A DNA stretch of 64,000 nt from Aquimarina sp. Aq78. GTDB taxonomy: Bacteria > Bacteroidota > Bacteroidia > Flavobacteriales > Flavobacteriaceae. The DNA is taken from the NCBI RefSeq assembly GCF_900299525.1, contig NZ_OMKA01000024.1, positions 248,001 through 312,000 on the forward strand. The letters are read 5' to 3'. The notes below the pieces were generated by a model, which saw nothing but the letters and a program-made list of their open reading frames with translations, searched no databases and was not told the origin of the DNA. Position numbers and translations under genes: made by a program. This document shows positions 1 through 64,000 of the stretch, in pieces (the stretch's first letter is position 1; every line of letters begins with the position of its first letter).

Positions 1-522
1 AATTCCACCAATATTTGGTTTAAGTTCAAAGTTATCTAAGTCCCAAACTTTTTCCCACAAATTTTCTTTCTCTCCTAAATTTAATTTACGTTCTTTTTTT
101 AGACTCTTTCTTATCTTATCTAGAGCGGCTTTATATTCAGGTGTATAGTTTGGTTTGTTTAAAAACTTTTTTTCGAAGTTTTCCATTTTCCCGACAAATT
201 CTAATGGATTACTCTCAGTGAGTTTTTTTATCATTTCCATATGCAGCCAAATTAATAGATTGTGAAGTCTAGATTGATAACCTGTCAACTTCAAATCGCT
301 ATCTTCAATTACAAAATCACCATTTTGTATTTCCAAATCATTTTCGCCTTCCTTGTCAATATCTTTTAGCAAGTAATGAATATCTTTGTATAAGGTTTCA
401 ATAAAATTGGGATTTTCATTTCTTAATGGTTCCAAAACAGATTCTATATATTCGTCAATAGATTTCTTTTCTGTATTTCTGATTTCTTCAATAAGTTCTA
501 AATAATCTTTTCTTTTAAGCAT
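1..522 (-). CDS. Hypothetical protein of the phage-like element (C-terminus cut by the window edge)
   Basis: An uninterrupted frame of 174 codons starts at the ATG at 522-520 (MLKRKDYLELIEEI) and runs off the left edge without a stop. The protein is rich in Lys, Glu, Asn and Leu and predicted mostly helical. It contains no signal peptide, membrane segment or metal motif that I can see. I do not recognise the family. It is the most distal visible gene of the leftward phage operon and is separated by a 220-bp gap from the next one, so it may have its own promoter. Confidence 0.6.
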   Translation of the reverse strand, partial: MLKRKDYLELIEEIRNTEKKSIDEYIESVLEPLRNENPNFIETLYKDIHYLLKDIDKEGENDLEIQNGDFVIEDSDLKLTGYQSRLHNLLIWLHMEMIKKLTESNPLEFVGKMENFEKKFLNKPNYTPEYKAALDKIRKSLKKERKLNLGEKENLWEKVWDLDNFELKPNIGGI

Positions 523-742
523 TTTTTGTGTTAATTACCATCAACGTAGGGGGATAGCTACCATAATAATTATATAATAAGGATACCCTATGGGAAATAT
601 TCCATTTACTAATTATTGATGTCTCAATATATAAAAGTACGAAAAAAGGGGAATTATTAGTCTTTTTGACATTATGATTTATGTCATTAGATTATATTTA
701 ATAAATATTTATAAAAAAATGTAATGAATACAGATAGTAAGG

Positions 743-979
743 TTATTTTGACAAGAATTCAATTTTAAGCCCTCTTCGTAATGAAAAGGTATACTTGTCT
801 AAACCACCTTCTAAAACTTTATTAAAGTGCTTTGTTTTAAGTTGTTCATTTTCTATAACCTTAGAATATTGACCAGCTCCACATAACCTTGTATACTTTT
901 GATTACGATCGGTAATACGTATTATGAAGTTTTGATTTATCAATGCTCGTTTCTGATTATTACTTTTTACTGCTGCCAT
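743..979 (-). CDS. Small hypothetical phage protein (78 aa)
   Basis: A 78-residue basic protein (starts MAAVKSNNQKRALINQNF) with alternating polar and hydrophobic residues that suggest a small beta-rich fold. It has no transmembrane segment or recognisable motif. It follows the Dam-type methylase by 16 bp and is read in the same direction, so the two are probably co-transcribed. Function unknown. Confidence 0.55.
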   Translation of the reverse strand: MAAVKSNNQKRALINQNFIIRITDRNQKYTRLCGAGQYSKVIENEQLKTKHFNKVLEGGLDKYTFSLRRGLKIEFLSK

Positions 980-995
980 GTTCTTTTGTTTTAAA

Positions 996-1760
996 TTAGA
1001 ATAAAGTGCCTTGTGCTTTTTTGTAGTTAGTTACCAAGATTTCGATTCTACGATTTTTAAGGTTTCTCCTTTCCCCAATAATATTTATATTCAGGCTTCT
1101 TTCTCTTGCTTGTTTCAGTATAAATGGATGATTGAATTCACTCATTGCCCAGTTAACTCCACTTTTATTTAGAACTTCAAAAAGATCGAAACTATCTCTC
1201 TCTGTAAAACCTGTTTGATAATTATTATTGGTATCTAAGTAAGGAGGATCGCAATAACAAAATGTTTGTATTTTCTCTTTCTCTCCTTTAAAGCTTATTT
1301 TTTTGAAGACATTTCTGAAATCAGTATTCATGAACTCTGATCCAAAAATAAAATCATGTGTTTCATTTATCTTTTTCATAACGAGCTCTAATGTATTTCC
1401 ATTGTTAAATCGTAATGTTTCAGGTTTACCCATGTATCCGAAGTTTGAGAGAAACAAGAATCGTATTGCTTTTAAAACGGGTTTTATTTCTTGATTCAGT
1501 TTCCAATGATTCCATAAATCTTCACTTATAGGCATCTTTTTTAAATATTCTTTTAATTCATCTTGTTTGTGGATCACCACCATAAACAGATTGAAAACAT
1601 CACTATCATTATCATTTAGAATGTTATACCTCGCTTTTGGTTTGTTAAAAAACATTCCTCCAGCACCGAAAAACGGTTCGATATAGATTTTATGTTCAGG
1701 AAAATATCCTTGAATTTTCTTAGCTAATTTTTTCTTGTTTCCAAGTCTCCTTAAAATCAT
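996..1760 (-). CDS. dam: DNA adenine N6-methyltransferase, D12/Dam class
   Basis: This 254-residue protein has the layout of D12-class adenine methylases, which transfer a methyl group from S-adenosylmethionine to N6 of adenine in duplex DNA. Near the N-terminus it has a GNKKKLAKKI segment and the SAM-binding motif EPFFGAGGMFF (about residues 28-38). The catalytic motif DPPY is at about residues 171-174, and NRRIEILVTNY near the C-terminus is typical of the family. No restriction endonuclease gene accompanies it, so it is best read as an orphan phage methylase that may protect element DNA or influence packaging or regulation. The recognition sequence cannot be told from the sequence. Confidence 0.88.
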   Translation of the reverse strand: MILRRLGNKKKLAKKIQGYFPEHKIYIEPFFGAGGMFFNKPKARYNILNDNDSDVFNLFMVVIHKQDELKEYLKKMPISEDLWNHWKLNQEIKPVLKAIRFLFLSNFGYMGKPETLRFNNGNTLELVMKKINETHDFIFGSEFMNTDFRNVFKKISFKGEKEKIQTFCYCDPPYLDTNNNYQTGFTERDSFDLFEVLNKSGVNWAMSEFNHPFILKQARERSLNINIIGERRNLKNRRIEILVTNYKKAQGTLF

Positions 1761-1763
1761 TTT

Positions 1764-1949
1764 TCATGGTTTCCTTAATAGCTCCCTTGCTACTAAAAAT
1801 CCGCTGGTTAGTTCTAAAGTCATCAAAATATAGATGATGATTTTTCGTGATATTTCTTTATTGATCCAATATGAATCTAAAGCAATAGAAGTTAAAAGCA
1901 TCAATAAAAAAGTTACTATAATGGTTGTAAGTAGATATATCAATTTCAT
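1764..1949 (-). CDS. Small two-helix membrane protein
   Basis: A 61-residue protein with two hydrophobic stretches (about residues 3-24 and 36-55) separated by a short polar loop, so a helical hairpin in the inner membrane is likely. Its start codon overlaps the stop of the 79-residue gene upstream (4-bp ATGA-type overlap), which supports translation coupling. The position just after the terminase would fit a holin-like or superinfection-exclusion protein, but nothing in the sequence proves that. Confidence 0.55.
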   Translation of the reverse strand: MKLIYLLTTIIVTFLLMLLTSIALDSYWINKEISRKIIIYILMTLELTSGFLVARELLRKP

Positions 1950-2185
1950 TTTCCTAAGTATATTTTTAAACTGTTCCTAAAGCTCCTGATAGAGCTATAT
2001 TTATATTCGCCAAACAGATCAAAAAATTCATCATTAACCTGATGAAAAGCCTCTATTGTTGTTCGTGATTTTTTTAGCTTTTCAAAATACCGGAGAAAGT
2101 AGGCTTTATTGATTCCGTTTTTCCTATAATACCAGTATAGATTGATATCATCTTGCGTAATCTCTTTATGGCTTAGTACATTCAT
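1946..2185 (-). CDS. Hypothetical phage protein (79 aa)
   Basis: A 79-residue protein, rich in Tyr, Phe, Lys and Arg (starts MNVLSHKEITQDDINLYWYY). The pattern suggests three or four short helices and a small soluble fold. It sits 4 bp after the terminase large subunit and overlaps the next gene, so it belongs to the packaging operon. I do not recognise the family. Confidence 0.55.
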   Translation of the reverse strand: MNVLSHKEITQDDINLYWYYRKNGINKAYFLRYFEKLKKSRTTIEAFHQVNDEFFDLFGEYKYSSIRSFRNSLKIYLGK

Positions 2186-2189
2186 TTTT

Positions 2190-3908
2190 TTAAATAAAAA
2201 CTTCTACATCTGGGTCATTATACTGGCTCTTCTCGGTCTCTTCATTGTTAGATAAGCTGCCACCTAAAGCCATAATGGTAGCAACTATACCGTCCACTCG
2301 TTTTACTCCTGCATGACTTTGTCCTTTATGTACTTTGATGTTTTCATTAGCATCTTGATAAATAACACATCCTGAAAGCATCCATGTCAATACAGGATTA
2401 CCGTCATGTTTTATTTTTCCTTCGTATACCAATTTTTCAAACTGCTTTGTGGGGAAACTAATTATTGATATTTGTTGACTGAAAAAAGAAACATCTAAAC
2501 CTTCTTCTGTTAAATCATTGGCAACCTGAGAAGCATTCCATTGATCAAGCTCTATGCGTTTAACATTATACTTACGGTTTGTGCCAAATACATTATCTTT
2601 TATATAGGTATAGTCGACTGTATTGCCAGGCGTAGCAATCAAAAAACCTTGATCTTTCCAGTATCGATAGGGGACTCTGTCTTGTTTACTTCTTCTAGTT
2701 ATAGTATCCGAAGGACAGAAAAAGAAAGGTTTAATATATCTAATGTCTTCATCATCTGGTTCACTGAGAATAATATCGGCTGTTATATCGGTGGTAGTAG
2801 ATAAATCAATCGCCCTATAGCTTCCGAATTCTTGGAATTTTTCGAGAGGTATTGTATCTACTTTATTTCTCATCCATATTTCATTTGGAATCCAGATCGA
2901 TGGAGCGTCAACCCATAGATTAAGGTGTTTTGTTTTGAAATTTGGAATTTTTGAAGGTTGATTTACGGCCTTAGTATATTCTGATCGAATACGATCTAAT
3001 AAAGCGGACACATTTAAGTTTGGATTGGCTTTTGGCCATACACTTTCATCCTCCCAGTCATCACCTTCATCTAAATCATGAATCATAATCAATGTAGAAT
3101 CTTCTTCTTTTAAACCTAACAGTACATCTTTACAAGAATCCTCATATAATTTGCATACCGATGATAGATTAAATCCTGCGGTGGTGATGTGGTATACTAA
3201 AGGTTGGGGTCTGGAAATAGCAGAGCTTTCAAGGTTTTCTTTTACCGTGTCGTCCTTATGGGCATGATATTCATCAATGATCGATAAATGAGAGTTGATA
3301 CCATCTTGAGTTTTTGAATCTCCCCCAAGTGGTCTCATAAATGAGTTGTTACGTTTAAAGATGATTTTGTTTTGTAGCGTTCTGAATCCTATTGCGGCTA
3401 ATTTTTTTGAATTGTTTATAAAGTTTACCGCTTGGTTAAAACAAAGTTTAGCTTGATCTTCTTTTGTTGCTCCGATATATACTTCGGCTTCGGGTTCATC
3501 ATCAAATGCCATGCAATACAAACCTAATCCAGCCATTTCTGCTGTCTTGCCATTTTTCTTAGCACGTTTATCATATACGGTATTGATAACTCTAAGATTT
3601 GAATCTTGATGCTTCCATGCAAAAATGTTGTATAACGTGAATTGTTGAAATGGAGAAAGTACAAATGGTTTCCCTATTTTGGTTTTATCAGGATGTTTTG
3701 TGTATACCAGAAATTCTTCAAAGAAATCGATAACATGCATTCCATTAGCATGATCCAGAAAGTATCCTTTTGCTTCGGCATTTTTGATCCATGAATAAAA
3801 TCGTTCAATGGCAAGTCTAATAAACTTACCAGTCACGATTTTTCCAGAGGATACATTCTTTGAATACAAAAAAGGTACTGTGGATTCTATTTCTTTGGTT
3901 ATTATCAT
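2190..3908 (-). CDS. terL: Phage terminase, large subunit
   Basis: A 572-residue packaging motor: the N-terminal ATPase drives DNA into the procapsid and the C-terminal nuclease cuts the concatemer. The ATPase has a deviant Walker A, DKRAKKNGKTAEMAG (about residues 130-144), and a Walker B-like LSIIDEYHAH. The C-terminal part has acidic residues in AIDLSTTTDITAD and the tail segment HAGVKRVDGIVATIMALGG, typical of the Terminase_1 group. The frame is open for 29 codons further upstream, but the ATG at 3908-3906 (MIITKEIEST) lies just 4 bp after the small-subunit stop and is preferred. Confidence 0.93.
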   Translation of the reverse strand: MIITKEIESTVPFLYSKNVSSGKIVTGKFIRLAIERFYSWIKNAEAKGYFLDHANGMHVIDFFEEFLVYTKHPDKTKIGKPFVLSPFQQFTLYNIFAWKHQDSNLRVINTVYDKRAKKNGKTAEMAGLGLYCMAFDDEPEAEVYIGATKEDQAKLCFNQAVNFINNSKKLAAIGFRTLQNKIIFKRNNSFMRPLGGDSKTQDGINSHLSIIDEYHAHKDDTVKENLESSAISRPQPLVYHITTAGFNLSSVCKLYEDSCKDVLLGLKEEDSTLIMIHDLDEGDDWEDESVWPKANPNLNVSALLDRIRSEYTKAVNQPSKIPNFKTKHLNLWVDAPSIWIPNEIWMRNKVDTIPLEKFQEFGSYRAIDLSTTTDITADIILSEPDDEDIRYIKPFFFCPSDTITRRSKQDRVPYRYWKDQGFLIATPGNTVDYTYIKDNVFGTNRKYNVKRIELDQWNASQVANDLTEEGLDVSFFSQQISIISFPTKQFEKLVYEGKIKHDGNPVLTWMLSGCVIYQDANENIKVHKGQSHAGVKRVDGIVATIMALGGSLSNNEETEKSQYNDPDVEVFI

Positions 3909-3912
3909 GAAA

Positions 3913-4350
3913 CTAATTTGAAAGCTTACGTTTACTAAAGCCGTTAAACAAATCTCCTTGATCTGGATCAACAGCTGCTTTAAGTTCTTTCTCACTTTTT
4001 GGGTCTAAACCGAATTGTTTGAAACATTGCATGATTGCTTTTTCAGCATCACGTTTTAAGGTTACTTCTACGGAAATGTTTTTTGCTCCAGTAGAGAATC
4101 TTTGGATATAACCTGAACCATGTCTTTTTTTATTTTTGTTTCTAATTTCTCTAATGGCCCATTCCCATTGTTCAAAGTTTTCTGCTAATACTGCTAAAGC
4201 TGGTATGTGTATTCTTTTCAATTGATTTCCAGAAATTAGGATTTCGCCAAATTTTTTGAAGTGCGCTTTTGCCTTTGTTCCTAAAAAAGTAGGAGCAGAG
4301 GGAAGCTGTTTTAAAAACTCAGAACCTTTTCCAATACTAACTACTTCCAT
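3913..4350 (-). CDS. terS: Phage terminase small subunit, P27 family
   Basis: A 145-residue DNA-recognition subunit that would select the packaging site and load the large subunit. The N-terminus (LPSAPTFLGTKAKAHFKKFGEIL) and the later helical segment ending in FGLDPKSEKEL match the P27-type small subunit layout, where the loop around FGLDP(A/K)SR is typical. Length is normal for the family. It is 4 bp upstream of the large subunit and 77 bp downstream of the HNH nuclease gene, a classic HNH-terS-terL order. Confidence 0.88.
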   Translation of the reverse strand: MEVVSIGKGSEFLKQLPSAPTFLGTKAKAHFKKFGEILISGNQLKRIHIPALAVLAENFEQWEWAIREIRNKNKKRHGSGYIQRFSTGAKNISVEVTLKRDAEKAIMQCFKQFGLDPKSEKELKAAVDPDQGDLFNGFSKRKLSN

Positions 4351-4427
4351 AACTTGTTATTTATAAGCCCCCCTTTAAAAAGTTTCACTGAGTAAAATTT
4401 TCACTAAGTGGCGATGTTTACATATTT

Positions 4428-4772
4428 TCATTTAGAGTCTTTTGACCCCTTAACCTCTTTATATCCGTGCGCTTCTTTGCCAGATTTAGAAGCATGGCAA
4501 GAATCACATAATCCTTGGAAATCTTCGTCTACAAGATGATCAAGATCAGGTGCGCCACCATCTCTCAATCTTTCAATATGATCTGTGTATGCAGTAGGGG
4601 AGATCAGTCCTATTTCATAGCACTTTTTGCACAATGGATATCTCTCTTTAAAACCTAAAGAAAACTTCCTCCATCTGGGATCATTATAATACCAGCTCAT
4701 ATCAACTGATCGTTGATGTTTTATTCGTTCTGGTTTCCAACCTCTTTTTATTTTCTTTGGTCTATTCGGCAT
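4428..4772 (-). CDS. HNH endonuclease (packaging-associated)
   Basis: A 114-residue HNH nuclease. Two Cys pairs (CKKCYE and CDSCHASK) would bind structural zinc, with the metal-binding histidine in TDHIERLRDGG and the final HNH residues near LCDSCHASKSGK. Small HNH proteins next to terminase genes are known to act with the terminase at the packaging-site cut in several phages, and the position directly upstream of terS fits this role. A strongly basic N-terminus (MPNRPKKIKRGWKPERIKHQ) is consistent with DNA binding. A homing-type HNH is less likely because there is no sign of gene interruption. Confidence 0.9.
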   Translation of the reverse strand: MPNRPKKIKRGWKPERIKHQRSVDMSWYYNDPRWRKFSLGFKERYPLCKKCYEIGLISPTAYTDHIERLRDGGAPDLDHLVDEDFQGLCDSCHASKSGKEAHGYKEVKGSKDSK

Positions 4773-4774
4773 AG

Positions 4775-6202
4775 CTAAAATGGTAAATCATCCTTTTCAT
4801 TGTTGATTGGATTATTCTCTGTATCTACTGTAACAGGTTCTTCAATTTCTTGTGGATTTACATACTTGGTTTTGTTTTCTATGTAATGCAAACCGACATT
4901 ACCTAAAGCACCGTTTCTATTCTTGGCAACAATCAAGCATGCGTTTTCATTGTTCTTTAGTTTTAGTGTCTGATAAACATCTTGATTCTGATATCGTGTG
5001 TAACCATAATATTTAGGCCGATAGAGTAAGCCAATAATATCTGCTGCTTCCTCAATAGCTGAGGATTCTTTGAGATGATGCTTACTAGGAATCTTGTAGC
5101 GTGAATTTTTTACATCACGACTCAATTGTGATAGAGCGATAACAGGAATGTCTAATTCTTTAGCAATATTTTTTAACTCTCTTGCAGCTTCACTGATATT
5201 GATGCGAATATCTTTATCTCCGCTAAACATTTGAACAAAATCTATAACTAACAATTTGATGTTATACTTTCGTTTCATGGAACGTGCTTTACGTTTCATT
5301 TCAGGAACAGTAAGTGCTGGTTGATCATCGATATGTATTGAGTAATTCTTTACTTCATCTACTACAGAAGTGAGTTTAGGGAAATAGTAATCATGTTCGA
5401 ATCCGGTACGCATTAGCTGATTCATATGGAATTGACTTTGTGTAGATACTGCTCGAATTGCTAATTGTGTAACACTCATTTCCATACTAAACATACCAAC
5501 GGGATGGTTAGCTTTAGCAGCAGCAATCATGTTTCCTAGTACAAAAGCAGTTTTACCCATGCCATTATCTGCGCCAATGATAATTAAATCTTGATTTTGC
5601 CAACCGTTAAAATGTTTATCGGTAGCAGCTAACCCTGTAGGAATACCAGTAACGATTCCTTGGTTATTTGTTAAGAATTCTACTCGTTTAGGAACACTCG
5701 TTACTGCATCATGCCAAGATATAGAAGAATGTCCTTTTGTACTGGTATCGGTTAGATTATCAATATTCGAACTCACTGTATCGATCAAATCAAATACATC
5801 TACAGAAGAATCATAAGCCATAGCTATCCCTTGAGTACAAAAGTCTATCATTTTGCGAGCGATATATTTTTGCAAAATGATTCTGGAATGATATGCTACA
5901 TGTGCTCCAGATGCAGTAATGGTACTTAATTCGATGAGATATGAACTACCTCCGACCTTTGATAGTTTTTTAGCATCGTTTAGTTGTTTAGGAACTGTAA
6001 GCAGATCAACAGGTAGAGATCTATTGTAAAGATTTGAAATAGCTTTGAAAATGATATTATGCCTTGGATCATAAAACACATCGGGATTGCTGATAATAGA
6101 AAATACATCATCAAGAGCTCTTGAATCAATAAGGCATGCGCCTATCACTGCTTGCTCAATATCAATTGCTTGTGGTGGTATTTTAGATTTTAAAGTTGCC
6201 AT
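4775..6202 (-). CDS. dnaB: Replicative DNA helicase, DnaB family
   Basis: A 475-residue DnaB-type helicase that unwinds the fork 5' to 3' as a hexamer. It has the N-terminal helical domain (DIEQAVIGACLIDSRALDDV, residues about 13-32) and a RecA-like C-terminal domain with Walker A GADNGMGKTAF (about 209-219), Walker B LLVIDFVQMF, and ALSQLSRDVK. The stop is 2 bp from the HNH gene, and the start abuts the initiator gene. The pairing with an initiator gene is like lambda O/P and suggests self-directed replication of the element. It is not the chromosomal dnaB, judging from its context. Confidence 0.93.
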   Translation of the reverse strand: MATLKSKIPPQAIDIEQAVIGACLIDSRALDDVFSIISNPDVFYDPRHNIIFKAISNLYNRSLPVDLLTVPKQLNDAKKLSKVGGSSYLIELSTITASGAHVAYHSRIILQKYIARKMIDFCTQGIAMAYDSSVDVFDLIDTVSSNIDNLTDTSTKGHSSISWHDAVTSVPKRVEFLTNNQGIVTGIPTGLAATDKHFNGWQNQDLIIIGADNGMGKTAFVLGNMIAAAKANHPVGMFSMEMSVTQLAIRAVSTQSQFHMNQLMRTGFEHDYYFPKLTSVVDEVKNYSIHIDDQPALTVPEMKRKARSMKRKYNIKLLVIDFVQMFSGDKDIRINISEAARELKNIAKELDIPVIALSQLSRDVKNSRYKIPSKHHLKESSAIEEAADIIGLLYRPKYYGYTRYQNQDVYQTLKLKNNENACLIVAKNRNGALGNVGLHYIENKTKYVNPQEIEEPVTVDTENNPINNEKDDLPF

Positions 6203-6889
6203 TTAATCGATTCTTTGTAAATCTGGCCTTGTAAGACCTTGGTTATCATTTCTTGTTTTAAAAATATTTTGATTCTCAATCCAATTACGGGCATATTTGT
6301 TAAGCCGTAACCTAATTGTATTTCCGTCATACTCTCTTGATTCGAGATCAAAGGTGTCATTGAAATCCAAGCAGAATTTTTGAAAATTCTTAATTTTCGA
6401 TTTGTGCTGCATTAAGAAGGTTTCCCATTGAGAAGGATGATACTTTTTGAAAAAATCTAAAGCGCGTGTCTCTCTCTTAGTATTACTTAATTCTTTATTA
6501 CTTGGATATAGTATTATTAATTCGTCTGGATTTCCCACATGTGGAAAATCCATATGTGGGAAATCCACATGTGGGTTTTCATGATGTGGCTCGATTAAAT
6601 TTTGATTTTCCTTATCCGGTTGATCATCTAAATAATATTCGCCAGTGCCATCACCACACCGATTGTATTTAACATATCCGAATTGTTTCAGTTCTTTTAA
6701 GGCGGTTACTATAGAATTTTGACCATCTTTAAGTTGACTGGACATGCTTTTTATGGTAAAATGCCAATTGTCAGGTTTTGAAAACATGTAACAAAACAAT
6801 CCAATTGCCTTTAGAGATAAGCGACTATCTGATAACAGCACATTGTGAACTTGTGTAAATTTTGACTTCCTTTTTTTGATAATAGCCAT
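6203..6889 (-). CDS. Replication initiator-like protein with winged-helix domain
   Basis: A 228-residue protein. The N-terminal 80 residues (KFTQVHNVLLSDSRLSLKAIGLFCYMF) form a winged helix of the kind found in plasmid and phage initiators. Residues 101-120 are a five-residue tandem repeat, PHHEN-PHVDF-PHMDF-PHVGN, which is encoded by 15-bp DNA repeats (see the repeat entry). The C-terminal domain (FFKKYHPSQWETFLMQHKSK and after) resembles the C-terminal part of such initiators that contacts a helicase. It abuts dnaB. The layout, with origin repeats inside the initiator gene, parallels lambda O. The precise family was not confirmed. Confidence 0.75.
   Translation of the reverse strand: MAIIKKRKSKFTQVHNVLLSDSRLSLKAIGLFCYMFSKPDNWHFTIKSMSSQLKDGQNSIVTALKELKQFGYVKYNRCGDGTGEYYLDDQPDKENQNLIEPHHENPHVDFPHMDFPHVGNPDELIILYPSNKELSNTKRETRALDFFKKYHPSQWETFLMQHKSKIKNFQKFCLDFNDTFDLESREYDGNTIRLRLNKYARNWIENQNIFKTRNDNQGLTRPDLQRID
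6535..6589. repeat. Four 15-bp tandem iteron-like repeats within the initiator gene (candidate origin)
   Basis: The palindrome CCACATGTGG occurs at 6535-6544 and again at 6565-6574. A one-base variant, CCATATGTGG, is at 6550-6559, and a degenerate copy, CATGATGTGG, is at 6580-6589. The spacing is exactly 15 bp, about one and a half helical turns and five codons. Repeats of this type inside an initiator gene next to dnaB are a good candidate for the replication origin bound by the encoded protein. This is inference; AT-rich sequence lies on either side. Confidence 0.65.
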
Positions 6890-6900
6890 GATCGTTAGAT

Positions 6901-7137
6901 TTAATTCTTCTTACTTGTCACGGCCACTTCTTTTTCATCTATTACATCAATATGATTGATGTTTTTTTTCAATTTTGCCTCTGTGTATGAGTTTCTCTTA
7001 AGACCTTCAGCCTTTAGAAAACTTTCAATTTCTTTCACTGTAGAGCCAACAGTTAGGGCAAGTTCCTTGTCAGATTGTTGTAAATAGAATTGTCTAATTA
7101 TCTGCTTTTGACCATTGGTTAATTTTTGCTTTTTCAT
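6901..7137 (-). CDS. Small helix-turn-helix-like protein
   Basis: A 78-residue basic protein. The first 55 residues (LTNGQKQIIRQFYLQQSDKELALTVG, then a second helix) look like a homeodomain-like or resolvase-type HTH in which DKELALTVGSTVKEIESFL is the recognition unit. The C-terminal tail is charged and probably disordered. It sits 11 bp upstream of the initiator gene in the early operon, so it may be a minor regulator. Family not identified. Confidence 0.55.
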   Translation of the reverse strand: MKKQKLTNGQKQIIRQFYLQQSDKELALTVGSTVKEIESFLKAEGLKRNSYTEAKLKKNINHIDVIDEKEVAVTSKKN

Positions 7138-7160
7138 GCTATTGAGTTTTTAAATTAATA

Positions 7161-7310
7161 TCAATCAGTTTTATTACACCTGATACAAGTTTCCAATGTG
7201 CCACCAAAACCACTAGGTTGTGGATGACACAATTCATGTCCTTTTTTACAGTATTTCAATACAAATTGAATCGTATATGGTCTTTTTATTTTACAGTATT
7301 GTTTATTCAT
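7161..7310 (-). CDS. Small zinc-ribbon-like protein (49 aa)
   Basis: The ATG at 7310-7308 (MNKQYCKIKRPYTIQF) gives a 49-residue protein with Cys and His pairs CKKGHELCH and CIRC, which could bind one zinc ion. The frame continues 12 codons further upstream, but that would lie deep inside the preceding gene; the chosen start overlaps its stop by 8 bp, as usual in this operon. The function is unknown. Confidence 0.5.
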   Translation of the reverse strand: MNKQYCKIKRPYTIQFVLKYCKKGHELCHPQPSGFGGTLETCIRCNKTD

Positions 7311-7629
7311 AAGTGTTTCTCTGTTTAGCGATACGAATTGCAGCACTTGTTATTATTTTTTCAGCAGAATTATCTTTGTTGCCAGGCTTTATAATTTCTA
7401 ATGGTTTTGCTAAGGATTTAGCAATCTGATAAGCTCTTTTTTGAGTGATATCTCCCCATAATCCCGAATTGGATATTTCTCGATAGGTGATTGCTCTTTT
7501 TGAGAGTATTTTTTTACGTAGTACTGATTTATGAGTTAGTTGATCCATCACTAAATGAGCCGGAGCAACAACCAGATTTTCCTTTTTCAAGTGAGCAAAT
7601 AATTCTGCTATTGATACATTACCGTTCAT
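7303..7629 (-). CDS. Hypothetical phage protein (108 aa)
   Basis: A 108-residue basic protein (starts MNGNVSIAELFAHLKKENL). The N-terminal part resembles short helix-turn-helix or excisionase-like folds (ITYREISNSGLWGDITQKRAYQIAK), but I cannot assign it. It overlaps the following zinc-ribbon-like gene by 8 bp, showing that they belong to one transcript. Confidence 0.55.
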   Translation of the reverse strand: MNGNVSIAELFAHLKKENLVVAPAHLVMDQLTHKSVLRKKILSKRAITYREISNSGLWGDITQKRAYQIAKSLAKPLEIIKPGNKDNSAEKIITSAAIRIAKQRNTYE

Positions 7630-7649
7630 CGTTCTACATTTTAATCTGA

Positions 7650-7805
7650 TCAGTTCACTATGTTTCTAATTGAAACTATGTAATCAGAAAGTTTTAATTT
7701 TTCATAATCATACATTTCATCGAATGATTTACCGTTCACAAACCATCGTCCATTTTTCCGATATATTCCGGATGAGGTTATAAGTTGTTTATTTTGGAAT
7801 TGCAT
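7650..7805 (-). CDS. Small hypothetical protein (51 aa)
   Basis: An open frame of 51 codons starts at the ATG at 7805-7803 (MQFQNKQLITSSGIYRKNGR) and stops at 7652-7650. Its start overlaps the end of the 66-residue gene upstream by 17 bp, and it fills an otherwise unexplained 160-bp gap between two leftward genes. The protein has aromatic and basic residues and looks like a short beta-hairpin followed by a helix. No function can be assigned. Confidence 0.5.
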   Translation of the reverse strand: MQFQNKQLITSSGIYRKNGRWFVNGKSFDEMYDYEKLKLSDYIVSIRNIVN

Positions 7806-7989
7806 ATCCAATAAGTTTTTTTCGTTCTAGACTTTTCATTGAAAAAACCTCAAAAAAGTAACTTCTTTTTTTCAAAGCTTCAGAACTTACTTTCTGCCTT
7901 GTTTTTGTATCTGTACCAATAAAAAACAATGTCCTTCCATCTTTAATTCTATTAGTGATATCGACACCATGTTCTGTATAATATTTCAT
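7789..7989 (-). CDS. Hypothetical phage protein (66 aa)
   Basis: A 66-residue basic protein (MKYYTEHGVDITNRIKDGRT). It has no membrane segment and no recognised motif; mixed alpha/beta pattern. It is 4 bp downstream of the small membrane protein gene and overlaps the next small gene, as is typical of a compact early phage operon. Confidence 0.5.
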   Translation of the reverse strand: MKYYTEHGVDITNRIKDGRTLFFIGTDTKTRQKVSSEALKKRSYFFEVFSMKSLERKKLIGYAIPK

Positions 7990-7993
7990 GATT

Positions 7994-8215
7994 TTAGTAT
8001 TTTACAAGTAAGCTGATTAATGTTATGATTGACCCTATTGATATCGCTGTAAAAAAGGATATGCTTAGGGAGAAATAAATCGGGATAGATGATTTTTGTA
8101 ATAGCTTATCCAGCTTGATGTTCTCTTTGTATTCTTTGTATAATAAAAAGGTGATCAAACACATGAAAATGGTTAAAAAACCAAATAGTATTATTAAAAT
8201 TTTTAATAGTTCCAT
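7994..8215 (-). CDS. Small membrane protein with two transmembrane helices
   Basis: Starting at the ATG at 8215-8213 (MELLKILIILFGFLTIFMCL), the protein has 73 residues with two hydrophobic helices (about residues 3-24 and 44-70) and a charged loop YKEYKENIKLDK between them. An upstream in-frame ATG at 8245 would add ten polar residues but would overlap a preceding small ORF. It is an early-operon membrane protein of unknown role. Confidence 0.5.
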   Translation of the reverse strand: MELLKILIILFGFLTIFMCLITFLLYKEYKENIKLDKLLQKSSIPIYFSLSISFFTAISIGSIITLISLLVKY

Positions 8216-8226
8216 AGCTTTAGTTT

Positions 8227-8316
8227 TTAATGAAAAATAGCCCAATGAGCAGCTGAAGGAAGCTCTCTTATAAATTCAATGGTTACTTTGAATATTCTTT
8301 TAATAGTAGTTTTCAT
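8227..8316 (-). CDS. Possible 29-residue peptide, first ORF of the leftward operon
   Basis: The ATG at 8316-8314 opens a 29-codon frame (MKTTIKRIFKVTIEFIRELP) ending at 8229-8227, 11 bp before the next gene. The peptide would be an amphipathic, basic helix. It is the first frame after the putative leftward promoter. It may be a leader peptide, a real small protein or chance. Confidence 0.3.
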   Translation of the reverse strand: MKTTIKRIFKVTIEFIRELPSAAHWAIFH

Positions 8317-8522
8317 GATACCTGATTTAGATCATGTTTTATGTATTTTACCCACTACGTCAGCGTAGTTATAGTTCTGAAGAGTTCTTTTTTACTATAT
8401 GCTATATTTAAATGAATGTATTTGATAGATTTTGTAAATCTAATTTTTGATAGACGTGGTTTTCCACATGGATTAATACATTACTTTAATTATATTCGTT
8501 TGATAGAATGAACTTTAAAACA

Positions 8523-8577
8523 CAAATATAAGTGTAATATTACACTTTTTTATATAAAATTAATGTAAAATTACATT
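8523..8577. promoter_or_regulatory. Lysis-lysogeny control region: leftward -7 element and two repressor operator-like palindromes
   Basis: A perfect 18-bp palindrome, AAGTGTAATATTACACTT, lies at 8530-8547. A second palindrome, AATGTAAAATTACATT, with a 2-bp asymmetric centre, lies at 8562-8577. Both share TGTAA and TTACA half-sites and their centres are 31 bp apart, three helical turns. A TATATTTG -7 element is read leftward at 8530-8523, so the first palindrome would fall in the spacer of the leftward promoter. The second lies 35 bp before the repressor start. This layout fits cooperative repression of the early operon and autoregulation. It is inference from the layout. The remaining sequence at 8317-8522 shows no gene. 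Confidence 0.6.
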
Positions 8578-8611
8578 TTATGTTAATTTTTTAGTATTTA
8601 AAATTTGGATA

Positions 8612-9058
8612 ATGAATAGTTTAGAGGTTAAAAATAATAGGAAAAAATACAATCTTACTCAAGGTCAACTTGCTAAAATGATAGGAGTTAGCAAAAAAAC
8701 AATTGCTAATTATGAAGCTGGAGAAACGATTCCAAATACAAAAAGAGTAATATTACATCGTGTTTTTGATGAGCTAAAACAAAATAAACAGGAAACGGAA
8801 CACGATGGCGATATTTCTTCTGACAAAGAAATCGAATATTTGAAAAAAATAAATAGCTTCTTAGAGAAGGAAAACAAATATATAAGAGAGAATTTTGGAA
8901 AAGAGATTAAAGGCCTTAAAGGGATGGTTGAGACTCTTACCAAGGATAATAGCAAACTGAAAGAAGTCGGTACGAAAATCAATAAGATAATAGAAGAATT
9001 ATCAATAAAGTACCAAATCGATGATGAAATTAAAAAGGTTAAAAATGATGAAAACTAA
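8612..9058 (+). CDS. Xre/Cro-type repressor with coiled-coil C-terminus
   Basis: A 148-residue protein. Residues 1-55 form a five-helix HTH of the Xre family (NRKKYNLTQGQLAKMIGVSK, then KTIANYEAGETIPNTKRVIL). Residues 70-148 are a Lys/Glu-rich coiled coil that probably dimerises, replacing the peptidase-type C-domain of CI-like repressors. There is no LexA-like Ala-Gly cleavage site or Ser-Lys dyad, so induction would need another route, such as an antirepressor. It is divergent from the leftward operon across two matching palindromes, which points to a lysogeny repressor. Confidence 0.75.
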   Translation: MNSLEVKNNRKKYNLTQGQLAKMIGVSKKTIANYEAGETIPNTKRVILHRVFDELKQNKQETEHDGDISSDKEIEYLKKINSFLEKENKYIRENFGKEIKGLKGMVETLTKDNSKLKEVGTKINKIIEELSIKYQIDDEIKKVKNDEN

Positions 9059-9068
9059 GATCGGTAAT

Positions 9069-9239
9069 TTATTGATCAATCATTTTTTTTAATTCTTGTT
9101 TTAATTTATTTAAGGTTGCAAATTTTAATTTTTCTTTTAGGTCAGTAAGTTTTTTTAGATATGTGCACTTGCTCATCCCATTGAGCCAATATGCTTTTTT
9201 AGAAGCGAGAAATTCGCTTTTAATTGTTTTTAATCCCAT
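9069..9239 (-). CDS. Small hypothetical protein (56 aa) convergent to the repressor gene
   Basis: A 56-codon frame starts at the ATG at 9239-9237 (MGLKTIKSEFLASKKAYWLN) and ends at 9071-9069, just 10 bp from the repressor stop. The protein is basic and helical, with Lys/Leu repeats near its C-terminus. Codon use is similar to neighbouring small phage genes. Family unknown. Confidence 0.45.
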   Translation of the reverse strand: MGLKTIKSEFLASKKAYWLNGMSKCTYLKKLTDLKEKLKFATLNKLKQELKKMIDQ

Positions 9240-9287
9240 TTGACAATTGTTTAGTAAAACTAGATTTATATCAACCTATAAATCAGG

Positions 9288-9304
9288 GGCTTTTCATAAA
9301 AGCC
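9288..9304. other. Hairpin in the 9240-9456 gene-free stretch
   Basis: GGCTTTT-CAT-AAAAGCC forms a 7-bp stem with a 3-base loop at 9288-9304, extended by flanking AAATC and GATTT. It is followed by no long T tract, so terminator function is doubtful. It separates the 56-residue leftward ORF from the secreted-protein gene. Confidence 0.35.
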
Positions 9305-9434
9305 GATTTATTGTTTACATCCGATAAATTTTTGGTGGTTAATAGCTTTTTTTAATCGTTAAAAAGCGGGCAGGACTATGAAATTACAAAAAAAGACAGT
9401 ACTTTTCTTACATAAATTGTTAAAAAACAGATAG

Positions 9435-9451
9435 TTACGGTTTAACCGTAA
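9435..9451. promoter_or_regulatory. 17-bp palindrome upstream of the secreted-protein gene
   Basis: TTACGGTT-T-AACCGTAA is a perfect inverted repeat around a single central base, located 33 bp before the preferred start codon at 9484. It is a likely operator for a dimeric regulator. It differs in sequence from the repressor operators at 8530-8577, so this gene is probably controlled separately. Confidence 0.4.
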
Positions 9452-9483
9452 ATTGTGTGATTGAAGTTTTAAAAGATATGTTC

Positions 9484-9981
9484 ATGAAAACAATTTTACT
9501 CATCATTAGTTTGTGTTTATCTAGCTCCTTTTCTTATGGGCAGTGTGATTATTCGAGAAATGAAGTAGATGAATTTACGAAACTTAAAATATTAGAGACT
9601 AATTTTAAAGTACTTAGTTATGCTTCTTTTCAGCGTGAAGTAATTAGAATTCAGGGAGTTAAAATTGGTGATCAGAGGGTTTTAAGATGCTATTTTGTTA
9701 GTCAACAAATATTTTCGTTGGATGCAGGATCTAAGCTTATGTTGTTGAACAAGCAAGGTGAAGTTATTACCTTACTTAATCCTAAATATCAGGTTGCAAA
9801 AGACAATGGTATGGCCACTTGGCATTGCATTGTAAACTACCCTTTGGATTCAGAAGTGTATCAAAACTTAATGGATTTTATTCCTGTTAAAGTTAGGTAT
9901 TATACAGATGAAGGATATGTACAGCATGAAGTAAAAAGAAAAAGAAGTAAAAGAATTATGGAGATTTTAAGTTGTCTTTAA
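9484..9981 (+). CDS. Secreted protein of unknown function, possible lysogenic-conversion gene
   Basis: The ATG at 9484 gives a 165-residue protein with a signal peptide (MKTILLIISLCLSSSFSYG, cleavage near QCDYS). The frame opens earlier at 9457, but that start would put nine polar residues before the signal. The mature part is beta-rich with four Cys and no recognised domain. It lies between repressor and integrase, on the opposite strand from its neighbours, the usual position of a moron expressed from the prophage. The host-fitness role is inference. Confidence 0.55.
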   Translation: MKTILLIISLCLSSSFSYGQCDYSRNEVDEFTKLKILETNFKVLSYASFQREVIRIQGVKIGDQRVLRCYFVSQQIFSLDAGSKLMLLNKQGEVITLLNPKYQVAKDNGMATWHCIVNYPLDSEVYQNLMDFIPVKVRYYTDEGYVQHEVKRKRSKRIMEILSCL

Positions 9982-9991
9982 TAGAAGGTTT

Positions 9992-11176
9992 TTACATCCT
10001 TGCGATTTTGATTTGTGCTTTATCTCTTACTTTTTCCGGAAATTTATCTTTGTAGGCAGTATCGATATCGTTTCTTTCATGCCCCATTAATTCTCGCATA
10101 ATATCAGGATCAACTCCAGCAAATTTTCCAAGAGTTGCGAAGCTATGTCTTACTACTTTACTTGTTAATTTCCCTCCTTTTGGCATTAGTTCAATTTCTA
10201 ATTTTTTCTTTACTCGTTCTAACTTTCGGTTATGATTACTTCTGAAAGTTTTGTAACCAGTTTCGTCCTTACGCCAAGGAAAGATATACTCACTGTCATC
10301 GTCAGTTTTGTATTTATTAATTATTTCTTCAGCTTCAGGTAAAACCTTTACATCAAATTCATATCCTTTAACACCTAATTTTGCTCTTTTAAAAAATGCT
10401 CGTCCCTTAACTATCTGTTTCTTTTTTAAATAATAAACATCCACCAAATCAGCCCCGCAAAAATAGAATTGTAGTAGATTTAAATCGACAGCCATCTGTT
10501 GTTCTTTTGAAAGCTCTTCGGCTTCCATTATTTTCTTTATTCCTTTTCGATCTAAATATTCATTTTTGTTTCTTCTTATGCGTACAGGTAAATCTAAAAA
10601 CAAACCTGTAAACGGTCTTGAATCTTCACAAATACCCATACGTACCGCTTTATTGTATATAGCTCTTATTTCATAAAGGTATGTTCTGATTGAGGTGTTT
10701 TTTAGACCGTCTTCTTTTTTATGCTGTTTAAAGTTTTCTAATAATGTTCTTGTAATATCTGTAAAGCTCAATTCGGGTGCGAATTTCTCAAGCTGATCGG
10801 TTGCATATTGATATGCATCAGCATTACCATTTCTGTTTAACTTTTTCATTCGTTCAATTTCCTGATCAGCAAACAAATAGAAGTTCGTGATTTTACCCTT
10901 ACTTCCTTCAAAAAAGGACATTCCAGAAATTACACCTTCTAGTTCTTTAAATTTTAAGGATAAAGCTTTTTTCCTATATTCCATGATTAGACCATATAAG
11001 TCTTCGTAGTCATCATGAGAAGTTTTGGGTAATTCATGAAGAGTGTTCCAATCTTCAGCTGATGAATATCCTATTGTTTTACGTTTAATTTTCTTTTGGT
11101 GAGTAATAATTAACTTAACAGGATATTGGCCTTTAGACTTTCCGTCATTTTTATATAGTTTTACTGTAGCTTTCAT
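9992..11176 (-). CDS. int: Tyrosine integrase/recombinase (Bacteroidetes type)
   Basis: A 394-residue integrase. Residues 1-80 are an arm-binding domain (MKATVKLYKNDGKSKGQYPV), about 98-200 a SAM-like core-binding domain, and 210-394 the catalytic domain. The second Arg (KVVRHSFAT, about R343), GH (MGHERND, about H366) and the nucleophile Tyr (TAYKDKF, about Y375) are present. The usual first Arg position is in CGADLVDVYYL and is not Arg; the Bacteroidetes enzyme IntDOT also lacks this residue. It points away from a tRNA-Arg 3' end, 156 bp away, so integration into that gene is likely. Confidence 0.9.
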   Translation of the reverse strand: MKATVKLYKNDGKSKGQYPVKLIITHQKKIKRKTIGYSSAEDWNTLHELPKTSHDDYEDLYGLIMEYRKKALSLKFKELEGVISGMSFFEGSKGKITNFYLFADQEIERMKKLNRNGNADAYQYATDQLEKFAPELSFTDITRTLLENFKQHKKEDGLKNTSIRTYLYEIRAIYNKAVRMGICEDSRPFTGLFLDLPVRIRRNKNEYLDRKGIKKIMEAEELSKEQQMAVDLNLLQFYFCGADLVDVYYLKKKQIVKGRAFFKRAKLGVKGYEFDVKVLPEAEEIINKYKTDDDSEYIFPWRKDETGYKTFRSNHNRKLERVKKKLEIELMPKGGKLTSKVVRHSFATLGKFAGVDPDIMRELMGHERNDIDTAYKDKFPEKVRDKAQIKIARM

Positions 11177-11196
11177 AGTTACATTCTTTAAAAAGG

Positions 11197-11234
11197 CTGT
11201 AATTTTCCGTAAACTTTTCGTAAACTTCTTACAG
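11197..11234. repeat. Direct repeats upstream of integrase, candidate arm-type binding sites
   Basis: CGTAAACTT occurs at 11208-11216 and again at 11219-11227, spaced 11 bp (one helical turn). They are framed by CTGTAA (11197-11202) and its inverse TTACAG (11229-11234). Short direct repeats between an integrase gene and its attachment core are typical arm-type integrase sites. They might instead be operators of the integrase gene. Confidence 0.4.
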
Positions 11235-11302
11235 TAAATGTACTATTTTTTGCTGTTTTTAGCTAAATATTGGAAAGCAAAAAAACTGTTAAAAACCAAA
11301 AA

Positions 11303-11324
11303 ACCCCAGTTATACTGGGGTTTT
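11303..11324 (-). terminator. Rho-independent terminator of tRNA-Arg
   Basis: ACCCCAG-TTATA-CTGGGG hairpin with A and T tracts on either side, 7 bp beyond the tRNA 3' end. It would stop the leftward tRNA transcript before it enters the integrated element, and could also stop transcripts coming rightward from it. Confidence 0.7.
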
Positions 11325-11331
11325 GGCTTTG

Positions 11332-11405
11332 TGACCTCGGCAAGATTCAAACTTGCAACCTCTTGAGCCGTAATCAAGTGCACTATTCAGTTATGCTACG
11401 AGGCC
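11332..11405 (-). tRNA. tRNA-Arg (anticodon ACG)
   Basis: The 74-base cloverleaf folds well. Acceptor GGCCTCG pairs with CGAGGTC (one G-U); the D-stem is GCAT/GTGC; the anticodon stem CTTGA/TCAAG carries the loop TTACGGC with anticodon ACG; the T-stem GCAAG/CTTGC carries loop TTTGAAT; the discriminator is A. No CCA is encoded. The 3' end faces the integrase, so it is the probable attachment site of the element. Confidence 0.93.
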
Positions 11406-11417
11406 TTTTTGCGGGTG

Positions 11418-11449
11418 CAAATATAGTTGTTTTTTATATTGCTGGCAAA
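11418..11449 (-). promoter_or_regulatory. Promoter of tRNA-Arg (Bacteroidetes type)
   Basis: Read leftward, TTTG (11449-11446), a 20-base spacer and TATATTTG (11425-11418) match the Bacteroidetes -33/-7 consensus. The start of the tRNA is 12 bp further on. Confidence 0.7.
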
Positions 11450-11580
11450 ATTTATGTAGACTTTTTCGCAGACAGAAAAAAGCTACTCGATATGTTTCAG
11501 ATAAACAATACCCAAAAACACGATTCAAGTAGCCTGATAGTATGTGTGTTAAAGAAATGCTACGCTAGAAACAAGTTGAT

Positions 11581-12918
11581 TTATTGACTTTTTCTAGCCA
11601 TCATTTTTTTAGCCAGATCTGCGCCAATTAATGATTGTAATAAGTTTCCGTTAGCATCTTGTTTACCACCATCCTGTATATAGATCTCTGGTAGTTTCAA
11701 TTCTTTAAGCTCTCTGGCTATATTTACAGAGGTCTTATATTCCCACTCGGCACGTTCCTGGGGAGTAAGACCGGCACTTACCAGTTTAGCATTTTCATAA
11801 GACTGTGCATCTGCCATTGTTTTTTGTGTTTTAGCCTTAAATTGTGCAACTTCATAATTCTTACGTTCCTCGATAAGGTTAAACTCTGCTACTTTGGCTT
11901 TTGTTTCGGCTTCGATAGTTTTTTGAATTTGCTCTTTTTCTAATCGAGCACGTTCTGTTGCTTTCTCTGCTTCACCCTTTGCCGTTTCTTTCTGTGCACG
12001 GTAGAATTGACGCTCTGCTTGTTGTTTTTCTAACTGTGTTTGTGCTACCTCTTCTTTTTGTAATTGTAATCGTTTGTCAAAGGTAGTTTCCCAATCAATT
12101 TCTGTAACAACAGCTTGTACAACTGTAAGACCATAAGCTTTTAAAGAATTTCCTTTTTCTCGTACAGGTTCTCCGTTTACGTATTTAATTCTAAAACGTT
12201 TCTGTTTCGACTCTTTATTAGTGATAGTTCTTATTATGGTACTATCACCAATGATTTCTCTGTTTTCATTGGCAAAATACTCTTCTAGTACATACATTCC
12301 GTTTTCTAACTGATCTTTAAAATATCGATCAAAATCAGAAGCTTGTCCAGAGATATAATCCTGAGCATCCATTAACTTACACGTATTCTTAATAGATTGG
12401 TCAATATTTGGGATGATACGTGATCGAATAAGGTTTTTCTCGGTTTTATTACGATCTGCGACAGATAAAAATTGTGCTTCATCTGCAGTGTTGATACTAA
12501 CAACTACAGAAGTTGCAATTCTGGCTTTTACCGCATCGCTAAATGCCCAGTATTTTGCTACATCCACATTTGCATACTTGCTTTGTTCTCCAAGTTCACC
12601 ATTATCTTTATCTGGGATTACATATTTGATAGGTAGCTCGAATTGTATTGGGATCAAACGTCCCCACATTTTGGTATTGATACCTTGATGTACTACAGCT
12701 TTTTGGCTACCCCATGGATACTGTACAGCGTAGGCAGTACCAGGTTCTGCATAAAAAAACATATTAGAGATCACACTTAGCACAAAACCAAACCCAATCA
12801 ATTTAAAATTACGTGATTTGGTAAACCAGTTTAGAGCTTTTAAAGTTGAAAAAAATGGTTTAATAATGAGCATTATGATTCCTGTCAGAATCATTACGAT
12901 TCCTATAAATGTTAGCAT
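11581..12918 (-). CDS. SPFH/band-7 family membrane protein (prohibitin/flotillin-like)
   Basis: A 445-residue protein with two N-terminal hydrophobic segments (about residues 4-22 and 38-57). These are followed by a band-7-like beta/alpha domain (KMWGRLIPIQFELP to about 290) and a long charged coiled coil (about 285-385, Gln/Glu/Lys/Ala repeats). SPFH proteins oligomerise into membrane rings or scaffolds and organise membrane microdomains or proteases. No NfeD-like or FtsH partner lies alongside, so the client is unknown. The gene is monocistronic, with the tRNA-Arg promoter downstream. Confidence 0.8.
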   Translation of the reverse strand: MLTFIGIVMILTGIIMLIIKPFFSTLKALNWFTKSRNFKLIGFGFVLSVISNMFFYAEPGTAYAVQYPWGSQKAVVHQGINTKMWGRLIPIQFELPIKYVIPDKDNGELGEQSKYANVDVAKYWAFSDAVKARIATSVVVSINTADEAQFLSVADRNKTEKNLIRSRIIPNIDQSIKNTCKLMDAQDYISGQASDFDRYFKDQLENGMYVLEEYFANENREIIGDSTIIRTITNKESKQKRFRIKYVNGEPVREKGNSLKAYGLTVVQAVVTEIDWETTFDKRLQLQKEEVAQTQLEKQQAERQFYRAQKETAKGEAEKATERARLEKEQIQKTIEAETKAKVAEFNLIEERKNYEVAQFKAKTQKTMADAQSYENAKLVSAGLTPQERAEWEYKTSVNIARELKELKLPEIYIQDGGKQDANGNLLQSLIGADLAKKMMARKSQ

Positions 12919-13299
12919 ATTAGGTGGTTTTAAAAAATGATTAATTGATTTAATTTTTAGTCACTGAAGAAAGTAGTTTTGTTTACATGATTTCTAGATT
13001 TTATAGTTTAAATTAATTGTATTTGTACATTGTCTTTTTAATATATCTGAAAGAAAATTAAGTGCAAAATATTTAGGCTGAAATCCGTAAAGGTAATTAT
13101 GAATTTATAACTAAAAAGATGATAAATGTTTTAGAGTGTAACTATGATATCTTAATATTGATTAATGAATGTAGTCATAAATATTAATTTTAATTATAAA
13201 ATGTAACTTTTGAAGGAATGTTTTGTGTGATCTTTTCATTTTGTAGGCGATTTTCATCTTTTTTTAGCCTCTTTTTGTTATTTTCATTATTTTCGGCGA
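12919..13299. other. Gene-free divergent intergenic region
   Basis: This AT-rich stretch separates the leftward SPFH gene from the rightward apt gene and must hold both promoters. I found no frame worth calling, no hairpin with a T tract and no exact TAnnTTTG element at a suitable distance from either start. Confidence 0.4.
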
Positions 13300-13812
13300 A
13301 TGAACATACAAGATTATATCAGGGATATTGCTGACTTTCCCAAGCCTGGAATTTTATTTAAAGACATTACTCCTCTATTAGCAAATCACAAAGCCTTGGT
13401 AAGCTGTGCAGATCAATTAGCTGGTTTATGCCCAAGTGATATTAAGATTGATAAGGTGATTGGTATAGAAGCCAGGGGTTTTATTATTGGGACTATGATT
13501 GCAGAACGTTTGCAAGCAGGATTTATACCTGTTCGAAAAAAAGGAAAGCTACCGTATGATGTAAAATCAAAGAATTATGGTTTAGAATATGGAGAAGATA
13601 CATTAGAAATACATATCGATGCTATCAAAGCAGGAGAAAATGTTCTGATTCATGATGATGTGCTGGCTACAGGAGGAACAGCAAAAGCAGTATGTGATTT
13701 GGTTAAAGAACTGGGTGGAGTAGTAGTACAATGTAATTTTATCATAGAGCTCGAATTTCTTAACGGAAAAGATAAACTTGATGTTCCTAAATCTGCTCTT
13801 TTAAAATATTGA
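13300..13812 (+). CDS. apt: Adenine phosphoribosyltransferase
   Basis: A 170-residue purine-salvage enzyme that converts adenine and PRPP to AMP and pyrophosphate. It has the family's N-terminal signature (RDIADFPKPGILFKDITPLL), the hood motif EARGF, and the PRPP loop VLIHDDVLATGGTAKAV (residues about 116-132). Length is normal. It stands alone and ends at a strong bidirectional terminator. No doubt about the identity. Confidence 0.97.
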   Translation: MNIQDYIRDIADFPKPGILFKDITPLLANHKALVSCADQLAGLCPSDIKIDKVIGIEARGFIIGTMIAERLQAGFIPVRKKGKLPYDVKSKNYGLEYGEDTLEIHIDAIKAGENVLIHDDVLATGGTAKAVCDLVKELGGVVVQCNFIIELEFLNGKDKLDVPKSALLKY

Positions 13813-13821
13813 TAATAAAAA

Positions 13822-13845
13822 AAGCCTTCATAAGGATGAAGGCTT
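13822..13845. terminator. Bidirectional terminator between apt and the secreted M56-like domain protein
   Basis: AAGCCTTCAT-AAGG-ATGAAGGCTT is a 10-bp perfect stem with a 4-base loop, flanked by A tracts on the left and a later T run. It serves the convergent genes ending at 13812 and 13867. Confidence 0.85.
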
Positions 13846-13866
13846 ATCACATTTTTTACAAGAATT

Positions 13867-14679
13867 TTATTTTTTTGTAGTTGCTATTATAGCACCGTCT
13901 TTCGCCTTGTCACCATAAATACTAATTGCGGTTTCTGGTTTAAGAAAATCTACCTCTGCTAACTTGTCTGACTTAGCAAGATTATCCAGAGTGTCAAAAT
14001 CAACTTCCTTTCCGTCAATAATAATTAATTTTTCGATATCAGGATTATCTACAAAATTAAATTTTTTGGATTTGAAATTTTGAAAATGTGGCATTTGCTG
14101 GCCGTTAAAAAAGAAGTTTCCGTCTTCATCTTCTTCAAAGGTAAAAGACTTCATGATCTGATCCTTTAGCTTATGTGCATCAAAATTACCTTTGAAAAAT
14201 AAAGAGTCATTCTCTTTATCAAAATCAAAAACAAAATTATGTTTCTTCATAATGCTATCCATATCGATTTGCACATGATTAAATCCAGACTGATTTTTCC
14301 AGGCAGCAATGTCAAACATACCAGAGTTTGAGATATACAAATTACCATCTTTGTATCCTAATTCTATTTTAGAAATAGGAGCTTGGGAAGAAGAAGAGTA
14401 TTGGCTTTTCGAATTTCCTTTTTTAAGAACTATACTAAGGCTGGTAATCTCTTTTTTATCGTTGAATTCTATTTTTTTGATAAGCAGTTCAATACCATTT
14501 TCTAGAAAGAATGCTTTTAAATCCTCTAATTCTTTTTCTGAGGTGTCTTTGTTTATTACCGCAGTTATTTCGTTAGGTTGAATGTTATCAATTATCAAAT
14601 CCTTAGCAGAATTTGTTGTGAATGAGGTTAGGGAAAGCATACCTAGCATGCTGATTCCCATAATGATCCATTTTTTCAT
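13867..14679 (-). CDS. Secreted protein related to the C-terminal domain of the neighbouring M56/BlaR1-like protein
   Basis: A 270-residue protein with a signal peptide (MKKWIIMGISMLGMLSLTSF). The mature part aligns by eye with residues about 320-512 of the M56 protein encoded at 15010-16548: both have a segment of the type DKxxSxxxLxxxK, then KxxxIxxNDxxEIxSIxI, and both end with a YGDKAK-(D/N)-G-(A/V)-I-x-x-TTKK motif. The latter resembles the plug-domain signature of TonB-dependent receptors. It is therefore probably a stand-alone duplicate of a periplasmic sensing domain. It might modulate the M56 sensor by competing for ligand; that is inference. Confidence 0.6.
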   Translation of the reverse strand: MKKWIIMGISMLGMLSLTSFTTNSAKDLIIDNIQPNEITAVINKDTSEKELEDLKAFFLENGIELLIKKIEFNDKKEITSLSIVLKKGNSKSQYSSSSQAPISKIELGYKDGNLYISNSGMFDIAAWKNQSGFNHVQIDMDSIMKKHNFVFDFDKENDSLFFKGNFDAHKLKDQIMKSFTFEEDEDGNFFFNGQQMPHFQNFKSKKFNFVDNPDIEKLIIIDGKEVDFDTLDNLAKSDKLAEVDFLKPETAISIYGDKAKDGAIIATTKK

Positions 14680-14791
14680 ACTACATATTTTGGTTATTTA
14701 TAGATGTTATTGCTTCTTCTTTAATTACGAAAAAGAGTTACTAGTGTTGCAAAAAGAAGTATATTTTTATAGAAAAAGATATGCTATAGTG

Positions 14792-14944
14792 TTAACCTAG
14801 AGCTTTTTTAGTAACATATAACCGCCAACCAAATATGAGGAGTTGTAATTTGGATGCTTTAGCAAGATCCAGGCGTTTTTTGGTAAAACTTGGTAGAATT
14901 ACTTTATTAAGCTTGGCGATAACCGAAAAGAAATGTTTTTGCAT
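14792..14944 (-). CDS. Conserved-looking 50-residue basic protein
   Basis: A 50-codon frame starts at the ATG at 14944-14942 (MQKHFFSVIAKLNKVILPSF) and ends at 14794-14792. The sequence KKRLDLAKASKLQLLIFGW is of a type I recall in many flavobacterial genomes as a short stand-alone protein, sometimes labelled 'SsrA-binding protein' without basis. It lies between the M56 terminator and the secreted domain gene. It is basic, with an amphipathic middle. The recollection of its family was not checked. Confidence 0.6.
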   Translation of the reverse strand: MQKHFFSVIAKLNKVILPSFTKKRLDLAKASKLQLLIFGWRLYVTKKALG

Positions 14945-14956
14945 GGTCAAAAATAC

Positions 14957-14987
14957 AAAAAACTCACTTGAAGGAAGTGAGTTTTTT
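14957..14987 (-). terminator. Terminator of the blaI-M56 operon
   Basis: AAAAAACTCACTT and AAGTGAGTTTTTT form a 13-bp perfect stem around a GAAGG loop, 23 bp beyond the stop of the M56 gene. Confidence 0.85.
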
Positions 14988-15009
14988 AAAGATTTATATC
15001 TGGATTGAG

Positions 15010-16548
15010 TTAGTTCTTTTTGGTAGTAATTTCAATCACTCCATTTTTTGCCTTATCACCATATTTTTTTATAGCTGTTTTTCCTTTATAGACATTCATC
15101 TGTTCTATGGTGTCAGAATCTAATTTTTCCATTTCTTTTTTGGTCGTTTTTTTTCCATCTATATAAATTAATGGCTCACCGTCTCTATCACCAGTAAAGT
15201 ATGCAAAGGTTTTGTTGTCATTGGTGTGTATCTTATAAGTATCCTTGTGATCTCCATTAGTAAAAATGAACTCATTTTTCTTATCTCCAGAATGGATTTT
15301 CATTGTTCCTCCTTTTTTGTGTTTACCATCATTATCAACCACCCATATGTGATTTGAACCATTTCCAGATTGGCCTATTTCGATTTTACCGGTTTCACTA
15401 TCGTATATAATTGCAAAAGAATTAATAGGAGTGTTATTTGATATAGCATAATTGGTCGTTCCTTTTTTAGAAGATATATCCACTCTAATGCTCAGAATTT
15501 CATTAGCATCATTTCGTTTGATACCAGAGAATTTAACCTCGAGACTGTAGTCATCTTTTAAAGTATTTTTTACTTTATTAAGGTCTTCTTTTGAAGAACT
15601 TTTGTCGACTATAAATTCAATAATTTTTTTTCCTTTTTCCTGATAGAAGATCTGATCAGAAGCTTTTTGATCAACTTTTGTGTCCTGTTTGATTTTAATA
15701 ACTTCCTGGGTATTAAAACTCCATAAAAATAGACTTAACAAAGGAAGAATAACGGTGATCTTCCATAACTTTTTACTTTGAGAACTTTGTTTGTTTAACA
15801 TAACAATTCGTTTTTTGATTAATGATTGATAAAAATTATTAGTAATGGTAGAGTAATTATTTGATGATACTTTTAGTAAAGTTAATTGATACTCTTTTCT
15901 GGATGTCATTTGGTTTATAGCCTCCCGATCAGCGATAAACTCCAGATTTTGTTCCATGTTTTTTTTGTATAACCAGGCAAAAGGATTTACCCATAGAAAT
16001 ATGAGAAGAAGATTCATTAGTATTAAATCTAGAGTATGCAATTGCTGAACATGTATTTTTTCATGTTTTAGAATCATATCTAATTCTTCTCGAGAATGTA
16101 ATGCCGGATTGTATACGATCGTATTAAAAAAAGAAAAAGGAGCAATGTCTTGAGTAACTTCAACGAAGTTGAAGCCATCTTCTTTCCTGCTTTGATGATG
16201 AGTTAGTAATTTTTTTAAGGATAACAATTGAAGGCAAAAACGAGATAAAAATATAAGAACTCCCAAACCATAAAGAACAGATCCAATTACCCACCAGTTT
16301 ATAGTTTCGGGAATTATATTTTTTGAAGGAGATTGATGTGTTTCTGTTATGTAAAAAGTTGGGTTTTCAATAAACTTAATAGTTGTAAACTCTATAAATG
16401 GCAATAGTATAGAAGTGATAATACCAACCAACAAAAAATGCCTATTTATAGTAAAAAAAGTATCTTTTCTAAGCAATAAAAAATAAACTCCGTAAAATAA
16501 CGAAAGTAAAATACTGGCTTTAAAAAGATAAATTAAGAAGGTTTCCAT
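15010..16548 (-). CDS. M56 family metallopeptidase, BlaR1/MecR1-like sensor
   Basis: A 512-residue protein. Four hydrophobic segments in the first 290 residues surround a cytoplasmic zinc protease domain with the HEKIH motif (about residues 178-182) and a downstream Glu in the EFIADREA segment. In BlaR1 systems this protease inactivates the BlaI repressor upon sensing. The C-terminal 220 residues are extracytoplasmic and not a penicillin-binding sensor domain; they have no SxxK motif and end in a TonB-plug-like YGDKAKNGVIEITTKK. The signal sensed is therefore probably not a beta-lactam. It is 3 bp downstream of the blaI-type repressor gene. Confidence 0.85.
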   Translation of the reverse strand: METFLIYLFKASILLSLFYGVYFLLLRKDTFFTINRHFLLVGIITSILLPFIEFTTIKFIENPTFYITETHQSPSKNIIPETINWWVIGSVLYGLGVLIFLSRFCLQLLSLKKLLTHHQSRKEDGFNFVEVTQDIAPFSFFNTIVYNPALHSREELDMILKHEKIHVQQLHTLDLILMNLLLIFLWVNPFAWLYKKNMEQNLEFIADREAINQMTSRKEYQLTLLKVSSNNYSTITNNFYQSLIKKRIVMLNKQSSQSKKLWKITVILPLLSLFLWSFNTQEVIKIKQDTKVDQKASDQIFYQEKGKKIIEFIVDKSSSKEDLNKVKNTLKDDYSLEVKFSGIKRNDANEILSIRVDISSKKGTTNYAISNNTPINSFAIIYDSETGKIEIGQSGNGSNHIWVVDNDGKHKKGGTMKIHSGDKKNEFIFTNGDHKDTYKIHTNDNKTFAYFTGDRDGEPLIYIDGKKTTKKEMEKLDSDTIEQMNVYKGKTAIKKYGDKAKNGVIEITTKKN

Positions 16549-16551
16549 AGC

Positions 16552-16908
16552 TTATTTTTCTTGTTCTATTACTTTTAAAATTTCTCTTAATTCGTCTGCG
16601 GTTATCTTTTCTTCTTTGGCAAAAAAAGAAACCATATTTTTATAAGAATCGTTAAAATATTGTTTCATAGCTGTACTTACAAAATTGCTGCGATATTCTT
16701 CTTTTGTAATAATAGGGAAGTACTGATGTGTTTTTCCATAGGCTTGATGACCTACATACTTTTTATCCTCGAGATTACGTATGATGGTAGACACAGTGTT
16801 ATAATGTACAGCATTGTTTAGTTCGGCCTGAACCTCTTTTGCAAAAGCTTTTTTTAGCTTCCATAATGTCTGCATGATTTCTTCTTCTTTATTAGTAAGT
16901 TTTTCCAT
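16552..16908 (-). CDS. BlaI/MecI/CopY family transcriptional repressor
   Basis: A 118-residue repressor with the family's winged helix: MEKLTNKEEEIMQTLWKLKK at the start, then the recognition segment HYNTVSTIIRNLEDKKYV (about residues 37-54). The C-terminal helices dimerise; the BlaR1 cleavage-prone region is expected near residues 95-105. It is co-transcribed with the M56 sensor. Its promoter carries three matching operators 30-85 bp upstream, so autoregulation is very likely. Confidence 0.92.
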   Translation of the reverse strand: MEKLTNKEEEIMQTLWKLKKAFAKEVQAELNNAVHYNTVSTIIRNLEDKKYVGHQAYGKTHQYFPIITKEEYRSNFVSTAMKQYFNDSYKNMVSFFAKEEKITADELREILKVIEQEK

Positions 16909-16928
16909 AAGAGAGTATTAATAATAAT

Positions 16929-16993
16929 CAAATGTATAACTATGATTCTAGTTTAACAACTATTTTTGTAGTTATTTAACTATTTATGTAGTT
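16929..16993 (-). promoter_or_regulatory. blaI-M56 promoter with three BlaI-type operators at exact 20-bp spacing
   Basis: Three copies of AACTA-N6-TAGTT occur: AACTATGATTCTAGTT (16938-16953), AACTATTTTTGTAGTT (16958-16973) and AACTATTTATGTAGTT (16978-16993). Leftward, a -7 element TACATTTG (16936-16929) is preceded by a 20-bp spacer and TTG (16959-16957). The first operator occupies the spacer and the second overlaps the -33 site. The form resembles the known BlaI/MecI operator (TACA/TGTA dyads), so repression by the adjacent regulator is likely. Confidence 0.8.
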
Positions 16994-17153
16994 ATTAAGA
17001 AGGAAAAGAGATGATACTTTTATGCTTGCTAAGTATGGATATACTTCTTTTGAGCGACTTTTTTACTTTGTATAAAGTACTGTATTACAGTAGGTAAAAT
17101 ATGATTTAGTATCAATTTGTTAATAAAAAAATTTTCCGTTACGTAAATGAAAT

Positions 17154-17189
17154 GTTAAGTTTATCACAACAAAATAACACAAACTTAAC
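17154..17189. promoter_or_regulatory. Inverted repeat in the leader of the first M57 protease gene
   Basis: GTTAAGTTT (17154-17162) and AAACTTAAC (17181-17189) are perfect inverse repeats separated by 18 bases, just upstream of the ATG at 17201. They could form an mRNA hairpin or an operator. The paralogue at 21140 has a different palindrome, TGTTAAA-GT-TTTAACA, at 21109-21124. Confidence 0.35.
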
Positions 17190-17200
17190 TTTTATTTAGA

Positions 17201-18061
17201 ATGAAAAGAGTCAAATCTTTAGTGATAGCCACTGCAATGGGTATTACACTAACGCTGGTGTCTTGCGATAAAGACCAGGTTAATACTCCTGTAGAAGAAT
17301 CCTCTTTAGTTGTCGAAAAAGATGTTTTAAACAAAATCGTAGAATTACATTTTAATCCAAACGGGGTAGAAAAAGTAATGGTAAGTGATATTGACGGCAC
17401 CAAAAAAGCAATGTATCGTATTGAAGATGATATAATGTTTTCAAAATCTCAAATAATGGATATGGGGCTTCATGGAGGAATTCAAAACAAGCAGTACAGA
17501 ACTAATAATTTGGTAACATCGACTAATGTTATTCGTGTAGTGGGATATACGGGTAATAATCAATTTGGATTAAGTTCTACAGCTCAGACCGGCTTGCAGT
17601 ATGCTGTTAATAACTATAATAACGAAAATCTTAGAATTAGATTTCAATTATCTTTCGGAACAAACTGGGGACCTAATGATATCTTGGTATATGTAGATAA
17701 TAGCATAAATCCAGATCCAAACAGATCAGCAGGGATTGCGGGTTTTCCTAGTAATGGATATCCTTTTACAAGAGTTAGAATTAATAACGGGGCTAATTTA
17801 ACACAAACAAATCAGCAACTAGAGCATTTGTTGGCTCACGAAATTGGTCACTGTGTTGGGTTTAGACATACAGATTGGGATACCAGAAAAACTTGTAATG
17901 AGAATAGTAATGAAGGAGTAGGTAATGATGGTCTTGTGTATATCCCGGGAACAGCTGGTCCTGGTGGTGATCCAAATTCTATAATGAATGCTTGTTATCC
18001 TGCAAATACTGATGGAGAATGGAGTAACCTGGATAAAGTAGCACTAAACTACCTTTACTAA
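17201..18061 (+). CDS. M57 family ('HEIGH') zinc metalloprotease lipoprotein, copy 1
   Basis: A 286-residue protein. A lipoprotein signal (MKRVKSLVIATAMGITLTLVSC, lipid Cys near residue 22) anchors it in the cell envelope. The catalytic metzincin-type site HEIGHCVGFRHTDW (about residues 214-227) has three zinc-binding His and the catalytic Glu. Residues 90-286 contain the M57 domain, beginning with GGIQNKQYRTNN. Residues 25-90 look like a propeptide-type region. It is nearly identical in the catalytic domain to the product of 21140-22000. Substrate unknown. A terminator follows. Confidence 0.85.
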   Translation: MKRVKSLVIATAMGITLTLVSCDKDQVNTPVEESSLVVEKDVLNKIVELHFNPNGVEKVMVSDIDGTKKAMYRIEDDIMFSKSQIMDMGLHGGIQNKQYRTNNLVTSTNVIRVVGYTGNNQFGLSSTAQTGLQYAVNNYNNENLRIRFQLSFGTNWGPNDILVYVDNSINPDPNRSAGIAGFPSNGYPFTRVRINNGANLTQTNQQLEHLLAHEIGHCVGFRHTDWDTRKTCNENSNEGVGNDGLVYIPGTAGPGGDPNSIMNACYPANTDGEWSNLDKVALNYLY

Positions 18062-18099
18062 TCTAGTAACAATAATAAATTAGAGATATAGATATTGAT

Positions 18100-18125
18100 A
18101 AAAGACTGTCTTTTGACAGTCTTTT
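18100..18125. terminator. Terminator after M57 copy 1
   Basis: AAAAGACTGTC-TTTT-GACAGTCTTTT is an 11-bp stem with a 4-base loop, flanked by A and T runs. It serves the protease gene and also the convergent LytTR regulator ending at 18174. Confidence 0.85.
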
Positions 18126-18173
18126 GTTATTTTGTGATATGCAGTGATATGTTATGAATAAGTGAGGAAATTT

Positions 18174-18923
18174 CTAGATGCGCTTAAGAAGTTCGCGTTT
18201 TTTATCTCTAGATATGGATAGTGTTTTTCCATCACTCATTACGATATGTCCACCATCATCATTGCTTAATAATTTGAGATATTGAATATTAATAAGATTG
18301 GATTTATGTATCCTGAAAAAGTTAGATTGTGTTAACTTTTCCTCAAAAAACTTGAGGTTTTTTGATACTACCATCTGCGGTTGGTTATTTAGAATGATAG
18401 AGGTGTAGTTACCTTCAGCAATACAATACATGATATCTTCAATTTTGATAACATGCAATCCTCTGGTATCTGATAATATGATCTGCGGTGATTCTCTTAA
18501 ATTATATAAATTTTTTAAGTTTTCTTCTACACTGCTTTTAGAGGCTGCCTCTTTATTTATATACTGAGTTACCTTACTAACGGCTTCTTTAAGTTTTACT
18601 GGATCTACGGGTTTTAAAAGATAATCGATCGCATCATACTTGTACCCTTTTAATGCATATTCATCGTGCGCAGATATGAAAATTATTTTGAAATCCATAA
18701 GCTCGTGACTAGGAATCATATCAAAAATAGTACTGTTCCCTAGCTGAATATCTAAAAACACGATATCTGGACTAAATTCTTTGAAAAGTTTTTTCATTGA
18801 TGATTTGTCCCACCCTTCACCAATTACTTCTACTTCGGGACAATATGTTTGTAGTAACAATTTTAAACTGTTTCTAGCCATTTTTTCATCATCGATAATG
18901 ATACACTTAAGTGATGTACTCAT
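18174..18923 (-). CDS. LytTR-family response regulator
   Basis: A 249-residue regulator. The receiver domain has acidic residues DDE near residues 10-12, phospho-acceptor Asp in IVFLDIQLG (about D57) and Lys in LLKPVDP (about K108). The C-terminal LytTR domain (about residues 145-249: FFRIHKSNLINIQYL) binds DNA via a beta fold. It lies 6 bp downstream of the sensor kinase gene and is presumably its partner. Convergent with M57 copy 1. Confidence 0.93.
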   Translation of the reverse strand: MSTSLKCIIIDDEKMARNSLKLLLQTYCPEVEVIGEGWDKSSMKKLFKEFSPDIVFLDIQLGNSTIFDMIPSHELMDFKIIFISAHDEYALKGYKYDAIDYLLKPVDPVKLKEAVSKVTQYINKEAASKSSVEENLKNLYNLRESPQIILSDTRGLHVIKIEDIMYCIAEGNYTSIILNNQPQMVVSKNLKFFEEKLTQSNFFRIHKSNLINIQYLKLLSNDDGGHIVMSDGKTLSISRDKKRELLKRI

Positions 18924-18929
18924 AAGCTG

Positions 18930-20804
18930 TTAGTTTATAATTGGTAGATTAACGGTAACTCTGGTACCTTTTGATTTTCCATTATCATCCAATAAATCTG
19001 TAATTTTCATAGACGTTTTTTTATACCCTACTTTTTTAAGGAGTTTTATCCTTTCTGCTGTATTTCCCGATGCAATCGATAAATGGGTCGTGTTTTTTGA
19101 TTTTTTATTTAATTCGGCAGACTTTCTTCTACCAATACCATTGTCCTCAATAATACATTGTATACTATTTTTCTTTTTTTGAAATGATAACTTCAATACT
19201 TTTTTGTTTTTAGAACTTAATCCATGTATAACAGCATTTTCGAGATGTGGTTGAATAATCATCGAAGGTATTTTAGGGTTAAGTTCTATTAAATCTTCAT
19301 CAATCGTTAGACTTAATTCGAATTGATCATCAAATCGTTTGTTTTCTAGAATCATATAGGTCTTGATGATCTCTAATTCTTCCTTAAAACTAATATATAG
19401 ACTATCCGAGTTGGATAATATTTTTCGAATTAATTGAGAAAGCTCTCTCATATGTTCACTCGCCTCGAACTTATCTTTCTGAAGAATAAAACTTTGTAAT
19501 GTATTGAATGAATTAAATAAAAAATGTGGATTCATTATTGATCGTAATGATTTTAACCTTACCAAACTTATCTCTTCGTTAAGCTGTGATATTTTTAATC
19601 TGCTTTTTTGATAAATAGTTAAAAAAAATAAGATGCATATTATAGTGAGAACTCCCGAACTTAAGGCAAGAATTTTACTGTTGTAAACTTGTTTATTTGT
19701 TTTTTGATTTTTTTTCTCCAGGTTAGTGATTAGCTTATTTTTTTCGGATAGTATTTTATTATACTCTGATCGAGCGATCTCTTTTTTAAGATTATGTGCA
19801 TTAAATTTTTGAAGGTAGTTTTCTTTAGCTTTTAAGTATTGAATAGCCGTTTTTAGTTCTCCTTTGATTTCATAAATCTCTGCCAGGTCATTTAAGCTCA
19901 TTATATTAGAAGGAGGGTAGGCGTTCTCTGTATAACTTATAGATTTCTTGTAGTAATCAATAGCCTTATCCAGATGACCTAGTTTATAATTTAATTCTCC
20001 TACAGTATTAAAAAAAAATGATCCAAACCGTTCTTTTTTGCTGTCTGCAATATTGTTTAAATCAATATACTTATCAATAATTCTCGAAGCTTCTTTTAGT
20101 TTATTTTGTTTGATATAACCATAGGCAACATTATTAGCAGCTATTTCAAGAGAGTTGTTCTGACTTGGATTTTTTTCAAGAATACCTATGGCTTTATTAG
20201 AAAAATAGGCCATCGAATCAGGATTTGTTTTTTCGAATGTAGAAGAAATATTTAGTAGCGAAATAGCCATCCTTTGATCTTCATTCGGGCTAATATATTT
20301 AAACGAAGTCTTAAAATTTTTCCTAGCGAGCTCTGGTTCTAACAACTCATTGAATAATGTTCCTTGATCAATTAAAATATTCCATTTAAAATGTTCTTTT
20401 TCAGTAATGTTAGAAAGGTCAATAGCTTTGTTGTAATACTCTAATGCTTGTGAGTATTGATCTTTTTTTTGCATTTGCCAGGCTAGCATAGCGTATACTT
20501 CTATACGACAATCAATATTGTTGTTGTCTGTGCAATATTCCAGTAAATGAGATAGCTCATCAGTATCAGTGTTTTTTGATTGATTATAGGTATAAAACTT
20601 TAATAAGTTTAAATCACTTTTGATAATACTATCTTTATGATTTGATTGTCTAGCCTGTTCTTGTTTTTGTTTAAGATTCGTAAGTATTGAATCCTGAGAT
20701 CTTTTTTTTGAATCAATCACTATTGTGTCTTTTGCGAAAACTGACATAATAGAGAACAATCCGAATAGAAAAAACAATACGATTATATATCTGTTTGTTG
20801 TCAT
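18930..20804 (-). CDS. TPR-containing sensor histidine kinase of the LytS (His_kinase) type
   Basis: A 624-residue membrane kinase. It has an N-terminal signal/anchor (RYIIVLFFLFGLFSIMSVFA). A periplasmic region of tetratricopeptide repeats covers about residues 75-345 (e.g. SQALEYYNKAIDLS, DKAIDYYKKSISYTEN). A transmembrane helix lies at about 377-399. The kinase has the phospho-site HFLFNSFNTLQ (H about residue 430) and an HATPase N-box (LENAVIHGL). It signals to the LytTR regulator encoded next. The periplasmic TPRs suggest that the stimulus is protein binding. It is divergent from M57 copy 2 across 335 bp. Confidence 0.9.
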   Translation of the reverse strand: MTTNRYIIVLFFLFGLFSIMSVFAKDTIVIDSKKRSQDSILTNLKQKQEQARQSNHKDSIIKSDLNLLKFYTYNQSKNTDTDELSHLLEYCTDNNNIDCRIEVYAMLAWQMQKKDQYSQALEYYNKAIDLSNITEKEHFKWNILIDQGTLFNELLEPELARKNFKTSFKYISPNEDQRMAISLLNISSTFEKTNPDSMAYFSNKAIGILEKNPSQNNSLEIAANNVAYGYIKQNKLKEASRIIDKYIDLNNIADSKKERFGSFFFNTVGELNYKLGHLDKAIDYYKKSISYTENAYPPSNIMSLNDLAEIYEIKGELKTAIQYLKAKENYLQKFNAHNLKKEIARSEYNKILSEKNKLITNLEKKNQKTNKQVYNSKILALSSGVLTIICILFFLTIYQKSRLKISQLNEEISLVRLKSLRSIMNPHFLFNSFNTLQSFILQKDKFEASEHMRELSQLIRKILSNSDSLYISFKEELEIIKTYMILENKRFDDQFELSLTIDEDLIELNPKIPSMIIQPHLENAVIHGLSSKNKKVLKLSFQKKKNSIQCIIEDNGIGRRKSAELNKKSKNTTHLSIASGNTAERIKLLKKVGYKKTSMKITDLLDDNGKSKGTRVTVNLPIIN

Positions 20805-21139
20805 ATCTGTGATCTATGGTAAGTAAAATTACGAAACTAATGAAGTTATGCTGTATGTATTACGATTTTATTGTTTGGAAAAAAAATAAACTGTGATTTG
20901 GTGTAAATAAGCCTGTCATTGATGAAATAAGCTTTAGAACTTACCCTGTAAATACCATGTAAAACATTGCTTGCTAATGTGTTATTGTGCTTTTAGCGTT
21001 AAAAAAATACGGGTTTATTACTGTTTGTTGTTAAAAAATAACAGTTTATGTAAAGAAATTGACGGTTCATGTAATACGATTGAGTTTTAAGAGAATTTAA
21101 GAATATATTGTTAAAGTTTTAACATAAAATACAAACTCA
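20805..21139. other. Gene-free divergent region between the TPR kinase and M57 copy 2
   Basis: 335 bp with no credible frame. It must hold the leftward promoter for the two-component operon and the rightward promoter for M57 copy 2. A TGTTAAA-GT-TTTAACA palindrome lies at 21109-21124, 16 bp before the protease start, and may be an operator. No exact TAnnTTTG element was found. Confidence 0.4.
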
Positions 21140-22000
21140 ATGAAAAATTTTAAAACCCTTGCAGTAGTGTTCACTGCTGCTACACTATCAGTTTTTACAT
21201 CTTGTGAAAAAGAATCTCCAGAAAATGCAGAAGATCAGTCTTCACAAGAAATCTCAAAAGATGTTTTAAATAAAATAACAGCATTACATTTTAACCCTAA
21301 TGGTGTCGAAAAAATTACTTTGAACGATATCGATGGAACCCAAAAAACCGCATATAAGATTGAAGATGATATTCTTTTTACCGAAGATCAACTAATGAAT
21401 ATGCAGCTTCATGGTGGTATTCAAAACAAACAATATAGAACTAACAATATAGTAACTGCCACTAATGTTATTCGTGTTGTTGGGTATACAGGAAACAATC
21501 AATATGGGTTAAGTTCTACTGCACAGACAGGTCTTCGATATGCGGTTGACAATTATAATAATGAAAACCTTAGTATTAGATTCGAATTATCCTTCGGAAC
21601 AAACTGGGGTGCCAGAGATATATTAGTGTATGTAGATAATAGTATAAACCCAGATCCAAACAGATCAGCAGGGATTGCAGGTTTTCCTAGTAACGGATAC
21701 CCTTTTACAAGAGTAAGAATTAATAACGGAGCAAATTTAACACAAACAAATCAACAACTAGAACACTTATTAGCTCATGAAATTGGTCACTGTGTCGGAT
21801 TTAGACATACAGATTGGGATACCAGAAAAACATGTGGCGAAAATAGTAACGAAGGAGTAAGTAACGATGGCTTAGTGTTTATTCCAGGAACAGCAGGTCC
21901 GGGAGGAGATGCTAATTCTATAATGAACGCTTGTTATCCTGCAAATACCGACGGAGAATGGAGTAATTTGGATAGAGTAGCTCTTAATTTTCTGTATTAG
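21140..22000 (+). CDS. M57 family ('HEIGH') zinc metalloprotease lipoprotein, copy 2
   Basis: 286 residues, the same length as copy 1 at 17201-18061. Lipoprotein signal MKNFKTLAVVFTAATLSVF followed by lipobox TSC. The active site HEIGHCVGFRHTDW and the surrounding 190 residues are almost identical to copy 1. The first 90 residues are diverged, with the substitutions concentrated around the propeptide-like region. The nucleotide sequences differ at many third positions, so the duplication is not recent, and the catalytic domain has been conserved. It probably shares the two-component regulation inferred for this locus. Confidence 0.85.
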   Translation: MKNFKTLAVVFTAATLSVFTSCEKESPENAEDQSSQEISKDVLNKITALHFNPNGVEKITLNDIDGTQKTAYKIEDDILFTEDQLMNMQLHGGIQNKQYRTNNIVTATNVIRVVGYTGNNQYGLSSTAQTGLRYAVDNYNNENLSIRFELSFGTNWGARDILVYVDNSINPDPNRSAGIAGFPSNGYPFTRVRINNGANLTQTNQQLEHLLAHEIGHCVGFRHTDWDTRKTCGENSNEGVSNDGLVFIPGTAGPGGDANSIMNACYPANTDGEWSNLDRVALNFLY

Positions 22001-22064
22001 AAAATTTAGCAAGAATAGTTGTATACCCCTTAACTTACTTGCTAATATGTAGAGTTATATTATC

Positions 22065-22094
22065 AAATAGCATCCTGAAATACGGATGCTATTT
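22065..22094 (+). terminator. Terminator after M57 copy 2
   Basis: AAATAGCATCC-TGAAATAC-GGATGCTATTT hairpin followed by a T run. Confidence 0.8.
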
Positions 22095-22147
22095 TTTTTG
22101 AGAAAAGTTTCTATATAATAGTATCTTCGCAAACAAAATTAAAATTT

Positions 22148-23101
22148 ATGGTTGCCAGTATATTGTACGTTATTATAGGACTTATACTTCTTGTTGTGGG
22201 AGGAGAATTTTTGGTGAGATCCTCTGTTGCCTTGTCTTTTAGACTTAAATTGTCTCGTATGGTTATTGGGTTAACTGTAGTTTCTTTTGCTACCTCTGCG
22301 CCAGAATTGCTTGTGAGTATTCAAGCAGCAATGGATGGATTGTCAGATATATCTTTAGGTAATGTAGTAGGGTCAAACATAGCCAATATTGGTTTGGTAT
22401 TGGGTATTACTGCAATAATAAGCCCTTTGGCTATTGATAAGGACTTTTATAAATTTAATTGGCCAGTAATGGTACTGTTATCGTTTGTTTTATATCTCTT
22501 TTTAGAAAATGATGCAATTTTAACTCAGTTTGAAGGACTTATATTGTTATTGTCTCTAATAGTATACCTGTTCATTTTGATTCGAAGAGCTAGAAAATCT
22601 TCAAATGCAACGGCAGAAGAAGTAGATGATTCTCTTCAGAAAACATCTAATTTTAAAATTATAATTTGGCTACTCATAGGTGGGGCTGCATTATATTTCG
22701 GTTCAGAATTATTGGTGAGTGGAGCAGAAACTATTGCCAAAAGAATGGGAGTTAGTGAAGGGGTAATAGCAGTTACTCTTATTGCAGTGGGAACTAGTGT
22801 GCCAGAGTTAGCTGCTTCTGTTATTGCAGCGCTAAAACAGGAGAAGGCAATCTCACTCGGTAATCTTATAGGATCCAATATTTTCAATATAGCTTCGGTA
22901 TTAGGGATAACTTCATTAATTCAGCCCATTGCAGTAAAAGATGGAACACTAATGAGTGTAAATATTTATTGGATGCTTGGTTTTGCCATGATTTTACTTC
23001 CATTGGCTTTTGTGCCTAAAAAGATGATCCTGGGGCGCCCAAAGGGTCTATTGATTTTTGCAGCATATTGTATTTTTATTGCTATGGTTTTTATAAAATA
23101 A
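22148..23101 (+). CDS. Calcium/sodium antiporter of the CaCA family (YrbG-like)
   Basis: A 317-residue inner-membrane exchanger with about ten hydrophobic segments in two inverted repeats. The two alpha-repeat motifs are GNVVGSNIANIGLVLG (about residues 72-87) and GNLIGSNIFNIASVLG (about 237-252). The family swaps Ca2+ for Na+ or H+. A near-consensus -7 element TATCTTCG lies about 20 bp before the start. Single gene between two hairpins and a secreted hydrolase. Confidence 0.92.
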   Translation: MVASILYVIIGLILLVVGGEFLVRSSVALSFRLKLSRMVIGLTVVSFATSAPELLVSIQAAMDGLSDISLGNVVGSNIANIGLVLGITAIISPLAIDKDFYKFNWPVMVLLSFVLYLFLENDAILTQFEGLILLLSLIVYLFILIRRARKSSNATAEEVDDSLQKTSNFKIIIWLLIGGAALYFGSELLVSGAETIAKRMGVSEGVIAVTLIAVGTSVPELAASVIAALKQEKAISLGNLIGSNIFNIASVLGITSLIQPIAVKDGTLMSVNIYWMLGFAMILLPLAFVPKKMILGRPKGLLIFAAYCIFIAMVFIK

Positions 23102-23264
23102 AATACGCACGTAGATTGATGTTAAGCATATTTTTTTGTTAAGAAAGCAGATAAATAATAACAGTATTGCCATCTATCATTGCATATTTACCATTCATCA
23201 TAATTTGAACTATTATCTGTAGATGTTCATATATTTTTGATTGTAAATCAAAAAGAAACTAATT

Positions 23265-24668
23265 ATGATGTCATTAGTTAAATGGATAATCGGGTTATTA
23301 ATAGCTTTTCTTTCTCATATTATAAATGCGCAGGAAATTACCGGGATTTGGAATGGAGCAATTAAAGTTCAGGGAACCGAACTTCCTATGGTTTTTAAGA
23401 TTAAAAAAGAAGGAGATGCATATGTGTCTACCTTAAAAAGCCCAAAACAATCAGATCAAGAGATTCCGGTAGATAAAACAACATTTGTAGATCAAAAACT
23501 CATTATCGAAGCTAGCGCATTTAAGGTTGTCTACGAAGGGGTGTTAGAAAATCAGGAAATAAAAGGAGTCTTTGATCAAGCAGGGAATAAATTCCCTTTA
23601 GACCTAAAGAGAGGTGATGTTGTGACTAAAGTTAGACCGCAAGACCCCAAAAAACCATATCCATATAAATCAATCGATGTTGTTTTTAAGAATACAGAAG
23701 CCAGTGGTATTAAGTTATCGGGAACGCTAACTTTGCCAAAAGACAAAAAAAAACCACCAATTGTTGTTTTAATTTCGGGATCCGGTCCACAGAACAGAAA
23801 TGAAGAAATTAAAGCAGCCAATCACAGACCCTTTTTAGTGCTTTCAGACTTCTTAACTCGCCAGGGAATTGCAGTATTACGATACGATGAAAGAGGTGTG
23901 GCAAAAAGTGAAGGAGTTTTTAAAGGAGCAACTTCTGTTGATTTAGCGTCTGATGTCGAAGCTGCAATTAGATTTCTTAAAAGCAGAGATGATGTTGATG
24001 TAAATAAGATCGGTCTTGTTGGTCATAGTGAAGGAGGTTTTATAGCACCAATGGTAGCTTCTGAAAATAAGGAGGTGTCGTTTGTTGTGCTTTTGGCAGG
24101 AACCGGTGTTGACGGCAAAGATGTATTATTATCACAAATGAAACTTAGTGCCGAATTAGAAGGTATTTCTTCAGAAATAATACAAATCAATAACAAATTT
24201 ACCGAGATTGTATTAACATCAATTCAAAAAGAAAAGGATGTAGAGGTGATGAAGGCTATGTCTAGAGAAGAGATGACCACATATCACAATACTTTAGATG
24301 ATAGCATGAAGAAGGCGTATCCTCTGTCAATGTTAGAGCAACAACTTTTTGAATTCATTAAAGATCCCTGGATGCGTTATTTTGTTAGAACAGATCCAAA
24401 GCAGTTTTTATCAAATGTAAAAACTCCTATATTAGCAATTAACGGTAGTAAAGATTGTCAGGTAATAACTGATCTTAACTTGTCCAGAATTGAAAAAATT
24501 CTAAAAAAATCGGGGAATAAGGATGTAACAATAAGTGAGATTGAAGGTTTGAATCATTTATTTCAGACTGCAAAAACAGGTTCAGAATCTGAGTATCCCA
24601 ATATTGAAGAAACTTTTGCTCCAGAGGCAATGAAAATGATTAGTGAATGGATTCTGAAACGATTTTAA
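23265..24668 (+). CDS. Secreted alpha/beta hydrolase (serine-type)
   Basis: A 467-residue protein with a signal peptide ending near IINAQ. Residues 25-120 form a beta-rich N-terminal domain (GIWNGAIKVQGTELPMVFKI). The alpha/beta hydrolase fold follows, with oxyanion-type VLISGSGPQNRNEE, nucleophile motif GHSEG (about residues 250-254), acid in NGSKDCQV and His in GLNHLFQ. This two-domain arrangement occurs in flavobacterial exported peptidase/esterase-type hydrolases. Substrate unknown. Stand-alone gene. Confidence 0.85.
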   Translation: MMSLVKWIIGLLIAFLSHIINAQEITGIWNGAIKVQGTELPMVFKIKKEGDAYVSTLKSPKQSDQEIPVDKTTFVDQKLIIEASAFKVVYEGVLENQEIKGVFDQAGNKFPLDLKRGDVVTKVRPQDPKKPYPYKSIDVVFKNTEASGIKLSGTLTLPKDKKKPPIVVLISGSGPQNRNEEIKAANHRPFLVLSDFLTRQGIAVLRYDERGVAKSEGVFKGATSVDLASDVEAAIRFLKSRDDVDVNKIGLVGHSEGGFIAPMVASENKEVSFVVLLAGTGVDGKDVLLSQMKLSAELEGISSEIIQINNKFTEIVLTSIQKEKDVEVMKAMSREEMTTYHNTLDDSMKKAYPLSMLEQQLFEFIKDPWMRYFVRTDPKQFLSNVKTPILAINGSKDCQVITDLNLSRIEKILKKSGNKDVTISEIEGLNHLFQTAKTGSESEYPNIEETFAPEAMKMISEWILKRF

Positions 24669-24718
24669 TTCCTTGAAAATCATATAGCCGCTAGAGTTAT
24701 AATAAACAGTATTACGAT

Positions 24719-25777
24719 TTGAATACACTAAAAATTTCAAAAAAGAACTGGTTTTGGATTTTACAACTTTTAGGTTGGGGGATTCCTGGTTGTCTTATTG
24801 TGTATACAAAGTTTAATTATGAAAAAACATTATCTCATACCTATATTGTTTCCGAAGCAATCTTATTTACCGGTGCAGGGATATTGTTCTCTTCGTTGCT
24901 ATGGTTGTTGATAAGAAATAAAATTCTCATAGAAATTATAAGTGTTAGAGTAATTGTTAGAATACTTCTGACCTACATGCTTATATGCTTGTCAATGACA
25001 ATATTTGTAGAAGTTTTGGTTTATTTGTTATATGTAAATATTGAGAACAAAGAATTAGATAGATCTTTAAATGATTATATTCTCAATTTTATCAATATCT
25101 CTGTGATTTTATTTTTTTGGCTGATTCTTTATTTCTCAATAAATTCAATTCTAAGAGCTCAAAAAGGAAAAGTAGAAGGCTTGCGATTAAAGAGTACATT
25201 AAGAGAATCCCAACTTAACACACTCAAAGGTCAAATTAATCCTCATTTTATGTTTAATAGCCTTAATAATATTAGAGCATTAATGTTAGAAGACGTGCAT
25301 AAATCCCGAGAAATGATTACTAAATTATCAGAATTATTAAGGTATTCATTAAACAGTAACAAAGTAGATAAGATAACTCTTGAAGAAGAAATTGAGATCG
25401 TTAATAATTATATCGAATTGTCAAAAATTCAATTAGAAAAGCGATTGCGGTATCATGAAGAAATTGAAGAAGGTATATTAGATATAGAGATTCCTCCTAT
25501 GTTGATTCAGATGTTAGTAGAAAATGCTATAAAACATGGGGTTTCTAATCAAATTGAAGGAGGGGTAGTATCTTTAAAAATAAGAATAGAAAATAATGAT
25601 TTGCAAATCGAGGTACATAATACAGGAGAGCTAAAAGAAAGTGGCTCTACTACAAGAATTGGGCTTCAAAATATTTCAGAAAGACTACGGTTGTTGTATG
25701 GTGCAACATCTTTTTTCGAATTGAAAGAGGAAGGTAAAGAAGTAATTGCCAGAATAAAAATACCATTAGATGAGTAA
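24719..25777 (+). CDS. LytS-type sensor histidine kinase
   Basis: A 352-residue kinase with four hydrophobic N-terminal segments. Its TTG start at 24719 is chosen because an in-frame stop lies upstream at 24692 and the first Met codons come too late, inside the membrane segments. The catalytic part has HFMFNSLNNIRAL (H about residue 175) and N-box LVENAIKHG. It overlaps the LytTR regulator by 8 bp. There is no separate sensor domain, so the membrane helices probably sense the stimulus. Confidence 0.88.
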   Translation: MNTLKISKKNWFWILQLLGWGIPGCLIVYTKFNYEKTLSHTYIVSEAILFTGAGILFSSLLWLLIRNKILIEIISVRVIVRILLTYMLICLSMTIFVEVLVYLLYVNIENKELDRSLNDYILNFINISVILFFWLILYFSINSILRAQKGKVEGLRLKSTLRESQLNTLKGQINPHFMFNSLNNIRALMLEDVHKSREMITKLSELLRYSLNSNKVDKITLEEEIEIVNNYIELSKIQLEKRLRYHEEIEEGILDIEIPPMLIQMLVENAIKHGVSNQIEGGVVSLKIRIENNDLQIEVHNTGELKESGSTTRIGLQNISERLRLLYGATSFFELKEEGKEVIARIKIPLDE

Positions 25778-26492
25778 TACTGCTGTTATTGTCGAAGATT
25801 CACGTTTAGCACGTAATGAGTTAAAAGAGTTGCTTAAAAAGTATCCTTTTGTAGAGGTTATTGGTGAAGCCGAAAATGTGGATCAGGGGTATGAACTTAT
25901 AACAAGTACGGATCCAGATATTTTATTCCTGGATATTAATATGCCAGAAAAAAATGGTTTTGACTTATTAGAAATGCTAGATCAGGTGCCTCTGGTTGTT
26001 TTTACAACTGCTTATGATGAATATGCAATTAAGTCGTTTGAGTATAATGCGTTTGATTATTTGTTGAAACCAATTAATGAAGAAAGATTTTCTAGGACGA
26101 TAGAAAAAATACAAAAAACTATAGAAGAAAGGAAAACTTCAGAATCAAAAGAAAAGTTATCAGAAACCAGCCAGATTTTTATTAAAGAAGGAGAAAAATG
26201 TTGGTTGGTAACTATATCAGAGATAAAACTTTTTGAAGTAGTCGGAAATTATACAAGAGTATACGTTGATCAAGAAGCTCCATTAATTTATAAATCTCTA
26301 AATCAAATAGAGCAAAAACTTCCCGCAAAAACTTTTTTTAGAGCCAACAGACAACAAATCATTAATCTTAACTTTATAGAAAAGGTTGTTCCTTGGTTTA
26401 ATGGTAAATTAAAAGTTACCATGGATTCAGATTTAGAAATAGAAATATCGAGAAGACAATCTATCAAGTTTAGAGAGCAATTAGGATTGTAA
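25770..26492 (+). CDS. LytTR-family response regulator
   Basis: A 240-residue regulator whose ATG overlaps the end of the kinase gene. Receiver domain: acidic pair VEDSR, phospho-acceptor in ILFLDINMPEKNG (about D54), Thr and Lys switch residues in VVFTTAYDEYA and LLKPINEE. C-terminal LytTR DNA-binding domain (FFRANRQQIINLNFIEKV). Forms a two-gene operon with the kinase and ends at a terminator. Target genes are not evident here. Confidence 0.93.
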   Translation: MSNTAVIVEDSRLARNELKELLKKYPFVEVIGEAENVDQGYELITSTDPDILFLDINMPEKNGFDLLEMLDQVPLVVFTTAYDEYAIKSFEYNAFDYLLKPINEERFSRTIEKIQKTIEERKTSESKEKLSETSQIFIKEGEKCWLVTISEIKLFEVVGNYTRVYVDQEAPLIYKSLNQIEQKLPAKTFFRANRQQIINLNFIEKVVPWFNGKLKVTMDSDLEIEISRRQSIKFREQLGL

Positions 26493-26511
26493 TTTGTATT
26501 AATACAATAAA

Positions 26512-26546
26512 AAAAACACCTTTAGGAATTTTCTAAAGGTGTTTTT
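26512..26546. terminator. Bidirectional terminator between LytTR operon and glutamine synthetase II
   Basis: AAAAACACCTTTAG and CTAAAGGTGTTTTT form a 14-bp stem with a 7-base loop between convergent genes. Confidence 0.85.
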
Positions 26547-26590
26547 GGTGGTTAACCAACTTAGTTAGTTAAATTACATACAATAAATTG

Positions 26591-27616
26591 TTATGCCATT
26601 ACAGCTGCAACATCTGCTGTTTTAACAGTGGTTACAATTCTAGCAGCAATTTTATATGGATCACCGTTAGAAGCAGGTCGACGATCTTCTAGCCAACCTT
26701 TCCATCCTTTTTCTACGGTAATAATAGGAATTCTTATAGATGCTCCTCTGTCTGATATTCCATAAGAGAATTCATGTATAGACTGTGTTTCATGCTCGCC
26801 TGTTAATCGTTGGTCATTAAACTCACCGTATACAGCGATATGTTCTTTGGTAACAGGTCTGAATGCTTCACAAATAGTTTCATAAACTTCTTTAGAACCA
26901 CAAGTTCTTAATACTTCGTTAGAAAAGTTTGCATGCATACCAGAGCCATTCCAATCACCTTTAATAGGTTTAGGGTGATATTCTATATAATATCCGTAAT
27001 GTTCGGTAAGACGATCTAATAGATATCGAGCTATCCATATTTCATCTCCGGCTTTTTTAGCTCCTTTAGCAAACAGTTGAAATTCCCATTGCCCACTGGC
27101 AACTTCTTGGTTGATTCCTTCAAAGTTAAGTCCGGCAGCAATACACAAATCAGCGTGTTCTTCAACAAAATCTCTTCCATGTGTGTTTCTACCTCCCACT
27201 GAGCAGTAGTACATACCTTGTGGACCTGGGTAACCACCAACAGGAAATCCTAATGGTAATTGTGTTTTAGAATCCATAATAAAGTATTCTTGCTCAAAAC
27301 CAAACCAAAAATCATTATCATCATCATCGATTGTTGCTCTTGCGTTAGATTCGTGGTGAGTTCCATCAGAATTTAAAACTTCTGTCATTACCAGGTATCC
27401 ATTTTTTCTTGCAGGATCAGGATATATAGCAACAGGTTTTAATAAACAATCAGAAGAACCGCCTTCTGCTTGTCTTGTAGAACTACCATCAAAAGACCAC
27501 ATTGGACAATCTTCTAGCTTTCCGCTAAAGTTTTCTTCAATTTTTGTTTTACTTCTTAAGTTAGCAGTTGGTTTATAACCATCTAGCCAAATGTATTCTA
27601 ATTTAGCTTTACTCAT
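26591..27616 (-). CDS. glnII: Glutamine synthetase, eukaryotic-like type II
   Basis: A 341-residue GSII enzyme that makes glutamine from glutamate, ammonia and ATP. It shows the beta-grasp start (EYIWLDGYKPTANLRSKTK), the substrate motif MWSFDGSSTRQAEGGSSDC, the metal-binding EQEY and ATP-site segment NGSGMHANFS. GSII is compact (about 340 residues) and is common in Bacteroidota. It is divergent from a type III enzyme over 218 bp. The gene is monocistronic with a downstream hairpin. Confidence 0.95.
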   Translation of the reverse strand: MSKAKLEYIWLDGYKPTANLRSKTKIEENFSGKLEDCPMWSFDGSSTRQAEGGSSDCLLKPVAIYPDPARKNGYLVMTEVLNSDGTHHESNARATIDDDDNDFWFGFEQEYFIMDSKTQLPLGFPVGGYPGPQGMYYCSVGGRNTHGRDFVEEHADLCIAAGLNFEGINQEVASGQWEFQLFAKGAKKAGDEIWIARYLLDRLTEHYGYYIEYHPKPIKGDWNGSGMHANFSNEVLRTCGSKEVYETICEAFRPVTKEHIAVYGEFNDQRLTGEHETQSIHEFSYGISDRGASIRIPIITVEKGWKGWLEDRRPASNGDPYKIAARIVTTVKTADVAAVMA

Positions 27617-27679
27617 AATTAATACTTTATAAATTGAATTGTTACAAGGGGTAAAATTAATTTATATTTTGGTATTACC

Positions 27680-27739
27680 AAAAAAATAGGGGGTATATAA
27701 TCATATTCATATTAATTTTTATTGATACCCTATTTTTTT
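27680..27739. promoter_or_regulatory. Inverted repeat in the divergent glutamine synthetase promoter region
   Basis: AAAAAAATAGGGGGTAT (27680-27696) and ATACCCTATTTTTTT (27725-27739) are inverted repeats; the left arm has two extra G. A small palindrome GGTATTACC is at 27671-27679. The position, midway between divergent GSII and GSIII genes, suggests a shared nitrogen-responsive regulator or an mRNA hairpin. Inference only. Confidence 0.4.
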
Positions 27740-27808
27740 AGGGGGTGTTTTTAATAATTATTAATTTTGAAAGAAAATATTTTTTATATTATCAATAGAA
27801 ACTTCTTA

Positions 27809-27816
27809 TATCTTTG
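27809..27816 (+). promoter_or_regulatory. -7 element of the type III glutamine synthetase promoter
   Basis: TATCTTTG matches TAnnTTTG exactly. It lies 18 bp before the ATG at 27835 and overlaps the alternative ATG at 27814, which decides the start codon in favour of 27835. No clear -33 element. Confidence 0.55.
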
Positions 27817-27834
27817 TATAAAACTCACTTAATT

Positions 27835-30021
27835 ATGTCAACACTCAGATTTCAAGCACTAAAAGAAACGTTACATCGTAAACCTGTTATAGTTACAGAA
27901 ACAGAACGTCGATCTGTATTATTTGGTAACAATGTATTTAATCAAACAACAATGCTACAGTATCTTACCAAAGATGCGTATAGTAGTGTAATGGATGCCA
28001 TAGAGCATGGTTCTAAAATTGATCGCAAGATTGCTGATCAGATTTCATCTGCGATGAAAGAATGGGCACTTTCTAAGGGTGTGACGCATTATACGCATTG
28101 GTTTCAGCCATTAACAGGGGCTACGGCAGAAAAACATGATGCCTTTTTTGAAACCACAGGTAATGGGCAAGCAATCGAAAAATTTGGAGGAGGACAATTG
28201 GTACAACAAGAACCAGACGCATCTTCTTTCCCTAATGGAGGTATTCGTAATACTTTTGAAGCTAGAGGATATACGGCATGGGATCCTACTTCTCCTGCTT
28301 TTATTTATGGTACCACATTATGTATTCCAACTGTTTTTGTTGCCTATACAGGGGAAGCACTTGATTATAAAACGCCATTATTAAGAGCTTTACAAGCCGT
28401 GGATAATGCCGCAACAGGAGTTGCTAAATATTTTGACAAGAATGTAAAGAAAGTTAATGCTTCTTTGGGCTGGGAACAGGAGTATTTTTTGATTGATAGC
28501 GCATTGGCATTCTCCAGGCCTGATATCGTTATGACGGGTAGAACACTACTTGGTCACTCTTCTGCAAAGGGACAACAATTAGACGATCACTATTTTGGAA
28601 GCATCCCTATCAGGGCTTTGGATTATATGAGGGATTTAGAAACAGAATGTATGCTGCTTGGTATTCCTGTTAAAACACGGCACAATGAGGTAGCTCCTAA
28701 TCAATTTGAGTTAGCTCCTATATACGAAGAAACGAACCTGGCTGTTGATCATAACTCTTTATTAATGGATGTTATGGATAAAGTGGCAGCGAGACATGAC
28801 TTAAAAGTATTATTGCATGAAAAGCCGTTTGCAGGAGTAAATGGTTCGGGAAAACATAATAATTGGTCTTTGGCAACAAATACTGGTGTAAATTTATTAG
28901 GCCCAGGAAAAACACCGATGAGTAATCTTCAATTTTTGACTTTTTTCATCAATACTATTAAAGCTATTAATGAAAATGAGGAATTAATGAGAGCTGGTAT
29001 TGCTTCGGCTAGTAATGACCACCGTCTTGGAGCTAATGAAGCTCCACCGGCTATTATGTCTGTATTTATAGGAGAACAATTAACAGCTGTGCTTAAAGAA
29101 TTAGAAGGAGTTACTAATGGGAAATTATCTCCACAAGAAAAAACAGATCTTAAATTAAACGTAGTAGGAAAAATACCTGAGATTTTATTAGACAATACAG
29201 ACCGTAATAGAACCTCTCCTTTTGCTTTTACTGGAAATAAATTTGAATTTAGAGCTGTAGGATCCAAAGCAAATTGTGCAAATCCAATGACAATTCTTAA
29301 TACTATTGTGGCTAAACAGCTAGTAGATTTTAAGAAAGAAGTTGATACATTGATTGATAAAAAAGAACTCAAAAAAGACGAAGCGATATTTAATGTGCTA
29401 AGAGAGTACATAAAACAATCCAAAAATATACTTTTTGAAGGAAATGGGTATGGCGATGAATGGGAAAAAGAAGCTAAGAAGAGAGGGTTAAGTAACAATA
29501 AAACTACTCCAGAAGCATTAAAAGCTAAGGTTTCTAAGAAAAACCTGAAGCTTTTTGAGGAAATGGGTGTTATGAATAAGGTCGAAGCCGAAGCTCGTTA
29601 TGAAATTGAAGTCGAAGAATATGTATTAAGAATTCAGATAGAGGGTAGAGTTTTGGGAGATATTGCTCGAAACCATGTGATTCCTACTGCAATACGGTAT
29701 CAAAATATGTTAATTAATAATGTCTCTGGACTAAAAGCATTATATGATAAAGATTTCAAAAAATATGCTAAGGAGCAAATGGAAATCATAGAAGAGATTT
29801 CGGGGCATATTGGGAAAATTAATACCAAGGTTAATGAAATGACCGAAGCGCGTAAAAAAGCAAATAAACTCGTAGATCTAGAGAAAAAAGCTTCCAGTTA
29901 TTGCGATAAAGTAAAACCTCTATTTGATGAAATCAGATATAGTTGTGATAAATTAGAGTTACTTGTAGATGATGAACTATGGCCGTTAACAAAATATAGA
30001 GAGCTACTTTTTACAAGGTAG
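27835..30021 (+). CDS. glnN: Glutamine synthetase type III
   Basis: A 728-residue GSIII from the ATG at 27835 (MSTLRFQALKETLHRKPVIV). GSIII enzymes are typically about 700-730 residues and form dodecamers. Motifs include the N-terminal VFNQTTMLQYLTKDAY, the glutamate/metal site GWEQEYFL, the nucleotide region KPFAGVNGSGKHNNWSL and the C-terminal family signature SNDHRLGANEAPPA. The first seven residues of the longer frame are rejected because they would start inside the -7 element. A hairpin follows at 30093. Confidence 0.95.
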   Translation: MSTLRFQALKETLHRKPVIVTETERRSVLFGNNVFNQTTMLQYLTKDAYSSVMDAIEHGSKIDRKIADQISSAMKEWALSKGVTHYTHWFQPLTGATAEKHDAFFETTGNGQAIEKFGGGQLVQQEPDASSFPNGGIRNTFEARGYTAWDPTSPAFIYGTTLCIPTVFVAYTGEALDYKTPLLRALQAVDNAATGVAKYFDKNVKKVNASLGWEQEYFLIDSALAFSRPDIVMTGRTLLGHSSAKGQQLDDHYFGSIPIRALDYMRDLETECMLLGIPVKTRHNEVAPNQFELAPIYEETNLAVDHNSLLMDVMDKVAARHDLKVLLHEKPFAGVNGSGKHNNWSLATNTGVNLLGPGKTPMSNLQFLTFFINTIKAINENEELMRAGIASASNDHRLGANEAPPAIMSVFIGEQLTAVLKELEGVTNGKLSPQEKTDLKLNVVGKIPEILLDNTDRNRTSPFAFTGNKFEFRAVGSKANCANPMTILNTIVAKQLVDFKKEVDTLIDKKELKKDEAIFNVLREYIKQSKNILFEGNGYGDEWEKEAKKRGLSNNKTTPEALKAKVSKKNLKLFEEMGVMNKVEAEARYEIEVEEYVLRIQIEGRVLGDIARNHVIPTAIRYQNMLINNVSGLKALYDKDFKKYAKEQMEIIEEISGHIGKINTKVNEMTEARKKANKLVDLEKKASSYCDKVKPLFDEIRYSCDKLELLVDDELWPLTKYRELLFTR

Positions 30022-30092
30022 GTAAGAATTAACTCACAAGTATTGTTTCTGATGAATTAGTTAACTAAAAATTAACATTTTAACAACTCTTT

Positions 30093-30126
30093 AAAAACCA
30101 TAGGAATTTATATTTCTATGGTTTTT
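30093..30126. terminator. Terminator after glnN, also upstream of curlin gene 1
   Basis: AAAAACCATAG and CTATGGTTTTT form an 11-bp stem with a 12-base loop, plus a T run. A close relative of this hairpin lies at 32056-32089 before curlin gene 2, showing that it was duplicated with the gene. Confidence 0.8.
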
Positions 30127-30366
30127 CCGTATGCATTTCATCGAATGTAAAGCAAGTGTATTGTAAATAGACTTAATATTTTCTTAAATTTGAATAATAT
30201 CATAATGGTTGTAATTCATTTTGATATTCCCTCCCTTAACCCCAAGCATATATTTTCATGTTAGTCAAAATGTAGATTAGGTTTTTCTAATATTCCTTTA
30301 TCGTGTAATAGTTTTTATATAAAAATCATATTAATCACTTATTAACCACTTAAATTTATATTATAC
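30127..30366 (+). promoter_or_regulatory. Upstream control region of curlin gene 1
   Basis: A 240-bp region without genes. Segments such as the CATTTCATCGAAT stretch, a TTTCTAATATTCCTTTATCG block and a TTAATCACTT block recur, in altered form, in the region before curlin gene 2 (32090-32324). The promoter itself cannot be read with confidence; no exact TAnnTTTG element was found. Confidence 0.4.
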
Positions 30367-31890
30367 ATGAAAACAACAGTTTTTAGTCTGGTAGCTTTAT
30401 TAGGCACCACGGCAATGATCGCACAATCGAACAATAGTTCTGTTACACAGACAGGAGAAAAAAATTTTACTAATGTTACTCAAATAGGAGTTTCTAATTC
30501 TTCTTTAACTATTCAAAATGGGATAAGCAATAATGCAGAAACTATACAAGGGAGTAAGGAGTTTAACTCTAGTAGTGGGATTGTAAAACAAATTCAAACA
30601 GGAAATAAGAACTCTACCTATGCCCAACATGAAGAAAAGAATAATCGAATAAACCAGGTGCAAATTGGTAATCGTAACTCCTTAGATACTAGACAAAATT
30701 TAAAATATGAAGGAGGAAATAATATAGCAAGACAACGTCAAAAAGGAAATAGGAATGATGCTATAATATCCCAAGAAGGAATATCTAATTCTGCGTTTCA
30801 GGTGCAAATAGGTAAAGGTAACTCTGCTTCTTCGAAGCAATTAGGAAGCAATGACCTTAGTAGGCTTATGCAGGTAGGGAACTTTAATACTGCTTCGGTT
30901 TTTCAAGAGGGAGACAACAATAATTCTTTACAGAGACAAACAGGAGTTTCTAATATGGTTAAGGCTAAACAATTGGGTAAAGGTAATCTTCTGCGCCAAA
31001 TCCAACGAGGAGGTGGGAATGCAGGAACTTCTATGCAAGGAAGTAGTCTTTTTGATTCTAGAGAAGGTAGAATTGAGCAAGTGCAATATGGAAATGAGAA
31101 TTCAGCTTTTGCAAATCATGAAGAAGATAGAAATACTATTCTTCAAGGACAAGGGGGAGATGGAAATGATGCCAGGGCTGAGCAAAATTTAATTCGTTTT
31201 GGAGGTAAGAATTTTACAATTCAAATACAGAATGGTTATGGTAATTCGGCTATAGCAGCACAAGATGGAAATGAAAATCGTTTAAGCCAGTCACAATCTG
31301 GTAACGAAAATAGAGTCTCGGCAACGCAATTTGGGGTAAATAATGTGCTTTTTCAAAACCAAACAGGAGTAGATAATGAAGCAATTTCTGAACAAGGAGG
31401 ATTTTTATTTGCCTCTAGAGGTGGGATGGTGAATCAATTTCAGTATGGTAATAGCAACAAAGCATTTGCTCAGCAAGAGGAAGATAAGAATTCAATACTA
31501 CAAGCTCAGGTTGGAAACAGGAATAGTGCTTCTGCAACTCAAAACATTTTATTTTTTGGTGGAAAAAATACTGTTAAACAGGCTCAAGTTGGAAATGGAA
31601 ATATTGCCGAAGCTTATCAGGAAGGAAATTCGGATTTGAATTTAGTAGGAGAGAATAATCTAATTAATCAAATTCAAATTGGAAGTCAAAATAAAGTTAC
31701 TTCATCTCAAAATGGAATAAATAATGTAAACGATATTTTACAGTCTGGAAACATGAATATAGCAGAGGATACTCAATTTGGTATAAGTAACGATGCATCA
31801 CTAACTCAGATAGGAGACATGCATATGAGCACAATTCTTCAAACAGGAACTAATAATACTGCTAATGTGACTCAAGGAGGGGCTAATTAG
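30367..31890 (+). CDS. Curlin-repeat amyloid subunit 1 (CsgA-like)
   Basis: A 507-residue exported protein with a signal peptide (MKTTVFSLVALLGTTAMIAQ). The rest consists of about twenty curlin-type repeats with paired Q-x-G-x-x-N and Q-x-x-x-x motifs, e.g. QTGEKNFTNVTQIGVSN. Such repeats build the stacked beta-solenoid of curli fibres. E. coli CsgA has 151 residues with five repeats, so this subunit is about three times larger. By my count it has 37 Lys+Arg and 40 Asp+Glu after residue 20, so it is nearly neutral. It lies first in the curli locus. Confidence 0.85.
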   Translation: MKTTVFSLVALLGTTAMIAQSNNSSVTQTGEKNFTNVTQIGVSNSSLTIQNGISNNAETIQGSKEFNSSSGIVKQIQTGNKNSTYAQHEEKNNRINQVQIGNRNSLDTRQNLKYEGGNNIARQRQKGNRNDAIISQEGISNSAFQVQIGKGNSASSKQLGSNDLSRLMQVGNFNTASVFQEGDNNNSLQRQTGVSNMVKAKQLGKGNLLRQIQRGGGNAGTSMQGSSLFDSREGRIEQVQYGNENSAFANHEEDRNTILQGQGGDGNDARAEQNLIRFGGKNFTIQIQNGYGNSAIAAQDGNENRLSQSQSGNENRVSATQFGVNNVLFQNQTGVDNEAISEQGGFLFASRGGMVNQFQYGNSNKAFAQQEEDKNSILQAQVGNRNSASATQNILFFGGKNTVKQAQVGNGNIAEAYQEGNSDLNLVGENNLINQIQIGSQNKVTSSQNGINNVNDILQSGNMNIAEDTQFGISNDASLTQIGDMHMSTILQTGTNNTANVTQGGAN

Positions 31891-32055
31891 GTAAGGAGGT
31901 GATTGCTTTTTTTCCTTGATTTTTTAGACTTGAAAAGGTAATCAAATCTTTTTTGTCATAGAAATGGTGTTGATTTTTATAAGTAAGTAAGAATTAACCT
32001 ACTATTTTTTTTTCAAGTAAATTTTAGTAAAAAAATGATATTTGATAAACCCTTT

Positions 32056-32089
32056 AAAAACCATAGAAATCTATTTTTCTATGGTTTTT
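32056..32089 (+). terminator. Terminator after curlin gene 1
   Basis: AAAAACCATAGAAA and TTTCTATGGTTTTT form a 14-bp perfect stem with a 6-base loop, followed by T. The region 31891-32324 (434 bp) has no gene; it holds this hairpin and the promoter of curlin gene 2. Confidence 0.85.
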
Positions 32090-32324
32090 TTACATGTATT
32101 TCATCGAATAGTTGGGAAATTGATAATAATAGCTTTAATATTTTCCTAAATTTGATAATGTCAAAATGGTCGTCATACTTTTGATTATACCCCCCCAGGT
32201 CCCAAAATATATTTGTTTTACTGAATAATAATGAAGATTAGATTTTTCTGATCTTTATCGTTCTTGTGCTGTAAAATTTTTAAGTAAAGTAACTCAATTT
32301 AATCACTTTTAATATATATTACGT

Positions 32325-33848
32325 ATGAAAAAATTAGTTTTTAGCCTAGCAGCTTTATTAAGCGCTACGGCAATGATCGCACAGTCAAACAACAGTAATG
32401 TTACTCAAACCGGGGACGATAATATTGCTAATATTTCTCAGGTAGGAGCAACTAATTCTTCTTTAACAACTCAAGAAGGAAAAGCTAACAATGCAGAAGC
32501 CATCCAAGGTACTGCAGCATTTAATTCAACTAATGGAGTTGTAGAACAATCTCAAACAGGAGATAAGAACTCGGCTTTTGCTCATCATGAAGAAGCTGAT
32601 AATCAGGTGTATCAAATACAGGTAGGTAATGGTAATTCTGCTAGAGCTACTCAAAACTTGGCATTTGAAGGAGGAGGCAACGTAGCTAATCAACTTCAAG
32701 AAGGAGATAGAAACGAAGCCACAGTATCTCAAGAAGGATTAACCAATACTGCTATTCAGGTTCAATTTGGAGATGGCAATTCAGGATCTTCAAGTCAAGA
32801 AGGAATAGATAACTTTAGTGAACTTAATCAAGAAGGAAACTTTAATACAGCATCTATCACACAAGTAGGACAGAACAATCTTTCTTCACAGTCACAAATA
32901 GGAGACGCTAATATAGCTACTGCAGGACAGTGGGGAAATAATAATTCTGTAAGTCAAGACCAAGAAGGTGGAGGTAACACTGCAAATTCTGTTCAAGGTA
33001 GTACTCTTTTTGATTCTAGAGGAGGAAGAGTAGAGCAAGTACAAGCAGGTGATGAAAATAACGCGTTTGCTAATCATGAAGAAGATAATAACACTATTCT
33101 TCAAAGTCAGACAGGAGACTCTAATGATGCAAGTGCAGAGCAAAACCTAGGATCTTTTGGAGGAGACAACTTAGCTACACAAGTACAAGAAGGTAATAGT
33201 AACGTAGCTACAGCATCTCAAAACGGAAGTACTAATATTTCTGATCAATCTCAATCTGGTGATGAAAATGTTGCTTCGACAACACAATCAGGAACAAACA
33301 ATACAGCTATCCAAAGTCAAACAGGAGTTGGTAACAATGCAACTTCTATACAAGGAGGGACATTCTTTACTTCTAGAGGTGGTCTTGTAGATCAATTCCA
33401 GTCTGGTAATGGTAACGAAGCATTTGCTAGACACGAAGAGGATAATAACGTTGTAGTACAGACTCAATTAGGAGATAGAAATAATGCTTCTGCTACTCAG
33501 AACCTTATAAACTTTGGAGGAGAAAATACTACAAGACAACTTCAACTAGGAAATGGTAACGTTGCTGAAGCTTCTCAAGAAGGAAGTTCAGATTTAAATT
33601 TAGCTGGAGAAAATAACCTTGTTAGCCAAATTCAGTTTGGTGATGAAAATAGAGCTGCTTCAACTCAAAATGGGGCAAGTAATACAAGTGATATTTTCCA
33701 ATTTGGAAATATGAATGTCGCTACAGATACTCAGGTAGGAACAGGTAACAATACTTTTGTAACTCAGTTAGGAGACATGAACACTAGTGTGATTCTTCAA
33801 ACTGGAGTGAATAACGATGCTACTGTAACTCAAAATGGTTCGAATTAA
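32325..33848 (+). CDS. Curlin-repeat amyloid subunit 2 (CsgA-like, acidic)
   Basis: A 507-residue paralogue of the product of 30367-31890, with signal peptide MKKLVFSLAALLSATAMIAQ and the same number and order of curlin repeats. Copy 2 is far more acidic: I count about 11 Lys+Arg against about 54 Asp+Glu after residue 20. Many positions that are Lys or Arg in copy 1 are Asp, Glu, Ser or Thr here, with the Q, N and G skeleton retained. It probably forms the major fibre or a co-fibre with copy 1. The strong hairpin after it separates it from the secretion genes. Confidence 0.85.
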   Translation: MKKLVFSLAALLSATAMIAQSNNSNVTQTGDDNIANISQVGATNSSLTTQEGKANNAEAIQGTAAFNSTNGVVEQSQTGDKNSAFAHHEEADNQVYQIQVGNGNSARATQNLAFEGGGNVANQLQEGDRNEATVSQEGLTNTAIQVQFGDGNSGSSSQEGIDNFSELNQEGNFNTASITQVGQNNLSSQSQIGDANIATAGQWGNNNSVSQDQEGGGNTANSVQGSTLFDSRGGRVEQVQAGDENNAFANHEEDNNTILQSQTGDSNDASAEQNLGSFGGDNLATQVQEGNSNVATASQNGSTNISDQSQSGDENVASTTQSGTNNTAIQSQTGVGNNATSIQGGTFFTSRGGLVDQFQSGNGNEAFARHEEDNNVVVQTQLGDRNNASATQNLINFGGENTTRQLQLGNGNVAEASQEGSSDLNLAGENNLVSQIQFGDENRAASTQNGASNTSDIFQFGNMNVATDTQVGTGNNTFVTQLGDMNTSVILQTGVNNDATVTQNGSN

Positions 33849-33876
33849 TTAGATTCGAATAAACTTTAATATCATT

Positions 33877-33911
33877 ATAAGAGTTATACTCAATTTGAGT
33901 ATAACTCTTAT
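33877..33911 (+). terminator. Long hairpin between curlin gene 2 and the secretion genes (terminator or attenuator)
   Basis: ATAAGAGTTATACTC and GAGTATAACTCTTAT form a 15-bp perfect stem around AATTT. The following T run is interrupted (CTTGATTTTTTT), so partial read-through into the csg genes from 33938 is plausible and would give more subunit than machinery mRNA. Confidence 0.7.
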
Positions 33912-33937
33912 CTTGATTTTTTTAAATTCTGAAAAAG

Positions 33938-34459
33938 ATGAACAAAACCATTCTTATACAGGCATTGGGTTTTTTTATTTTCTTTACTTTTTCTAATGGG
34001 TATGCCCAAAATTTAAAGGAAGAAAATCAGCTTTCGATTACTGATCAAGATAAGTTTATTACCCTGTCTCAGGTTAATAATGCATTATCTGTTAGAGCAG
34101 AATCGTCATCCCTTTCTAATGGAGTAAATGCAGTTTTTATTCAACAAATAGGAACGAGTAATGCTGTGCTTTCTACTATTATTGCAGAATCTTCAGATAT
34201 TAAAATAATACAGAATGGAGATCAAAATCTAGTAGAGATAAAGGAATCCGCCAGAGAAATAGAAAAGTCGATTATACAAACAGGAAATAATAATTCTGTA
34301 ACTGATTTTTCTTTTAACCCTGATATATCAACTAATTTAGAACTTTTACAAGAAGGTAATAATCTAATTTTTGAACGATTTGGTAGTAATGAACTGTCGA
34401 AGAATTTGAAATTTAAAATGTCTGGCGATGCCAGAACTATAATTGTTAGAAGTTTTTAA
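33938..34459 (+). CDS. Small curlin-repeat protein, CsgB-like (nucleator candidate)
   Basis: A 173-residue exported protein (signal ending near SNGYAQ). It carries four degenerate curlin motifs: QQIGTSN, IQNGDQN, IQTGNNN and LQEGNN. It is much shorter and less regular than the two large subunits and has a hydrophobic, charged C-terminus (FKMSGDARTIIVRSF). In E. coli the CsgB nucleator is likewise a short curlin-repeat protein with an atypical C-terminal repeat. Position at the head of the csgEFG group supports a nucleator role. That role is inference. Confidence 0.6.
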   Translation: MNKTILIQALGFFIFFTFSNGYAQNLKEENQLSITDQDKFITLSQVNNALSVRAESSSLSNGVNAVFIQQIGTSNAVLSTIIAESSDIKIIQNGDQNLVEIKESAREIEKSIIQTGNNNSVTDFSFNPDISTNLELLQEGNNLIFERFGSNELSKNLKFKMSGDARTIIVRSF

Positions 34460-34477
34460 TAACAGACATATAAGAGT

Positions 34478-35206
34478 ATGAAGTTTAAACTTGTCATACT
34501 TGCAACTCTATTTTTTCAGGTTTCAATTGCACAGTTCACAAATACTGATGTAGTTGCAAAAGTTAAAACAGTAACTATTGATGATATAATTTCTGTGGTT
34601 GCTACTGCTACTAATACTACAGAAGTATACAAAAGTTTGCAATATACTATTACCGTTTTTCGAACAGATGCAAATAATAATGTATCTAAAACTAATCAGG
34701 AAGGAAGATTTACGCTAGAAGCAAATGAAAATAGAGAGCTCTCACGAGGGGCAATTAGTGTAGATGAGAGCGATAAAATAGTATTGCTCTTATTGATCTA
34801 TGAGGAAGATAAGATTATAGGCAAAGATAGACTTGCTTTTAATGAAGAAGCTGATCAGGAGTCTAAAACAACAGAAGGTGATGTTTCCTCTGATGATGGA
34901 ATTGAGCTAAAAGGAATAGTAATAGAAGAGACTAAAACCAAACCAGGAAGAGACTTTTATGAATATTTCTATGCTTCATATACATTAAACCAAATAAATG
35001 GTAATAGAGTCGTAGGAGTATATGAAAAATTAAGCTTTGGGCGTAGTACCATTATTCAGGTAAAAATAGAAGATAATGTCATTCATGAATTTATAGGAAA
35101 ACCAGATTTGGAATATTTAGAACAAATGTCGAAAATTGCAATTCGAAAAGTATATAAATATTTTAAGGATCTAAAAAAACAGAAGAACGATATTTTTCAG
35201 TATTAA
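34478..35206 (+). CDS. csgE: CsgE-type curli secretion factor with an N-terminal CsgH-like domain
   Basis: A 242-residue exported protein (signal MKFKLVILATLFFQVSIAQ). The C-terminal domain (about residues 143-242) matches CsgE: GIVIEETKTKPGRDFYEYF, the SFGRSTIIQVKIEDN strands and the YKYFKD C-terminal helix. CsgE caps the CsgG pore from the periplasm. Residues about 22-122 form an extra beta-sandwich-like domain (YTITVFRTDANNNVSKTNQEG, FTLEANENRELSRGAISV), which resembles alphaproteobacterial CsgH, an inhibitor of curli assembly. E. coli CsgE is only about 129 residues. The CsgH likeness is my reading and needs a profile search. Confidence 0.75.
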   Translation: MKFKLVILATLFFQVSIAQFTNTDVVAKVKTVTIDDIISVVATATNTTEVYKSLQYTITVFRTDANNNVSKTNQEGRFTLEANENRELSRGAISVDESDKIVLLLLIYEEDKIIGKDRLAFNEEADQESKTTEGDVSSDDGIELKGIVIEETKTKPGRDFYEYFYASYTLNQINGNRVVGVYEKLSFGRSTIIQVKIEDNVIHEFIGKPDLEYLEQMSKIAIRKVYKYFKDLKKQKNDIFQY

Positions 35207-35216
35207 AACAGTTAAG

Positions 35217-35621
35217 ATGAAATCAATTTTAATAACGCTTTTTCTTGTTTTCTCGATATGTAGCTTTTCTTTTGGACAAGATTTGGTGTATAAGCCTGTA
35301 AATCCTGCTTTTGGAGGAGATACATTTAATTATCAATGGCTTCTTAGCTCTGCCGAAGCTCAGAATAAATTTACAGACCCTACTGATTCAAGAGATCAAA
35401 GATCGGATGTAGAAAGATTTACAGAAAATCTGAATAACCAGTTATTAAGCCAAATATCAAGAACACTATTTACCGAACAATTTGGAGAAGGAGGTCTTAC
35501 TGAAGGGACATATAATTTTGGGTCTTTATTCATAGAAATCTTTCCTTCCGGAGAAGGGTTAGTAATCAATATTTTAGATACAAGCACCGGAGACCAATCC
35601 CAAGTAATAATTCCTAATTAA
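35217..35621 (+). CDS. csgF: Curli assembly factor CsgF
   Basis: A 134-residue exported protein (signal ending SFGQ). The mature N-terminus DLVYKPVNPAFGGDTFNYQW matches the CsgF motif (NPNFGGN...), which inserts into the CsgG pore. The segment LLSSAEAQNKFTDP is also typical. The C-terminal helix-strand part (FTENLNNQLLSQISRTL and later TGDQSQVIIPN) completes the family. Its size is normal for CsgF. It lies 10 bp after the csgE gene. Confidence 0.92.
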   Translation: MKSILITLFLVFSICSFSFGQDLVYKPVNPAFGGDTFNYQWLLSSAEAQNKFTDPTDSRDQRSDVERFTENLNNQLLSQISRTLFTEQFGEGGLTEGTYNFGSLFIEIFPSGEGLVINILDTSTGDQSQVIIPN

Positions 35622-35627
35622 TTTTTA

Positions 35628-37112
35628 ATGTATCATAAGTTTTATAAAGTAATCGCAGTAATTTCTTGTGCATTTTTATTATACGGATGTGGGACGTATT
35701 TCAATCAGCCCATAACTATCGAGAATGCCAGAATAGGTGAAGATACAGAAGTTACAAAAACATTAAGGGATTTTCCGCCACCGGTAGAGCCTGTTGTTGT
35801 TGGGGTGTATAAATTTAGAGATCAAACGGGGCAATATAAGCCCACAGAGAATGGAAGCACTTTTAGTACAGCTGTTACTCAAGGAGCAACAACAATTTTG
35901 ATCAAAGCACTCGAAGATTCTAAGTGGTTTGTGCCTATCGAAAGAGAAAATCTAAGCAACTTGCTTAACGAACGTAATATTATACGTTCTACAAGAAAAG
36001 AATATAGAAAAACCAAAAATACCAACGAACCACAATTACCACCATTATTATATGCAGGGATTATCCTCGAAGGAGGTATTGTGTCTTATGATTCTAATAT
36101 CATTACTGGTGGATTGGGAGCAAGGTATTTTGGTGTAGGAGCTTCTACTCAATATAGACAAGACAGAATTACAATATACTTAAGAGCAGTTTCTACTTCT
36201 AGCGGTAAAATCTTAAAAACAGTATATGTGTCTAAAACTATTTTATCACAAGCCTTAGACGCGAATTTCTTTAGGTATATAAAATTTAAGAGACTACTTG
36301 AAGCCGAAACTGGTTTTACCAAGAATGAACCTGCTCAAATGGCAGTGTCAGAGGCAATAGAGAAAGCAGTAGAATCTTTAATTGTAGAAGGAATTGAAGA
36401 TAAATTATGGGCTGTTAATGCAGAATCAGAAGCTGTAAATACATTAATAGAAAAATACAAAGCAGAAAAATATGAAGCTCAAAATACTGCCTTGTATGAT
36501 CGATATTTTAAAGAAAGAAGAGCTAAGATCTCTGCGTTTTTAAAAGGGGGAACTGCTTTAGTTAGCGGGGATTATAATAATCCAGAGCTTACCTATTCTG
36601 CAAAGATTGGAGCCCGATGGTATTTTAATCCATACCTTAATGTTAATGTGAGTATTAATAAATTTGAACTTACTAATCAAAACTCATTCTCTAAGGGGTT
36701 TAATGCTTTTGATCTTAATACAGAATTAAATCTTTTACCCTTTGATAAATTATCTCCCTTCTTGTTTGGAGGAGTAGGTATTGTGAATGATGATGATTTT
36801 GATACTACATTGTTTAAATTTCAATATGGAGGTGGTGTAGAGTATTTAATTTCTGATAAAATAGGTATTTCTGTTGGAGCTACGCATAACCTGGTTCTTA
36901 GCGACGAATTAGATGGCGTAGTTCAAGGAAAACGAGATGATCAATACTTTAATTTTTCTTTTGGACTAAATTGGTATTTTGGAAACCCCGTGAGGGCGAA
37001 TAAAAAATCAAGATTACAGAAACAAGAGAAAAATATAGAATTGCGTGAGTTAAGAAAAAGAAATAGAAAAATTAGAAAAGAAGGTATAATCCTAGAAGAT
37101 AAAAACAAATAG
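35628..37112 (+). CDS. csgG: CsgG-type outer-membrane curli secretion channel with a C-terminal barrel-like extension
   Basis: A 494-residue lipoprotein (lipobox LLYGC, Cys 21). Residues about 22-265 match CsgG: VVVGVYKFRDQTGQYKP, ERENLSNLLNERNIIR, and the C-terminal helix region. CsgG forms the nonameric outer-membrane pore for curlin export. Residues about 300-465 are an extra domain with about eight amphipathic strands ending FNFSFGLNWYFGNPV, like small outer-membrane barrels. A Lys/Arg-rich tail follows (about 466-494). E. coli CsgG is about 277 residues and has no such domain. It lies 6 bp after csgF. Confidence 0.88.
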   Translation: MYHKFYKVIAVISCAFLLYGCGTYFNQPITIENARIGEDTEVTKTLRDFPPPVEPVVVGVYKFRDQTGQYKPTENGSTFSTAVTQGATTILIKALEDSKWFVPIERENLSNLLNERNIIRSTRKEYRKTKNTNEPQLPPLLYAGIILEGGIVSYDSNIITGGLGARYFGVGASTQYRQDRITIYLRAVSTSSGKILKTVYVSKTILSQALDANFFRYIKFKRLLEAETGFTKNEPAQMAVSEAIEKAVESLIVEGIEDKLWAVNAESEAVNTLIEKYKAEKYEAQNTALYDRYFKERRAKISAFLKGGTALVSGDYNNPELTYSAKIGARWYFNPYLNVNVSINKFELTNQNSFSKGFNAFDLNTELNLLPFDKLSPFLFGGVGIVNDDDFDTTLFKFQYGGGVEYLISDKIGISVGATHNLVLSDELDGVVQGKRDDQYFNFSFGLNWYFGNPVRANKKSRLQKQEKNIELRELRKRNRKIRKEGIILEDKNK

Positions 37113-37115
37113 GTT

Positions 37116-38603
37116 GTGAGAAAAATTATCATAAGAATAATAAGTGTTTTTGTAATTATAGCTGCAGCTTCTTGTAGTGAGGATACTATTGATTCTGAAG
37201 GTTTAGGGTCTGTTAAAGGAAAAGTAGTTAAAAAAGGAACTAACGAACCTTTAGAAAATGTAAAAATATCAACAAATCCTGCTTCAAGTACTGTTTTTAC
37301 AGATAAAGATGGAGTCTATCATTTAAAAAATGTACCCTCGGGAGATTACTCTCTTTCGGGTCAACGAGAAGGACTATTAGCGGTTTTTGAAGCGGTTACA
37401 GTACTAACAGATAAAGAGCTTGAGGTAGTTCTTGAAATGGATATCGCAACAGCTACAAACCGCCCACCAGAAGCTGCAACTTTAGTAACACCAGTAGATA
37501 ATGTAGTTGATCTTCCATTAGAAGTTAAATTGGTATGGAGTGCCAAGGATCCTGATAAAGATAAACTTACTTACAAGGTGAGTTTAAGGAACGAAGAAAA
37601 TTCTAATGTAGAAGTTTTTGAAAATATTACTGATACAACATATACCGTATCCGGACTTTCTTTTAGTACAAAGTATTTTTGGCAAGTAAGCTCTAGTGAT
37701 GATATTAATGATCCGGTTAATAGTACAACTTTTGCCTTTACGACTGCGGGACCACCAAACAATAGAATTGTATATACAAAACTAGTTGGCGGTAACAGTG
37801 TTATTTATTCTGCAGATGAGAGTGGAGGAACAGAAATAGCACTTACTTCGGTATCAAAAAATAGTTTTAGACCTAGAAGAAATGCTACGACCAAAAAGAT
37901 TGCTTTTTTACAGTCGGTCGGCTCTCAGACTCATTTATTTACAATGAACCAGGATGGTTCACAAATAAAACAAATTACCTCCACGGTTGGAGTATCTGGG
38001 TTTAACCTTGAAGAAGTGGATTTTTCATGGGATGCCAATGGAGCAAAATTGTTATTTCCTAATCAGAATAAATTATATTCTATAAATATAGATGGAAGCG
38101 GCTTGAGCTTAATATATCAAACCACTGGTGATTTGATTACCGAAGTAGATAAAAATGAAAACACAGGTATAACTGCTATAAAAACAAATAATTTAGATGG
38201 ATACGGAGTACAAATTTTTACCATTGATGGAGCTGGAGTGGTACAAAACACGGTGCTTACGGGCCAAAATGGTGCTGCAGGTAGTATCAATTTGTCTGTA
38301 GATGGCACTAAGTTATTATACAGCCGAGATATGTCTGGAGCAGAAAATCCAAATTATCGTCAATTAGATTCTCGTGTGTTTATCTATGATTTAGGCACTA
38401 TGGTAAGTACAGATCTATCTACAGATAAAACAGCAGGAACTAATGATCTGGATGCTCGATTTTCACCAAACGAAGCCAGTATAATTTTTGTAAACACCTC
38501 GAATGATGGTATTTCTGAAAAAAATATCCTGACTGTACCCATTGCAGATTTAGATGGAAGGGTGACAATATTACAAAAAGCAGCAATGCCCGATTGGGAA
38601 TAG
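37116..38603 (+). CDS. Lipoprotein with carboxypeptidase-like, FN3 and beta-propeller domains, last gene of the curli operon
   Basis: A 495-residue lipoprotein (GTG start at 37116; lipobox AAASC at about residue 20). Domains: carboxypeptidase regulatory-like/CarboxypepD_reg type, residues about 30-95 (VKGKVVKKGTNEPLENVKIS); fibronectin type III, about 105-210 (LVWSAKDPDKDKLTYKVSLR); and a TolB/PD40-type beta-propeller, about 215-490 (FSWDANGAKLLFPNQN, RFSPNEASIIFVN). The gene starts 3 bp after csgG, so it is probably co-translated. Possible role: surface scaffold or anchor of the fibre; inferred from position only. Confidence 0.7.
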   Translation: MRKIIIRIISVFVIIAAASCSEDTIDSEGLGSVKGKVVKKGTNEPLENVKISTNPASSTVFTDKDGVYHLKNVPSGDYSLSGQREGLLAVFEAVTVLTDKELEVVLEMDIATATNRPPEAATLVTPVDNVVDLPLEVKLVWSAKDPDKDKLTYKVSLRNEENSNVEVFENITDTTYTVSGLSFSTKYFWQVSSSDDINDPVNSTTFAFTTAGPPNNRIVYTKLVGGNSVIYSADESGGTEIALTSVSKNSFRPRRNATTKKIAFLQSVGSQTHLFTMNQDGSQIKQITSTVGVSGFNLEEVDFSWDANGAKLLFPNQNKLYSINIDGSGLSLIYQTTGDLITEVDKNENTGITAIKTNNLDGYGVQIFTIDGAGVVQNTVLTGQNGAAGSINLSVDGTKLLYSRDMSGAENPNYRQLDSRVFIYDLGTMVSTDLSTDKTAGTNDLDARFSPNEASIIFVNTSNDGISEKNILTVPIADLDGRVTILQKAAMPDWE

Positions 38604-38623
38604 CTTATTTCTAATTTTTGACT

Positions 38624-38695
38624 TGCGAATTATGATGCATGTATGATGTTAAGTTTAGTAATTTAGACTTTATAATTCGTACATCGTAATTCGCA
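38624..38695. repeat. Imperfect inverted repeat downstream of the curli operon
   Basis: TGCGAATTATGATGCATGTA (38624-38643) has its inverse TACATCGTAATTCGCA at 38680-38695, with one mismatch and a four-base insertion in the left arm. The right arm continues into an ATTCG-rich stretch (AATTCGCAATTCGTAATT). It may be a terminator without a T tract, or a short dispersed palindromic repeat of the genome. Confidence 0.45.
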
Positions 38696-38713
38696 ATTCG
38701 TAATTAATTAAAT

Positions 38714-38721
38714 TATCTTTG
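38714..38721 (+). promoter_or_regulatory. -7 element of the purM promoter
   Basis: TATCTTTG, an exact TAnnTTTG match, 20 bp before the purM ATG at 38741. Confidence 0.6.
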
Positions 38722-38740
38722 CGCTTTAATTTTCAATATA

Positions 38741-39919
38741 ATGAGTCAAGAAGTAAGTAAACGTTATGCGCAACGTGGTGTTTCTGCGTCTAAAGAAGAT
38801 GTACATAGTGCGATTAAAAACATTGATAAAGGACTTTTTCCAAAAGCATTTTGCAAAATTGTACCAGATCATTTAACCGGTGATCAAGAGTATTGTTTGA
38901 TCATGCATGCCGATGGAGCAGGAACCAAATCTTCTCTGGCATATATGTATTGGAAAGAAACCGGAGATGTGTCTGTATGGAAAGGAATTGCTCAAGATGC
39001 ACTAATCATGAATATCGATGATTTATTATGTGTGGGAGCAACCGATAATATAATGTTGTCTTCTACTATCGGAAGAAATAAAAACCTGATCCCAGGCGAA
39101 GTGATATCTGCAATCATTAACGGAACCGAAGAATTACTTAAAGAACTTAAAGGTTTTGGAGTTGAAATCCATTCTACAGGTGGAGAAACTGCCGATGTTG
39201 GAGATCTGGTACGAACGATTATTGTAGATTCTACAGTAACTGCTCGTATGAAACGTAAAGATGTAATTGATAATGCGAATATAGAGGCAGGTGATGTAAT
39301 TGTAGGATTGGCTTCTTTTGGGCAGGCAAGCTATGAAAAAGAATATAATGGAGGTATGGGAAGCAATGGCTTAACATCTGCTCGACATGATGTGTTTAGT
39401 AAAATTCTTGCAGAAAAATACCCAGAAAGTTTTGATCCCTCTGTACCTTCAGATTTGGTGTACTCTGGTAAAACAAATTTAACCGATGCTGTGGAAAATG
39501 CACCGATCGATGCCGGTAAATTAGTATTATCACCTACCAGGACATATGCTCCTATTATTAAAAAAATATTAGCAAAGTTTGATAAAGAAACCATTCACGG
39601 AATGGTGCATTGCAGTGGTGGTGCTCAAACTAAGATTCTACATTTTATAGATAATCTGCATATCGTAAAAGATAACTTATTTGATGTTCCTCCGCTATTT
39701 AAATTGATTCAGGAAAATTCTGGGACAGATTGGAAAGAAATGTACCAGGTATTTAATATGGGACATCGTATGGAGCTCTATGTTTCTCCAGAAATAGCAG
39801 AAGAAATCATATCGATTTCAAAAAGTTTTAATGTAGATGCCCAAATAGTTGGCCGTGTCGAGGCTTCTGAAGAGAAAAAACTTACCATCAAAAGTGAGTT
39901 TGGAACTTATATCTATTAA
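38741..39919 (+). CDS. purM: Phosphoribosylformylglycinamidine cyclo-ligase (AIR synthetase)
   Basis: A 392-residue AIR synthetase of the long form found in Bacteroidetes. It closes the imidazole ring in purine synthesis using ATP. Evidence: MSQEVSKRYAQRGVSASKED at the start; the metal/ATP segment MHADGAGTKSSLAYMYW (about residues 53-69); the DDLLCVGA and HSTGGETADVGD motifs of the PurM fold; and MGHRMELY in the C-domain. Apparently co-transcribed with the cupin gene 13 bp downstream. Confidence 0.93.
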   Translation: MSQEVSKRYAQRGVSASKEDVHSAIKNIDKGLFPKAFCKIVPDHLTGDQEYCLIMHADGAGTKSSLAYMYWKETGDVSVWKGIAQDALIMNIDDLLCVGATDNIMLSSTIGRNKNLIPGEVISAIINGTEELLKELKGFGVEIHSTGGETADVGDLVRTIIVDSTVTARMKRKDVIDNANIEAGDVIVGLASFGQASYEKEYNGGMGSNGLTSARHDVFSKILAEKYPESFDPSVPSDLVYSGKTNLTDAVENAPIDAGKLVLSPTRTYAPIIKKILAKFDKETIHGMVHCSGGAQTKILHFIDNLHIVKDNLFDVPPLFKLIQENSGTDWKEMYQVFNMGHRMELYVSPEIAEEIISISKSFNVDAQIVGRVEASEEKKLTIKSEFGTYIY

Positions 39920-39931
39920 ATTGTTTTACCT

Positions 39932-40255
39932 ATGATAGAGATTTCAAAAATCGAAGAGAAAGAGATAATGGAAGGTTTTAAAGGTAAATTTATCCATACC
40001 GAAAATTCAACTCTCGCTTTTTGGGAAATAAAGAAAGGGGCGGTTTTACCATTGCACTCTCATATTCATGAACAGACAACACAGGTTTTAGAAGGTAAAT
40101 TAGAGCTAACAATCGGTGAAGAAACAAATATCTATGAAAAAGGATTTGTCGCCGTAATACCCCCGAATGTAGCTCATAGTGGAACTGCATTGACAGATTG
40201 CAGGGTCTTAGATACTTTTAGTCCGGTAAGAGAAGATTATAAAAATTTTGTTTGA
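39932..40255 (+). CDS. Single-domain cupin protein
   Basis: A 107-residue one-domain cupin. The metal-binding His pair is in LPLHSHIHEQTTQVLEGKLEL (cupin motif 1, about residues 41-61) and a second His in PPNVAHSG (motif 2, about 86-93). The family includes small sugar-binding or oxygenase-like proteins, and no substrate can be read from the sequence. It lies 13 bp after purM and is probably in its operon. Confidence 0.85.
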   Translation: MIEISKIEEKEIMEGFKGKFIHTENSTLAFWEIKKGAVLPLHSHIHEQTTQVLEGKLELTIGEETNIYEKGFVAVIPPNVAHSGTALTDCRVLDTFSPVREDYKNFV

Positions 40256-40374
40256 GAATAGAATTCCTAAATGATACTTTCGACTGAATTTATGCAGAGC
40301 GATCATAATGCCCGAGATGGCTTTTATAAATGATATTTCAAATACCCTTATTGCTAATACTACAAATTAAGCCA

Positions 40375-40908
40375 TTAAGAAAGAGTTGTTAATTCTGTGT
40401 ATTTTTTTCGTAATATCTCCAATTTTGGATGAATATATTTTCTGCAAAAAGGCTTTTCGGGATTACGTGAATAATAATCGAGAAGCTCAACCCTTGAAGA
40501 TTTAAATTTCCGAAATGCTAAAGCCTGGGTAATAACCTCATTGTCAAAATCTTTTTGAAGTGTATTAAGAATAATCTGTATGATTTGCTTATCAGATTCT
40601 TCAAAATAGTATACCGCACTTCTGTATTTTTCTCTAAAACTATGATTAGATGTGCTTTTGTGAGTGTGTAGATGAATTTCGATAAGATCTTTAAGTAGAA
40701 TTATTTCTGGATCAAAATACACAAGTATTGCTTCAGAAAAATAAGAATTTTCTTTACAGCCTTTAATATACCCTTGCTCAACTTTTACCACTCCTTTTAA
40801 AGATTGAAAAACTGCTTCGGTGCACCAATGACATCCACCACCTAATCCTATTTTTTGAAAATTTGTAATCACTTTATAAAAGTCGTAAAAATATTCAAAC
40901 TCATACAT
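40375..40908 (-). CDS. msrA: Peptide methionine-S-sulfoxide reductase, MsrA family (divergent)
   Basis: A 177-residue MsrA. The active-site motif is LGGGCHWCTEAVFQSLKGV (Cys about residue 25), where the classical GCFWG has become GCHWC; the second Cys could resolve the sulfenic acid. Later FREKYRSAVYYFEE and the C-terminal segment PEKPFCRKYIHPKLEILRKK fit the family. It reduces methionine-S-sulfoxide in oxidised proteins. It has no signal peptide. The divergent motif suggests a subfamily that might have another partner reductant. Confidence 0.85.
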   Translation of the reverse strand: MYEFEYFYDFYKVITNFQKIGLGGGCHWCTEAVFQSLKGVVKVEQGYIKGCKENSYFSEAILVYFDPEIILLKDLIEIHLHTHKSTSNHSFREKYRSAVYYFEESDKQIIQIILNTLQKDFDNEVITQALAFRKFKSSRVELLDYYSRNPEKPFCRKYIHPKLEILRKKYTELTTLS

Positions 40909-41054
40909 TAAAAACTATTACCGTATATCTTTCAATAGAAAAATACCATACAGTAATACATAAGGGCCAGTTTTATGATCCAATAAGATTTCAAAATTTG
41001 AATGTGTTTCTTTTTAAAGATATATGTAAATTGGTCGAGGATAATTATCGATCT

Positions 41055-41062
41055 TATTTTTG
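41055..41062 (+). promoter_or_regulatory. -7 element upstream of the multi-pass membrane protein gene
   Basis: TATTTTTG, an exact TAnnTTTG match, preceded by TTG at 41031-41033 (21-bp spacer), 27 bp before the start at 41089. Confidence 0.5.
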
Positions 41063-41088
41063 AAATTACTCTAAATTTCAGGTGAGAA

Positions 41089-42219
41089 ATGATATTACAC
41101 ATAATTTATATGTCAGATATTACTAAGTTTTATAGCCTGGCACACATATGTATCGCTTTGATAGGAGGGATATTGTTATTGGCTATATGGTATAATATAA
41201 GGAAACGTTTTAGACAGTTTTTAGAAGAAGATGATTCTCAAAAAAGAATAGATAAAGGCTTGTTGTATTTAAGTCTAGCCCTTTTTGTATGGGTGTTTTC
41301 TGGAGGGTGGATTTATATGGGTAACCTCTTCTTATTTACAGATACGATTATCTACGATATAGGATATAGTTTTTTCTCGGTGCTGAATACTCTGGTTTTA
41401 ATTATGGCACTATTTTATTTTGATTTTGCACCTCAGTTTTTGTCAAAAAACAAAAGAAATACTCTTATCCTTATAGGTATTGCAGTGGTAGTGTCTATTG
41501 TAACTTTTGTTTTAATTCAAACATTTAAAGATACACCTGTAGTTAATGGAATACGAATTAGTAGTGTCCCGGATTTGATGTTTTCTTGTCTACTTACTTG
41601 GTTACTTATTGTTTCGTTCTATAGGACATTTATGAATCGAGGATTAAAATTAGTAGCAGTAATTTCGGTAGTGGCCTTTTTTTTAATGCTAGTATCACAA
41701 ATGCCAGATGTTTTTGTGGTAATGAGTAATGAATTGTATGGGCATTTGATAAAGATTATTGCTAAAACAACATTTATTTCAGTTTTCCTGGTGTTAGCAA
41801 CAAGTTGGGTCATTCAACTGGCATTGACACCTAAGCCTAGTGAAATGACAATTAAATTTATGGATTGGTCATTGGTAAAAATAACAATTCCATCTAAAGA
41901 AATTTATGATAAAACCATAGATTTTGGTTCCAAAACAACGCAATACAAAAACTTATTAAAATTTGCCATAAAACGAAAATATGAGGTAGGAGATGGACAG
42001 TATTTATTAGTAAATTCTGGAGGAGAAATAAAGAGCCAGACCTATTTAAGCAGAATTATAGAAAATATCAATACAATACTTCAGTTACAGCCTATATCAC
42101 AATTGGAAAGAAAAGATTTGTTCACATTTATGGGACAGGGAAAATACAGACTTCGAGTTATTCCAGAAAATATTAGCATTGATCAAACACTATTAGAAGA
42201 GTTCAATAAAACTTCATAA
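41089..42219 (+). CDS. Multi-pass membrane protein with soluble C-terminal domain, unknown function
   Basis: A 376-residue protein. Seven or so hydrophobic helices lie in the first 240 residues (e.g. ICIALIGGILLLAIWYNI, YLSLALFVWVFSGGWIYM, TFISVFLVLATSWVIQLAL). A cytoplasmic-looking domain of about 135 residues follows (MTIKFMDWSLVKITIPSKEI). The C-terminal part contains none of the kinase or LytTR motifs. The first ATG (41089) has AGGTGAG just upstream; an alternative Met, MSDITKFYS at 41110, is possible. I do not recognise the family. The layout (membrane sensor-like plus soluble output) suggests signalling; inference only. Confidence 0.6.
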   Translation: MILHIIYMSDITKFYSLAHICIALIGGILLLAIWYNIRKRFRQFLEEDDSQKRIDKGLLYLSLALFVWVFSGGWIYMGNLFLFTDTIIYDIGYSFFSVLNTLVLIMALFYFDFAPQFLSKNKRNTLILIGIAVVVSIVTFVLIQTFKDTPVVNGIRISSVPDLMFSCLLTWLLIVSFYRTFMNRGLKLVAVISVVAFFLMLVSQMPDVFVVMSNELYGHLIKIIAKTTFISVFLVLATSWVIQLALTPKPSEMTIKFMDWSLVKITIPSKEIYDKTIDFGSKTTQYKNLLKFAIKRKYEVGDGQYLLVNSGGEIKSQTYLSRIIENINTILQLQPISQLERKDLFTFMGQGKYRLRVIPENISIDQTLLEEFNKTS

Positions 42220-42354
42220 AACATAGATTGTGATTATTTGTAACTACTTGTAAGAGAATAACAATTTAATATAAATTACTATTTTTTAGAACTTTCCTTT
42301 TAGTTAATCATAAAGTATTGATGCTTTGTGTTTAGAATAATTTAAACACATAAC

Positions 42355-43914
42355 ATGAATTCAGATCAAACTGAAGTAAATAGGCAGGAAGTATTCGGAC
42401 ACCCCAAAGGATTATTGTATCTGTTTTTTGCAGAATTGTGGGAACGATTTTCTTTTTACGGTATGAAAGCACTTTTGGTGCTGTATATGACCAAACATCT
42501 TTTATATTCTGACGACAAATCATTTGGAGTAATGGCTGCATATATGTCATTAGTATATGTCACTCCTATGATTGGTGGTATTATAGCAGATAGGTATATT
42601 GGATATAGAAAATCCATCATACTTGGAGGAGTTTTGATGGCGGCAGGACATTTTTTTCTAACTATAGAGACCCCTGTGTTTTTCTACGGTTCACTGGCCT
42701 TAATAATCGTTGGGAATGGTTTTTTTAAACCCAATATTTCAACAATGGTAGGTACATTGTATAAAGAAGGAGATGGAAGAAGAGATTCTGGATTTACGAT
42801 TTTTTATCTGGGAATTAATTTGGGAGGAGCAATAGCTCCATTAATGTGTGCCTGGCTTGCCGAATTATACGGGTGGCATTATGGGTTTCTATTAGCAGGA
42901 ATAGGAATGTTGGTGGGGCTTGTAGTTTTTAAACGAGGAACACAACTAGCTGTTTTTGGCGATAAGGGACTAGTACCCGATATCAAGAATTATGAAAAGA
43001 AAATATATGGGCTTAACAAAGGAGATCGAGTATGGTTTTTGGCGTGGTTATCGGTTCCTGTATTTGCGTTAATCGTACGATTTAATGAATTTGAGCATTA
43101 CCTGGTTTGGATTGCAACTTTCTTTTTGATAGGATATATATCCTATATTTTAACAAAAGTATCAATCAAAGAACGAAAAAGATTATTGGTTGCAGTGTAT
43201 TTTACAAGTCTGTATGCTTTGTTTGCAGCAGTATTTGAACAAGCCGGTAGCTCACTTACATTATTTGCAGATAGAAATGTAAATCTTGTCGGTATTAATG
43301 CGGCACAAACTAATAGTATTAACTCTACCTGGATAGTAGTATTGGCAATCCCTTTTGCACTGCTATGGACATTTTTGAGTAAGAAAAAAGCAAACCCTAA
43401 CTCGGCTATTAAATTTGGTTTAGGAATGTTGTTTCTGGGATTAGGGTTTCTAATTTTTGGGATGTCTGCTCAAGAAGTTGATGAATACGCAAGAACACCA
43501 ATGTTTTATTTGATTTTTGGATACCTTGTGTTAACCGTTGGAGAATTATTTTTATCCCCGATAGGGCTTTCTAAAATAACCGAGTTATCACCGGTAAAAT
43601 ATGTTACCTTCATTATGGGGGTTTGGTTTTCAGCAAATTTCTATGGACATTTTTTTGCAGGAAAAATAGCAAAACTTACCACTGTAAAAGAAGGAGAAGC
43701 CAGTATTTTTTCAGAAGGCCTCTCAGGAACCATAAGTGAGACTATTACTGGGTTGTCTAACACGATGGTAGAAGGTAATAATACAGAAGCTTTTCAACAA
43801 TTATACTCTTATGTGTCTGTATATGCCAATTTTGGTGTTATTACAATGGGAATAGGGGTGGTAGCAATTATGATTTCACCACTTATTAAAAAGTTAATGG
43901 TAGGTATACACTAA
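42355..43914 (+). CDS. POT/PTR family proton-dependent oligopeptide transporter
   Basis: A 519-residue, 12-14-helix transporter of the MFS superfamily that brings in di- and tripeptides with protons. It carries the family's ExxER motif (ELWERFSFYGMKALLVLYMT, about residues 26-45) and the PTR2 signature in the GNGFFKPNIST region. A positively charged loop (GDGRRDSG) is also typical. Ends at a 24-bp palindrome acting as a terminator. Substrates may also include other small peptides. Confidence 0.93.
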   Translation: MNSDQTEVNRQEVFGHPKGLLYLFFAELWERFSFYGMKALLVLYMTKHLLYSDDKSFGVMAAYMSLVYVTPMIGGIIADRYIGYRKSIILGGVLMAAGHFFLTIETPVFFYGSLALIIVGNGFFKPNISTMVGTLYKEGDGRRDSGFTIFYLGINLGGAIAPLMCAWLAELYGWHYGFLLAGIGMLVGLVVFKRGTQLAVFGDKGLVPDIKNYEKKIYGLNKGDRVWFLAWLSVPVFALIVRFNEFEHYLVWIATFFLIGYISYILTKVSIKERKRLLVAVYFTSLYALFAAVFEQAGSSLTLFADRNVNLVGINAAQTNSINSTWIVVLAIPFALLWTFLSKKKANPNSAIKFGLGMLFLGLGFLIFGMSAQEVDEYARTPMFYLIFGYLVLTVGELFLSPIGLSKITELSPVKYVTFIMGVWFSANFYGHFFAGKIAKLTTVKEGEASIFSEGLSGTISETITGLSNTMVEGNNTEAFQQLYSYVSVYANFGVITMGIGVVAIMISPLIKKLMVGIH

Positions 43915-43984
43915 TACATAAACCGGATTAAAGTTTTATTTTAAAATAAAATTCGCAGAAGTTGTTGTGTTGGAAATAGAAAGA

Positions 43985-44008
43985 CCTTCAGGATCATGAT
44001 CCTGAAGG
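43985..44008. terminator. Bidirectional terminator between the POT transporter and a small membrane protein gene
   Basis: CCTTCAGGA-TCATGA-TCCTGAAGG is a perfect 24-bp palindrome, followed by TTGTTTT. Confidence 0.75.
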
Positions 44009-44035
44009 CTTGTTTTAGTATAGAAACATAAGTCA

Positions 44036-44230
44036 TTATGATTTAAATTTACCGATGATTTTTGTTTCGGCCTCTGTATCATCTTCTTTTGTATCTACAA
44101 GTTCAATGATATGATCATCATCAAATTTTCCATCTTTTTTCAGAATAAATACAGGAACAGGAAGTAAAGAGGCCATTATAATAAGTAATACCAAGGCTAA
44201 GCGCCTCAATGTTTTTTTAAACTTTTTCAT
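44036..44230 (-). CDS. Small single-pass membrane protein (64 aa)
   Basis: A 64-residue protein with a basic N-terminus (MKKFKKTLRRLALVLLIIMA), one hydrophobic helix (residues about 11-31) and a charged C-terminus rich in Asp, Glu and Lys. It looks like a type II membrane or exported anchored peptide. It is read in the same direction as the 132-residue gene upstream and may be co-transcribed. Function unknown. Confidence 0.5.
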   Translation of the reverse strand: MKKFKKTLRRLALVLLIIMASLLPVPVFILKKDGKFDDDHIIELVDTKEDDTEAETKIIGKFKS

Positions 44231-44322
44231 TTCTGGGAATTAATAATACCTATTCGTTTCTTTTTGTAAGAAATAAACAAGTTGTAAATAGATTATTTGT
44301 AAATCGATAGGAGGATAAGATG

Positions 44323-44721
44323 TTATCCTGTAAAATTGAAATGAAAAGAATCTTCTTTATCGTTGTAAGAAGAATTGTATTGAGTGTTGATTATTTTATG
44401 TTTGTGAAACAAACGAATAAAAAAAGGTTGATTTTTTTTGATAACTCTGTTAAGCTTAGTGTGGTTTAATGATAAGAGAGTCAGGTGTTTGTGTTCGGTA
44501 TATGGGGGATCACTGCTTTTTTCTGGATCAATAACATTGCTGAAAAAAATAATGTTTTGAGGCGAAGCAGACTCTTCTGGTGAAACCAGTAATTCAATAG
44601 TTTCTTTAAAATCAACAGGTTGAGTATAATTAGAATGCCCTCCAATATGTACTAAAAGAATAAGTATTCCTAACCATTTAGGAGTAAGAAAACTTAAATA
44701 TGTACCTGTACGATTTTGCAT
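44323..44721 (-). CDS. Exported hypothetical protein (132 aa)
   Basis: A 132-residue protein with a hydrophobic N-terminal segment (YLSFLTPKWLGILILLVHIGG, residues about 8-28). The rest is polar, with many His, Asn and Ser and no Cys. His and Lys residues are clustered near the C-terminus (FFIRLFHKHKIINTQYNSSY). It may be exported or membrane anchored. I see no known domain. Tandem with a small membrane protein gene downstream. Confidence 0.5.
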   Translation of the reverse strand: MQNRTGTYLSFLTPKWLGILILLVHIGGHSNYTQPVDFKETIELLVSPEESASPQNIIFFSNVIDPEKSSDPPYTEHKHLTLLSLNHTKLNRVIKKNQPFFIRLFHKHKIINTQYNSSYNDKEDSFHFNFTG

Positions 44722-44829
44722 GTCAATACAAATTTACGATTTTTTAACTAGGATAAGATGATACGATATTACAATGATGATTATATATAGTTGTCAATGT
44801 AGGACAATACTATAACCTGCTATATTTCA

Positions 44830-44837
44830 TAAATTTG
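44830..44837 (+). promoter_or_regulatory. -7 element immediately before the AraC-type gene
   Basis: TAAATTTG, an exact match to TAnnTTTG, ends 5 bp before the GTG start codon. If used, the transcript would begin at or near the start codon, so a leaderless mRNA is possible. Confidence 0.4.
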
Positions 44838-44841
44838 TACT

Positions 44842-45696
44842 GTGAATAAGAAAGATGCATATGTAAAGAGGATGCAAAGTACAGCCTTGTATCTTAGAGA
44901 GAATTTCAATACAACTTTTGAGATTAAAAAACTCGAAGAGGTTTCTAATTTCTCATATCGAAACCTACAACGCATCTTTAAAGGGTATTATAAAGAAACT
45001 ATTGGAGCTTATATTACCAGACTTAAAATAGAAAGTGGAGCAAAAATGCTCTTATATCAAAACCAGACAATATCACAAATTGCAATAAAAGTGGGGTATT
45101 CTGATTTACAAGCATTTAGTAAAGCTTTTAAAAAACACTTTGGAATTTCTCCTCAGAGGTATAAAAGCAAAAAAGAAGACATCCTAACGTCGATAGTAAA
45201 GAATACTAAAGTAGCAATGAGTTTTTATGAAGAGAGAATAATCAACTTGCCAGAACAAAAAGTTTTTTATAAAACGATCATGGCAGATTATTATAGTGAT
45301 AAAATTGAAGAAGTTTGGGATGAGTTACATGAAGAAGTTGTAAGATTAGGGGTGAATATATCCGAATCAGAAAGTATAGGGATTATTTGGGACGAACCAT
45401 TAATATCAGAAGCAATCCGATGTAACTATGATGCTTGTTTTACATTACCTCAAGACTGTGATTATAAGAATAAGTTCAGTATAAAAGTTTTGCCAGAACA
45501 AACATATGCAGTTTTTACACATTATGGGTCTTATGGTTTATTACAAAAGACTTATGATAAGATTTTTGGAAATTGGATATTAAATACAAAGTATGAGGTG
45601 TCTGAATCCCCTTTTTTAGAATTATATAAAATAAATAACATGCATAGCGATGATCCCAAAGATTATGTAACAGAAATATATATCCCCATAAAATGA
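44842..45696 (+). CDS. AraC-family transcriptional regulator with GyrI-like effector domain
   Basis: A 284-residue regulator. The N-terminal 105 residues contain two HTH units of AraC/XylS type (LREN...EVSNFSYRNLQRIFKGY and ISQIAIKVGYSDLQAFSKAFKKHFGISP). Residues about 120-284 match the GyrI-like/AraC effector domain (EEVWDELHEEV, YAVFTHYGSYGLL). It starts with GTG; Tyr 7 and Arg 10 are conserved in the N-terminus of the family, so this start is preferred over the ATG at 44872. It overlaps the amidohydrolase frame, hinting at an operon. Confidence 0.88.
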   Translation: MNKKDAYVKRMQSTALYLRENFNTTFEIKKLEEVSNFSYRNLQRIFKGYYKETIGAYITRLKIESGAKMLLYQNQTISQIAIKVGYSDLQAFSKAFKKHFGISPQRYKSKKEDILTSIVKNTKVAMSFYEERIINLPEQKVFYKTIMADYYSDKIEEVWDELHEEVVRLGVNISESESIGIIWDEPLISEAIRCNYDACFTLPQDCDYKNKFSIKVLPEQTYAVFTHYGSYGLLQKTYDKIFGNWILNTKYEVSESPFLELYKINNMHSDDPKDYVTEIYIPIK

Positions 45697-45722
45697 TAAT
45701 ACCAAATATTAAAAGCAATCAA

Positions 45723-47408
45723 ATGAAACTTATAACCTTCATTATAACATTAATGCTAAGTACTAATTCTTGTAATAAAGATGATAATTCTATACCAAAT
45801 CAAAAGCAGGAAATTACAGTTGCATATATCAACGGAACTATTTTTACTGTAAACCCCGAACAGGTATGGGCAGAGGCTATAATTGTTAAAGGAAATAAGA
45901 TAATCTATGTAGGAAATACTGATAAAGCTTTAGCACAGATAAATAAAGATACAGAAGTAATAGACCTTAAAGGAGCTACAGTAATACCAGGGATACATGA
46001 TGTACATATGCATCCATTAGAAGCTTCAACAGAAAATTTTAAATTTATTTTAAAAGAAGGTAATGATCCCGAAAATTATGCACCTGCAATTCGTAAAGCA
46101 TTACTTAATTTTCCTGATGAAGAATGGCTTTTGGGATGGGGAGTAAATTTGTATACTCTTCTTGAAGCTAAACGTTCTCCTATAGATATTCTGGATGATA
46201 TTAGTAGCATCAGGCCTATTGCAATTATGGAGCGTACTTCTCATTCTATTTGGGTAAATTCTAAAGCATTAGAAATAGCAGGAATAGATATTAATTCAGA
46301 AAATCCAACAGGAGGAATTTATATGAGAGATAAAAATGATGAGCTTAATGGAATTCTGATAGATAATGCCGGAAATCTTATTTTAGATTTGGCCCTGACT
46401 CCTACAAGTCAAACTAAAGAAAACGATTATAACGGTTTAGTGAATTTCGCATTACCAGAGTTAGCTAAAAATGGAATAACTTCTATTTGCGATGCACGAA
46501 CCTATTGGAAAAGAGATCATCATGCCATATGGAAACGAGTAGAAAAAGAAGGAGAACTTTCTGCTCGAGTTAATTTAGGATTATGGGCATACCCTATGCA
46601 GGATGATGAGTCACAAATATCATCACTAAAATCACTATATGAAAATGATAGTAATAGTCTTTTAAAAATAAACCAAATCAAGCTATACAGTGATGGAATA
46701 GTTCATAATACAACGGCGGCAATGCAAGAAGAGTATCGAATAGATCTTTTTCAGGAATCGAAGAATAACGGGTTGAATTATTTTACTCAAAACCGAATAA
46801 CAAGTTATATTCAACAATTAGAAAATGTAGGGTTTGATTTTCATATTCATGCTATTGGAAATAGGGGAATCAAGGAATCTTTAAATGCAATAGAAACAGC
46901 AAGTAACGGCTCAGGAAGACATAGAATTACACATGTTGAAATAGTAACTCCATCAGATTTAACACGTTTTTCTCAATTAAATGTAACAGCAGATTGCCAG
47001 GTCGCAGGTGATTTTACACAGCCAGATCAATGGGATGAAAATGTAGAACTTATAGGAAAGGAGAGTTCAAAAAACCTGGTTCCTATAAAGAGTTTAAAAG
47101 AGGCTAATGCCAGAATTACATTAAGTAGTGATTGGGATGTGAGTAGTATAAACCCATTTGTAGGAATGCAAAATGCGGTAACGCGTTTTCCGCAAAATAT
47201 AACCATAGAAGAGGCCGTAAAAGCTTATACACTTAATGGGGCTTATGTTATGCGACAGGAAACAGAGGTGGGCTCTATTGAGGTAGGAAAGAAAGCAGAT
47301 TTTGTAGTGCTAAATCAGAATATTTTTTCTGTAGATCCTACTAAAATTGCCAATACCAAAGTGGATATGACTGTATTTGATGGAGAGGTAATTTTTGAAA
47401 GAAAATAA
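45723..47408 (+). CDS. Amidohydrolase lipoprotein (YtcJ-like, AHS3 type)
   Basis: A 561-residue protein from the ATG at 45723 (MKLITFIITLMLSTNSCNKD: lipobox and Cys about 17), which is preferred over the ATG at 45693 because it gives a proper lipoprotein signal. The fold has the amidohydrolase N-terminal strand (AYINGTIFTVNP), metal-binding HDVHMHPLE (about residues 96-104), and YSDGIVHNTT. The C-terminal segment includes VGSIEVGKKADFVVLNQNIF. Members hydrolyse amide or imino bonds in nucleosides, hydantoins or similar. It follows the AraC regulator by 26 bp. Substrate unknown. Confidence 0.88.
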   Translation: MKLITFIITLMLSTNSCNKDDNSIPNQKQEITVAYINGTIFTVNPEQVWAEAIIVKGNKIIYVGNTDKALAQINKDTEVIDLKGATVIPGIHDVHMHPLEASTENFKFILKEGNDPENYAPAIRKALLNFPDEEWLLGWGVNLYTLLEAKRSPIDILDDISSIRPIAIMERTSHSIWVNSKALEIAGIDINSENPTGGIYMRDKNDELNGILIDNAGNLILDLALTPTSQTKENDYNGLVNFALPELAKNGITSICDARTYWKRDHHAIWKRVEKEGELSARVNLGLWAYPMQDDESQISSLKSLYENDSNSLLKINQIKLYSDGIVHNTTAAMQEEYRIDLFQESKNNGLNYFTQNRITSYIQQLENVGFDFHIHAIGNRGIKESLNAIETASNGSGRHRITHVEIVTPSDLTRFSQLNVTADCQVAGDFTQPDQWDENVELIGKESSKNLVPIKSLKEANARITLSSDWDVSSINPFVGMQNAVTRFPQNITIEEAVKAYTLNGAYVMRQETEVGSIEVGKKADFVVLNQNIFSVDPTKIANTKVDMTVFDGEVIFERK

Positions 47409-47516
47409 AAAACCAGGAATAACAGATGTTGTTAGGTCAAATAGTCTCAAATCAGAGGTGTGAATAAAATTGATCTGTATTCTTGTCATGCTGTATGAGC
47501 TTATGACAAAAAAGCT

Positions 47517-47524
47517 TACTTTTG
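47517..47524 (+). promoter_or_regulatory. -7 element of the prfA promoter
   Basis: TACTTTTG, an exact TAnnTTTG match, 30 bp before the prfA start. No clear -33 element. Confidence 0.5.
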
Positions 47525-47553
47525 TAAATTCTACAGATTAGGAAGAATACACT

Positions 47554-48630
47554 ATGATTGATAAATTAAATATTGTAAAGCAACGGTTTGAAGAAGTGAC
47601 TGATTTAATCATTCAGCCGGATATCATTGCAGATCAAAAAAAATACATAAAACTTAATAAAGAATATAAAGATCTTAAAGCACTTATGGATGTAAGAGAT
47701 TCTTATATTGAACTCACTGATAACCTAAAAGAAGCTGAAGAAATTATTGCTGATGGTAGTGATGCAGAGATGGTAGAAATGGCTAAAATGCAATTAGAAG
47801 AAGCCAAAGAAGAATTACCTGATTTGGAAGAAAAGATTCGTTTTATGCTTGTGCCAAAAGACCCTGAAGATGCTAAGAATTGTGTGGTAGAAATTCGTGC
47901 AGGAACGGGAGGAGATGAAGCGAGTATTTTTGCAGGAGATTTATTTAGAATGTATACTAAATATTGCGAAGGTAGAGGTTGGAGTACAAGTGTGGTTGAT
48001 CTTAATGAAGGTACCAGTGGTGGTTACAAAGAAATTATTTTTGAAGTTAATGGTGAAGATGTCTACGGGGTATTAAAGTTTGAAGCAGGTGTGCATCGTG
48101 TACAACGGGTTCCCCAGACCGAAACACAAGGTCGAGTACATACCAGTGCTGCAACTGTAATGGTTTTACCTGAAGCTGAAGAATTTGATATCGAGCTGGA
48201 TATGCAAGAAGTACGTATTGAACGTACTACTTCTACAGGACCAGGAGGACAGTCTGTGAATACCACGTATTCGGCAATTAAATTACATCACGAGCCTACG
48301 GGAATGATTGTAAGTTGCCAGGATCAGAAATCATCACATAAAAACCTCGAAAAAGCACTAAAAGTATTGCGTTCTCGATTGTATGATATGGAATTGGAGA
48401 AGAAGCAAGCAGCTGATTCTGAGAAACGTAAAAGTATGGTGTCATCTGGAGATCGTTCTGCAAAAATTAGAACTTATAATTACCCACAAGGAAGAGTTAC
48501 TGATCACCGTATTGGTCTAACGCTATATGATTTAGGTAATATTATAGATGGAGATATTCAAAAAATTATCGATGAGCTTCAGTTGGTAGCAAATACAGAA
48601 AAACTAAAAGAATCTAACGAGATTTTTTAA
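47554..48630 (+). CDS. prfA: Peptide chain release factor 1
   Basis: A 358-residue release factor that reads UAA and UAG. The codon-reading tripeptide lies in [17 protein letters not shown] (PxT with Gln in the middle position). The GGQ motif that triggers hydrolysis is in [16 protein letters not shown] (about residues 229-244). Size is normal. A strong hairpin follows. Position next to lgt in opposite orientation. Confidence 0.97.
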
Positions 48631-48648
48631 AAATAAAATTGAAGGTAT

Positions 48649-48683
48649 AAAAAAAGCCGATGTATTTTACATCGGCTTTTTTT
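48649..48683. terminator. Bidirectional terminator between prfA and lgt
   Basis: AAAAAAAGCCGATGTA and TACATCGGCTTTTTTT form a 16-bp stem with a 3-base loop. Confidence 0.9.
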
Positions 48684-48699
48684 ATGCTGTTTTTTTTAT

Positions 48700-49629
48700 T
48701 TAATTAATTCCGGTTCTTTTTCCTGATCGTATTACAAAATATAAACCAATAATAATAAAAGGAATGCTTAGCCATTGACCTGTTGATAGTAAACCTAAGG
48801 CACTTTCAAAACCTCCTTGGCTTGATTTAACGTATTCTACAATAAAGCGTACTGTGAATATTAGAATTAAATACATTCCGAAAAGAAACCCACTATTATT
48901 TCGTTTATCTGTTTTCCAGTAGATCAACCATAGGATAATGGATACAAATATATATCCAAAAGCTTCATATAATTGGGCAGGATGGCGATATGGAATAGCT
49001 TCTAGTAGGTTAGAGAATTTAGGGTTTTCTACGATTGCAGAATACGCTTTATTAACGCTATCCATTCCCGTTTCTTTTAAAGCTTCTCTTTTGCTTAAGC
49101 CATCACGTATAAACTTTACTCCGAAAAAAGAATCGCCAGATTCTTTTCCAATAATTTCAGAGTTAAAAAAATTACCTAATCGAACAAAAATACCTCCAAA
49201 AGCAGCCGGAATAGTAACTCTGTCTAGAACCCAAAGCGGATGTTTATGTAAGATTTTTTTAGAATAATAATACATTGCAATTATAAAAGCAATAGCAGCT
49301 CCATGACTCGCTAATCCTTGAAAACCTATAAATTCAAATGCCGGCTTAAACCTGAAAGGTAAAAGAATTTCTAAAAGGTTGTTCTTGTAATAATCCCAGT
49401 CATAAAAAAAGACATGTCCTAATCGGGCACCTAATAATGTACCAATAACAGCATATATAAATACAGAATCTAGTTTTTCCATAGAGATATTCTCTCGGAT
49501 ATAGATTTTCTTCATTAGATACCAGCCTAATGTAAAGGCAATTACAAACATTAAGCTGTAAAAACGAATAACAAAAAAGCCGAGATCTATTCCTTCAACT
49601 GGATTCCAGGTAATTTTTGTAAATATCAT
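48700..49629 (-). CDS. lgt: Prolipoprotein diacylglyceryl transferase
   Basis: A 309-residue, seven-helix inner-membrane enzyme that adds diacylglycerol to the lipobox Cys of prelipoproteins, the first step in lipoprotein maturation. It has the family signature VRLGNFFNSEIIGKES (about residues 148-163) and HPAQLYEAFGYI. The N-terminal segment FFVIRFYSLMFVIAF is typical of the bacteroidete form. It is presumably essential for the lipoproteins found in this window (M57 proteases, CsgG). It is followed by the prfA terminator. Confidence 0.95.
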   Translation of the reverse strand: MIFTKITWNPVEGIDLGFFVIRFYSLMFVIAFTLGWYLMKKIYIRENISMEKLDSVFIYAVIGTLLGARLGHVFFYDWDYYKNNLLEILLPFRFKPAFEFIGFQGLASHGAAIAFIIAMYYYSKKILHKHPLWVLDRVTIPAAFGGIFVRLGNFFNSEIIGKESGDSFFGVKFIRDGLSKREALKETGMDSVNKAYSAIVENPKFSNLLEAIPYRHPAQLYEAFGYIFVSIILWLIYWKTDKRNNSGFLFGMYLILIFTVRFIVEYVKSSQGGFESALGLLSTGQWLSIPFIIIGLYFVIRSGKRTGIN

Positions 49630-49753
49630 GCGTGAGTTTTATTTTTTAAAAGTAAATATAAGTATTTATATGAGAAACGTATTACACATTCATATATTGA
49701 GAAAATGACCGAACGTTTTATGAATACAATCATTAAGAATGTATCTTTTTCAT

Positions 49754-50020
49754 TCATTTTTTAATTGATTCTTTCTCAACATCAGGAACCGGATCATAGC
49801 CACTGCCTCCCCAGGGGTGACAGCTAAAAATACGTTTAATTGAAAGCATCCCTCCTTTAAATAGCCCATGTTTTTGTAATGCTTCAAGAGTATAATGCGA
49901 ACAAGTAGGCTGATAACGACAGGTCGCAGGAGTTAACGGTGATATCAGGTTTTGATATAGTTTAACCAATACCACAAATGGAAATATTAAAATTTGTTTT
50001 ATGGTCGTCTTAAAAGCCAA
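49754..50020 (-). CDS. yidD: Membrane protein insertion efficiency factor YidD
   Basis: An 88-residue protein of the YidD family, with the motif [24 protein letters not shown] (Cys pair) and a hydrophobic, basic N-terminus. It assists YidC-mediated insertion of membrane proteins. The C-terminal segment [17 protein letters not shown] is typical. It is 6 bp downstream of cysS and 124 bp upstream of lgt, all leftward. Confidence 0.95.
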
Positions 50021-50026
50021 AACGAT

Positions 50027-51523
50027 TTAATTTAATGAAAAGCTTGTGCCATCCCGGCCATCCTTAAGTTGAATGCCAATTTCTATAAGTTCATCCCTTA
50101 TTTTATCACTAGTAGCAAAATCTTTATTGGCTCTTGCTTCTGCTCTTAGATTAATCAATAATTCTACAGTTCCAGAAAGCTTATCACTTATATCTGAAGC
50201 AGTTTCATTTATATTCACTAATCCAAGGACATCAAATACAAAACCATGTATGGTTTTACGTAATAATTCAAGATCTGTTGCAGAAATTGTAGCCTTTTGT
50301 TCTTTAATTGTATTAATAAACTTAACAGCATCAAATAATTTAGCAATTAAAATAGGGCTGTTAAAATCATCGTTCATCGCATCATAACATTCCTGTCTCC
50401 AGGCTTGTATATTAAACCCTTCGGTAGCAGAACTAGCTGATAGTCCATCGATAGCTTGTATGGCATCTATTAATCTGTAAAATCCTTTTTCTGAAGCTTC
50501 TAATGCATCATTAGAAAAATCCAAGATACTTCTGTAATGTGCCTGAAGCATAAAAAACCGAACAACGGAAGGGTCAAATGGTTTATCTAAAAAATCATTG
50601 TTTCCCGAAAACAACTCTCCCGGAGAGATAGTGTTTCCAGTTGATTTAGACATCTTTTTGCCATTAAGAGTGAGCATATTGGCGTGCATCCAATAATTTA
50701 CAGGGGTTTGACCACAAGCAGCTTCACCCTGTGCAATTTCACATTCGTGATGAGGGAATTTTAAATCCATTCCTCCTCCATGAATATCAAATCGTTCACC
50801 TAGATATTTGGTACTCATCACAGTACACTCCAGATGCCAGCCTGGGAAACCATCACTCCATGGCGATGGCCAACGCATAATATGTTGAGGTTCTGCTTTT
50901 TTCCAAAGTGCAAAATCCTGAGGATTTTTTTTGTCACTTTGAGCAGATAACTCCCGAGTATTTGCAATCATATCCTCTAGATTACGCCCACTTAACTTTC
51001 CGTAATTGTTAGTTTCATTAAATTTTTGAACATCAAAATATACAGAACCATTGGATTCATAAGCAAAACCATTATCAATAATTGTTTTGATAATCTCAAT
51101 TTGTTCTACGATATGCCCCGTTGCTGTAGGTTCTATACTCGGCGATATTGCATTAAATTTGGACATAACATGATGAAAATCTAACGTATATCGTTGAACG
51201 ATTTCCATAGGTTCTAACTGTTCTAATCGTGCTTTTTTAGCAACTTTATCTTCACCTTCATCTGCATCATTTTCAAGATGACCAGCATCCGTAATATTTC
51301 TAACATAGCGAACTTTATACTCCAGATGTCTTAGGTATCTAAATACTAAGTCGAAAGAAATAAATGTACGACAGTTTCCTAAATGTACATTGCTATAAAC
51401 CGTAGGACCACATACATACATTCCTATATTACCTTCTGTAATAGATTTAAATGTTTCTTTTTGACCTGAAATAGAATTATAAATTTTTAATTCCTGAGTT
51501 TTATACAACGAAGTTGCTGCCAT
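50027..51523 (-). CDS. cysS: Cysteine--tRNA ligase
   Basis: A 498-residue class I synthetase. It has the HIGH-like motif VHLGNCRTF after [11 protein letters not shown], Zn-binding residues (Cys in [18 protein letters not shown]), and KMSKSTG near residue 293. Length is normal. It heads an operon-like set with yidD. Codon use is like the neighbours. Confidence 0.97.
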
Positions 51524-51561
51524 AATGTAGAGTGATGCTTATGATTTTGTTGAAAATAAAA

Positions 51562-52239
51562 TTAAAAAGTAGTGTCTAATTTGATATAATCCAAAAATTC
51601 TCTTTTTACAGATTGCTCTTTAAATTTACCACCAAATTCACTAGTAACTGTACTGCTTTCTATGTCTCTGATTCCTCGTGAATTTACACATAAATGCTTT
51701 GCGTCGATAACACAAGCCACATCCTTTGTCCCCAGGACTACTTGTAAATCCTGAACAATTTGCATAGTCAGACGTTCCTGTACTTGTGGGCGTTTTGCAT
51801 AATAATCAACAATACGATTCATTTTGGATAACCCAACAACAGTACCATTAGATATATACGCCACATGAGCCCGACCAACTATAGGAAGCAAATGATGTTC
51901 GCAAGTAGAATATACAGTAATATTTTTCTCTACCAGCATCTCTCCATATTTGTAATGATTGTCAAATGTAGAGGCGTCAGGTTTTCTTTGTGGATGGAGG
52001 CCTGAAAAAATTTCATTTACAAACATTTTTGCTACACGTTGAGGAGTACCTTTAAGACTATCATCGGTTAGATCTAGTCCCAAAGTTTCCATAATATGTT
52101 TTACATCTTCTTTAATCAAAGCAATTTTTTCGGTATCACTAAGTTTAAAGGCATCTTCTCTAAGAGGAGTGGTAGCGCTAGTAGCTACATGATTATCACC
52201 TAGCGCTTCAATAGCTTCAAGGGCCTTGTCAATTTTCAC
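51562..52239 (-). CDS. folE: GTP cyclohydrolase I
   Basis: A 225-residue type I enzyme that opens GTP to dihydroneopterin triphosphate for folate (and pterin) synthesis. Zn-site Cys and His in STCEHHLLPIVGRAHVAY and LCVNSRGIRD are evident. The N-terminal extension of about 40 residues is typical for Bacteroidetes. A minus-strand TATCTTTG -7 element lies at 52402-52395, 156 bp upstream of the start, and may be its promoter. Confidence 0.96.
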   Translation of the reverse strand: MKIDKALEAIEALGDNHVATSATTPLREDAFKLSDTEKIALIKEDVKHIMETLGLDLTDDSLKGTPQRVAKMFVNEIFSGLHPQRKPDASTFDNHYKYGEMLVEKNITVYSTCEHHLLPIVGRAHVAYISNGTVVGLSKMNRIVDYYAKRPQVQERLTMQIVQDLQVVLGTKDVACVIDAKHLCVNSRGIRDIESSTVTSEFGGKFKEQSVKREFLDYIKLDTTF

Positions 52240-52530
52240 ACTTCAAAATTTTATAATTTATCAAAATTCTCACAAAAAATAATAAAACAAAAAAAGTCAT
52301 GCATAGAAGTATTTCTTAGCCAATTCTTACTTTATTGTTTTTTTTGTAACATAAATAGAATAGTATTAATTAATACCTTCTATATTATGGTGTGCAAAGA
52401 TACGATTTTGTTGTTTTACTTAGTAAAAGCTATGTTAAACAATTGTAGATATTAGTTTTCTTGGAGAAGTTCTGTATATTTAAGTCCCAAATTGAACTGT
52501 AACACACGAAAAATAAAGTTTTAACGTTAT
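52240..52530. other. Gene-free divergent intergenic region (folE / T9SS protein)
   Basis: 291 bp, AT-rich, no credible frame. It contains a leftward TATCTTTG -7 element (52402-52395). A single-mismatch TATATTTA at 52475-52482 is a weak candidate for the rightward gene. No hairpins with T runs. Confidence 0.4.
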
Positions 52531-54024
52531 ATGAAAATGGCAAAAGGATTACCTCAAATTTTGTTGCTTTTTAGCATTCTTGTTTTTAAAAGTACTTTTT
52601 TTTATGCTCAGGACTTTGATGTAGCTTGTAGAGCTGCTCAACCATTTTGTTCTGATGCTTCTTTAGAATTGACCTTCCCTAATGTAACTGGTGATATGGA
52701 TGGCCTTGGCGAAGTGGGTTGTTTAAATACGACTCCTAATCCAGCATGGTACTTTATTCGTATTGATCAACCAGGAGAATTGATTTTTGATATCCAACAA
52801 TGGGTTGATGGTAATGATAATAGTAATTTAGATAGAGGAGAAAGGCAACTTGATGTAGATTTTATTGCCTGGGGACCTTTTACCACCTCATTTGTGAATT
52901 GTGATATTCTCTCTCAGGGATGTGATAATAATGGGGATGGAGATAATATACGTCCAGCAGAATGTGTAAATAATGTCGATGATCCAGATTATTATGTTAA
53001 TAATATGGACAATACTAATATTGTGGATTGTAGTTATGCAAGAACGCCAGATGATGATATTTATATAGAAACACTAACGATACCTAATGCTCAATCTGAT
53101 GAGTACTACATTATTCTAATTACTAATTTTGCGGATGAGGCAGGAGTTATTCAGCTTCAGCAAACCAATCTTAATGAAGATAATGCAGGAACTACAGATT
53201 GTAGTATTTTAGAACCAGGTGTAGGACCTGATATTGCTACATGTGGTGAATTTCCGATTACTATAGAAGGAAGATTTCCTAGAGCTGTAACCTATCAATG
53301 GGCTAGAGCAGATGTAGGAACTACTAATTTTGTAAATGTTCCGGCCCCTCCTGGGGTAATACCATTTTTAGAAGTTACTACAGAAGGAGTGTACCAATTG
53401 AGAGGTTTTGATGAAACGGGAACCGAAGTTCCGGATTCTCCAGATGATTTAGTGGTTCTGGATGTTTCAGATGCTGTTGTCTCTGTAGGGTATTCTATTG
53501 CAGAAGAATCTTTTGCAGGGTGGTATACTATAACAGCAGAAGTAGTTGCCGCTCCTGATGTAGAAGCTGCAGGGTTTGATGATTTTGAGTATAGACTTGA
53601 CCGAGATATAGGGAATGGTTTTTTAGAATATAGACCTTTTCAATCTTCTCCCGTATTTTCTAATGTTCCTCCAGGAGATTATTTTGTTACAGCCAGATAT
53701 GCAAACTGTCCTGCCAGTGAAGAGATATCTGATGTTATCATGATTTTAGGATATCCTAAATACTTTACACCAAATGGTGATGGTTTTCATGATACCTGGA
53801 GCCTGATTAATATCGAAGGCCAGCCTACAGCACAAATCTATATATTTGATAGATATGGCAAATTGCTAAAACAAATAAGACCTGGTGGGCCAGGTTGGGA
53901 TGGTACCTATAACGGAAAAAATATGCCTTCTTCAGATTATTGGTTTAGAGTAGAGTTTAATGAACCCAGGGATCCAAATATGCGACGGAGAGTTTTTGCT
54001 GGTAATTTTTCATTAATACGATAA
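52531..54024 (+). CDS. T9SS type B sorting-domain protein (gliding-associated C-terminal domain)
   Basis: A 497-residue secreted protein. N-terminal signal (QILLLFSILVFKSTFFYAQ). The C-terminal ~85 residues match the type B sorting signal: GYPKYFTPNGDGFHDTW (about 409-425), IYIFDRYGKLLKQI, NMPSSDYWFRV and the final FAGNFSLIR. Type IX secretion exports it to the cell surface or medium. The N-terminal region has a CRAAQPFCSD segment and an Asp/Asn-rich insert that could bind calcium. Several flavobacteria have many such proteins. Specific function unknown. Confidence 0.9.
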   Translation: MKMAKGLPQILLLFSILVFKSTFFYAQDFDVACRAAQPFCSDASLELTFPNVTGDMDGLGEVGCLNTTPNPAWYFIRIDQPGELIFDIQQWVDGNDNSNLDRGERQLDVDFIAWGPFTTSFVNCDILSQGCDNNGDGDNIRPAECVNNVDDPDYYVNNMDNTNIVDCSYARTPDDDIYIETLTIPNAQSDEYYIILITNFADEAGVIQLQQTNLNEDNAGTTDCSILEPGVGPDIATCGEFPITIEGRFPRAVTYQWARADVGTTNFVNVPAPPGVIPFLEVTTEGVYQLRGFDETGTEVPDSPDDLVVLDVSDAVVSVGYSIAEESFAGWYTITAEVVAAPDVEAAGFDDFEYRLDRDIGNGFLEYRPFQSSPVFSNVPPGDYFVTARYANCPASEEISDVIMILGYPKYFTPNGDGFHDTWSLINIEGQPTAQIYIFDRYGKLLKQIRPGGPGWDGTYNGKNMPSSDYWFRVEFNEPRDPNMRRRVFAGNFSLIR

Positions 54025-54031
54025 AATACTG

Positions 54032-54077
54032 TTATACAAAAAAACCGAGATGTTATAATCTCGGTTTTTTTGTATAA
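54032..54077. terminator. Long bidirectional terminator between the T9SS protein and the OmpP1-like porin
   Basis: The AAAAAAACCGAGAT stem pairs with ATCTCGGTTTTTTT around GTTATA (54038-54071) and extends through flanking TTATAC and GTATAA, giving about 20 bp in total. Confidence 0.9.
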
Positions 54078-54090
54078 GGTAAATATTATT

Positions 54091-55605
54091 CTAGAAATTC
54101 ATGCCAAAAGTAAATGTAAGGTTTTGGGTATGGCTATCTAAAAGGGTTGTGTTATTAAATCCAGAATTAGGATAAAATTGCTCGGTACGTTCTTGTTCAC
54201 TGTAATCATAAGCAATATCAATTTTAAATTTTCCAAAAGAATACCCTGCTCCAAAAGAATACCCTGTTTTTTCTCCAAGGATCAAATCATTTTTATAAGG
54301 GCTCTCTTCAAAACGATATCCACCTCTAATACTCCAGTTTTCAACTCTCCATTCGGTACCAACTCTTATGGTAGAGACGGCTTGTAGATTGTCATTAATC
54401 TCTCGATTAAGATTAGAGAAGCTAACATTTTCATCAGAGCTTAGTTTTGTTGTAGAATAATCTTTGTAAGAATAATCAAGGCTGATTAAGCCGTGTTGTT
54501 TGAATAATATAGCAATACTACCTGTGGCTTTTGCTGGTGTACGTAATTTATATTCAGGGAAAATGTTGATTACATCAGGATCTACGATAGATCTTCCGTC
54601 TGCGTCGCTAAATGTTTCCAGGCGTTGAGTGGTCTCTTCTTCGATATAATACCAGGTAGGAGATTCAAAAGAAGCTCCTAAACGAATCATTTCAGATACT
54701 TTGGCAATCCCACCAACTTGAGCAGAAAACCCTCCACCAGTAGTGGATAGTTTATTGGTAAATGTTACTTCATTAACATTACTACCTGCATTGTTATTTC
54801 CTTCAAAAAACTCGGTAACTCTATCATAATTAATAAAGTGCGAGTTTATATTGAGTCCTACATAAAAATTTTGATTAATTTGTGCGCCTCCATTTAAGGT
54901 GAATTTTCCATTTAGACCAGTACTTTCATAATAATATTCTTGATCAAAAACACCGGGTGCAATATTCGAAAAATAAGAAGTATTGTCAGGGTTATTAACA
55001 TCGGTTGCTTCTATGACAAAGGCTTCACGGCCTAAGAATGCTTGCTGAGTGGAATACCCTTCAGATTCTCCAAGAAAACTATAAAGTTGATCTACAGATT
55101 CTCCTGCTCTTCTTGAAATCAAATCCAGAGGGAGTCCTTGTGCTTCCGAAAGGAAAAAGTTATCGATTGAATTAGAACTTCTTCCTAGAGCAACAAATTC
55201 ATTAGCATTATTTGCAGTTTGATCATAGGCTAGTCCTAATGAAAGTTTATTAATAATCGATTGATCATTGTAATGATCGAAAACAAAAACAGCTCCTACT
55301 TGATTAAAATTTAAATTTCTAGAATCACGATTAGTTAAACGGTCAGAATAGTTTGCGTCATTATCTATATGGCTTGTAGAAAGAGTGACCGAGCCATGAG
55401 GATTTAAAAAAACTGCTGATCCTGCCGGGTTAATTTGCAATGCAGATAAATCTCCGCCTAGCGCGCCAAAAGCACCACTCATAGCTCTATAACGTGCGGT
55501 ACCAAGGATATCTTGTTGTGAATAACGTAATGCATCAGTGATATCTTGAGCACTCAAAAAAGACATAGATAGTATACCTATGAATAAGAATAGCTTTTTC
55601 ATCAA
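54091..55605 (-). CDS. OmpP1/FadL-like outer-membrane protein
   Basis: A 504-residue exported protein. Signal peptide MKKLFLFIGILSMSFLSAQ (an MMKK start makes two possible Met). The mature N-terminus (ALRYSQQDILGTARYRAMSG, AFGALGGDLSALQINPAGSA) is the conserved luminal-plug type start of the OmpP1/FadL/TodX family. The rest is a series of amphipathic strands ending in NLTFTFGMNF, a typical barrel terminus. The transported molecule is not known. It is followed by the terminator shared with the T9SS gene. Confidence 0.88.
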   Translation of the reverse strand: MMKKLFLFIGILSMSFLSAQDITDALRYSQQDILGTARYRAMSGAFGALGGDLSALQINPAGSAVFLNPHGSVTLSTSHIDNDANYSDRLTNRDSRNLNFNQVGAVFVFDHYNDQSIINKLSLGLAYDQTANNANEFVALGRSSNSIDNFFLSEAQGLPLDLISRRAGESVDQLYSFLGESEGYSTQQAFLGREAFVIEATDVNNPDNTSYFSNIAPGVFDQEYYYESTGLNGKFTLNGGAQINQNFYVGLNINSHFINYDRVTEFFEGNNNAGSNVNEVTFTNKLSTTGGGFSAQVGGIAKVSEMIRLGASFESPTWYYIEEETTQRLETFSDADGRSIVDPDVINIFPEYKLRTPAKATGSIAILFKQHGLISLDYSYKDYSTTKLSSDENVSFSNLNREINDNLQAVSTIRVGTEWRVENWSIRGGYRFEESPYKNDLILGEKTGYSFGAGYSFGKFKIDIAYDYSEQERTEQFYPNSGFNNTTLLDSHTQNLTFTFGMNF

Positions 55606-55700
55606 TTTTTTAAATTTTGAATTACAGAATACCTCAAAAATAAATAAGATATTCGGGAAAGTTATCTAACAATTGTTTTTTTAGGTTAGAATTAAGATTT

Positions 55701-56792
55701 TTAGTTTCTTCCGCGACTTCTGCTTCTACTACCGCCACGACTTCCGCTGCTTCTAGATCTGCTACTGCTTCCTGATCTTGAATATCCACTACTACGAGGT
55801 GCACTGCTTCTTGAGTATCCAGAACTTCGACTTCTAGAAGAATTGTTCGATGAAGGAGAATATCCTCTGCTTCTGGTTGAAGAATTACTTCTGGATCTTG
55901 TCGTAGTTGTAGGGCTAGAGTATCTTGTGGAATTATTTCTTCCTACAGAAGATGATCGTGAACGAGAATATGTATTATTTGAAGACCTGGATCTGTTATA
56001 ATAGTTATTTGTTGAAGATCGTGTTCTTCTGGCAGCATTAACTCTTCTGTTAGCATACCCTTGTCTACTTCTGCTATAATTTGATGCTTTTCGTGATCTG
56101 GTACTGTAATTTGAATTGTATGCTCTGCGACTTCTAGTAGAATATACATTTCTTGAACCTCTGTTGTAGGCTACATATCTACTTCTTCCATAATATGGAT
56201 ATCTGTTGTAATAAGGGCGATAATAACCTCTGTAGTAACCGGCATAACCTCCATAATAGTAAGGAGGACAATAGTATCCACCATACCAGTATGGGTTGTT
56301 CCAGCCAATTCCCCATCCAGGGCCATTCCATCCCCATCCGGCGTTCCATCCCCATCCATTGCCATACCATCCATTCCATCCCCATCCAGGGCCCCAGTTA
56401 TTCCAACCGGTATTGTAAAGATTAACGCTGATTTCTGTAGGATTGCTGCCCCATGCTGGTTGTCCAACTTCATAGTTTAATGCAGTAGCAGTAGTATCTG
56501 CTACGTCATAACCTTCGCTAGAATAAGAATCAATGTCGGTAAAAATTACATCTTGCTCAATTGCTGTATCGATTTGTGCAGATTTTTCAGAAAAATAACT
56601 AGAATAATAATTAGATTTTTCATCTGTATTATTAGGTTGAGTCTCAATATTTTTTTGGCTTCCTGTGTCACTATAAATACCATCTCTATAAGGAGTGTAT
56701 TCATAAGAACCACAAGACGTCAACATAATGATGGCAGCCAAAAGTAAAAAACCTATAGCTCCACTTCTCTGAAAATAATTTTTAAGTCGCAT
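55701..56792 (-). CDS. Lipoprotein with Trp/Gly/Asn-rich and Arg/Ser-rich low-complexity regions
   Basis: A 363-residue lipoprotein (lipobox LTSCGSYEYTPYRDG, Cys about 27). Residues about 125-165 are Trp/Gly/Asn-rich repeats (e.g. GWNNWGPGWGWNGW), 165-210 are Tyr/Pro/Gly-rich, and 210-363 are Arg/Ser-rich. No folded domain is visible in the last 240 residues. The low-complexity DNA explains the many spurious frames on both strands. The gene is divergent from proS, with overlapping -7 elements at 56820-56837. Function unknown; surface or RNA/polyanion binding are possible inferences from composition. Confidence 0.75.
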   Translation of the reverse strand: MRLKNYFQRSGAIGFLLLAAIIMLTSCGSYEYTPYRDGIYSDTGSQKNIETQPNNTDEKSNYYSSYFSEKSAQIDTAIEQDVIFTDIDSYSSEGYDVADTTATALNYEVGQPAWGSNPTEISVNLYNTGWNNWGPGWGWNGWYGNGWGWNAGWGWNGPGWGIGWNNPYWYGGYYCPPYYYGGYAGYYRGYYRPYYNRYPYYGRSRYVAYNRGSRNVYSTRSRRAYNSNYSTRSRKASNYSRSRQGYANRRVNAARRTRSSTNNYYNRSRSSNNTYSRSRSSSVGRNNSTRYSSPTTTTRSRSNSSTRSRGYSPSSNNSSRSRSSGYSRSSAPRSSGYSRSGSSSRSRSSGSRGGSRSRSRGRN

Positions 56793-56819
56793 ATCTTCTT
56801 ATTTTATTGTTGAACATTA

Positions 56820-56850
56820 CAAATTTAGTTAGTTTTGCGCTAACTAAATT
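56820..56850. promoter_or_regulatory. Overlapping divergent -7 elements with an inverted repeat (RS-rich lipoprotein / proS)
   Basis: AATTTAGTTAG (56822-56832) and CTAACTAAATT (56840-56850) are perfect inverse repeats around TTTTGCG. Rightward TAGTTTTG (56830-56837) and leftward TAAATTTG (56827-56820) both match TAnnTTTG. The two start sites are therefore close, so transcription of one gene may exclude the other. Confidence 0.55.
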
Positions 56851-56891
56851 ATATTTAACAGAGCCACAACATTTGTGCCAAATAGAAGTTT

Positions 56892-58370
56892 ATGAGCAAG
56901 AATTTAACAAAGCGTAGTGAAGATTATTCAAAATGGTATAACGAATTGGTTGTCAAGGCTGATCTGGCCGAGAATTCAGCAGTAAGAGGATGTATGGTGA
57001 TTAAGCCATATGGTTATGCTATTTGGGAAAAAATGCAGGCAGAATTAGATAAAAAATTTAAAGAAACGGGGCATCAAAATGCTTATTTTCCATTATTTGT
57101 GCCTAAAAGTTTGTTTGAAGCAGAAGAAAAAAATGCAGAAGGGTTTGCTAAAGAATGTGCTGTAGTTACTCATTATAGGTTAAAAACTGATCCTGAAGAC
57201 AGTTCCAAGCTGGTAGTGGATCCTAAAGCTAAGCTGGAAGAAGAGTTGATTGTACGTCCAACTTCTGAAGCTATTATTTGGAATACCTATAGAGGATGGA
57301 TACAATCGTATAGAGATTTGCCGCTATTAATTAATCAATGGGCTAATGTGGTGCGATGGGAAATGCGTACCAGGTTGTTTCTTCGAACTGCAGAGTTTTT
57401 ATGGCAAGAAGGGCATACAGCTCATGCCACAAGACAAGAGGCAATTGCTGAAACAGAGCAGATGAATAATATATATGCAGATTTTGCAGAGCAATTTATG
57501 GCTATTCCGGTAATAAGAGGAAGAAAAACAGAGAGTGAGCGTTTTGCAGGAGCAGAAGATACGTATTGTATCGAGGCACTAATGCAGGACGGGAAGGCCT
57601 TACAGGCCGGTACTTCACACTTTCTTGGGCAGAATTTCGCAAAGGCTTTTGATGTAAAATTTACTTCGAAAGAAGGTAAGCTAGATTATGTTTGGGCGAC
57701 TTCGTGGGGAGTTTCTACTCGTTTGATGGGAGCTTTAATTATGACTCATAGTGATGATAATGGTTTGGTGCTACCACCTAATTTGGCTCCTATTCAAGTA
57801 GTAATTGTTCCTATATATAAAGGAGAAGAGCAATTAAATCAAATTTCTGAAGTTGCGAATGGGTTGGTTGCTGATTTAAGGTCTAAAGGAGTTTCTGTTA
57901 AGTTTGATAATAGAGATACACACAGACCTGGAGCTAAATTTGCTCAATATGAACTACAAGGGGTTCCTCTTAGGATTGCAATTGGGCCTAAGGATTTAGA
58001 AAAAGGGACTGTAGAACTTGCTCGACGAGATACATTAACAAAACAGTTTGTTTCTAAAGATGAGGTTGTTGCAACTATAGAGTCGTTACTTGTAGAAATT
58101 CAGGAAAGTTTGCATCAAAAAGCGGCTCAATATAGAGATGAACATATTACAGAAGTAAATTCTTTTGATGAATTTAAAGATGTTTTAGAGAGTAAAGGAG
58201 GATTCATCTCGGCACATTGGGATGGTTCTGCAGAAACAGAACAAAAGATAAAGGAACTTACTAAGGCTACGATACGATGTATTCCTTTTGATGCAAAAGA
58301 AGAAGATGGAGACTGTGTATATAGTGGTAAGCCATCAAAAATCAGAGTGTTATTTGCTAAGGCTTATTAA
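56892..58370 (+). CDS. proS: Proline--tRNA ligase
   Basis: A 492-residue class II synthetase of the short eukaryotic/archaeal-type form, without the bacterial editing insertion. Class II motifs appear in [14 protein letters not shown], in [20 protein letters not shown] and later in [12 protein letters not shown]. The C-terminal anticodon-binding domain ([11 protein letters not shown]) and the final zinc-binding-like part ending FAKAY are normal. Rightward and upstream of tRNA-Glu genes. Confidence 0.96.
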
Positions 58371-58395
58371 GGTTTTAGAAAAAAATAAAATAACA

Positions 58396-58426
58396 CTTGC
58401 AGCATTAAAAAATAGTTGTATTTTTG
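58396..58426 (+). promoter_or_regulatory. Promoter of tRNA-Glu copy 1
   Basis: CTTG (58396-58399) and TATTTTTG (58419-58426), 19-base spacer, fit the Bacteroidetes promoter. The tRNA starts about 20 bp later. Confidence 0.65.
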
Positions 58427-58446
58427 CATCCGCAATTAGACAACAT

Positions 58447-58518
58447 GGCCCGTTCGTCTATCGGCTAGGACGCCAGGTTTTCATCCTGGTAAGAGGGGTT
58501 CGATTCCCCTACGGGCTA
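58447..58518 (+). tRNA. tRNA-Glu (anticodon TTC), copy 1
   Basis: 72-base cloverleaf: acceptor GGCCCGT pairs with ACGGGCT (one G-U); anticodon stem CCAGG/CCTGG with loop TTTTCAT, anticodon TTC; T-stem GGGG/CCCC with loop TTCGATT; discriminator A. No CCA encoded (next bases are CA). Confidence 0.95.
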
Positions 58519-58532
58519 CAATAATGAAATTA

Positions 58533-58564
58533 ATTGCAAATTTAAAGTGAAAGCTATAAATTTG
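58533..58564 (+). promoter_or_regulatory. Promoter of tRNA-Glu copy 2
   Basis: ATTG (58533-58536), a 20-base spacer and TAAATTTG (58557-58564) match the Bacteroidetes consensus. The second tRNA therefore has its own promoter. Confidence 0.65.
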
Positions 58565-58585
58565 CAATCCTTGAAAAGGGAAAAT

Positions 58586-58657
58586 GGCCCGTTCGTCTAT
58601 CGGCTAGGACGCCAGGTTTTCATCCTGGTAAGAGGGGTTCGATTCCCCTACGGGCTA
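58586..58657 (+). tRNA. tRNA-Glu (anticodon TTC), copy 2
   Basis: Sequence identical to the copy at 58447-58518 over all 72 bases, with the same anticodon TTC. Copies are 67 bp apart. Followed 34 bp later by rpsT. Confidence 0.95.
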
Positions 58658-58691
58658 CAAATTTTATAGTAAGAAATTTAATAGAAGAGAG

Positions 58692-58940
58692 ATGGCAAAT
58701 CATAAGTCAGCATTAAAGAGAATTAGAAGTAACGAGACAAAGCGTCTTAGAAACAGATATCAGCATAAAACGACACGTAATGCTATAAAAAAATTACGTG
58801 AGTCTGATAAGAAAGAAGCAGAGACTTTGTTTCCTACAGTTGTTTCTATGCTTGATAAGTTAGCTAAGAATAATGTTATTCATAAGAATAAAGCTGCTAA
58901 CTTAAAATCACAATTAGCAAAACACGTAGCTGCACTTTAA
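58692..58940 (+). CDS. rpsT: 30S ribosomal protein S20
   Basis: An 82-residue basic helical protein: [20 protein letters not shown] at the start is the S20 signature. It binds 16S rRNA and helps early 30S assembly. The C-terminal [19 protein letters not shown] is also conserved. It is preceded directly by the tRNA-Glu genes, so they may share transcripts, and is followed by a terminator. Confidence 0.96.
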
Positions 58941-58968
58941 GTAGTAGTGTTTTTATTATAATATTTAG

Positions 58969-59004
58969 AATCAGGAGGGATACATCATGGTATCACTCCT
59001 GATT
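58969..59004 (+). terminator. Terminator after rpsT
   Basis: AATCAGGAG and CTCCTGATT with an inner GATAC/GTATC pairing, then TTTTTTG. Confidence 0.8.
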
Positions 59005-59041
59005 TTTTGTTTGTTATTGTTGCAATTACTTTTCAGAAATT

Positions 59042-59521
59042 TCAGAAAATAATTACAATGACAAGTCCGTTAGAGCAGACGATGATGATGATGATTGTTA
59101 CCCTTTTACCTTCATGTGTAACTCCTTCAAAAACAGTTACAGGTTCGTTTTTATATTCATGATGCACCTGAATTACCTCTCTGTTTATTCGATGCTCTGC
59201 TAGTCCAATTCCAGAAAATCGTCTTTCGGTTATTTTGTAATCAGCAAAATCATCTTTTTTGAGATTTGCTTTTTCTAAAAATGTTTCTAAGGTAATTTCT
59301 GTACCTCTGCGTTCCATAGGGTATTCGTCTGCTCGTATGGTGCCGTATTTTTCATGATAATCAAGTTTGATGTCATCAGGTATTTCGGATCTTTTAGTTC
59401 CGATGATGTCTTCTTGAGTGATTGTTTCCTGAGTTTCGATTGTAGTGTTGACTTCTTTTTCACAAGAGGAGAATAGTAATAAGACAAAACTCATCAAGAT
59501 GGTTAGTGTGAACTTTTTCAT
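59042..59521 (-). CDS. Lipoprotein of unknown function with a hydrophobic C-terminus
   Basis: A 159-residue lipoprotein (MKKFTLTILMSFVLLLFSSC, lipid Cys about 20). The middle part is charged and rich in Thr, Glu and Arg (KRSEIPDDIKLDYHEKYG). The last 19 residues are almost all hydrophobic (VTIIIIIVCSNGLVIVIIF), which is unusual for a lipoprotein. It may insert into the membrane by its C-terminus or form a buried strand. No domain is recognised. It lies between rpsT and a glycosyltransferase, and runs leftward. Confidence 0.6.
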   Translation of the reverse strand: MKKFTLTILMSFVLLLFSSCEKEVNTTIETQETITQEDIIGTKRSEIPDDIKLDYHEKYGTIRADEYPMERRGTEITLETFLEKANLKKDDFADYKITERRFSGIGLAEHRINREVIQVHHEYKNEPVTVFEGVTHEGKRVTIIIIIVCSNGLVIVIIF

Positions 59522-59757
59522 AAGGTTTTAAGATTTATACTAGCTTCGGTTGGATCTTTATGGTAACAGAAACCAGTAATAGTTGTTCGTACTCTGTTAA
59601 AGGATTTTCTGATTCCTCCTAAATCAATTTTGTTGGTAAAGTAAAATTAGAAATATTTTTGCTTAAAAAAAAGGGGGATTTCCCCTATTTTTTCAGTTTA
59701 TTTGTTGATTTACAGTGTTTTATGGCAAGAAGTTGTTGTCTTTAGGTATTGGGTTTG

Positions 59758-60996
59758 CTAGGCTTTGTTTTTTTCTTCTATCCAGCGAGACATGAATTCT
59801 GTGCTTCGTAGTGTATGATGTTGTAGTAGACTGCCTATGAAGTTTTTTGTACGATGCTTATTAAGGTTTTTTTGAAGCTTGGAAACCTTATCCAGAAATA
59901 GATTGCAGAAGATTTTTTCCTGAAATCGCGTATTTGTGATCTCTATTCCGTTTTGTTGTGATTGCTGCCAAAGGGTTTCGTTATTGTGTAATCTTACGGC
60001 TGCTTTGGCAAATTCTAAGGGATCATCTGCAACAAAGCCGTTCCAGTCAGATTCTTCATCAAGCATTCCTTCTGCTCCTATAGAGGTTGTTATACTTGGT
60101 GTACCACAAAGCATGGCTTCTGCAAGTTTTCCTTTAATTCCTGCTCCAAATCGCAATGGAGCAAGGCAAACACGTGCTTGTGACATTATTTCTTTTGAAT
60201 TTTTTGCCCACCCTTTGATGTGAAATCCTTCTTTGGGATTGTGCAGCTGTGTTGCCTTTGGAGGGGGGTATGCTCCATAAATATGCAATTCTGATTCTGG
60301 AAGCTCTTTTCTGATTAATGGCCAGATGGTCTCTTTAAGGTGTAGGACGCTGTTCCAGTTAGGTTCATGACGAAAGTTTCCTATCGTAACAAAATGTTTC
60401 CTGTTTTTGTGCTCAGGCCACCCTTTTTTTGTTTCTGTAGTAATAGGTTTAAATAGAAATGGTAAATAGAATAATAGATCCTCGTCTATTTTAAAGGTTT
60501 CTTTAAGAAGTTTTATTTCAAAATCTGAAATAATTAGAGAAAGGTCGCATCGATAGATGCTTGCGATCTCTCGTTTTGTAATGTCGTTTTGTAAAAGTTT
60601 ATTGCTATTAAAAATCGTATTGCTTTTAAACGATTCTTGCCGTGTTTTTCTAAGACTATGTAGGTCTTCTGTATTTAATATTTTTAAAGCGTCGGGGCAA
60701 TACTTTGTAACTCTCCATCCAAATTGTTCTTCTGTCATAAATCGATCAAACAGCACTATATTGGGTTGTTGTTCTATGATAAATTCATCAAAACTGGAGT
60801 TGTTGAGTTTTATAGTTACTTTAGGGACGTCTATGTTTTCGAAACTAATCATATGCTCTGTTTCTGCGGCGGGACTGGCAAAGGTGATTTTCCAGTCTTG
60901 AGTCTTGAATAGTGCTATAAGTTGCATCATTCTGCTCCCTGCTGCCGAAGAGTTGGGTTCTGGCCAAACAAAGCCTATAATGAGGATGTGGTTCAT
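59758..60996 (-). CDS. Glycosyltransferase, GT4-like
   Basis: A 412-residue protein from the ATG at 60996 (MNHILIIGFVWPEPNSSAAG, an N-terminal Rossmann loop). A five-codon longer start at 61011 is rejected because it would sit inside the upstream terminator's T run. The C-terminal domain has the glycosyltransferase-type segment FHIKGWAKNSKEIMSQARVC, followed by PLRFGAGIKGKLAEAMLCGTPSITT with the Glu of the E(x7)E region replaced, as in GT4 enzymes. Donor and acceptor sugars are unknown. Gene is monocistronic. Confidence 0.8.
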   Translation of the reverse strand: MNHILIIGFVWPEPNSSAAGSRMMQLIALFKTQDWKITFASPAAETEHMISFENIDVPKVTIKLNNSSFDEFIIEQQPNIVLFDRFMTEEQFGWRVTKYCPDALKILNTEDLHSLRKTRQESFKSNTIFNSNKLLQNDITKREIASIYRCDLSLIISDFEIKLLKETFKIDEDLLFYLPFLFKPITTETKKGWPEHKNRKHFVTIGNFRHEPNWNSVLHLKETIWPLIRKELPESELHIYGAYPPPKATQLHNPKEGFHIKGWAKNSKEIMSQARVCLAPLRFGAGIKGKLAEAMLCGTPSITTSIGAEGMLDEESDWNGFVADDPLEFAKAAVRLHNNETLWQQSQQNGIEITNTRFQEKIFCNLFLDKVSKLQKNLNKHRTKNFIGSLLQHHTLRSTEFMSRWIEEKNKA

Positions 60997-61014
60997 TGTT
61001 TGTACAATCAAAAA

Positions 61015-61035
61015 AGCCTCAGTAAAACTGAGGCT
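61015..61035 (-). terminator. Terminator after the CT398-like gene
   Basis: AGCCTCAGT-AAA-ACTGAGGCT hairpin, followed on the leftward transcript by TTTTT. Confidence 0.8.
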
Positions 61036-61059
61036 ATATATTATTTAACTATCTTTTTG

Positions 61060-61836
61060 CTATAATTTTGCAAAAAGCGCGTTCATTTTTTCTTTTTCTT
61101 CCTTTGCAAGTTCTTGATCTACTAAAATACGACCACTGTGTTCATCTGTAATGATTTTCTTGCGAGAAGCGATTTCCATCTGTACCTGAGGTGGAATAGT
61201 GAAAAATGATCCTCCAGAAGCACCACGTTCTATTGGTACAACAGCAAGTCCATTTTTTACATTGCTACGTATTCTTTTATAAGCACTGATTAAGCGATCT
61301 TCGATTTCTTTTTGGTAATCTTCAGATTTAGAAATTAAAGCTTGTTCTTCTTTTTCAGTTTCAGCTAAAATAGCATCAAGTTCTCCTTTTTTATGAGAAA
61401 GGTGAGAGTTACGTTCACCAAGTTTTCCTTTGGTCTGATCGATAATCTCGTTTTTTTGAATAATCTGAGCTTTGTGCTCTTTGATATGCTTTTCTGCTAA
61501 TTGAATTTCTAATTCCTGAAATTCAACTTCTTTACTAAGCGAATTGTATTCACGATTATTACGAACGTTTTTTTGTTGCTCTCCGTATTTTTTGATCAGC
61601 GCTTTAGCTTCTTCAATTAGATTTTTCTTGCTACTAATACCTTCGGCGATAGTCTCAAGATCATTGTTTAGCTTTTCTAATCTTTTATTTAATCCGGCTA
61701 CTTCATCTTCAAGATCTTCAACTTCTAATGGTAATTCTCCGCGTACGTTTCTAATCTCATCAACTCTAGAGTCAATTAATTGCAAGTCATATAAAGCTCT
61801 TAATTTTTGCTCAACAGTAACTTCTTTCTTTGCCAT
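61060..61836 (-). CDS. CT398-like coiled-coil protein with cysteine-less 'zinc ribbon'
   Basis: A 258-residue protein. Residues about 5-185 form a long coiled coil (Leu/Lys/Glu repeats). The C-terminal domain, about 190-258, has the pattern of the C4 zinc-ribbon (GASGGSFFTIPPQ and TDEHSGRILVD). The four positions where Cys is expected, about 207, 210, 231 and 234, are Ser, Ser, Asp and Ser, so it cannot bind zinc in the usual way. In my recollection Flavobacteria share this loss. It is 3 bp from the Nif3-family gene, so the two are co-transcribed. Cellular role unknown. Confidence 0.85.
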   Translation of the reverse strand: MAKKEVTVEQKLRALYDLQLIDSRVDEIRNVRGELPLEVEDLEDEVAGLNKRLEKLNNDLETIAEGISSKKNLIEEAKALIKKYGEQQKNVRNNREYNSLSKEVEFQELEIQLAEKHIKEHKAQIIQKNEIIDQTKGKLGERNSHLSHKKGELDAILAETEKEEQALISKSEDYQKEIEDRLISAYKRIRSNVKNGLAVVPIERGASGGSFFTIPPQVQMEIASRKKIITDEHSGRILVDQELAKEEKEKMNALFAKL

Positions 61837-61839
61837 ATT

Positions 61840-62934
61840 TTATATGTATTGAATTGGATTGGTATTTTTATCCGATAAAATGATTGCAAAATTACTGATT
61901 TTTTTTCTAAGATAACTAACAATTAGGTTTTTTGTGTATTGTTCGCTTTCATAATGACCAATATCGGCCAATATTATTCTATCTTCGGCTTCATAAAATT
62001 GATGATATTTTAAATCTGCAGTGATAAAAATATCTGCACCTGCACGATGTGCATTAGTAATTGCAAAACTACCACTACCTCCTAGAACAGCTACTTTTTT
62101 GATAGGTTTGTTTAGTAATGCCGAGTGTCGGACACATCCTGTTTTGAAAACATTTTTGATATGTTTTAAAAAATCAAGCTCTTCTATTGGATTTGGTAGT
62201 TCTCCAATCATGCCCATTCCAATATTTTGATTTTTATTTTCGAGAGTAGTAATTTCATAGGCGACTTCTTCATAAGAATGATTCTCAAAAAGTGTTTTAA
62301 GGATTTTACCTTCACAATGTTTGGGGTATGTTACCTGGATTTGAGTTTCTTTTTCGTGATGTGTTTTTCCGATTTCACCAATTGAAGGCTTTGCAGTATC
62401 TGAGGCTCTAAATGTTCCTGTTCCTTCAGAAGAAAAACTACAATTGTCATAATTACCAATGGTTCCTGCTCCTGCTTCAAATAGTTTGCTGCGAAGTATT
62501 TCAGCTTCTGCAATAGGAGCAAAGGTGACTAGTTTTTTTATATTTCCGCTTTGCGGAATAAGAATTTTACGATTCACAAGCCCTAATTGCTCACAAATCA
62601 TATCGTTTACACCGTATATCGAATTGTCTAGTGCGGTATGAATGGCAAAAATGGCAATATCATTTTTAATAGCTTTCATTATTACTCGCTCTACATAATT
62701 ACTACCATTAAACTTTTTGAGTCCCTTAAATACGATTGGATGAAAGCTTATAATCAAATTACAGTTGTTTTCTATAGCTTCATCTACTATGTTTTCCAGA
62801 GTATCCAGAGTTACCAGAATTCCTGTTACCACAGTTTCTGGGCTACCAACCAATAAGCCAACATTATCAAAATCTTCTGCGTATGCCATTGGAGCTAAAG
62901 TTTCAAGATGCTGTATAACCTCTTTTATTTGCAT
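61840..62934 (-). CDS. Nif3-like dinuclear metal-centre protein (GTP cyclohydrolase I type 2-like)
   Basis: A 364-residue Nif3 protein, long form with the middle PII-like insert. Metal ligands are in SFHPIVFKGL (about residues 64-73), FAIHTALDNSIYGVND (about 99-114), and the C-terminal ITADLKYHQFYEA ... DIGHYESEQY. The start at 62934 (MQIKEVIQHLETLAPMAYAE) is preferred over the ATG at 62982, which adds 16 residues that do not fit the family. Role unclear; family members occur next to CT398-like genes in many bacteria. Confidence 0.9.
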   Translation of the reverse strand: MQIKEVIQHLETLAPMAYAEDFDNVGLLVGSPETVVTGILVTLDTLENIVDEAIENNCNLIISFHPIVFKGLKKFNGSNYVERVIMKAIKNDIAIFAIHTALDNSIYGVNDMICEQLGLVNRKILIPQSGNIKKLVTFAPIAEAEILRSKLFEAGAGTIGNYDNCSFSSEGTGTFRASDTAKPSIGEIGKTHHEKETQIQVTYPKHCEGKILKTLFENHSYEEVAYEITTLENKNQNIGMGMIGELPNPIEELDFLKHIKNVFKTGCVRHSALLNKPIKKVAVLGGSGSFAITNAHRAGADIFITADLKYHQFYEAEDRIILADIGHYESEQYTKNLIVSYLRKKISNFAIILSDKNTNPIQYI

Positions 62935-63001
62935 TATAATATGTTTTTGAATAAAAATTGAATGTAAAAAAACTTTTATCAATAATCAAAGTTTCGTTTT
63001 A

Positions 63002-63009
63002 TACTTTTG
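63002..63009 (+). promoter_or_regulatory. -7 element of the lpxK promoter
   Basis: TACTTTTG, an exact TAnnTTTG match, 31 bp before the GTG start codon at 63040. Confidence 0.45.
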
Positions 63010-63039
63010 TTGCAGTGATACATTGAAAATTTTAAACGT

Positions 63040-64000
63040 GTGAATTTACTGCGAAAAATACTTTTACCATTTGTTCCTTTTTATTTTCTGGCTACCTGGA
63101 TGAGGAATAAATTGTATGATCTGGGGATTAAAAAATCTACGACATATGACTTTCCGATAATAGCAGTAGGAAATCTTAGTGTAGGAGGAACAGGTAAATC
63201 GCCGATGGTGGAATATTTAGTGACTTTGCTTAAAGATAAGATATCATTAGCAACGCTTAGCCGAGGATATAAAAGAGAAACCAAAGGATTTAAGCAGGTT
63301 GATACTTCTTCTACTGCAAAACAAGTAGGAGATGAGCCGCTTCAGTTTAAAAGAAAATTTACAGATGTTGTAGTGGCGGTGGATGCGGATAGACGTAGCG
63401 GAATTTCTAATTTAAGATCATTAACACCCAAGCCAGAAGTAATTTTACTAGATGATGCTTATCAACATCGTAAGGTAAAAGCAGGGTTCTATATTTTGCT
63501 TACTGCATATTATGATCTCTACTGTAATGATATTGTCTTGCCTACAGGAAATTTAAGAGAACCAAAAAAGGGAGCTGATCGGGCTGATATTATTGTAGTT
63601 ACAAAATGTCCTAATTCGTTGTCTTTTGAAGAAAGGAAAAGGATTACGGATAAATTAGCAATAAAACCCAATCAGGATTTGTTTTTTACCACTATTGATT
63701 ACGGAAATAATATCGTAAATATTTCTGAAACAAAACCAATCAACTCCTTGCAAAATATCCACTTTACTTTGGTAACCGGTATTGCTAACCCTACTCCTTT
63801 GTTAGATCATTATACTTCTTTAGGGTTGAAATTTGATCATATTAATTTTCCCGATCATCATAATTTTACTGACACTGAATTAAAAAAATTGAATACCCTA
63901 GAATTTATTATTACTACAGAAAAAGATTATGTGAGGTTGGCTCCGGATATTTCTGAAAAGAAACTATGGTATCAGCCAATAGAAATAAGATTTATAGAAG
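63040..64000 (+). CDS. lpxK: Tetraacyldisaccharide 4'-kinase (C-terminus cut by the window edge)
   Basis: From the GTG at 63040 the frame is open to the right edge (320 codons; the enzyme usually has about 330-360). It starts VNLLRKILLPFVPFYFLATW, a membrane-anchoring helix. The P-loop is GNLSVGGTGKSPMVEYL (about residues 43-59), with further LpxK motifs LSRGYKRE, VGDEPLQF and LLDDAYQHRKV. It phosphorylates the lipid A precursor on the inner membrane. It is divergent from the Nif3-family gene. Confidence 0.93.
   Translation, partial: MNLLRKILLPFVPFYFLATWMRNKLYDLGIKKSTTYDFPIIAVGNLSVGGTGKSPMVEYLVTLLKDKISLATLSRGYKRETKGFKQVDTSSTAKQVGDEPLQFKRKFTDVVVAVDADRRSGISNLRSLTPKPEVILLDDAYQHRKVKAGFYILLTAYYDLYCNDIVLPTGNLREPKKGADRADIIVVTKCPNSLSFEERKRITDKLAIKPNQDLFFTTIDYGNNIVNISETKPINSLQNIHFTLVTGIANPTPLLDHYTSLGLKFDHINFPDHHNFTDTELKKLNTLEFIITTEKDYVRLAPDISEKKLWYQPIEIRFIE

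Follow-up and report, generated by a model that had tools for sequence, protein, structure and literature searches.

In the genome of Aquimarina sp. Aq78, an operon was identified that very probably, as the best explanation of the locus as a whole, serves type VIII (curli) amyloid secretion in a flavobacterial form. It lies at positions 30367–38603 of the window, i.e., the whole stretch of 64,000 nucleotides analyzed, and comprises on the + strand the genes csgA1-csgA2-csgX-csgE-csgF-csgG followed by the gene of a propeller lipoprotein. The extra N-terminal half of its CsgE appears, judged from profiles, PDB sequences and the predicted fold, to be a domain of the CsgC/CsgH chaperone type, although its score is below the curated CsgH cut-off. 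That this chaperone is tethered to the CsgE gate, with slippage at an A10 tract acting as a switch in about half of the curli-bearing Flavobacterium (34 of 72 sampled), is regarded as fairly likely. A survey of 2012 described Bacteroidetes curli without a gene for the periplasmic amyloid inhibitor, whose gate protein itself, in the operon described here, contains a domain of that type.

30367..31890, + strand: csgA1, curlin subunit of 507 amino acids (PF07012 61.5 bits; 28 QxGxxN motifs; near-neutral, pI 6.06)
32325..33848, + strand: csgA2, acidic curlin subunit of 507 amino acids (PF07012 88.6 bits; 30 QxGxxN motifs; pI 4.05)
33849..33937, + strand: csgA2-csgX gap with a strong hairpin, then T-rich sequence (fold −25.3 kcal/mol)
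33938..34459, + strand: csgX, short curlin-repeat protein of 173 amino acids (PF07012 27.2 bits; 3 QxGxxN motifs)
34478..35206, + strand: csgE, 242 amino acids, CsgC/CsgH-type domain fused to a CsgE domain (profiles, AF2, fold search)
34550..34840, + strand: seven-strand domain of CsgC/CsgH type in CsgE, residues 25–121 (NF041112, AF2, Foldseek, VIA)
34907..35185, + strand: CsgE domain, residues 144–236 (PF10627 40.3 bits; 2na4 profile match, E 7e-10)
35217..35621, + strand: csgF, 134 amino acids (PF10614 135.7 bits, cut-off 25.8)
35628..37112, + strand: csgG, lipoprotein (by inspection) of 494 amino acids with CsgG domain, C-terminal barrel and basic tail (PF03783 226.5 bits)
36510..36989, + strand: predicted eight-strand OmpA/NspA/OmpW-like beta-barrel of CsgG, residues 295–454 (AF2, VIA, profiles below cut-off)
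37116..38603, + strand: lipoprotein of 495 amino acids with CSEDTI N-terminus, carboxypeptidase-regulatory-like, fn3-like and propeller-like parts (Pfam/NCBIfam)
37173..37190, + strand: lipobox cysteine and acidic residues resembling the Bacteroidetes lipoprotein export signal (alignment of 13)

Gene content and conservation of the operon

The preliminary description of seven curli genes in one direction holds for the place and strand of all seven ORFs, which encode 507, 507, 173, 242, 134, 494, and 495 amino acids in gene order. The Csg proteins all score above the Pfam cut-offs, which bears out the earlier naming of CsgE (40.3 bits, cut-off 25), CsgF (135.7, cut-off 25.8) and CsgG (226.5, cut-off 20.8) as well as of three curlin-repeat proteins (61.5, 88.6, and 27.2 bits, cut-off 20.7). 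Extra domains, as had been proposed, are present in both CsgE and CsgG. No csgD was found among the ORFs listed for 27000–42000, and no separate csgC gene was seen in the locus. A search of the rest of the genome for another complete curli locus gave none; it turned up one curlin gene, without a recognized csg neighbor in the surrounding 13.3 kb, and a weak second match to the CsgG domain (33 bits).

The gene content and domain identities observed here are accompanied by conservation of the operon among relatives. In 79 named loci, taken from the best 80 of at least 521 confirmed matches (36 of them titled Aquimarina), csgE, csgF, and csgG are each present in 79, csgE being split in 14. A short curlin gene of the csgX type at most 700 bases upstream of csgE and a large curlin gene were found in 78 each and the lipoprotein gene in 75; the misses sit on contigs ending nearby. 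The profile of the CsgE N-domain matches all 79 loci (51 outside its training set), as does that of the CsgG barrel (31 outside its training set). This survey supports the idea that flavobacteria have a curli variant of their own, marked by domain fusions.

CsgA-type repeats, CsgE, CsgF, and CsgG are common to this locus and the curli system of Escherichia coli, all above the Pfam cut-offs. In contrast to E. coli, the genes form one operon, the subunits are about three times longer and lack the E. coli-type 22-residue N-terminal targeting segment (N22), CsgE bears a CsgC-type domain, CsgG a barrel, and a lipoprotein is added, while no separate csgC is seen. According to the available text of Dueholm et al. 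(2012; PMC3521004), Bacteroidetes have large CsgA of up to 529 amino acids with 22 repeats, are without csgC and carry csgD in Spirosoma only, and the size of CsgA is without effect on that of CsgG. Large multi-repeat subunits in operons without a separate csgC, as in the window, are therefore known since 2012 (PMC3521004, as far as its text is available), whereas a fused CsgC/H domain or a CsgG barrel is not mentioned in that part of the paper, supplements aside.

In both 507-residue subunits the first QxGxxN motif is at residue 28 and the signal peptide is about 20 residues long (by inspection); since the repeats thus start about 8 residues past it, an N22 segment is absent from both. The motifs of CsgA2 are mostly 11 residues apart and form three modules with a spacing of 27-22-26. 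CsgA1 and CsgA2 share 59.8% identity and are diverged paralogs rather than close copies. A recent tandem duplication was rejected, because their dS of about 0.95 exceeds the values for csgA2 against its counterparts (0.24–0.35) in the three nearest relatives, in which csgA1 was not found. CsgX is a candidate CsgB-like nucleator or cap, judged by its repeats and position. The hairpin between csgA2 and csgX is a possible partial terminator: the counterpart gaps in relatives have a median fold of −23.5 kcal/mol (n = 75, calculated without a shuffle control), with perfect hairpin arms of at least 8 in 31/75 and TTTT after the hairpin in 17/75.

The N-terminal domain of CsgE

The CsgE of the window has no cysteine and thus neither the CxC of CsgC nor the distant cysteine pair of CsgH; its N-terminal domain matches the CsgH model NF041112 (E 2.7e-6) with 27.4 bits, below the curated cut-off of 35, which is passed in two relatives (L207, 44.2 bits; L075, 36.4 bits). 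At E ≤ 0.01, 26 of 30 N-domains are recognized by the model of CsgH and 13 by that of CsgC, compared to one by a single other NCBIfam model; in Pfam, DUF1425 matches as many as CsgC (3/30 each). Against the PDB sequence set, the CsgE profile finds the CsgE structure 2na4 (7e-10, profile positions 154–248) and CsgC 2xsk/2y2t (0.005/0.007, profile positions 39–118). With a profile of the N-domain only, CsgC is just reached at E 0.008, followed by HIV gp120 chains at 0.09 and above, and CsgH 2n59 is not among the 60 matches listed.

The AF2 model of CsgE consists of seven strands at residues 25–121, a low-confidence linker at 125–142 and the CsgE domain. It shows the seven-strand Ig-like sandwich expected of CsgH/CsgC, a fold common to unrelated Ig domains as well. 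The first Foldseek match is CsgH 2n59 and the third is CsgC; with VIA, CsgC comes first (Z 12.7) and Ig-like domains of GH2 tie at 12.3. The rows listed in these fold comparisons are filled by matches to the N-domain, and CsgE itself (2na4) is not among them.

When 199 genomes of Flavobacteriaceae were searched, the CsgH model gave 30 matches, every one inside a csgE ORF and all within the 42 csgE-bearing genomes, 12 of which had no match at E ≤ 0.01; the curated cut-off is passed by 4 of the 30. In the genome of the window, the CsgE N-domain is the sole CsgH match. On these matches, together with the profile and PDB-sequence results, a loss of CsgC was rejected. The earlier statement that CsgC is absent is therefore right as to a separate gene, but a domain that appears to be of CsgC/CsgH type forms the N-terminal half of CsgE. 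A second CsgH-type domain was found in two of the 79 named loci from the best 80 of at least 521 matches (L138, L154) and in L075.

That the N-domain is a generic Ig-like scaffold, inactive against amyloid and serving only to place CsgE in the periplasm, is considered quite improbable. Many unrelated Ig-like domains score nearly as well by fold, and the domain is acidic and without the CsgC/H cysteines; a cysteine past CsgE residue 22 occurs in 2/62 relatives. A chaperone pI about two units above that of the cognate CsgA was not found (4.76 for the N-domain vs. 4.05 for mature CsgA2 and 5.81 for CsgA1), and a difference of at least 2 units exists in only 16/62 loci. Outside the order, 0/19 CsgE proteins of other Bacteroidota match CsgH and 7/19 carry LysM at the place of the N-domain (29 of 31 CsgE matches of the phylum sample were scanned, L009 and a third G400 copy being omitted; L055 is the gene of the window itself), which suggests a positioning role. 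In contrast, the NCBIfam models matching the most N-domains are those of CsgH and CsgC, and stand-alone CsgH genes above the curated cut-off adjoin the curli genes in three loci (L197, L203, L204) whose CsgE has no CsgH match. The frameshift loci treated below would also release the N-domain as a free exported domain.

CsgH is a curli chaperone of Alphaproteobacteria, and the available text of Taylor et al. (2016; PMC4838910) reports a Bacteroidetes subfamily of CsgH-like sequences. The N-domain resembles CsgH in profile and fold, but differs in being fused to CsgE, acidic and without the disulphide cysteines; neither “fused” nor “fusion” occurs in the main text available for PMC4838910. The csgE fusion, LysM-CsgE and the csgE frameshift were not found described in the open-access literature, supplements aside, including the available parts of PMC3521004, PMC4838910, PMC5135000, PMC10192328, and PMC12822426. 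By linking CsgC/H to CsgE as a natural Rosetta stone, the fusion would offer a direct way into the coupling of chaperoning and gating.

The A10 tract in csgE of Flavobacterium

The csgE gene of the window is unbroken. An invariant A10 tract lies at the domain linker of csgE in 34 of the 72 Flavobacterium genes; past the tract, frame zero soon reaches a stop while the CsgE domain carries on in the −1 frame. The tract is exact, in the same phase and followed by G in 34/34 split genes, although synonymous changes between them approach saturation (median pS 0.70). The out-of-frame CsgE domain has pN below pS in 561/561 pairs and is therefore under purifying selection. Because an invariant tract at the linker is combined with a selected −1 frame, programmed slippage is suggested: without slippage a free, exported chaperone of CsgH type would be made and with slippage the CsgH-CsgE gate fusion, and a single gene would thereby set the chaperone-to-gate ratio of the amyloid secretion machine.

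Homopolymers are classic contingency sites, and the interruption could instead be a phase-variation tract or plain gene decay. Compared to the putative programmed slippage this is considered unlikely, even though parsimony on the tree needs only 3 changes for the split, so that the 34 cases are not independent. Downstream RNA structure was rejected as a frameshift stimulator, as the fold is not convincing over the 34 loci (median z −1.26, range −3.64 to 0.89, mononucleotide shuffles). Decay or phase variation is opposed by the exact tract and phase and by the selected downstream frame; moreover, all 14 split loci among the 79 named ones (best 80 of at least 521 matches) retain csgF, csgG, csgX, the large curlin gene and the lipoprotein, and the interruption is also present in L117, a record titled chromosome. 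The split form of csgE occurs in L123 (strain CI04) as well.

Programmed slippage at csgE would have a counterpart in tssM1 of Citrobacter rodentium, for which transcriptional frameshifting was shown experimentally (PMC4256274, available text). Both have a poly-A run just before a stop, which yields two length variants of tssM1 and would do so for csgE; tssM1, a type VI secretion gene, has an A11 tract with experimental support, whereas slippage at the A10 of csgE is inferred. If true, the slippage in Flavobacterium gives an amyloid secretion system a recoding switch, and ordinary gene calling would give the split csgE as two genes or a pseudogene.

The predicted CsgG barrel and the propeller lipoprotein

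CsgG matches CsgG structures by profile with E 4e-82, and its extra part is predicted to be an 8-strand outer-membrane barrel. The AF2 model, made as a single chain, has a mean pLDDT of 71.8, which is a middling confidence. In the VIA comparison (Z 16–19), a chain of Legionella porin III heads the list, and barrels of OmpA/NspA/OmpW stand among the top rows. The profiles PF13505 (3.6e-6) and PorG (6.8e-7) both stay below their cut-offs; an assignment to PorG was dropped for this reason and in view of those fold rows. In the wider phylum, CsgG has 450–531 amino acids in 14 of 15 stretches, the 14 in which csgG was found. A barrel-fused CsgG would be a pore of different build, which is relevant to users of CsgG nanopores.

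In the mechanism that we infer from this arrangement, CsgG would form the outer-membrane pore, and as every subunit would bear its own 8-strand barrel, a nonamer would come with nine satellites. CsgE would cap the periplasmic mouth with one CsgC/CsgH-type domain per subunit, so that by this fusion a periplasmic amyloid chaperone would be tethered to the gate. CsgF would couple the pore to the surface, the two large curlin subunits would polymerize outside the cell, and the short curlin protein would probably nucleate or cap the fiber. The last gene probably encodes a surface-exposed lipoprotein which would hold or organize the fiber at the cell.

This last ORF has a lipobox cysteine by inspection, and in an alignment of 13 lipoproteins C20 and E22 are invariant. 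Matches to carboxypeptidase-regulatory-like domains are above and that to fn3 is below the cut-off, and the propeller models of TolB and Dpp5 match with E 3e-10 and 3e-11, far under their curated cut-offs. TolB-like propellers are often periplasmic. The protein could accordingly be an unrelated neighbor or a periplasmic quality-control factor instead of the putative fiber anchor; in the 15 wider-phylum stretches it occurs as a short form only in 5 and was not found in 3. Such a role apart from the fiber is nevertheless thought rather unlikely, since the N-terminus resembles an export signal and the gene is present in 75 of the 79 named loci (best 80 of at least 521 matches), the 4 misses being contigs that end at most 1.1 kb past the last csg gene.

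The lipoprotein export signal (LES) of Flavobacterium johnsoniae has the consensus SDDFE (PMC5080379, available text), and the lipoprotein of the window is likewise polar and then acidic after the lipid cysteine. Surface anchoring of the fiber by this lipoprotein, as the preliminary description had proposed, thus appears plausible: the mature N-terminus reads C-S-E-D/E in 71 of 88 relatives (CSED in the window), in contrast to 0 of 92 CsgG proteins with an acidic pair at the mature N-terminus (both sets drawn from L065–L155, with a simple cysteine rule that mis-assigns some rows).

Gene order and curlin subunits of the locus

The following features were located on the forward strand:

30367-38603, + strand: curli locus, whose whole span is occupied by seven ORFs (csgA1, csgA2, csgX, csgE, csgF, csgG and a gene for a propeller-like lipoprotein)
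30367-31890, + strand: csgA1
33849-33937: terminator-like hairpin in the gap between subunit and secretion genes, with folding energy alike in most of 75 relatives

This gene content agrees with the preliminary description, and CsgE, CsgF, CsgG and the three curlin proteins exceed the curated Pfam cut-offs in the profile check that it proposed. The locus is a genuine curli system of an ordinary kind, with helper parts rearranged in a lineage-specific way, and was rightly described as a distinct flavobacterial variant. The intergenic gaps are 434 bp (csgA1-csgA2) and 89 bp (csgA2-csgX), and since the remaining four are only 18, 10, 6, and 3 bp long, the genes from csgX to that of the lipoprotein appear to be closely packed into a single transcription unit. 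Two genes upstream, which we take from sequence recognition to be glutamine synthetase genes, and a gene downstream, presumably of purM type, flank the locus. The host genome comprises 5.97 Mb in 37 contigs, and the closest named relatives among the matches listed are Aquimarina macrocephali, A. atlantica, and Aquimarina sp. AU58 (CsgF identity 99%).

For comparison, 79 named loci were drawn from the best 80 of 521 matches. In 78 of them, csgE is closely preceded by csgX, which codes for a short curlin protein. Two curlin genes are inserted between csgE and csgF in L106, an exception to the gene order, and Flavobacteriaceae bacterium RhTr2 (L104) carries a second csgX-E-F-G-lipoprotein gene set just upstream of the first.

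CsgA1 and CsgA2 contain 28 and 30 QxGxxN motifs, spaced mostly by 11 residues, and both series are broken three times by an identical 27-22-26 spacing. According to a passage in PMC6957492, the CsgG of E. coli binds an N-terminal targeting segment of the subunit. In contrast, this segment is absent from both large subunits of the window, because the repeats start almost immediately in their mature chains. CsgA1 has a pI of 6.06 and 38 Lys/Arg vs. 13 in CsgA2, and its charge is atypical beside 41 large curlin proteins with a pI of 4.05-4.73 (from L077-L113, 37 loci of which 36 are titled Aquimarina). It shares 59.8% of its residues with CsgA2 and is a diverged, near-neutral paralogue. No counterpart turned up in the three nearest relatives, in which a single csgA follows the glutamine synthetase gene. 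Across 13 aligned CsgX proteins, there are positions at which Q, G, and N never vary, and the last strand is alike; a CsgB-like role is proposed. Elsewhere in the same genome, a 592-aa curlin-repeat gene (L064:9253-11031) has no recognised csg neighbour within the 13.3 kb examined.

The CsgC/CsgH-type domain of CsgE

The preliminary description had noted extra domains in CsgE and CsgG, which correspond to a CsgC/CsgH-type domain (N-domain) and a predicted eight-strand barrel, respectively. Its statement that CsgC is absent was wrong, as a domain of this type forms the N-terminal half of CsgE. Residues 25-121 match the CsgH model NF041112 (2.7e-6, domain alone) and the CsgC model (0.0008), both under the curated cut-offs. 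Against the PDB sequence set, a profile of 13 CsgE proteins matched, on different halves, CsgE (2na4, a solution structure) and CsgC (2xsk and 2y2t, crystal structures); with the N-domain only, CsgC was found at 0.008 and the remaining rows were chance only. The AlphaFold2 model (47 aligned sequences, mean pLDDT 84.7) consists of seven strands, a loose linker and the CsgE domain. Foldseek ranked CsgH 2n59 first and CsgC third. VIA placed CsgC on top, with Z 12.7 and an rmsd of 2.4 over 94 residues, but GH2 enzymes tie with it through their Ig-like parts (12.3), so that the fold alone would not decide the identity.

The strongest control for this identity is the genomic co-occurrence of CsgH matches with csgE. 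The CsgH model matches 30 of 199 Flavobacteriaceae genomes at E ≤ 0.01 (4 above the curated cut-off), all within the 42 that bear CsgE, and each match agrees with the csgE ORF in open-frame length and place when compared by eye. No CsgH match at E ≤ 0.01 was found in the other 12 CsgE-bearing genomes. The missing cysteines and the acidity of the N-domain count against a full CsgC-like mechanism.

An N-domain profile matches CsgE in all 79 named loci (best 80 of 521), 51 of which were not in the profile build. A phylum sample of 296 genomes gave 31 CsgE matches in 29 genomes, and 29 CsgE were scanned. CsgH matched nine of ten from the order Flavobacteriales, the window's own included, and none of the 19 from outside it, seven of which contain Pfam LysM. 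Free CsgH genes above the cut-off adjoin the curli genes in L197, L203, and L204, where CsgE is without the N-domain. The variant architectures include:

L195:7584-8333, L208:7281-8027, L209:6670-7527: N-terminal LysM (peptidoglycan-binding) in place of the chaperone domain, other Bacteroidota lineage
L075:7029-8225: second CsgH-type domain before the CsgE domain, CsgE of ~395 aa, by alignment
L138:8803-9990: the same, from the translation
L154: the same, by length

In addition to a fused csgE, Salegentibacter salinarum has a separate CsgH-type gene that passes the curated cut-off (L115:2964-3365).

The predicted CsgG barrel and the lipoprotein

Eight strands were predicted with high local confidence for CsgG residues 295-454, and this part aligns to the OmpA, NspA, and OmpW barrels with Z 16-19 (VIA). 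A profile of it matches CsgG in all 79 named loci (best 80 of 521; 31 not in the profile build). By analogy to the nonameric E. coli pore, nine satellite barrels may ring the CsgG pore. In the wider phylum, csgG was found in 14 of 15 stretches, coding for 450-531 aa, and Pfam detects the barrel in both CsgG scanned, one below the cut-off.

The lipoprotein gene is present in 75 of the 79 named loci (best 80 of 521); the other four are on contigs ending within 1.1 kb. With the lipid cysteine chosen by a simple rule that mis-assigned some rows, S-E-D or S-E-E follows it in 71 of 88 lipoproteins, and two acids occur within four residues past it in 76 of 88 vs. none of 92 CsgG. In the 15 phylum stretches, the lipoprotein has ~500 aa in seven, is short in five and was not found in three. 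Two scanned short ones hold a carboxypeptidase-regulatory-like part, one with fn3.

A10 tracts in Flavobacterium csgE

Among the 79 named loci (best 80 of 521), csgE is an intact fusion in 63, double-domain in two and cut at the linker between the N-domain and the CsgE domain in 14, all titled Flavobacterium or [Flexibacter] sp. In a survey of 299 Flavobacterium genomes, CsgE was found in 72, and all 72 junctions were read: 34 are split and 38 fused. The loci split at an A10 tract are:

Named loci: L117, L122, L123, L125, L129, L131, L135, L137, L139, L140, L142, L149, L151, L155
Genus survey (34 of 72): L156-L194 except L172, L179, L181, L183, L184

In all 34 split genes of the survey, the tract has a length of exactly ten A, G as the next base and an identical phase. 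Frame zero stops 1-31 bases past the tract. The CsgE domain continues in the -1 frame, in which the last stop before the tract is 2-47 bases away from it, too short a distance for a separate signal peptide. At fused Flavobacterium junctions, A runs vary from 0 (none of seven or more) to 11, and runs of 9 or 10 also occur in some fused Aquimarina csgE (7 of 37 loci). For a background estimate, A runs were counted in 262,146 coding bases from the csgF, csgG and lipoprotein genes of the named loci, where A8 occurs eight times, A9 once and A10 never. A median of 0.70 of the synonymous sites differs between split genes, yet the tract is kept, and the out-of-frame CsgE domain shows pN < pS in 561 of 561 pairs. 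Parsimony places three split/fused changes on the tree, so the 34 cases are not independent.

The sequence A AAA AAG is a ribosomal -1 shift motif. The tract, followed by a -1-frame CsgE domain, is a candidate for programmed slippage, for which either a ribosomal shift on this motif or slippage of RNA polymerase along the run of A would serve; the latter has been shown for another secretion gene, according to a passage in PMC4256274. The parts meriting a bench test are the chaperone-type domain fused to the gate protein and the putative A10 switch of the relatives. The csgE of the window is uninterrupted; no A run in it is longer than seven, and the run of seven is located near the 3′ end, outside the linker.
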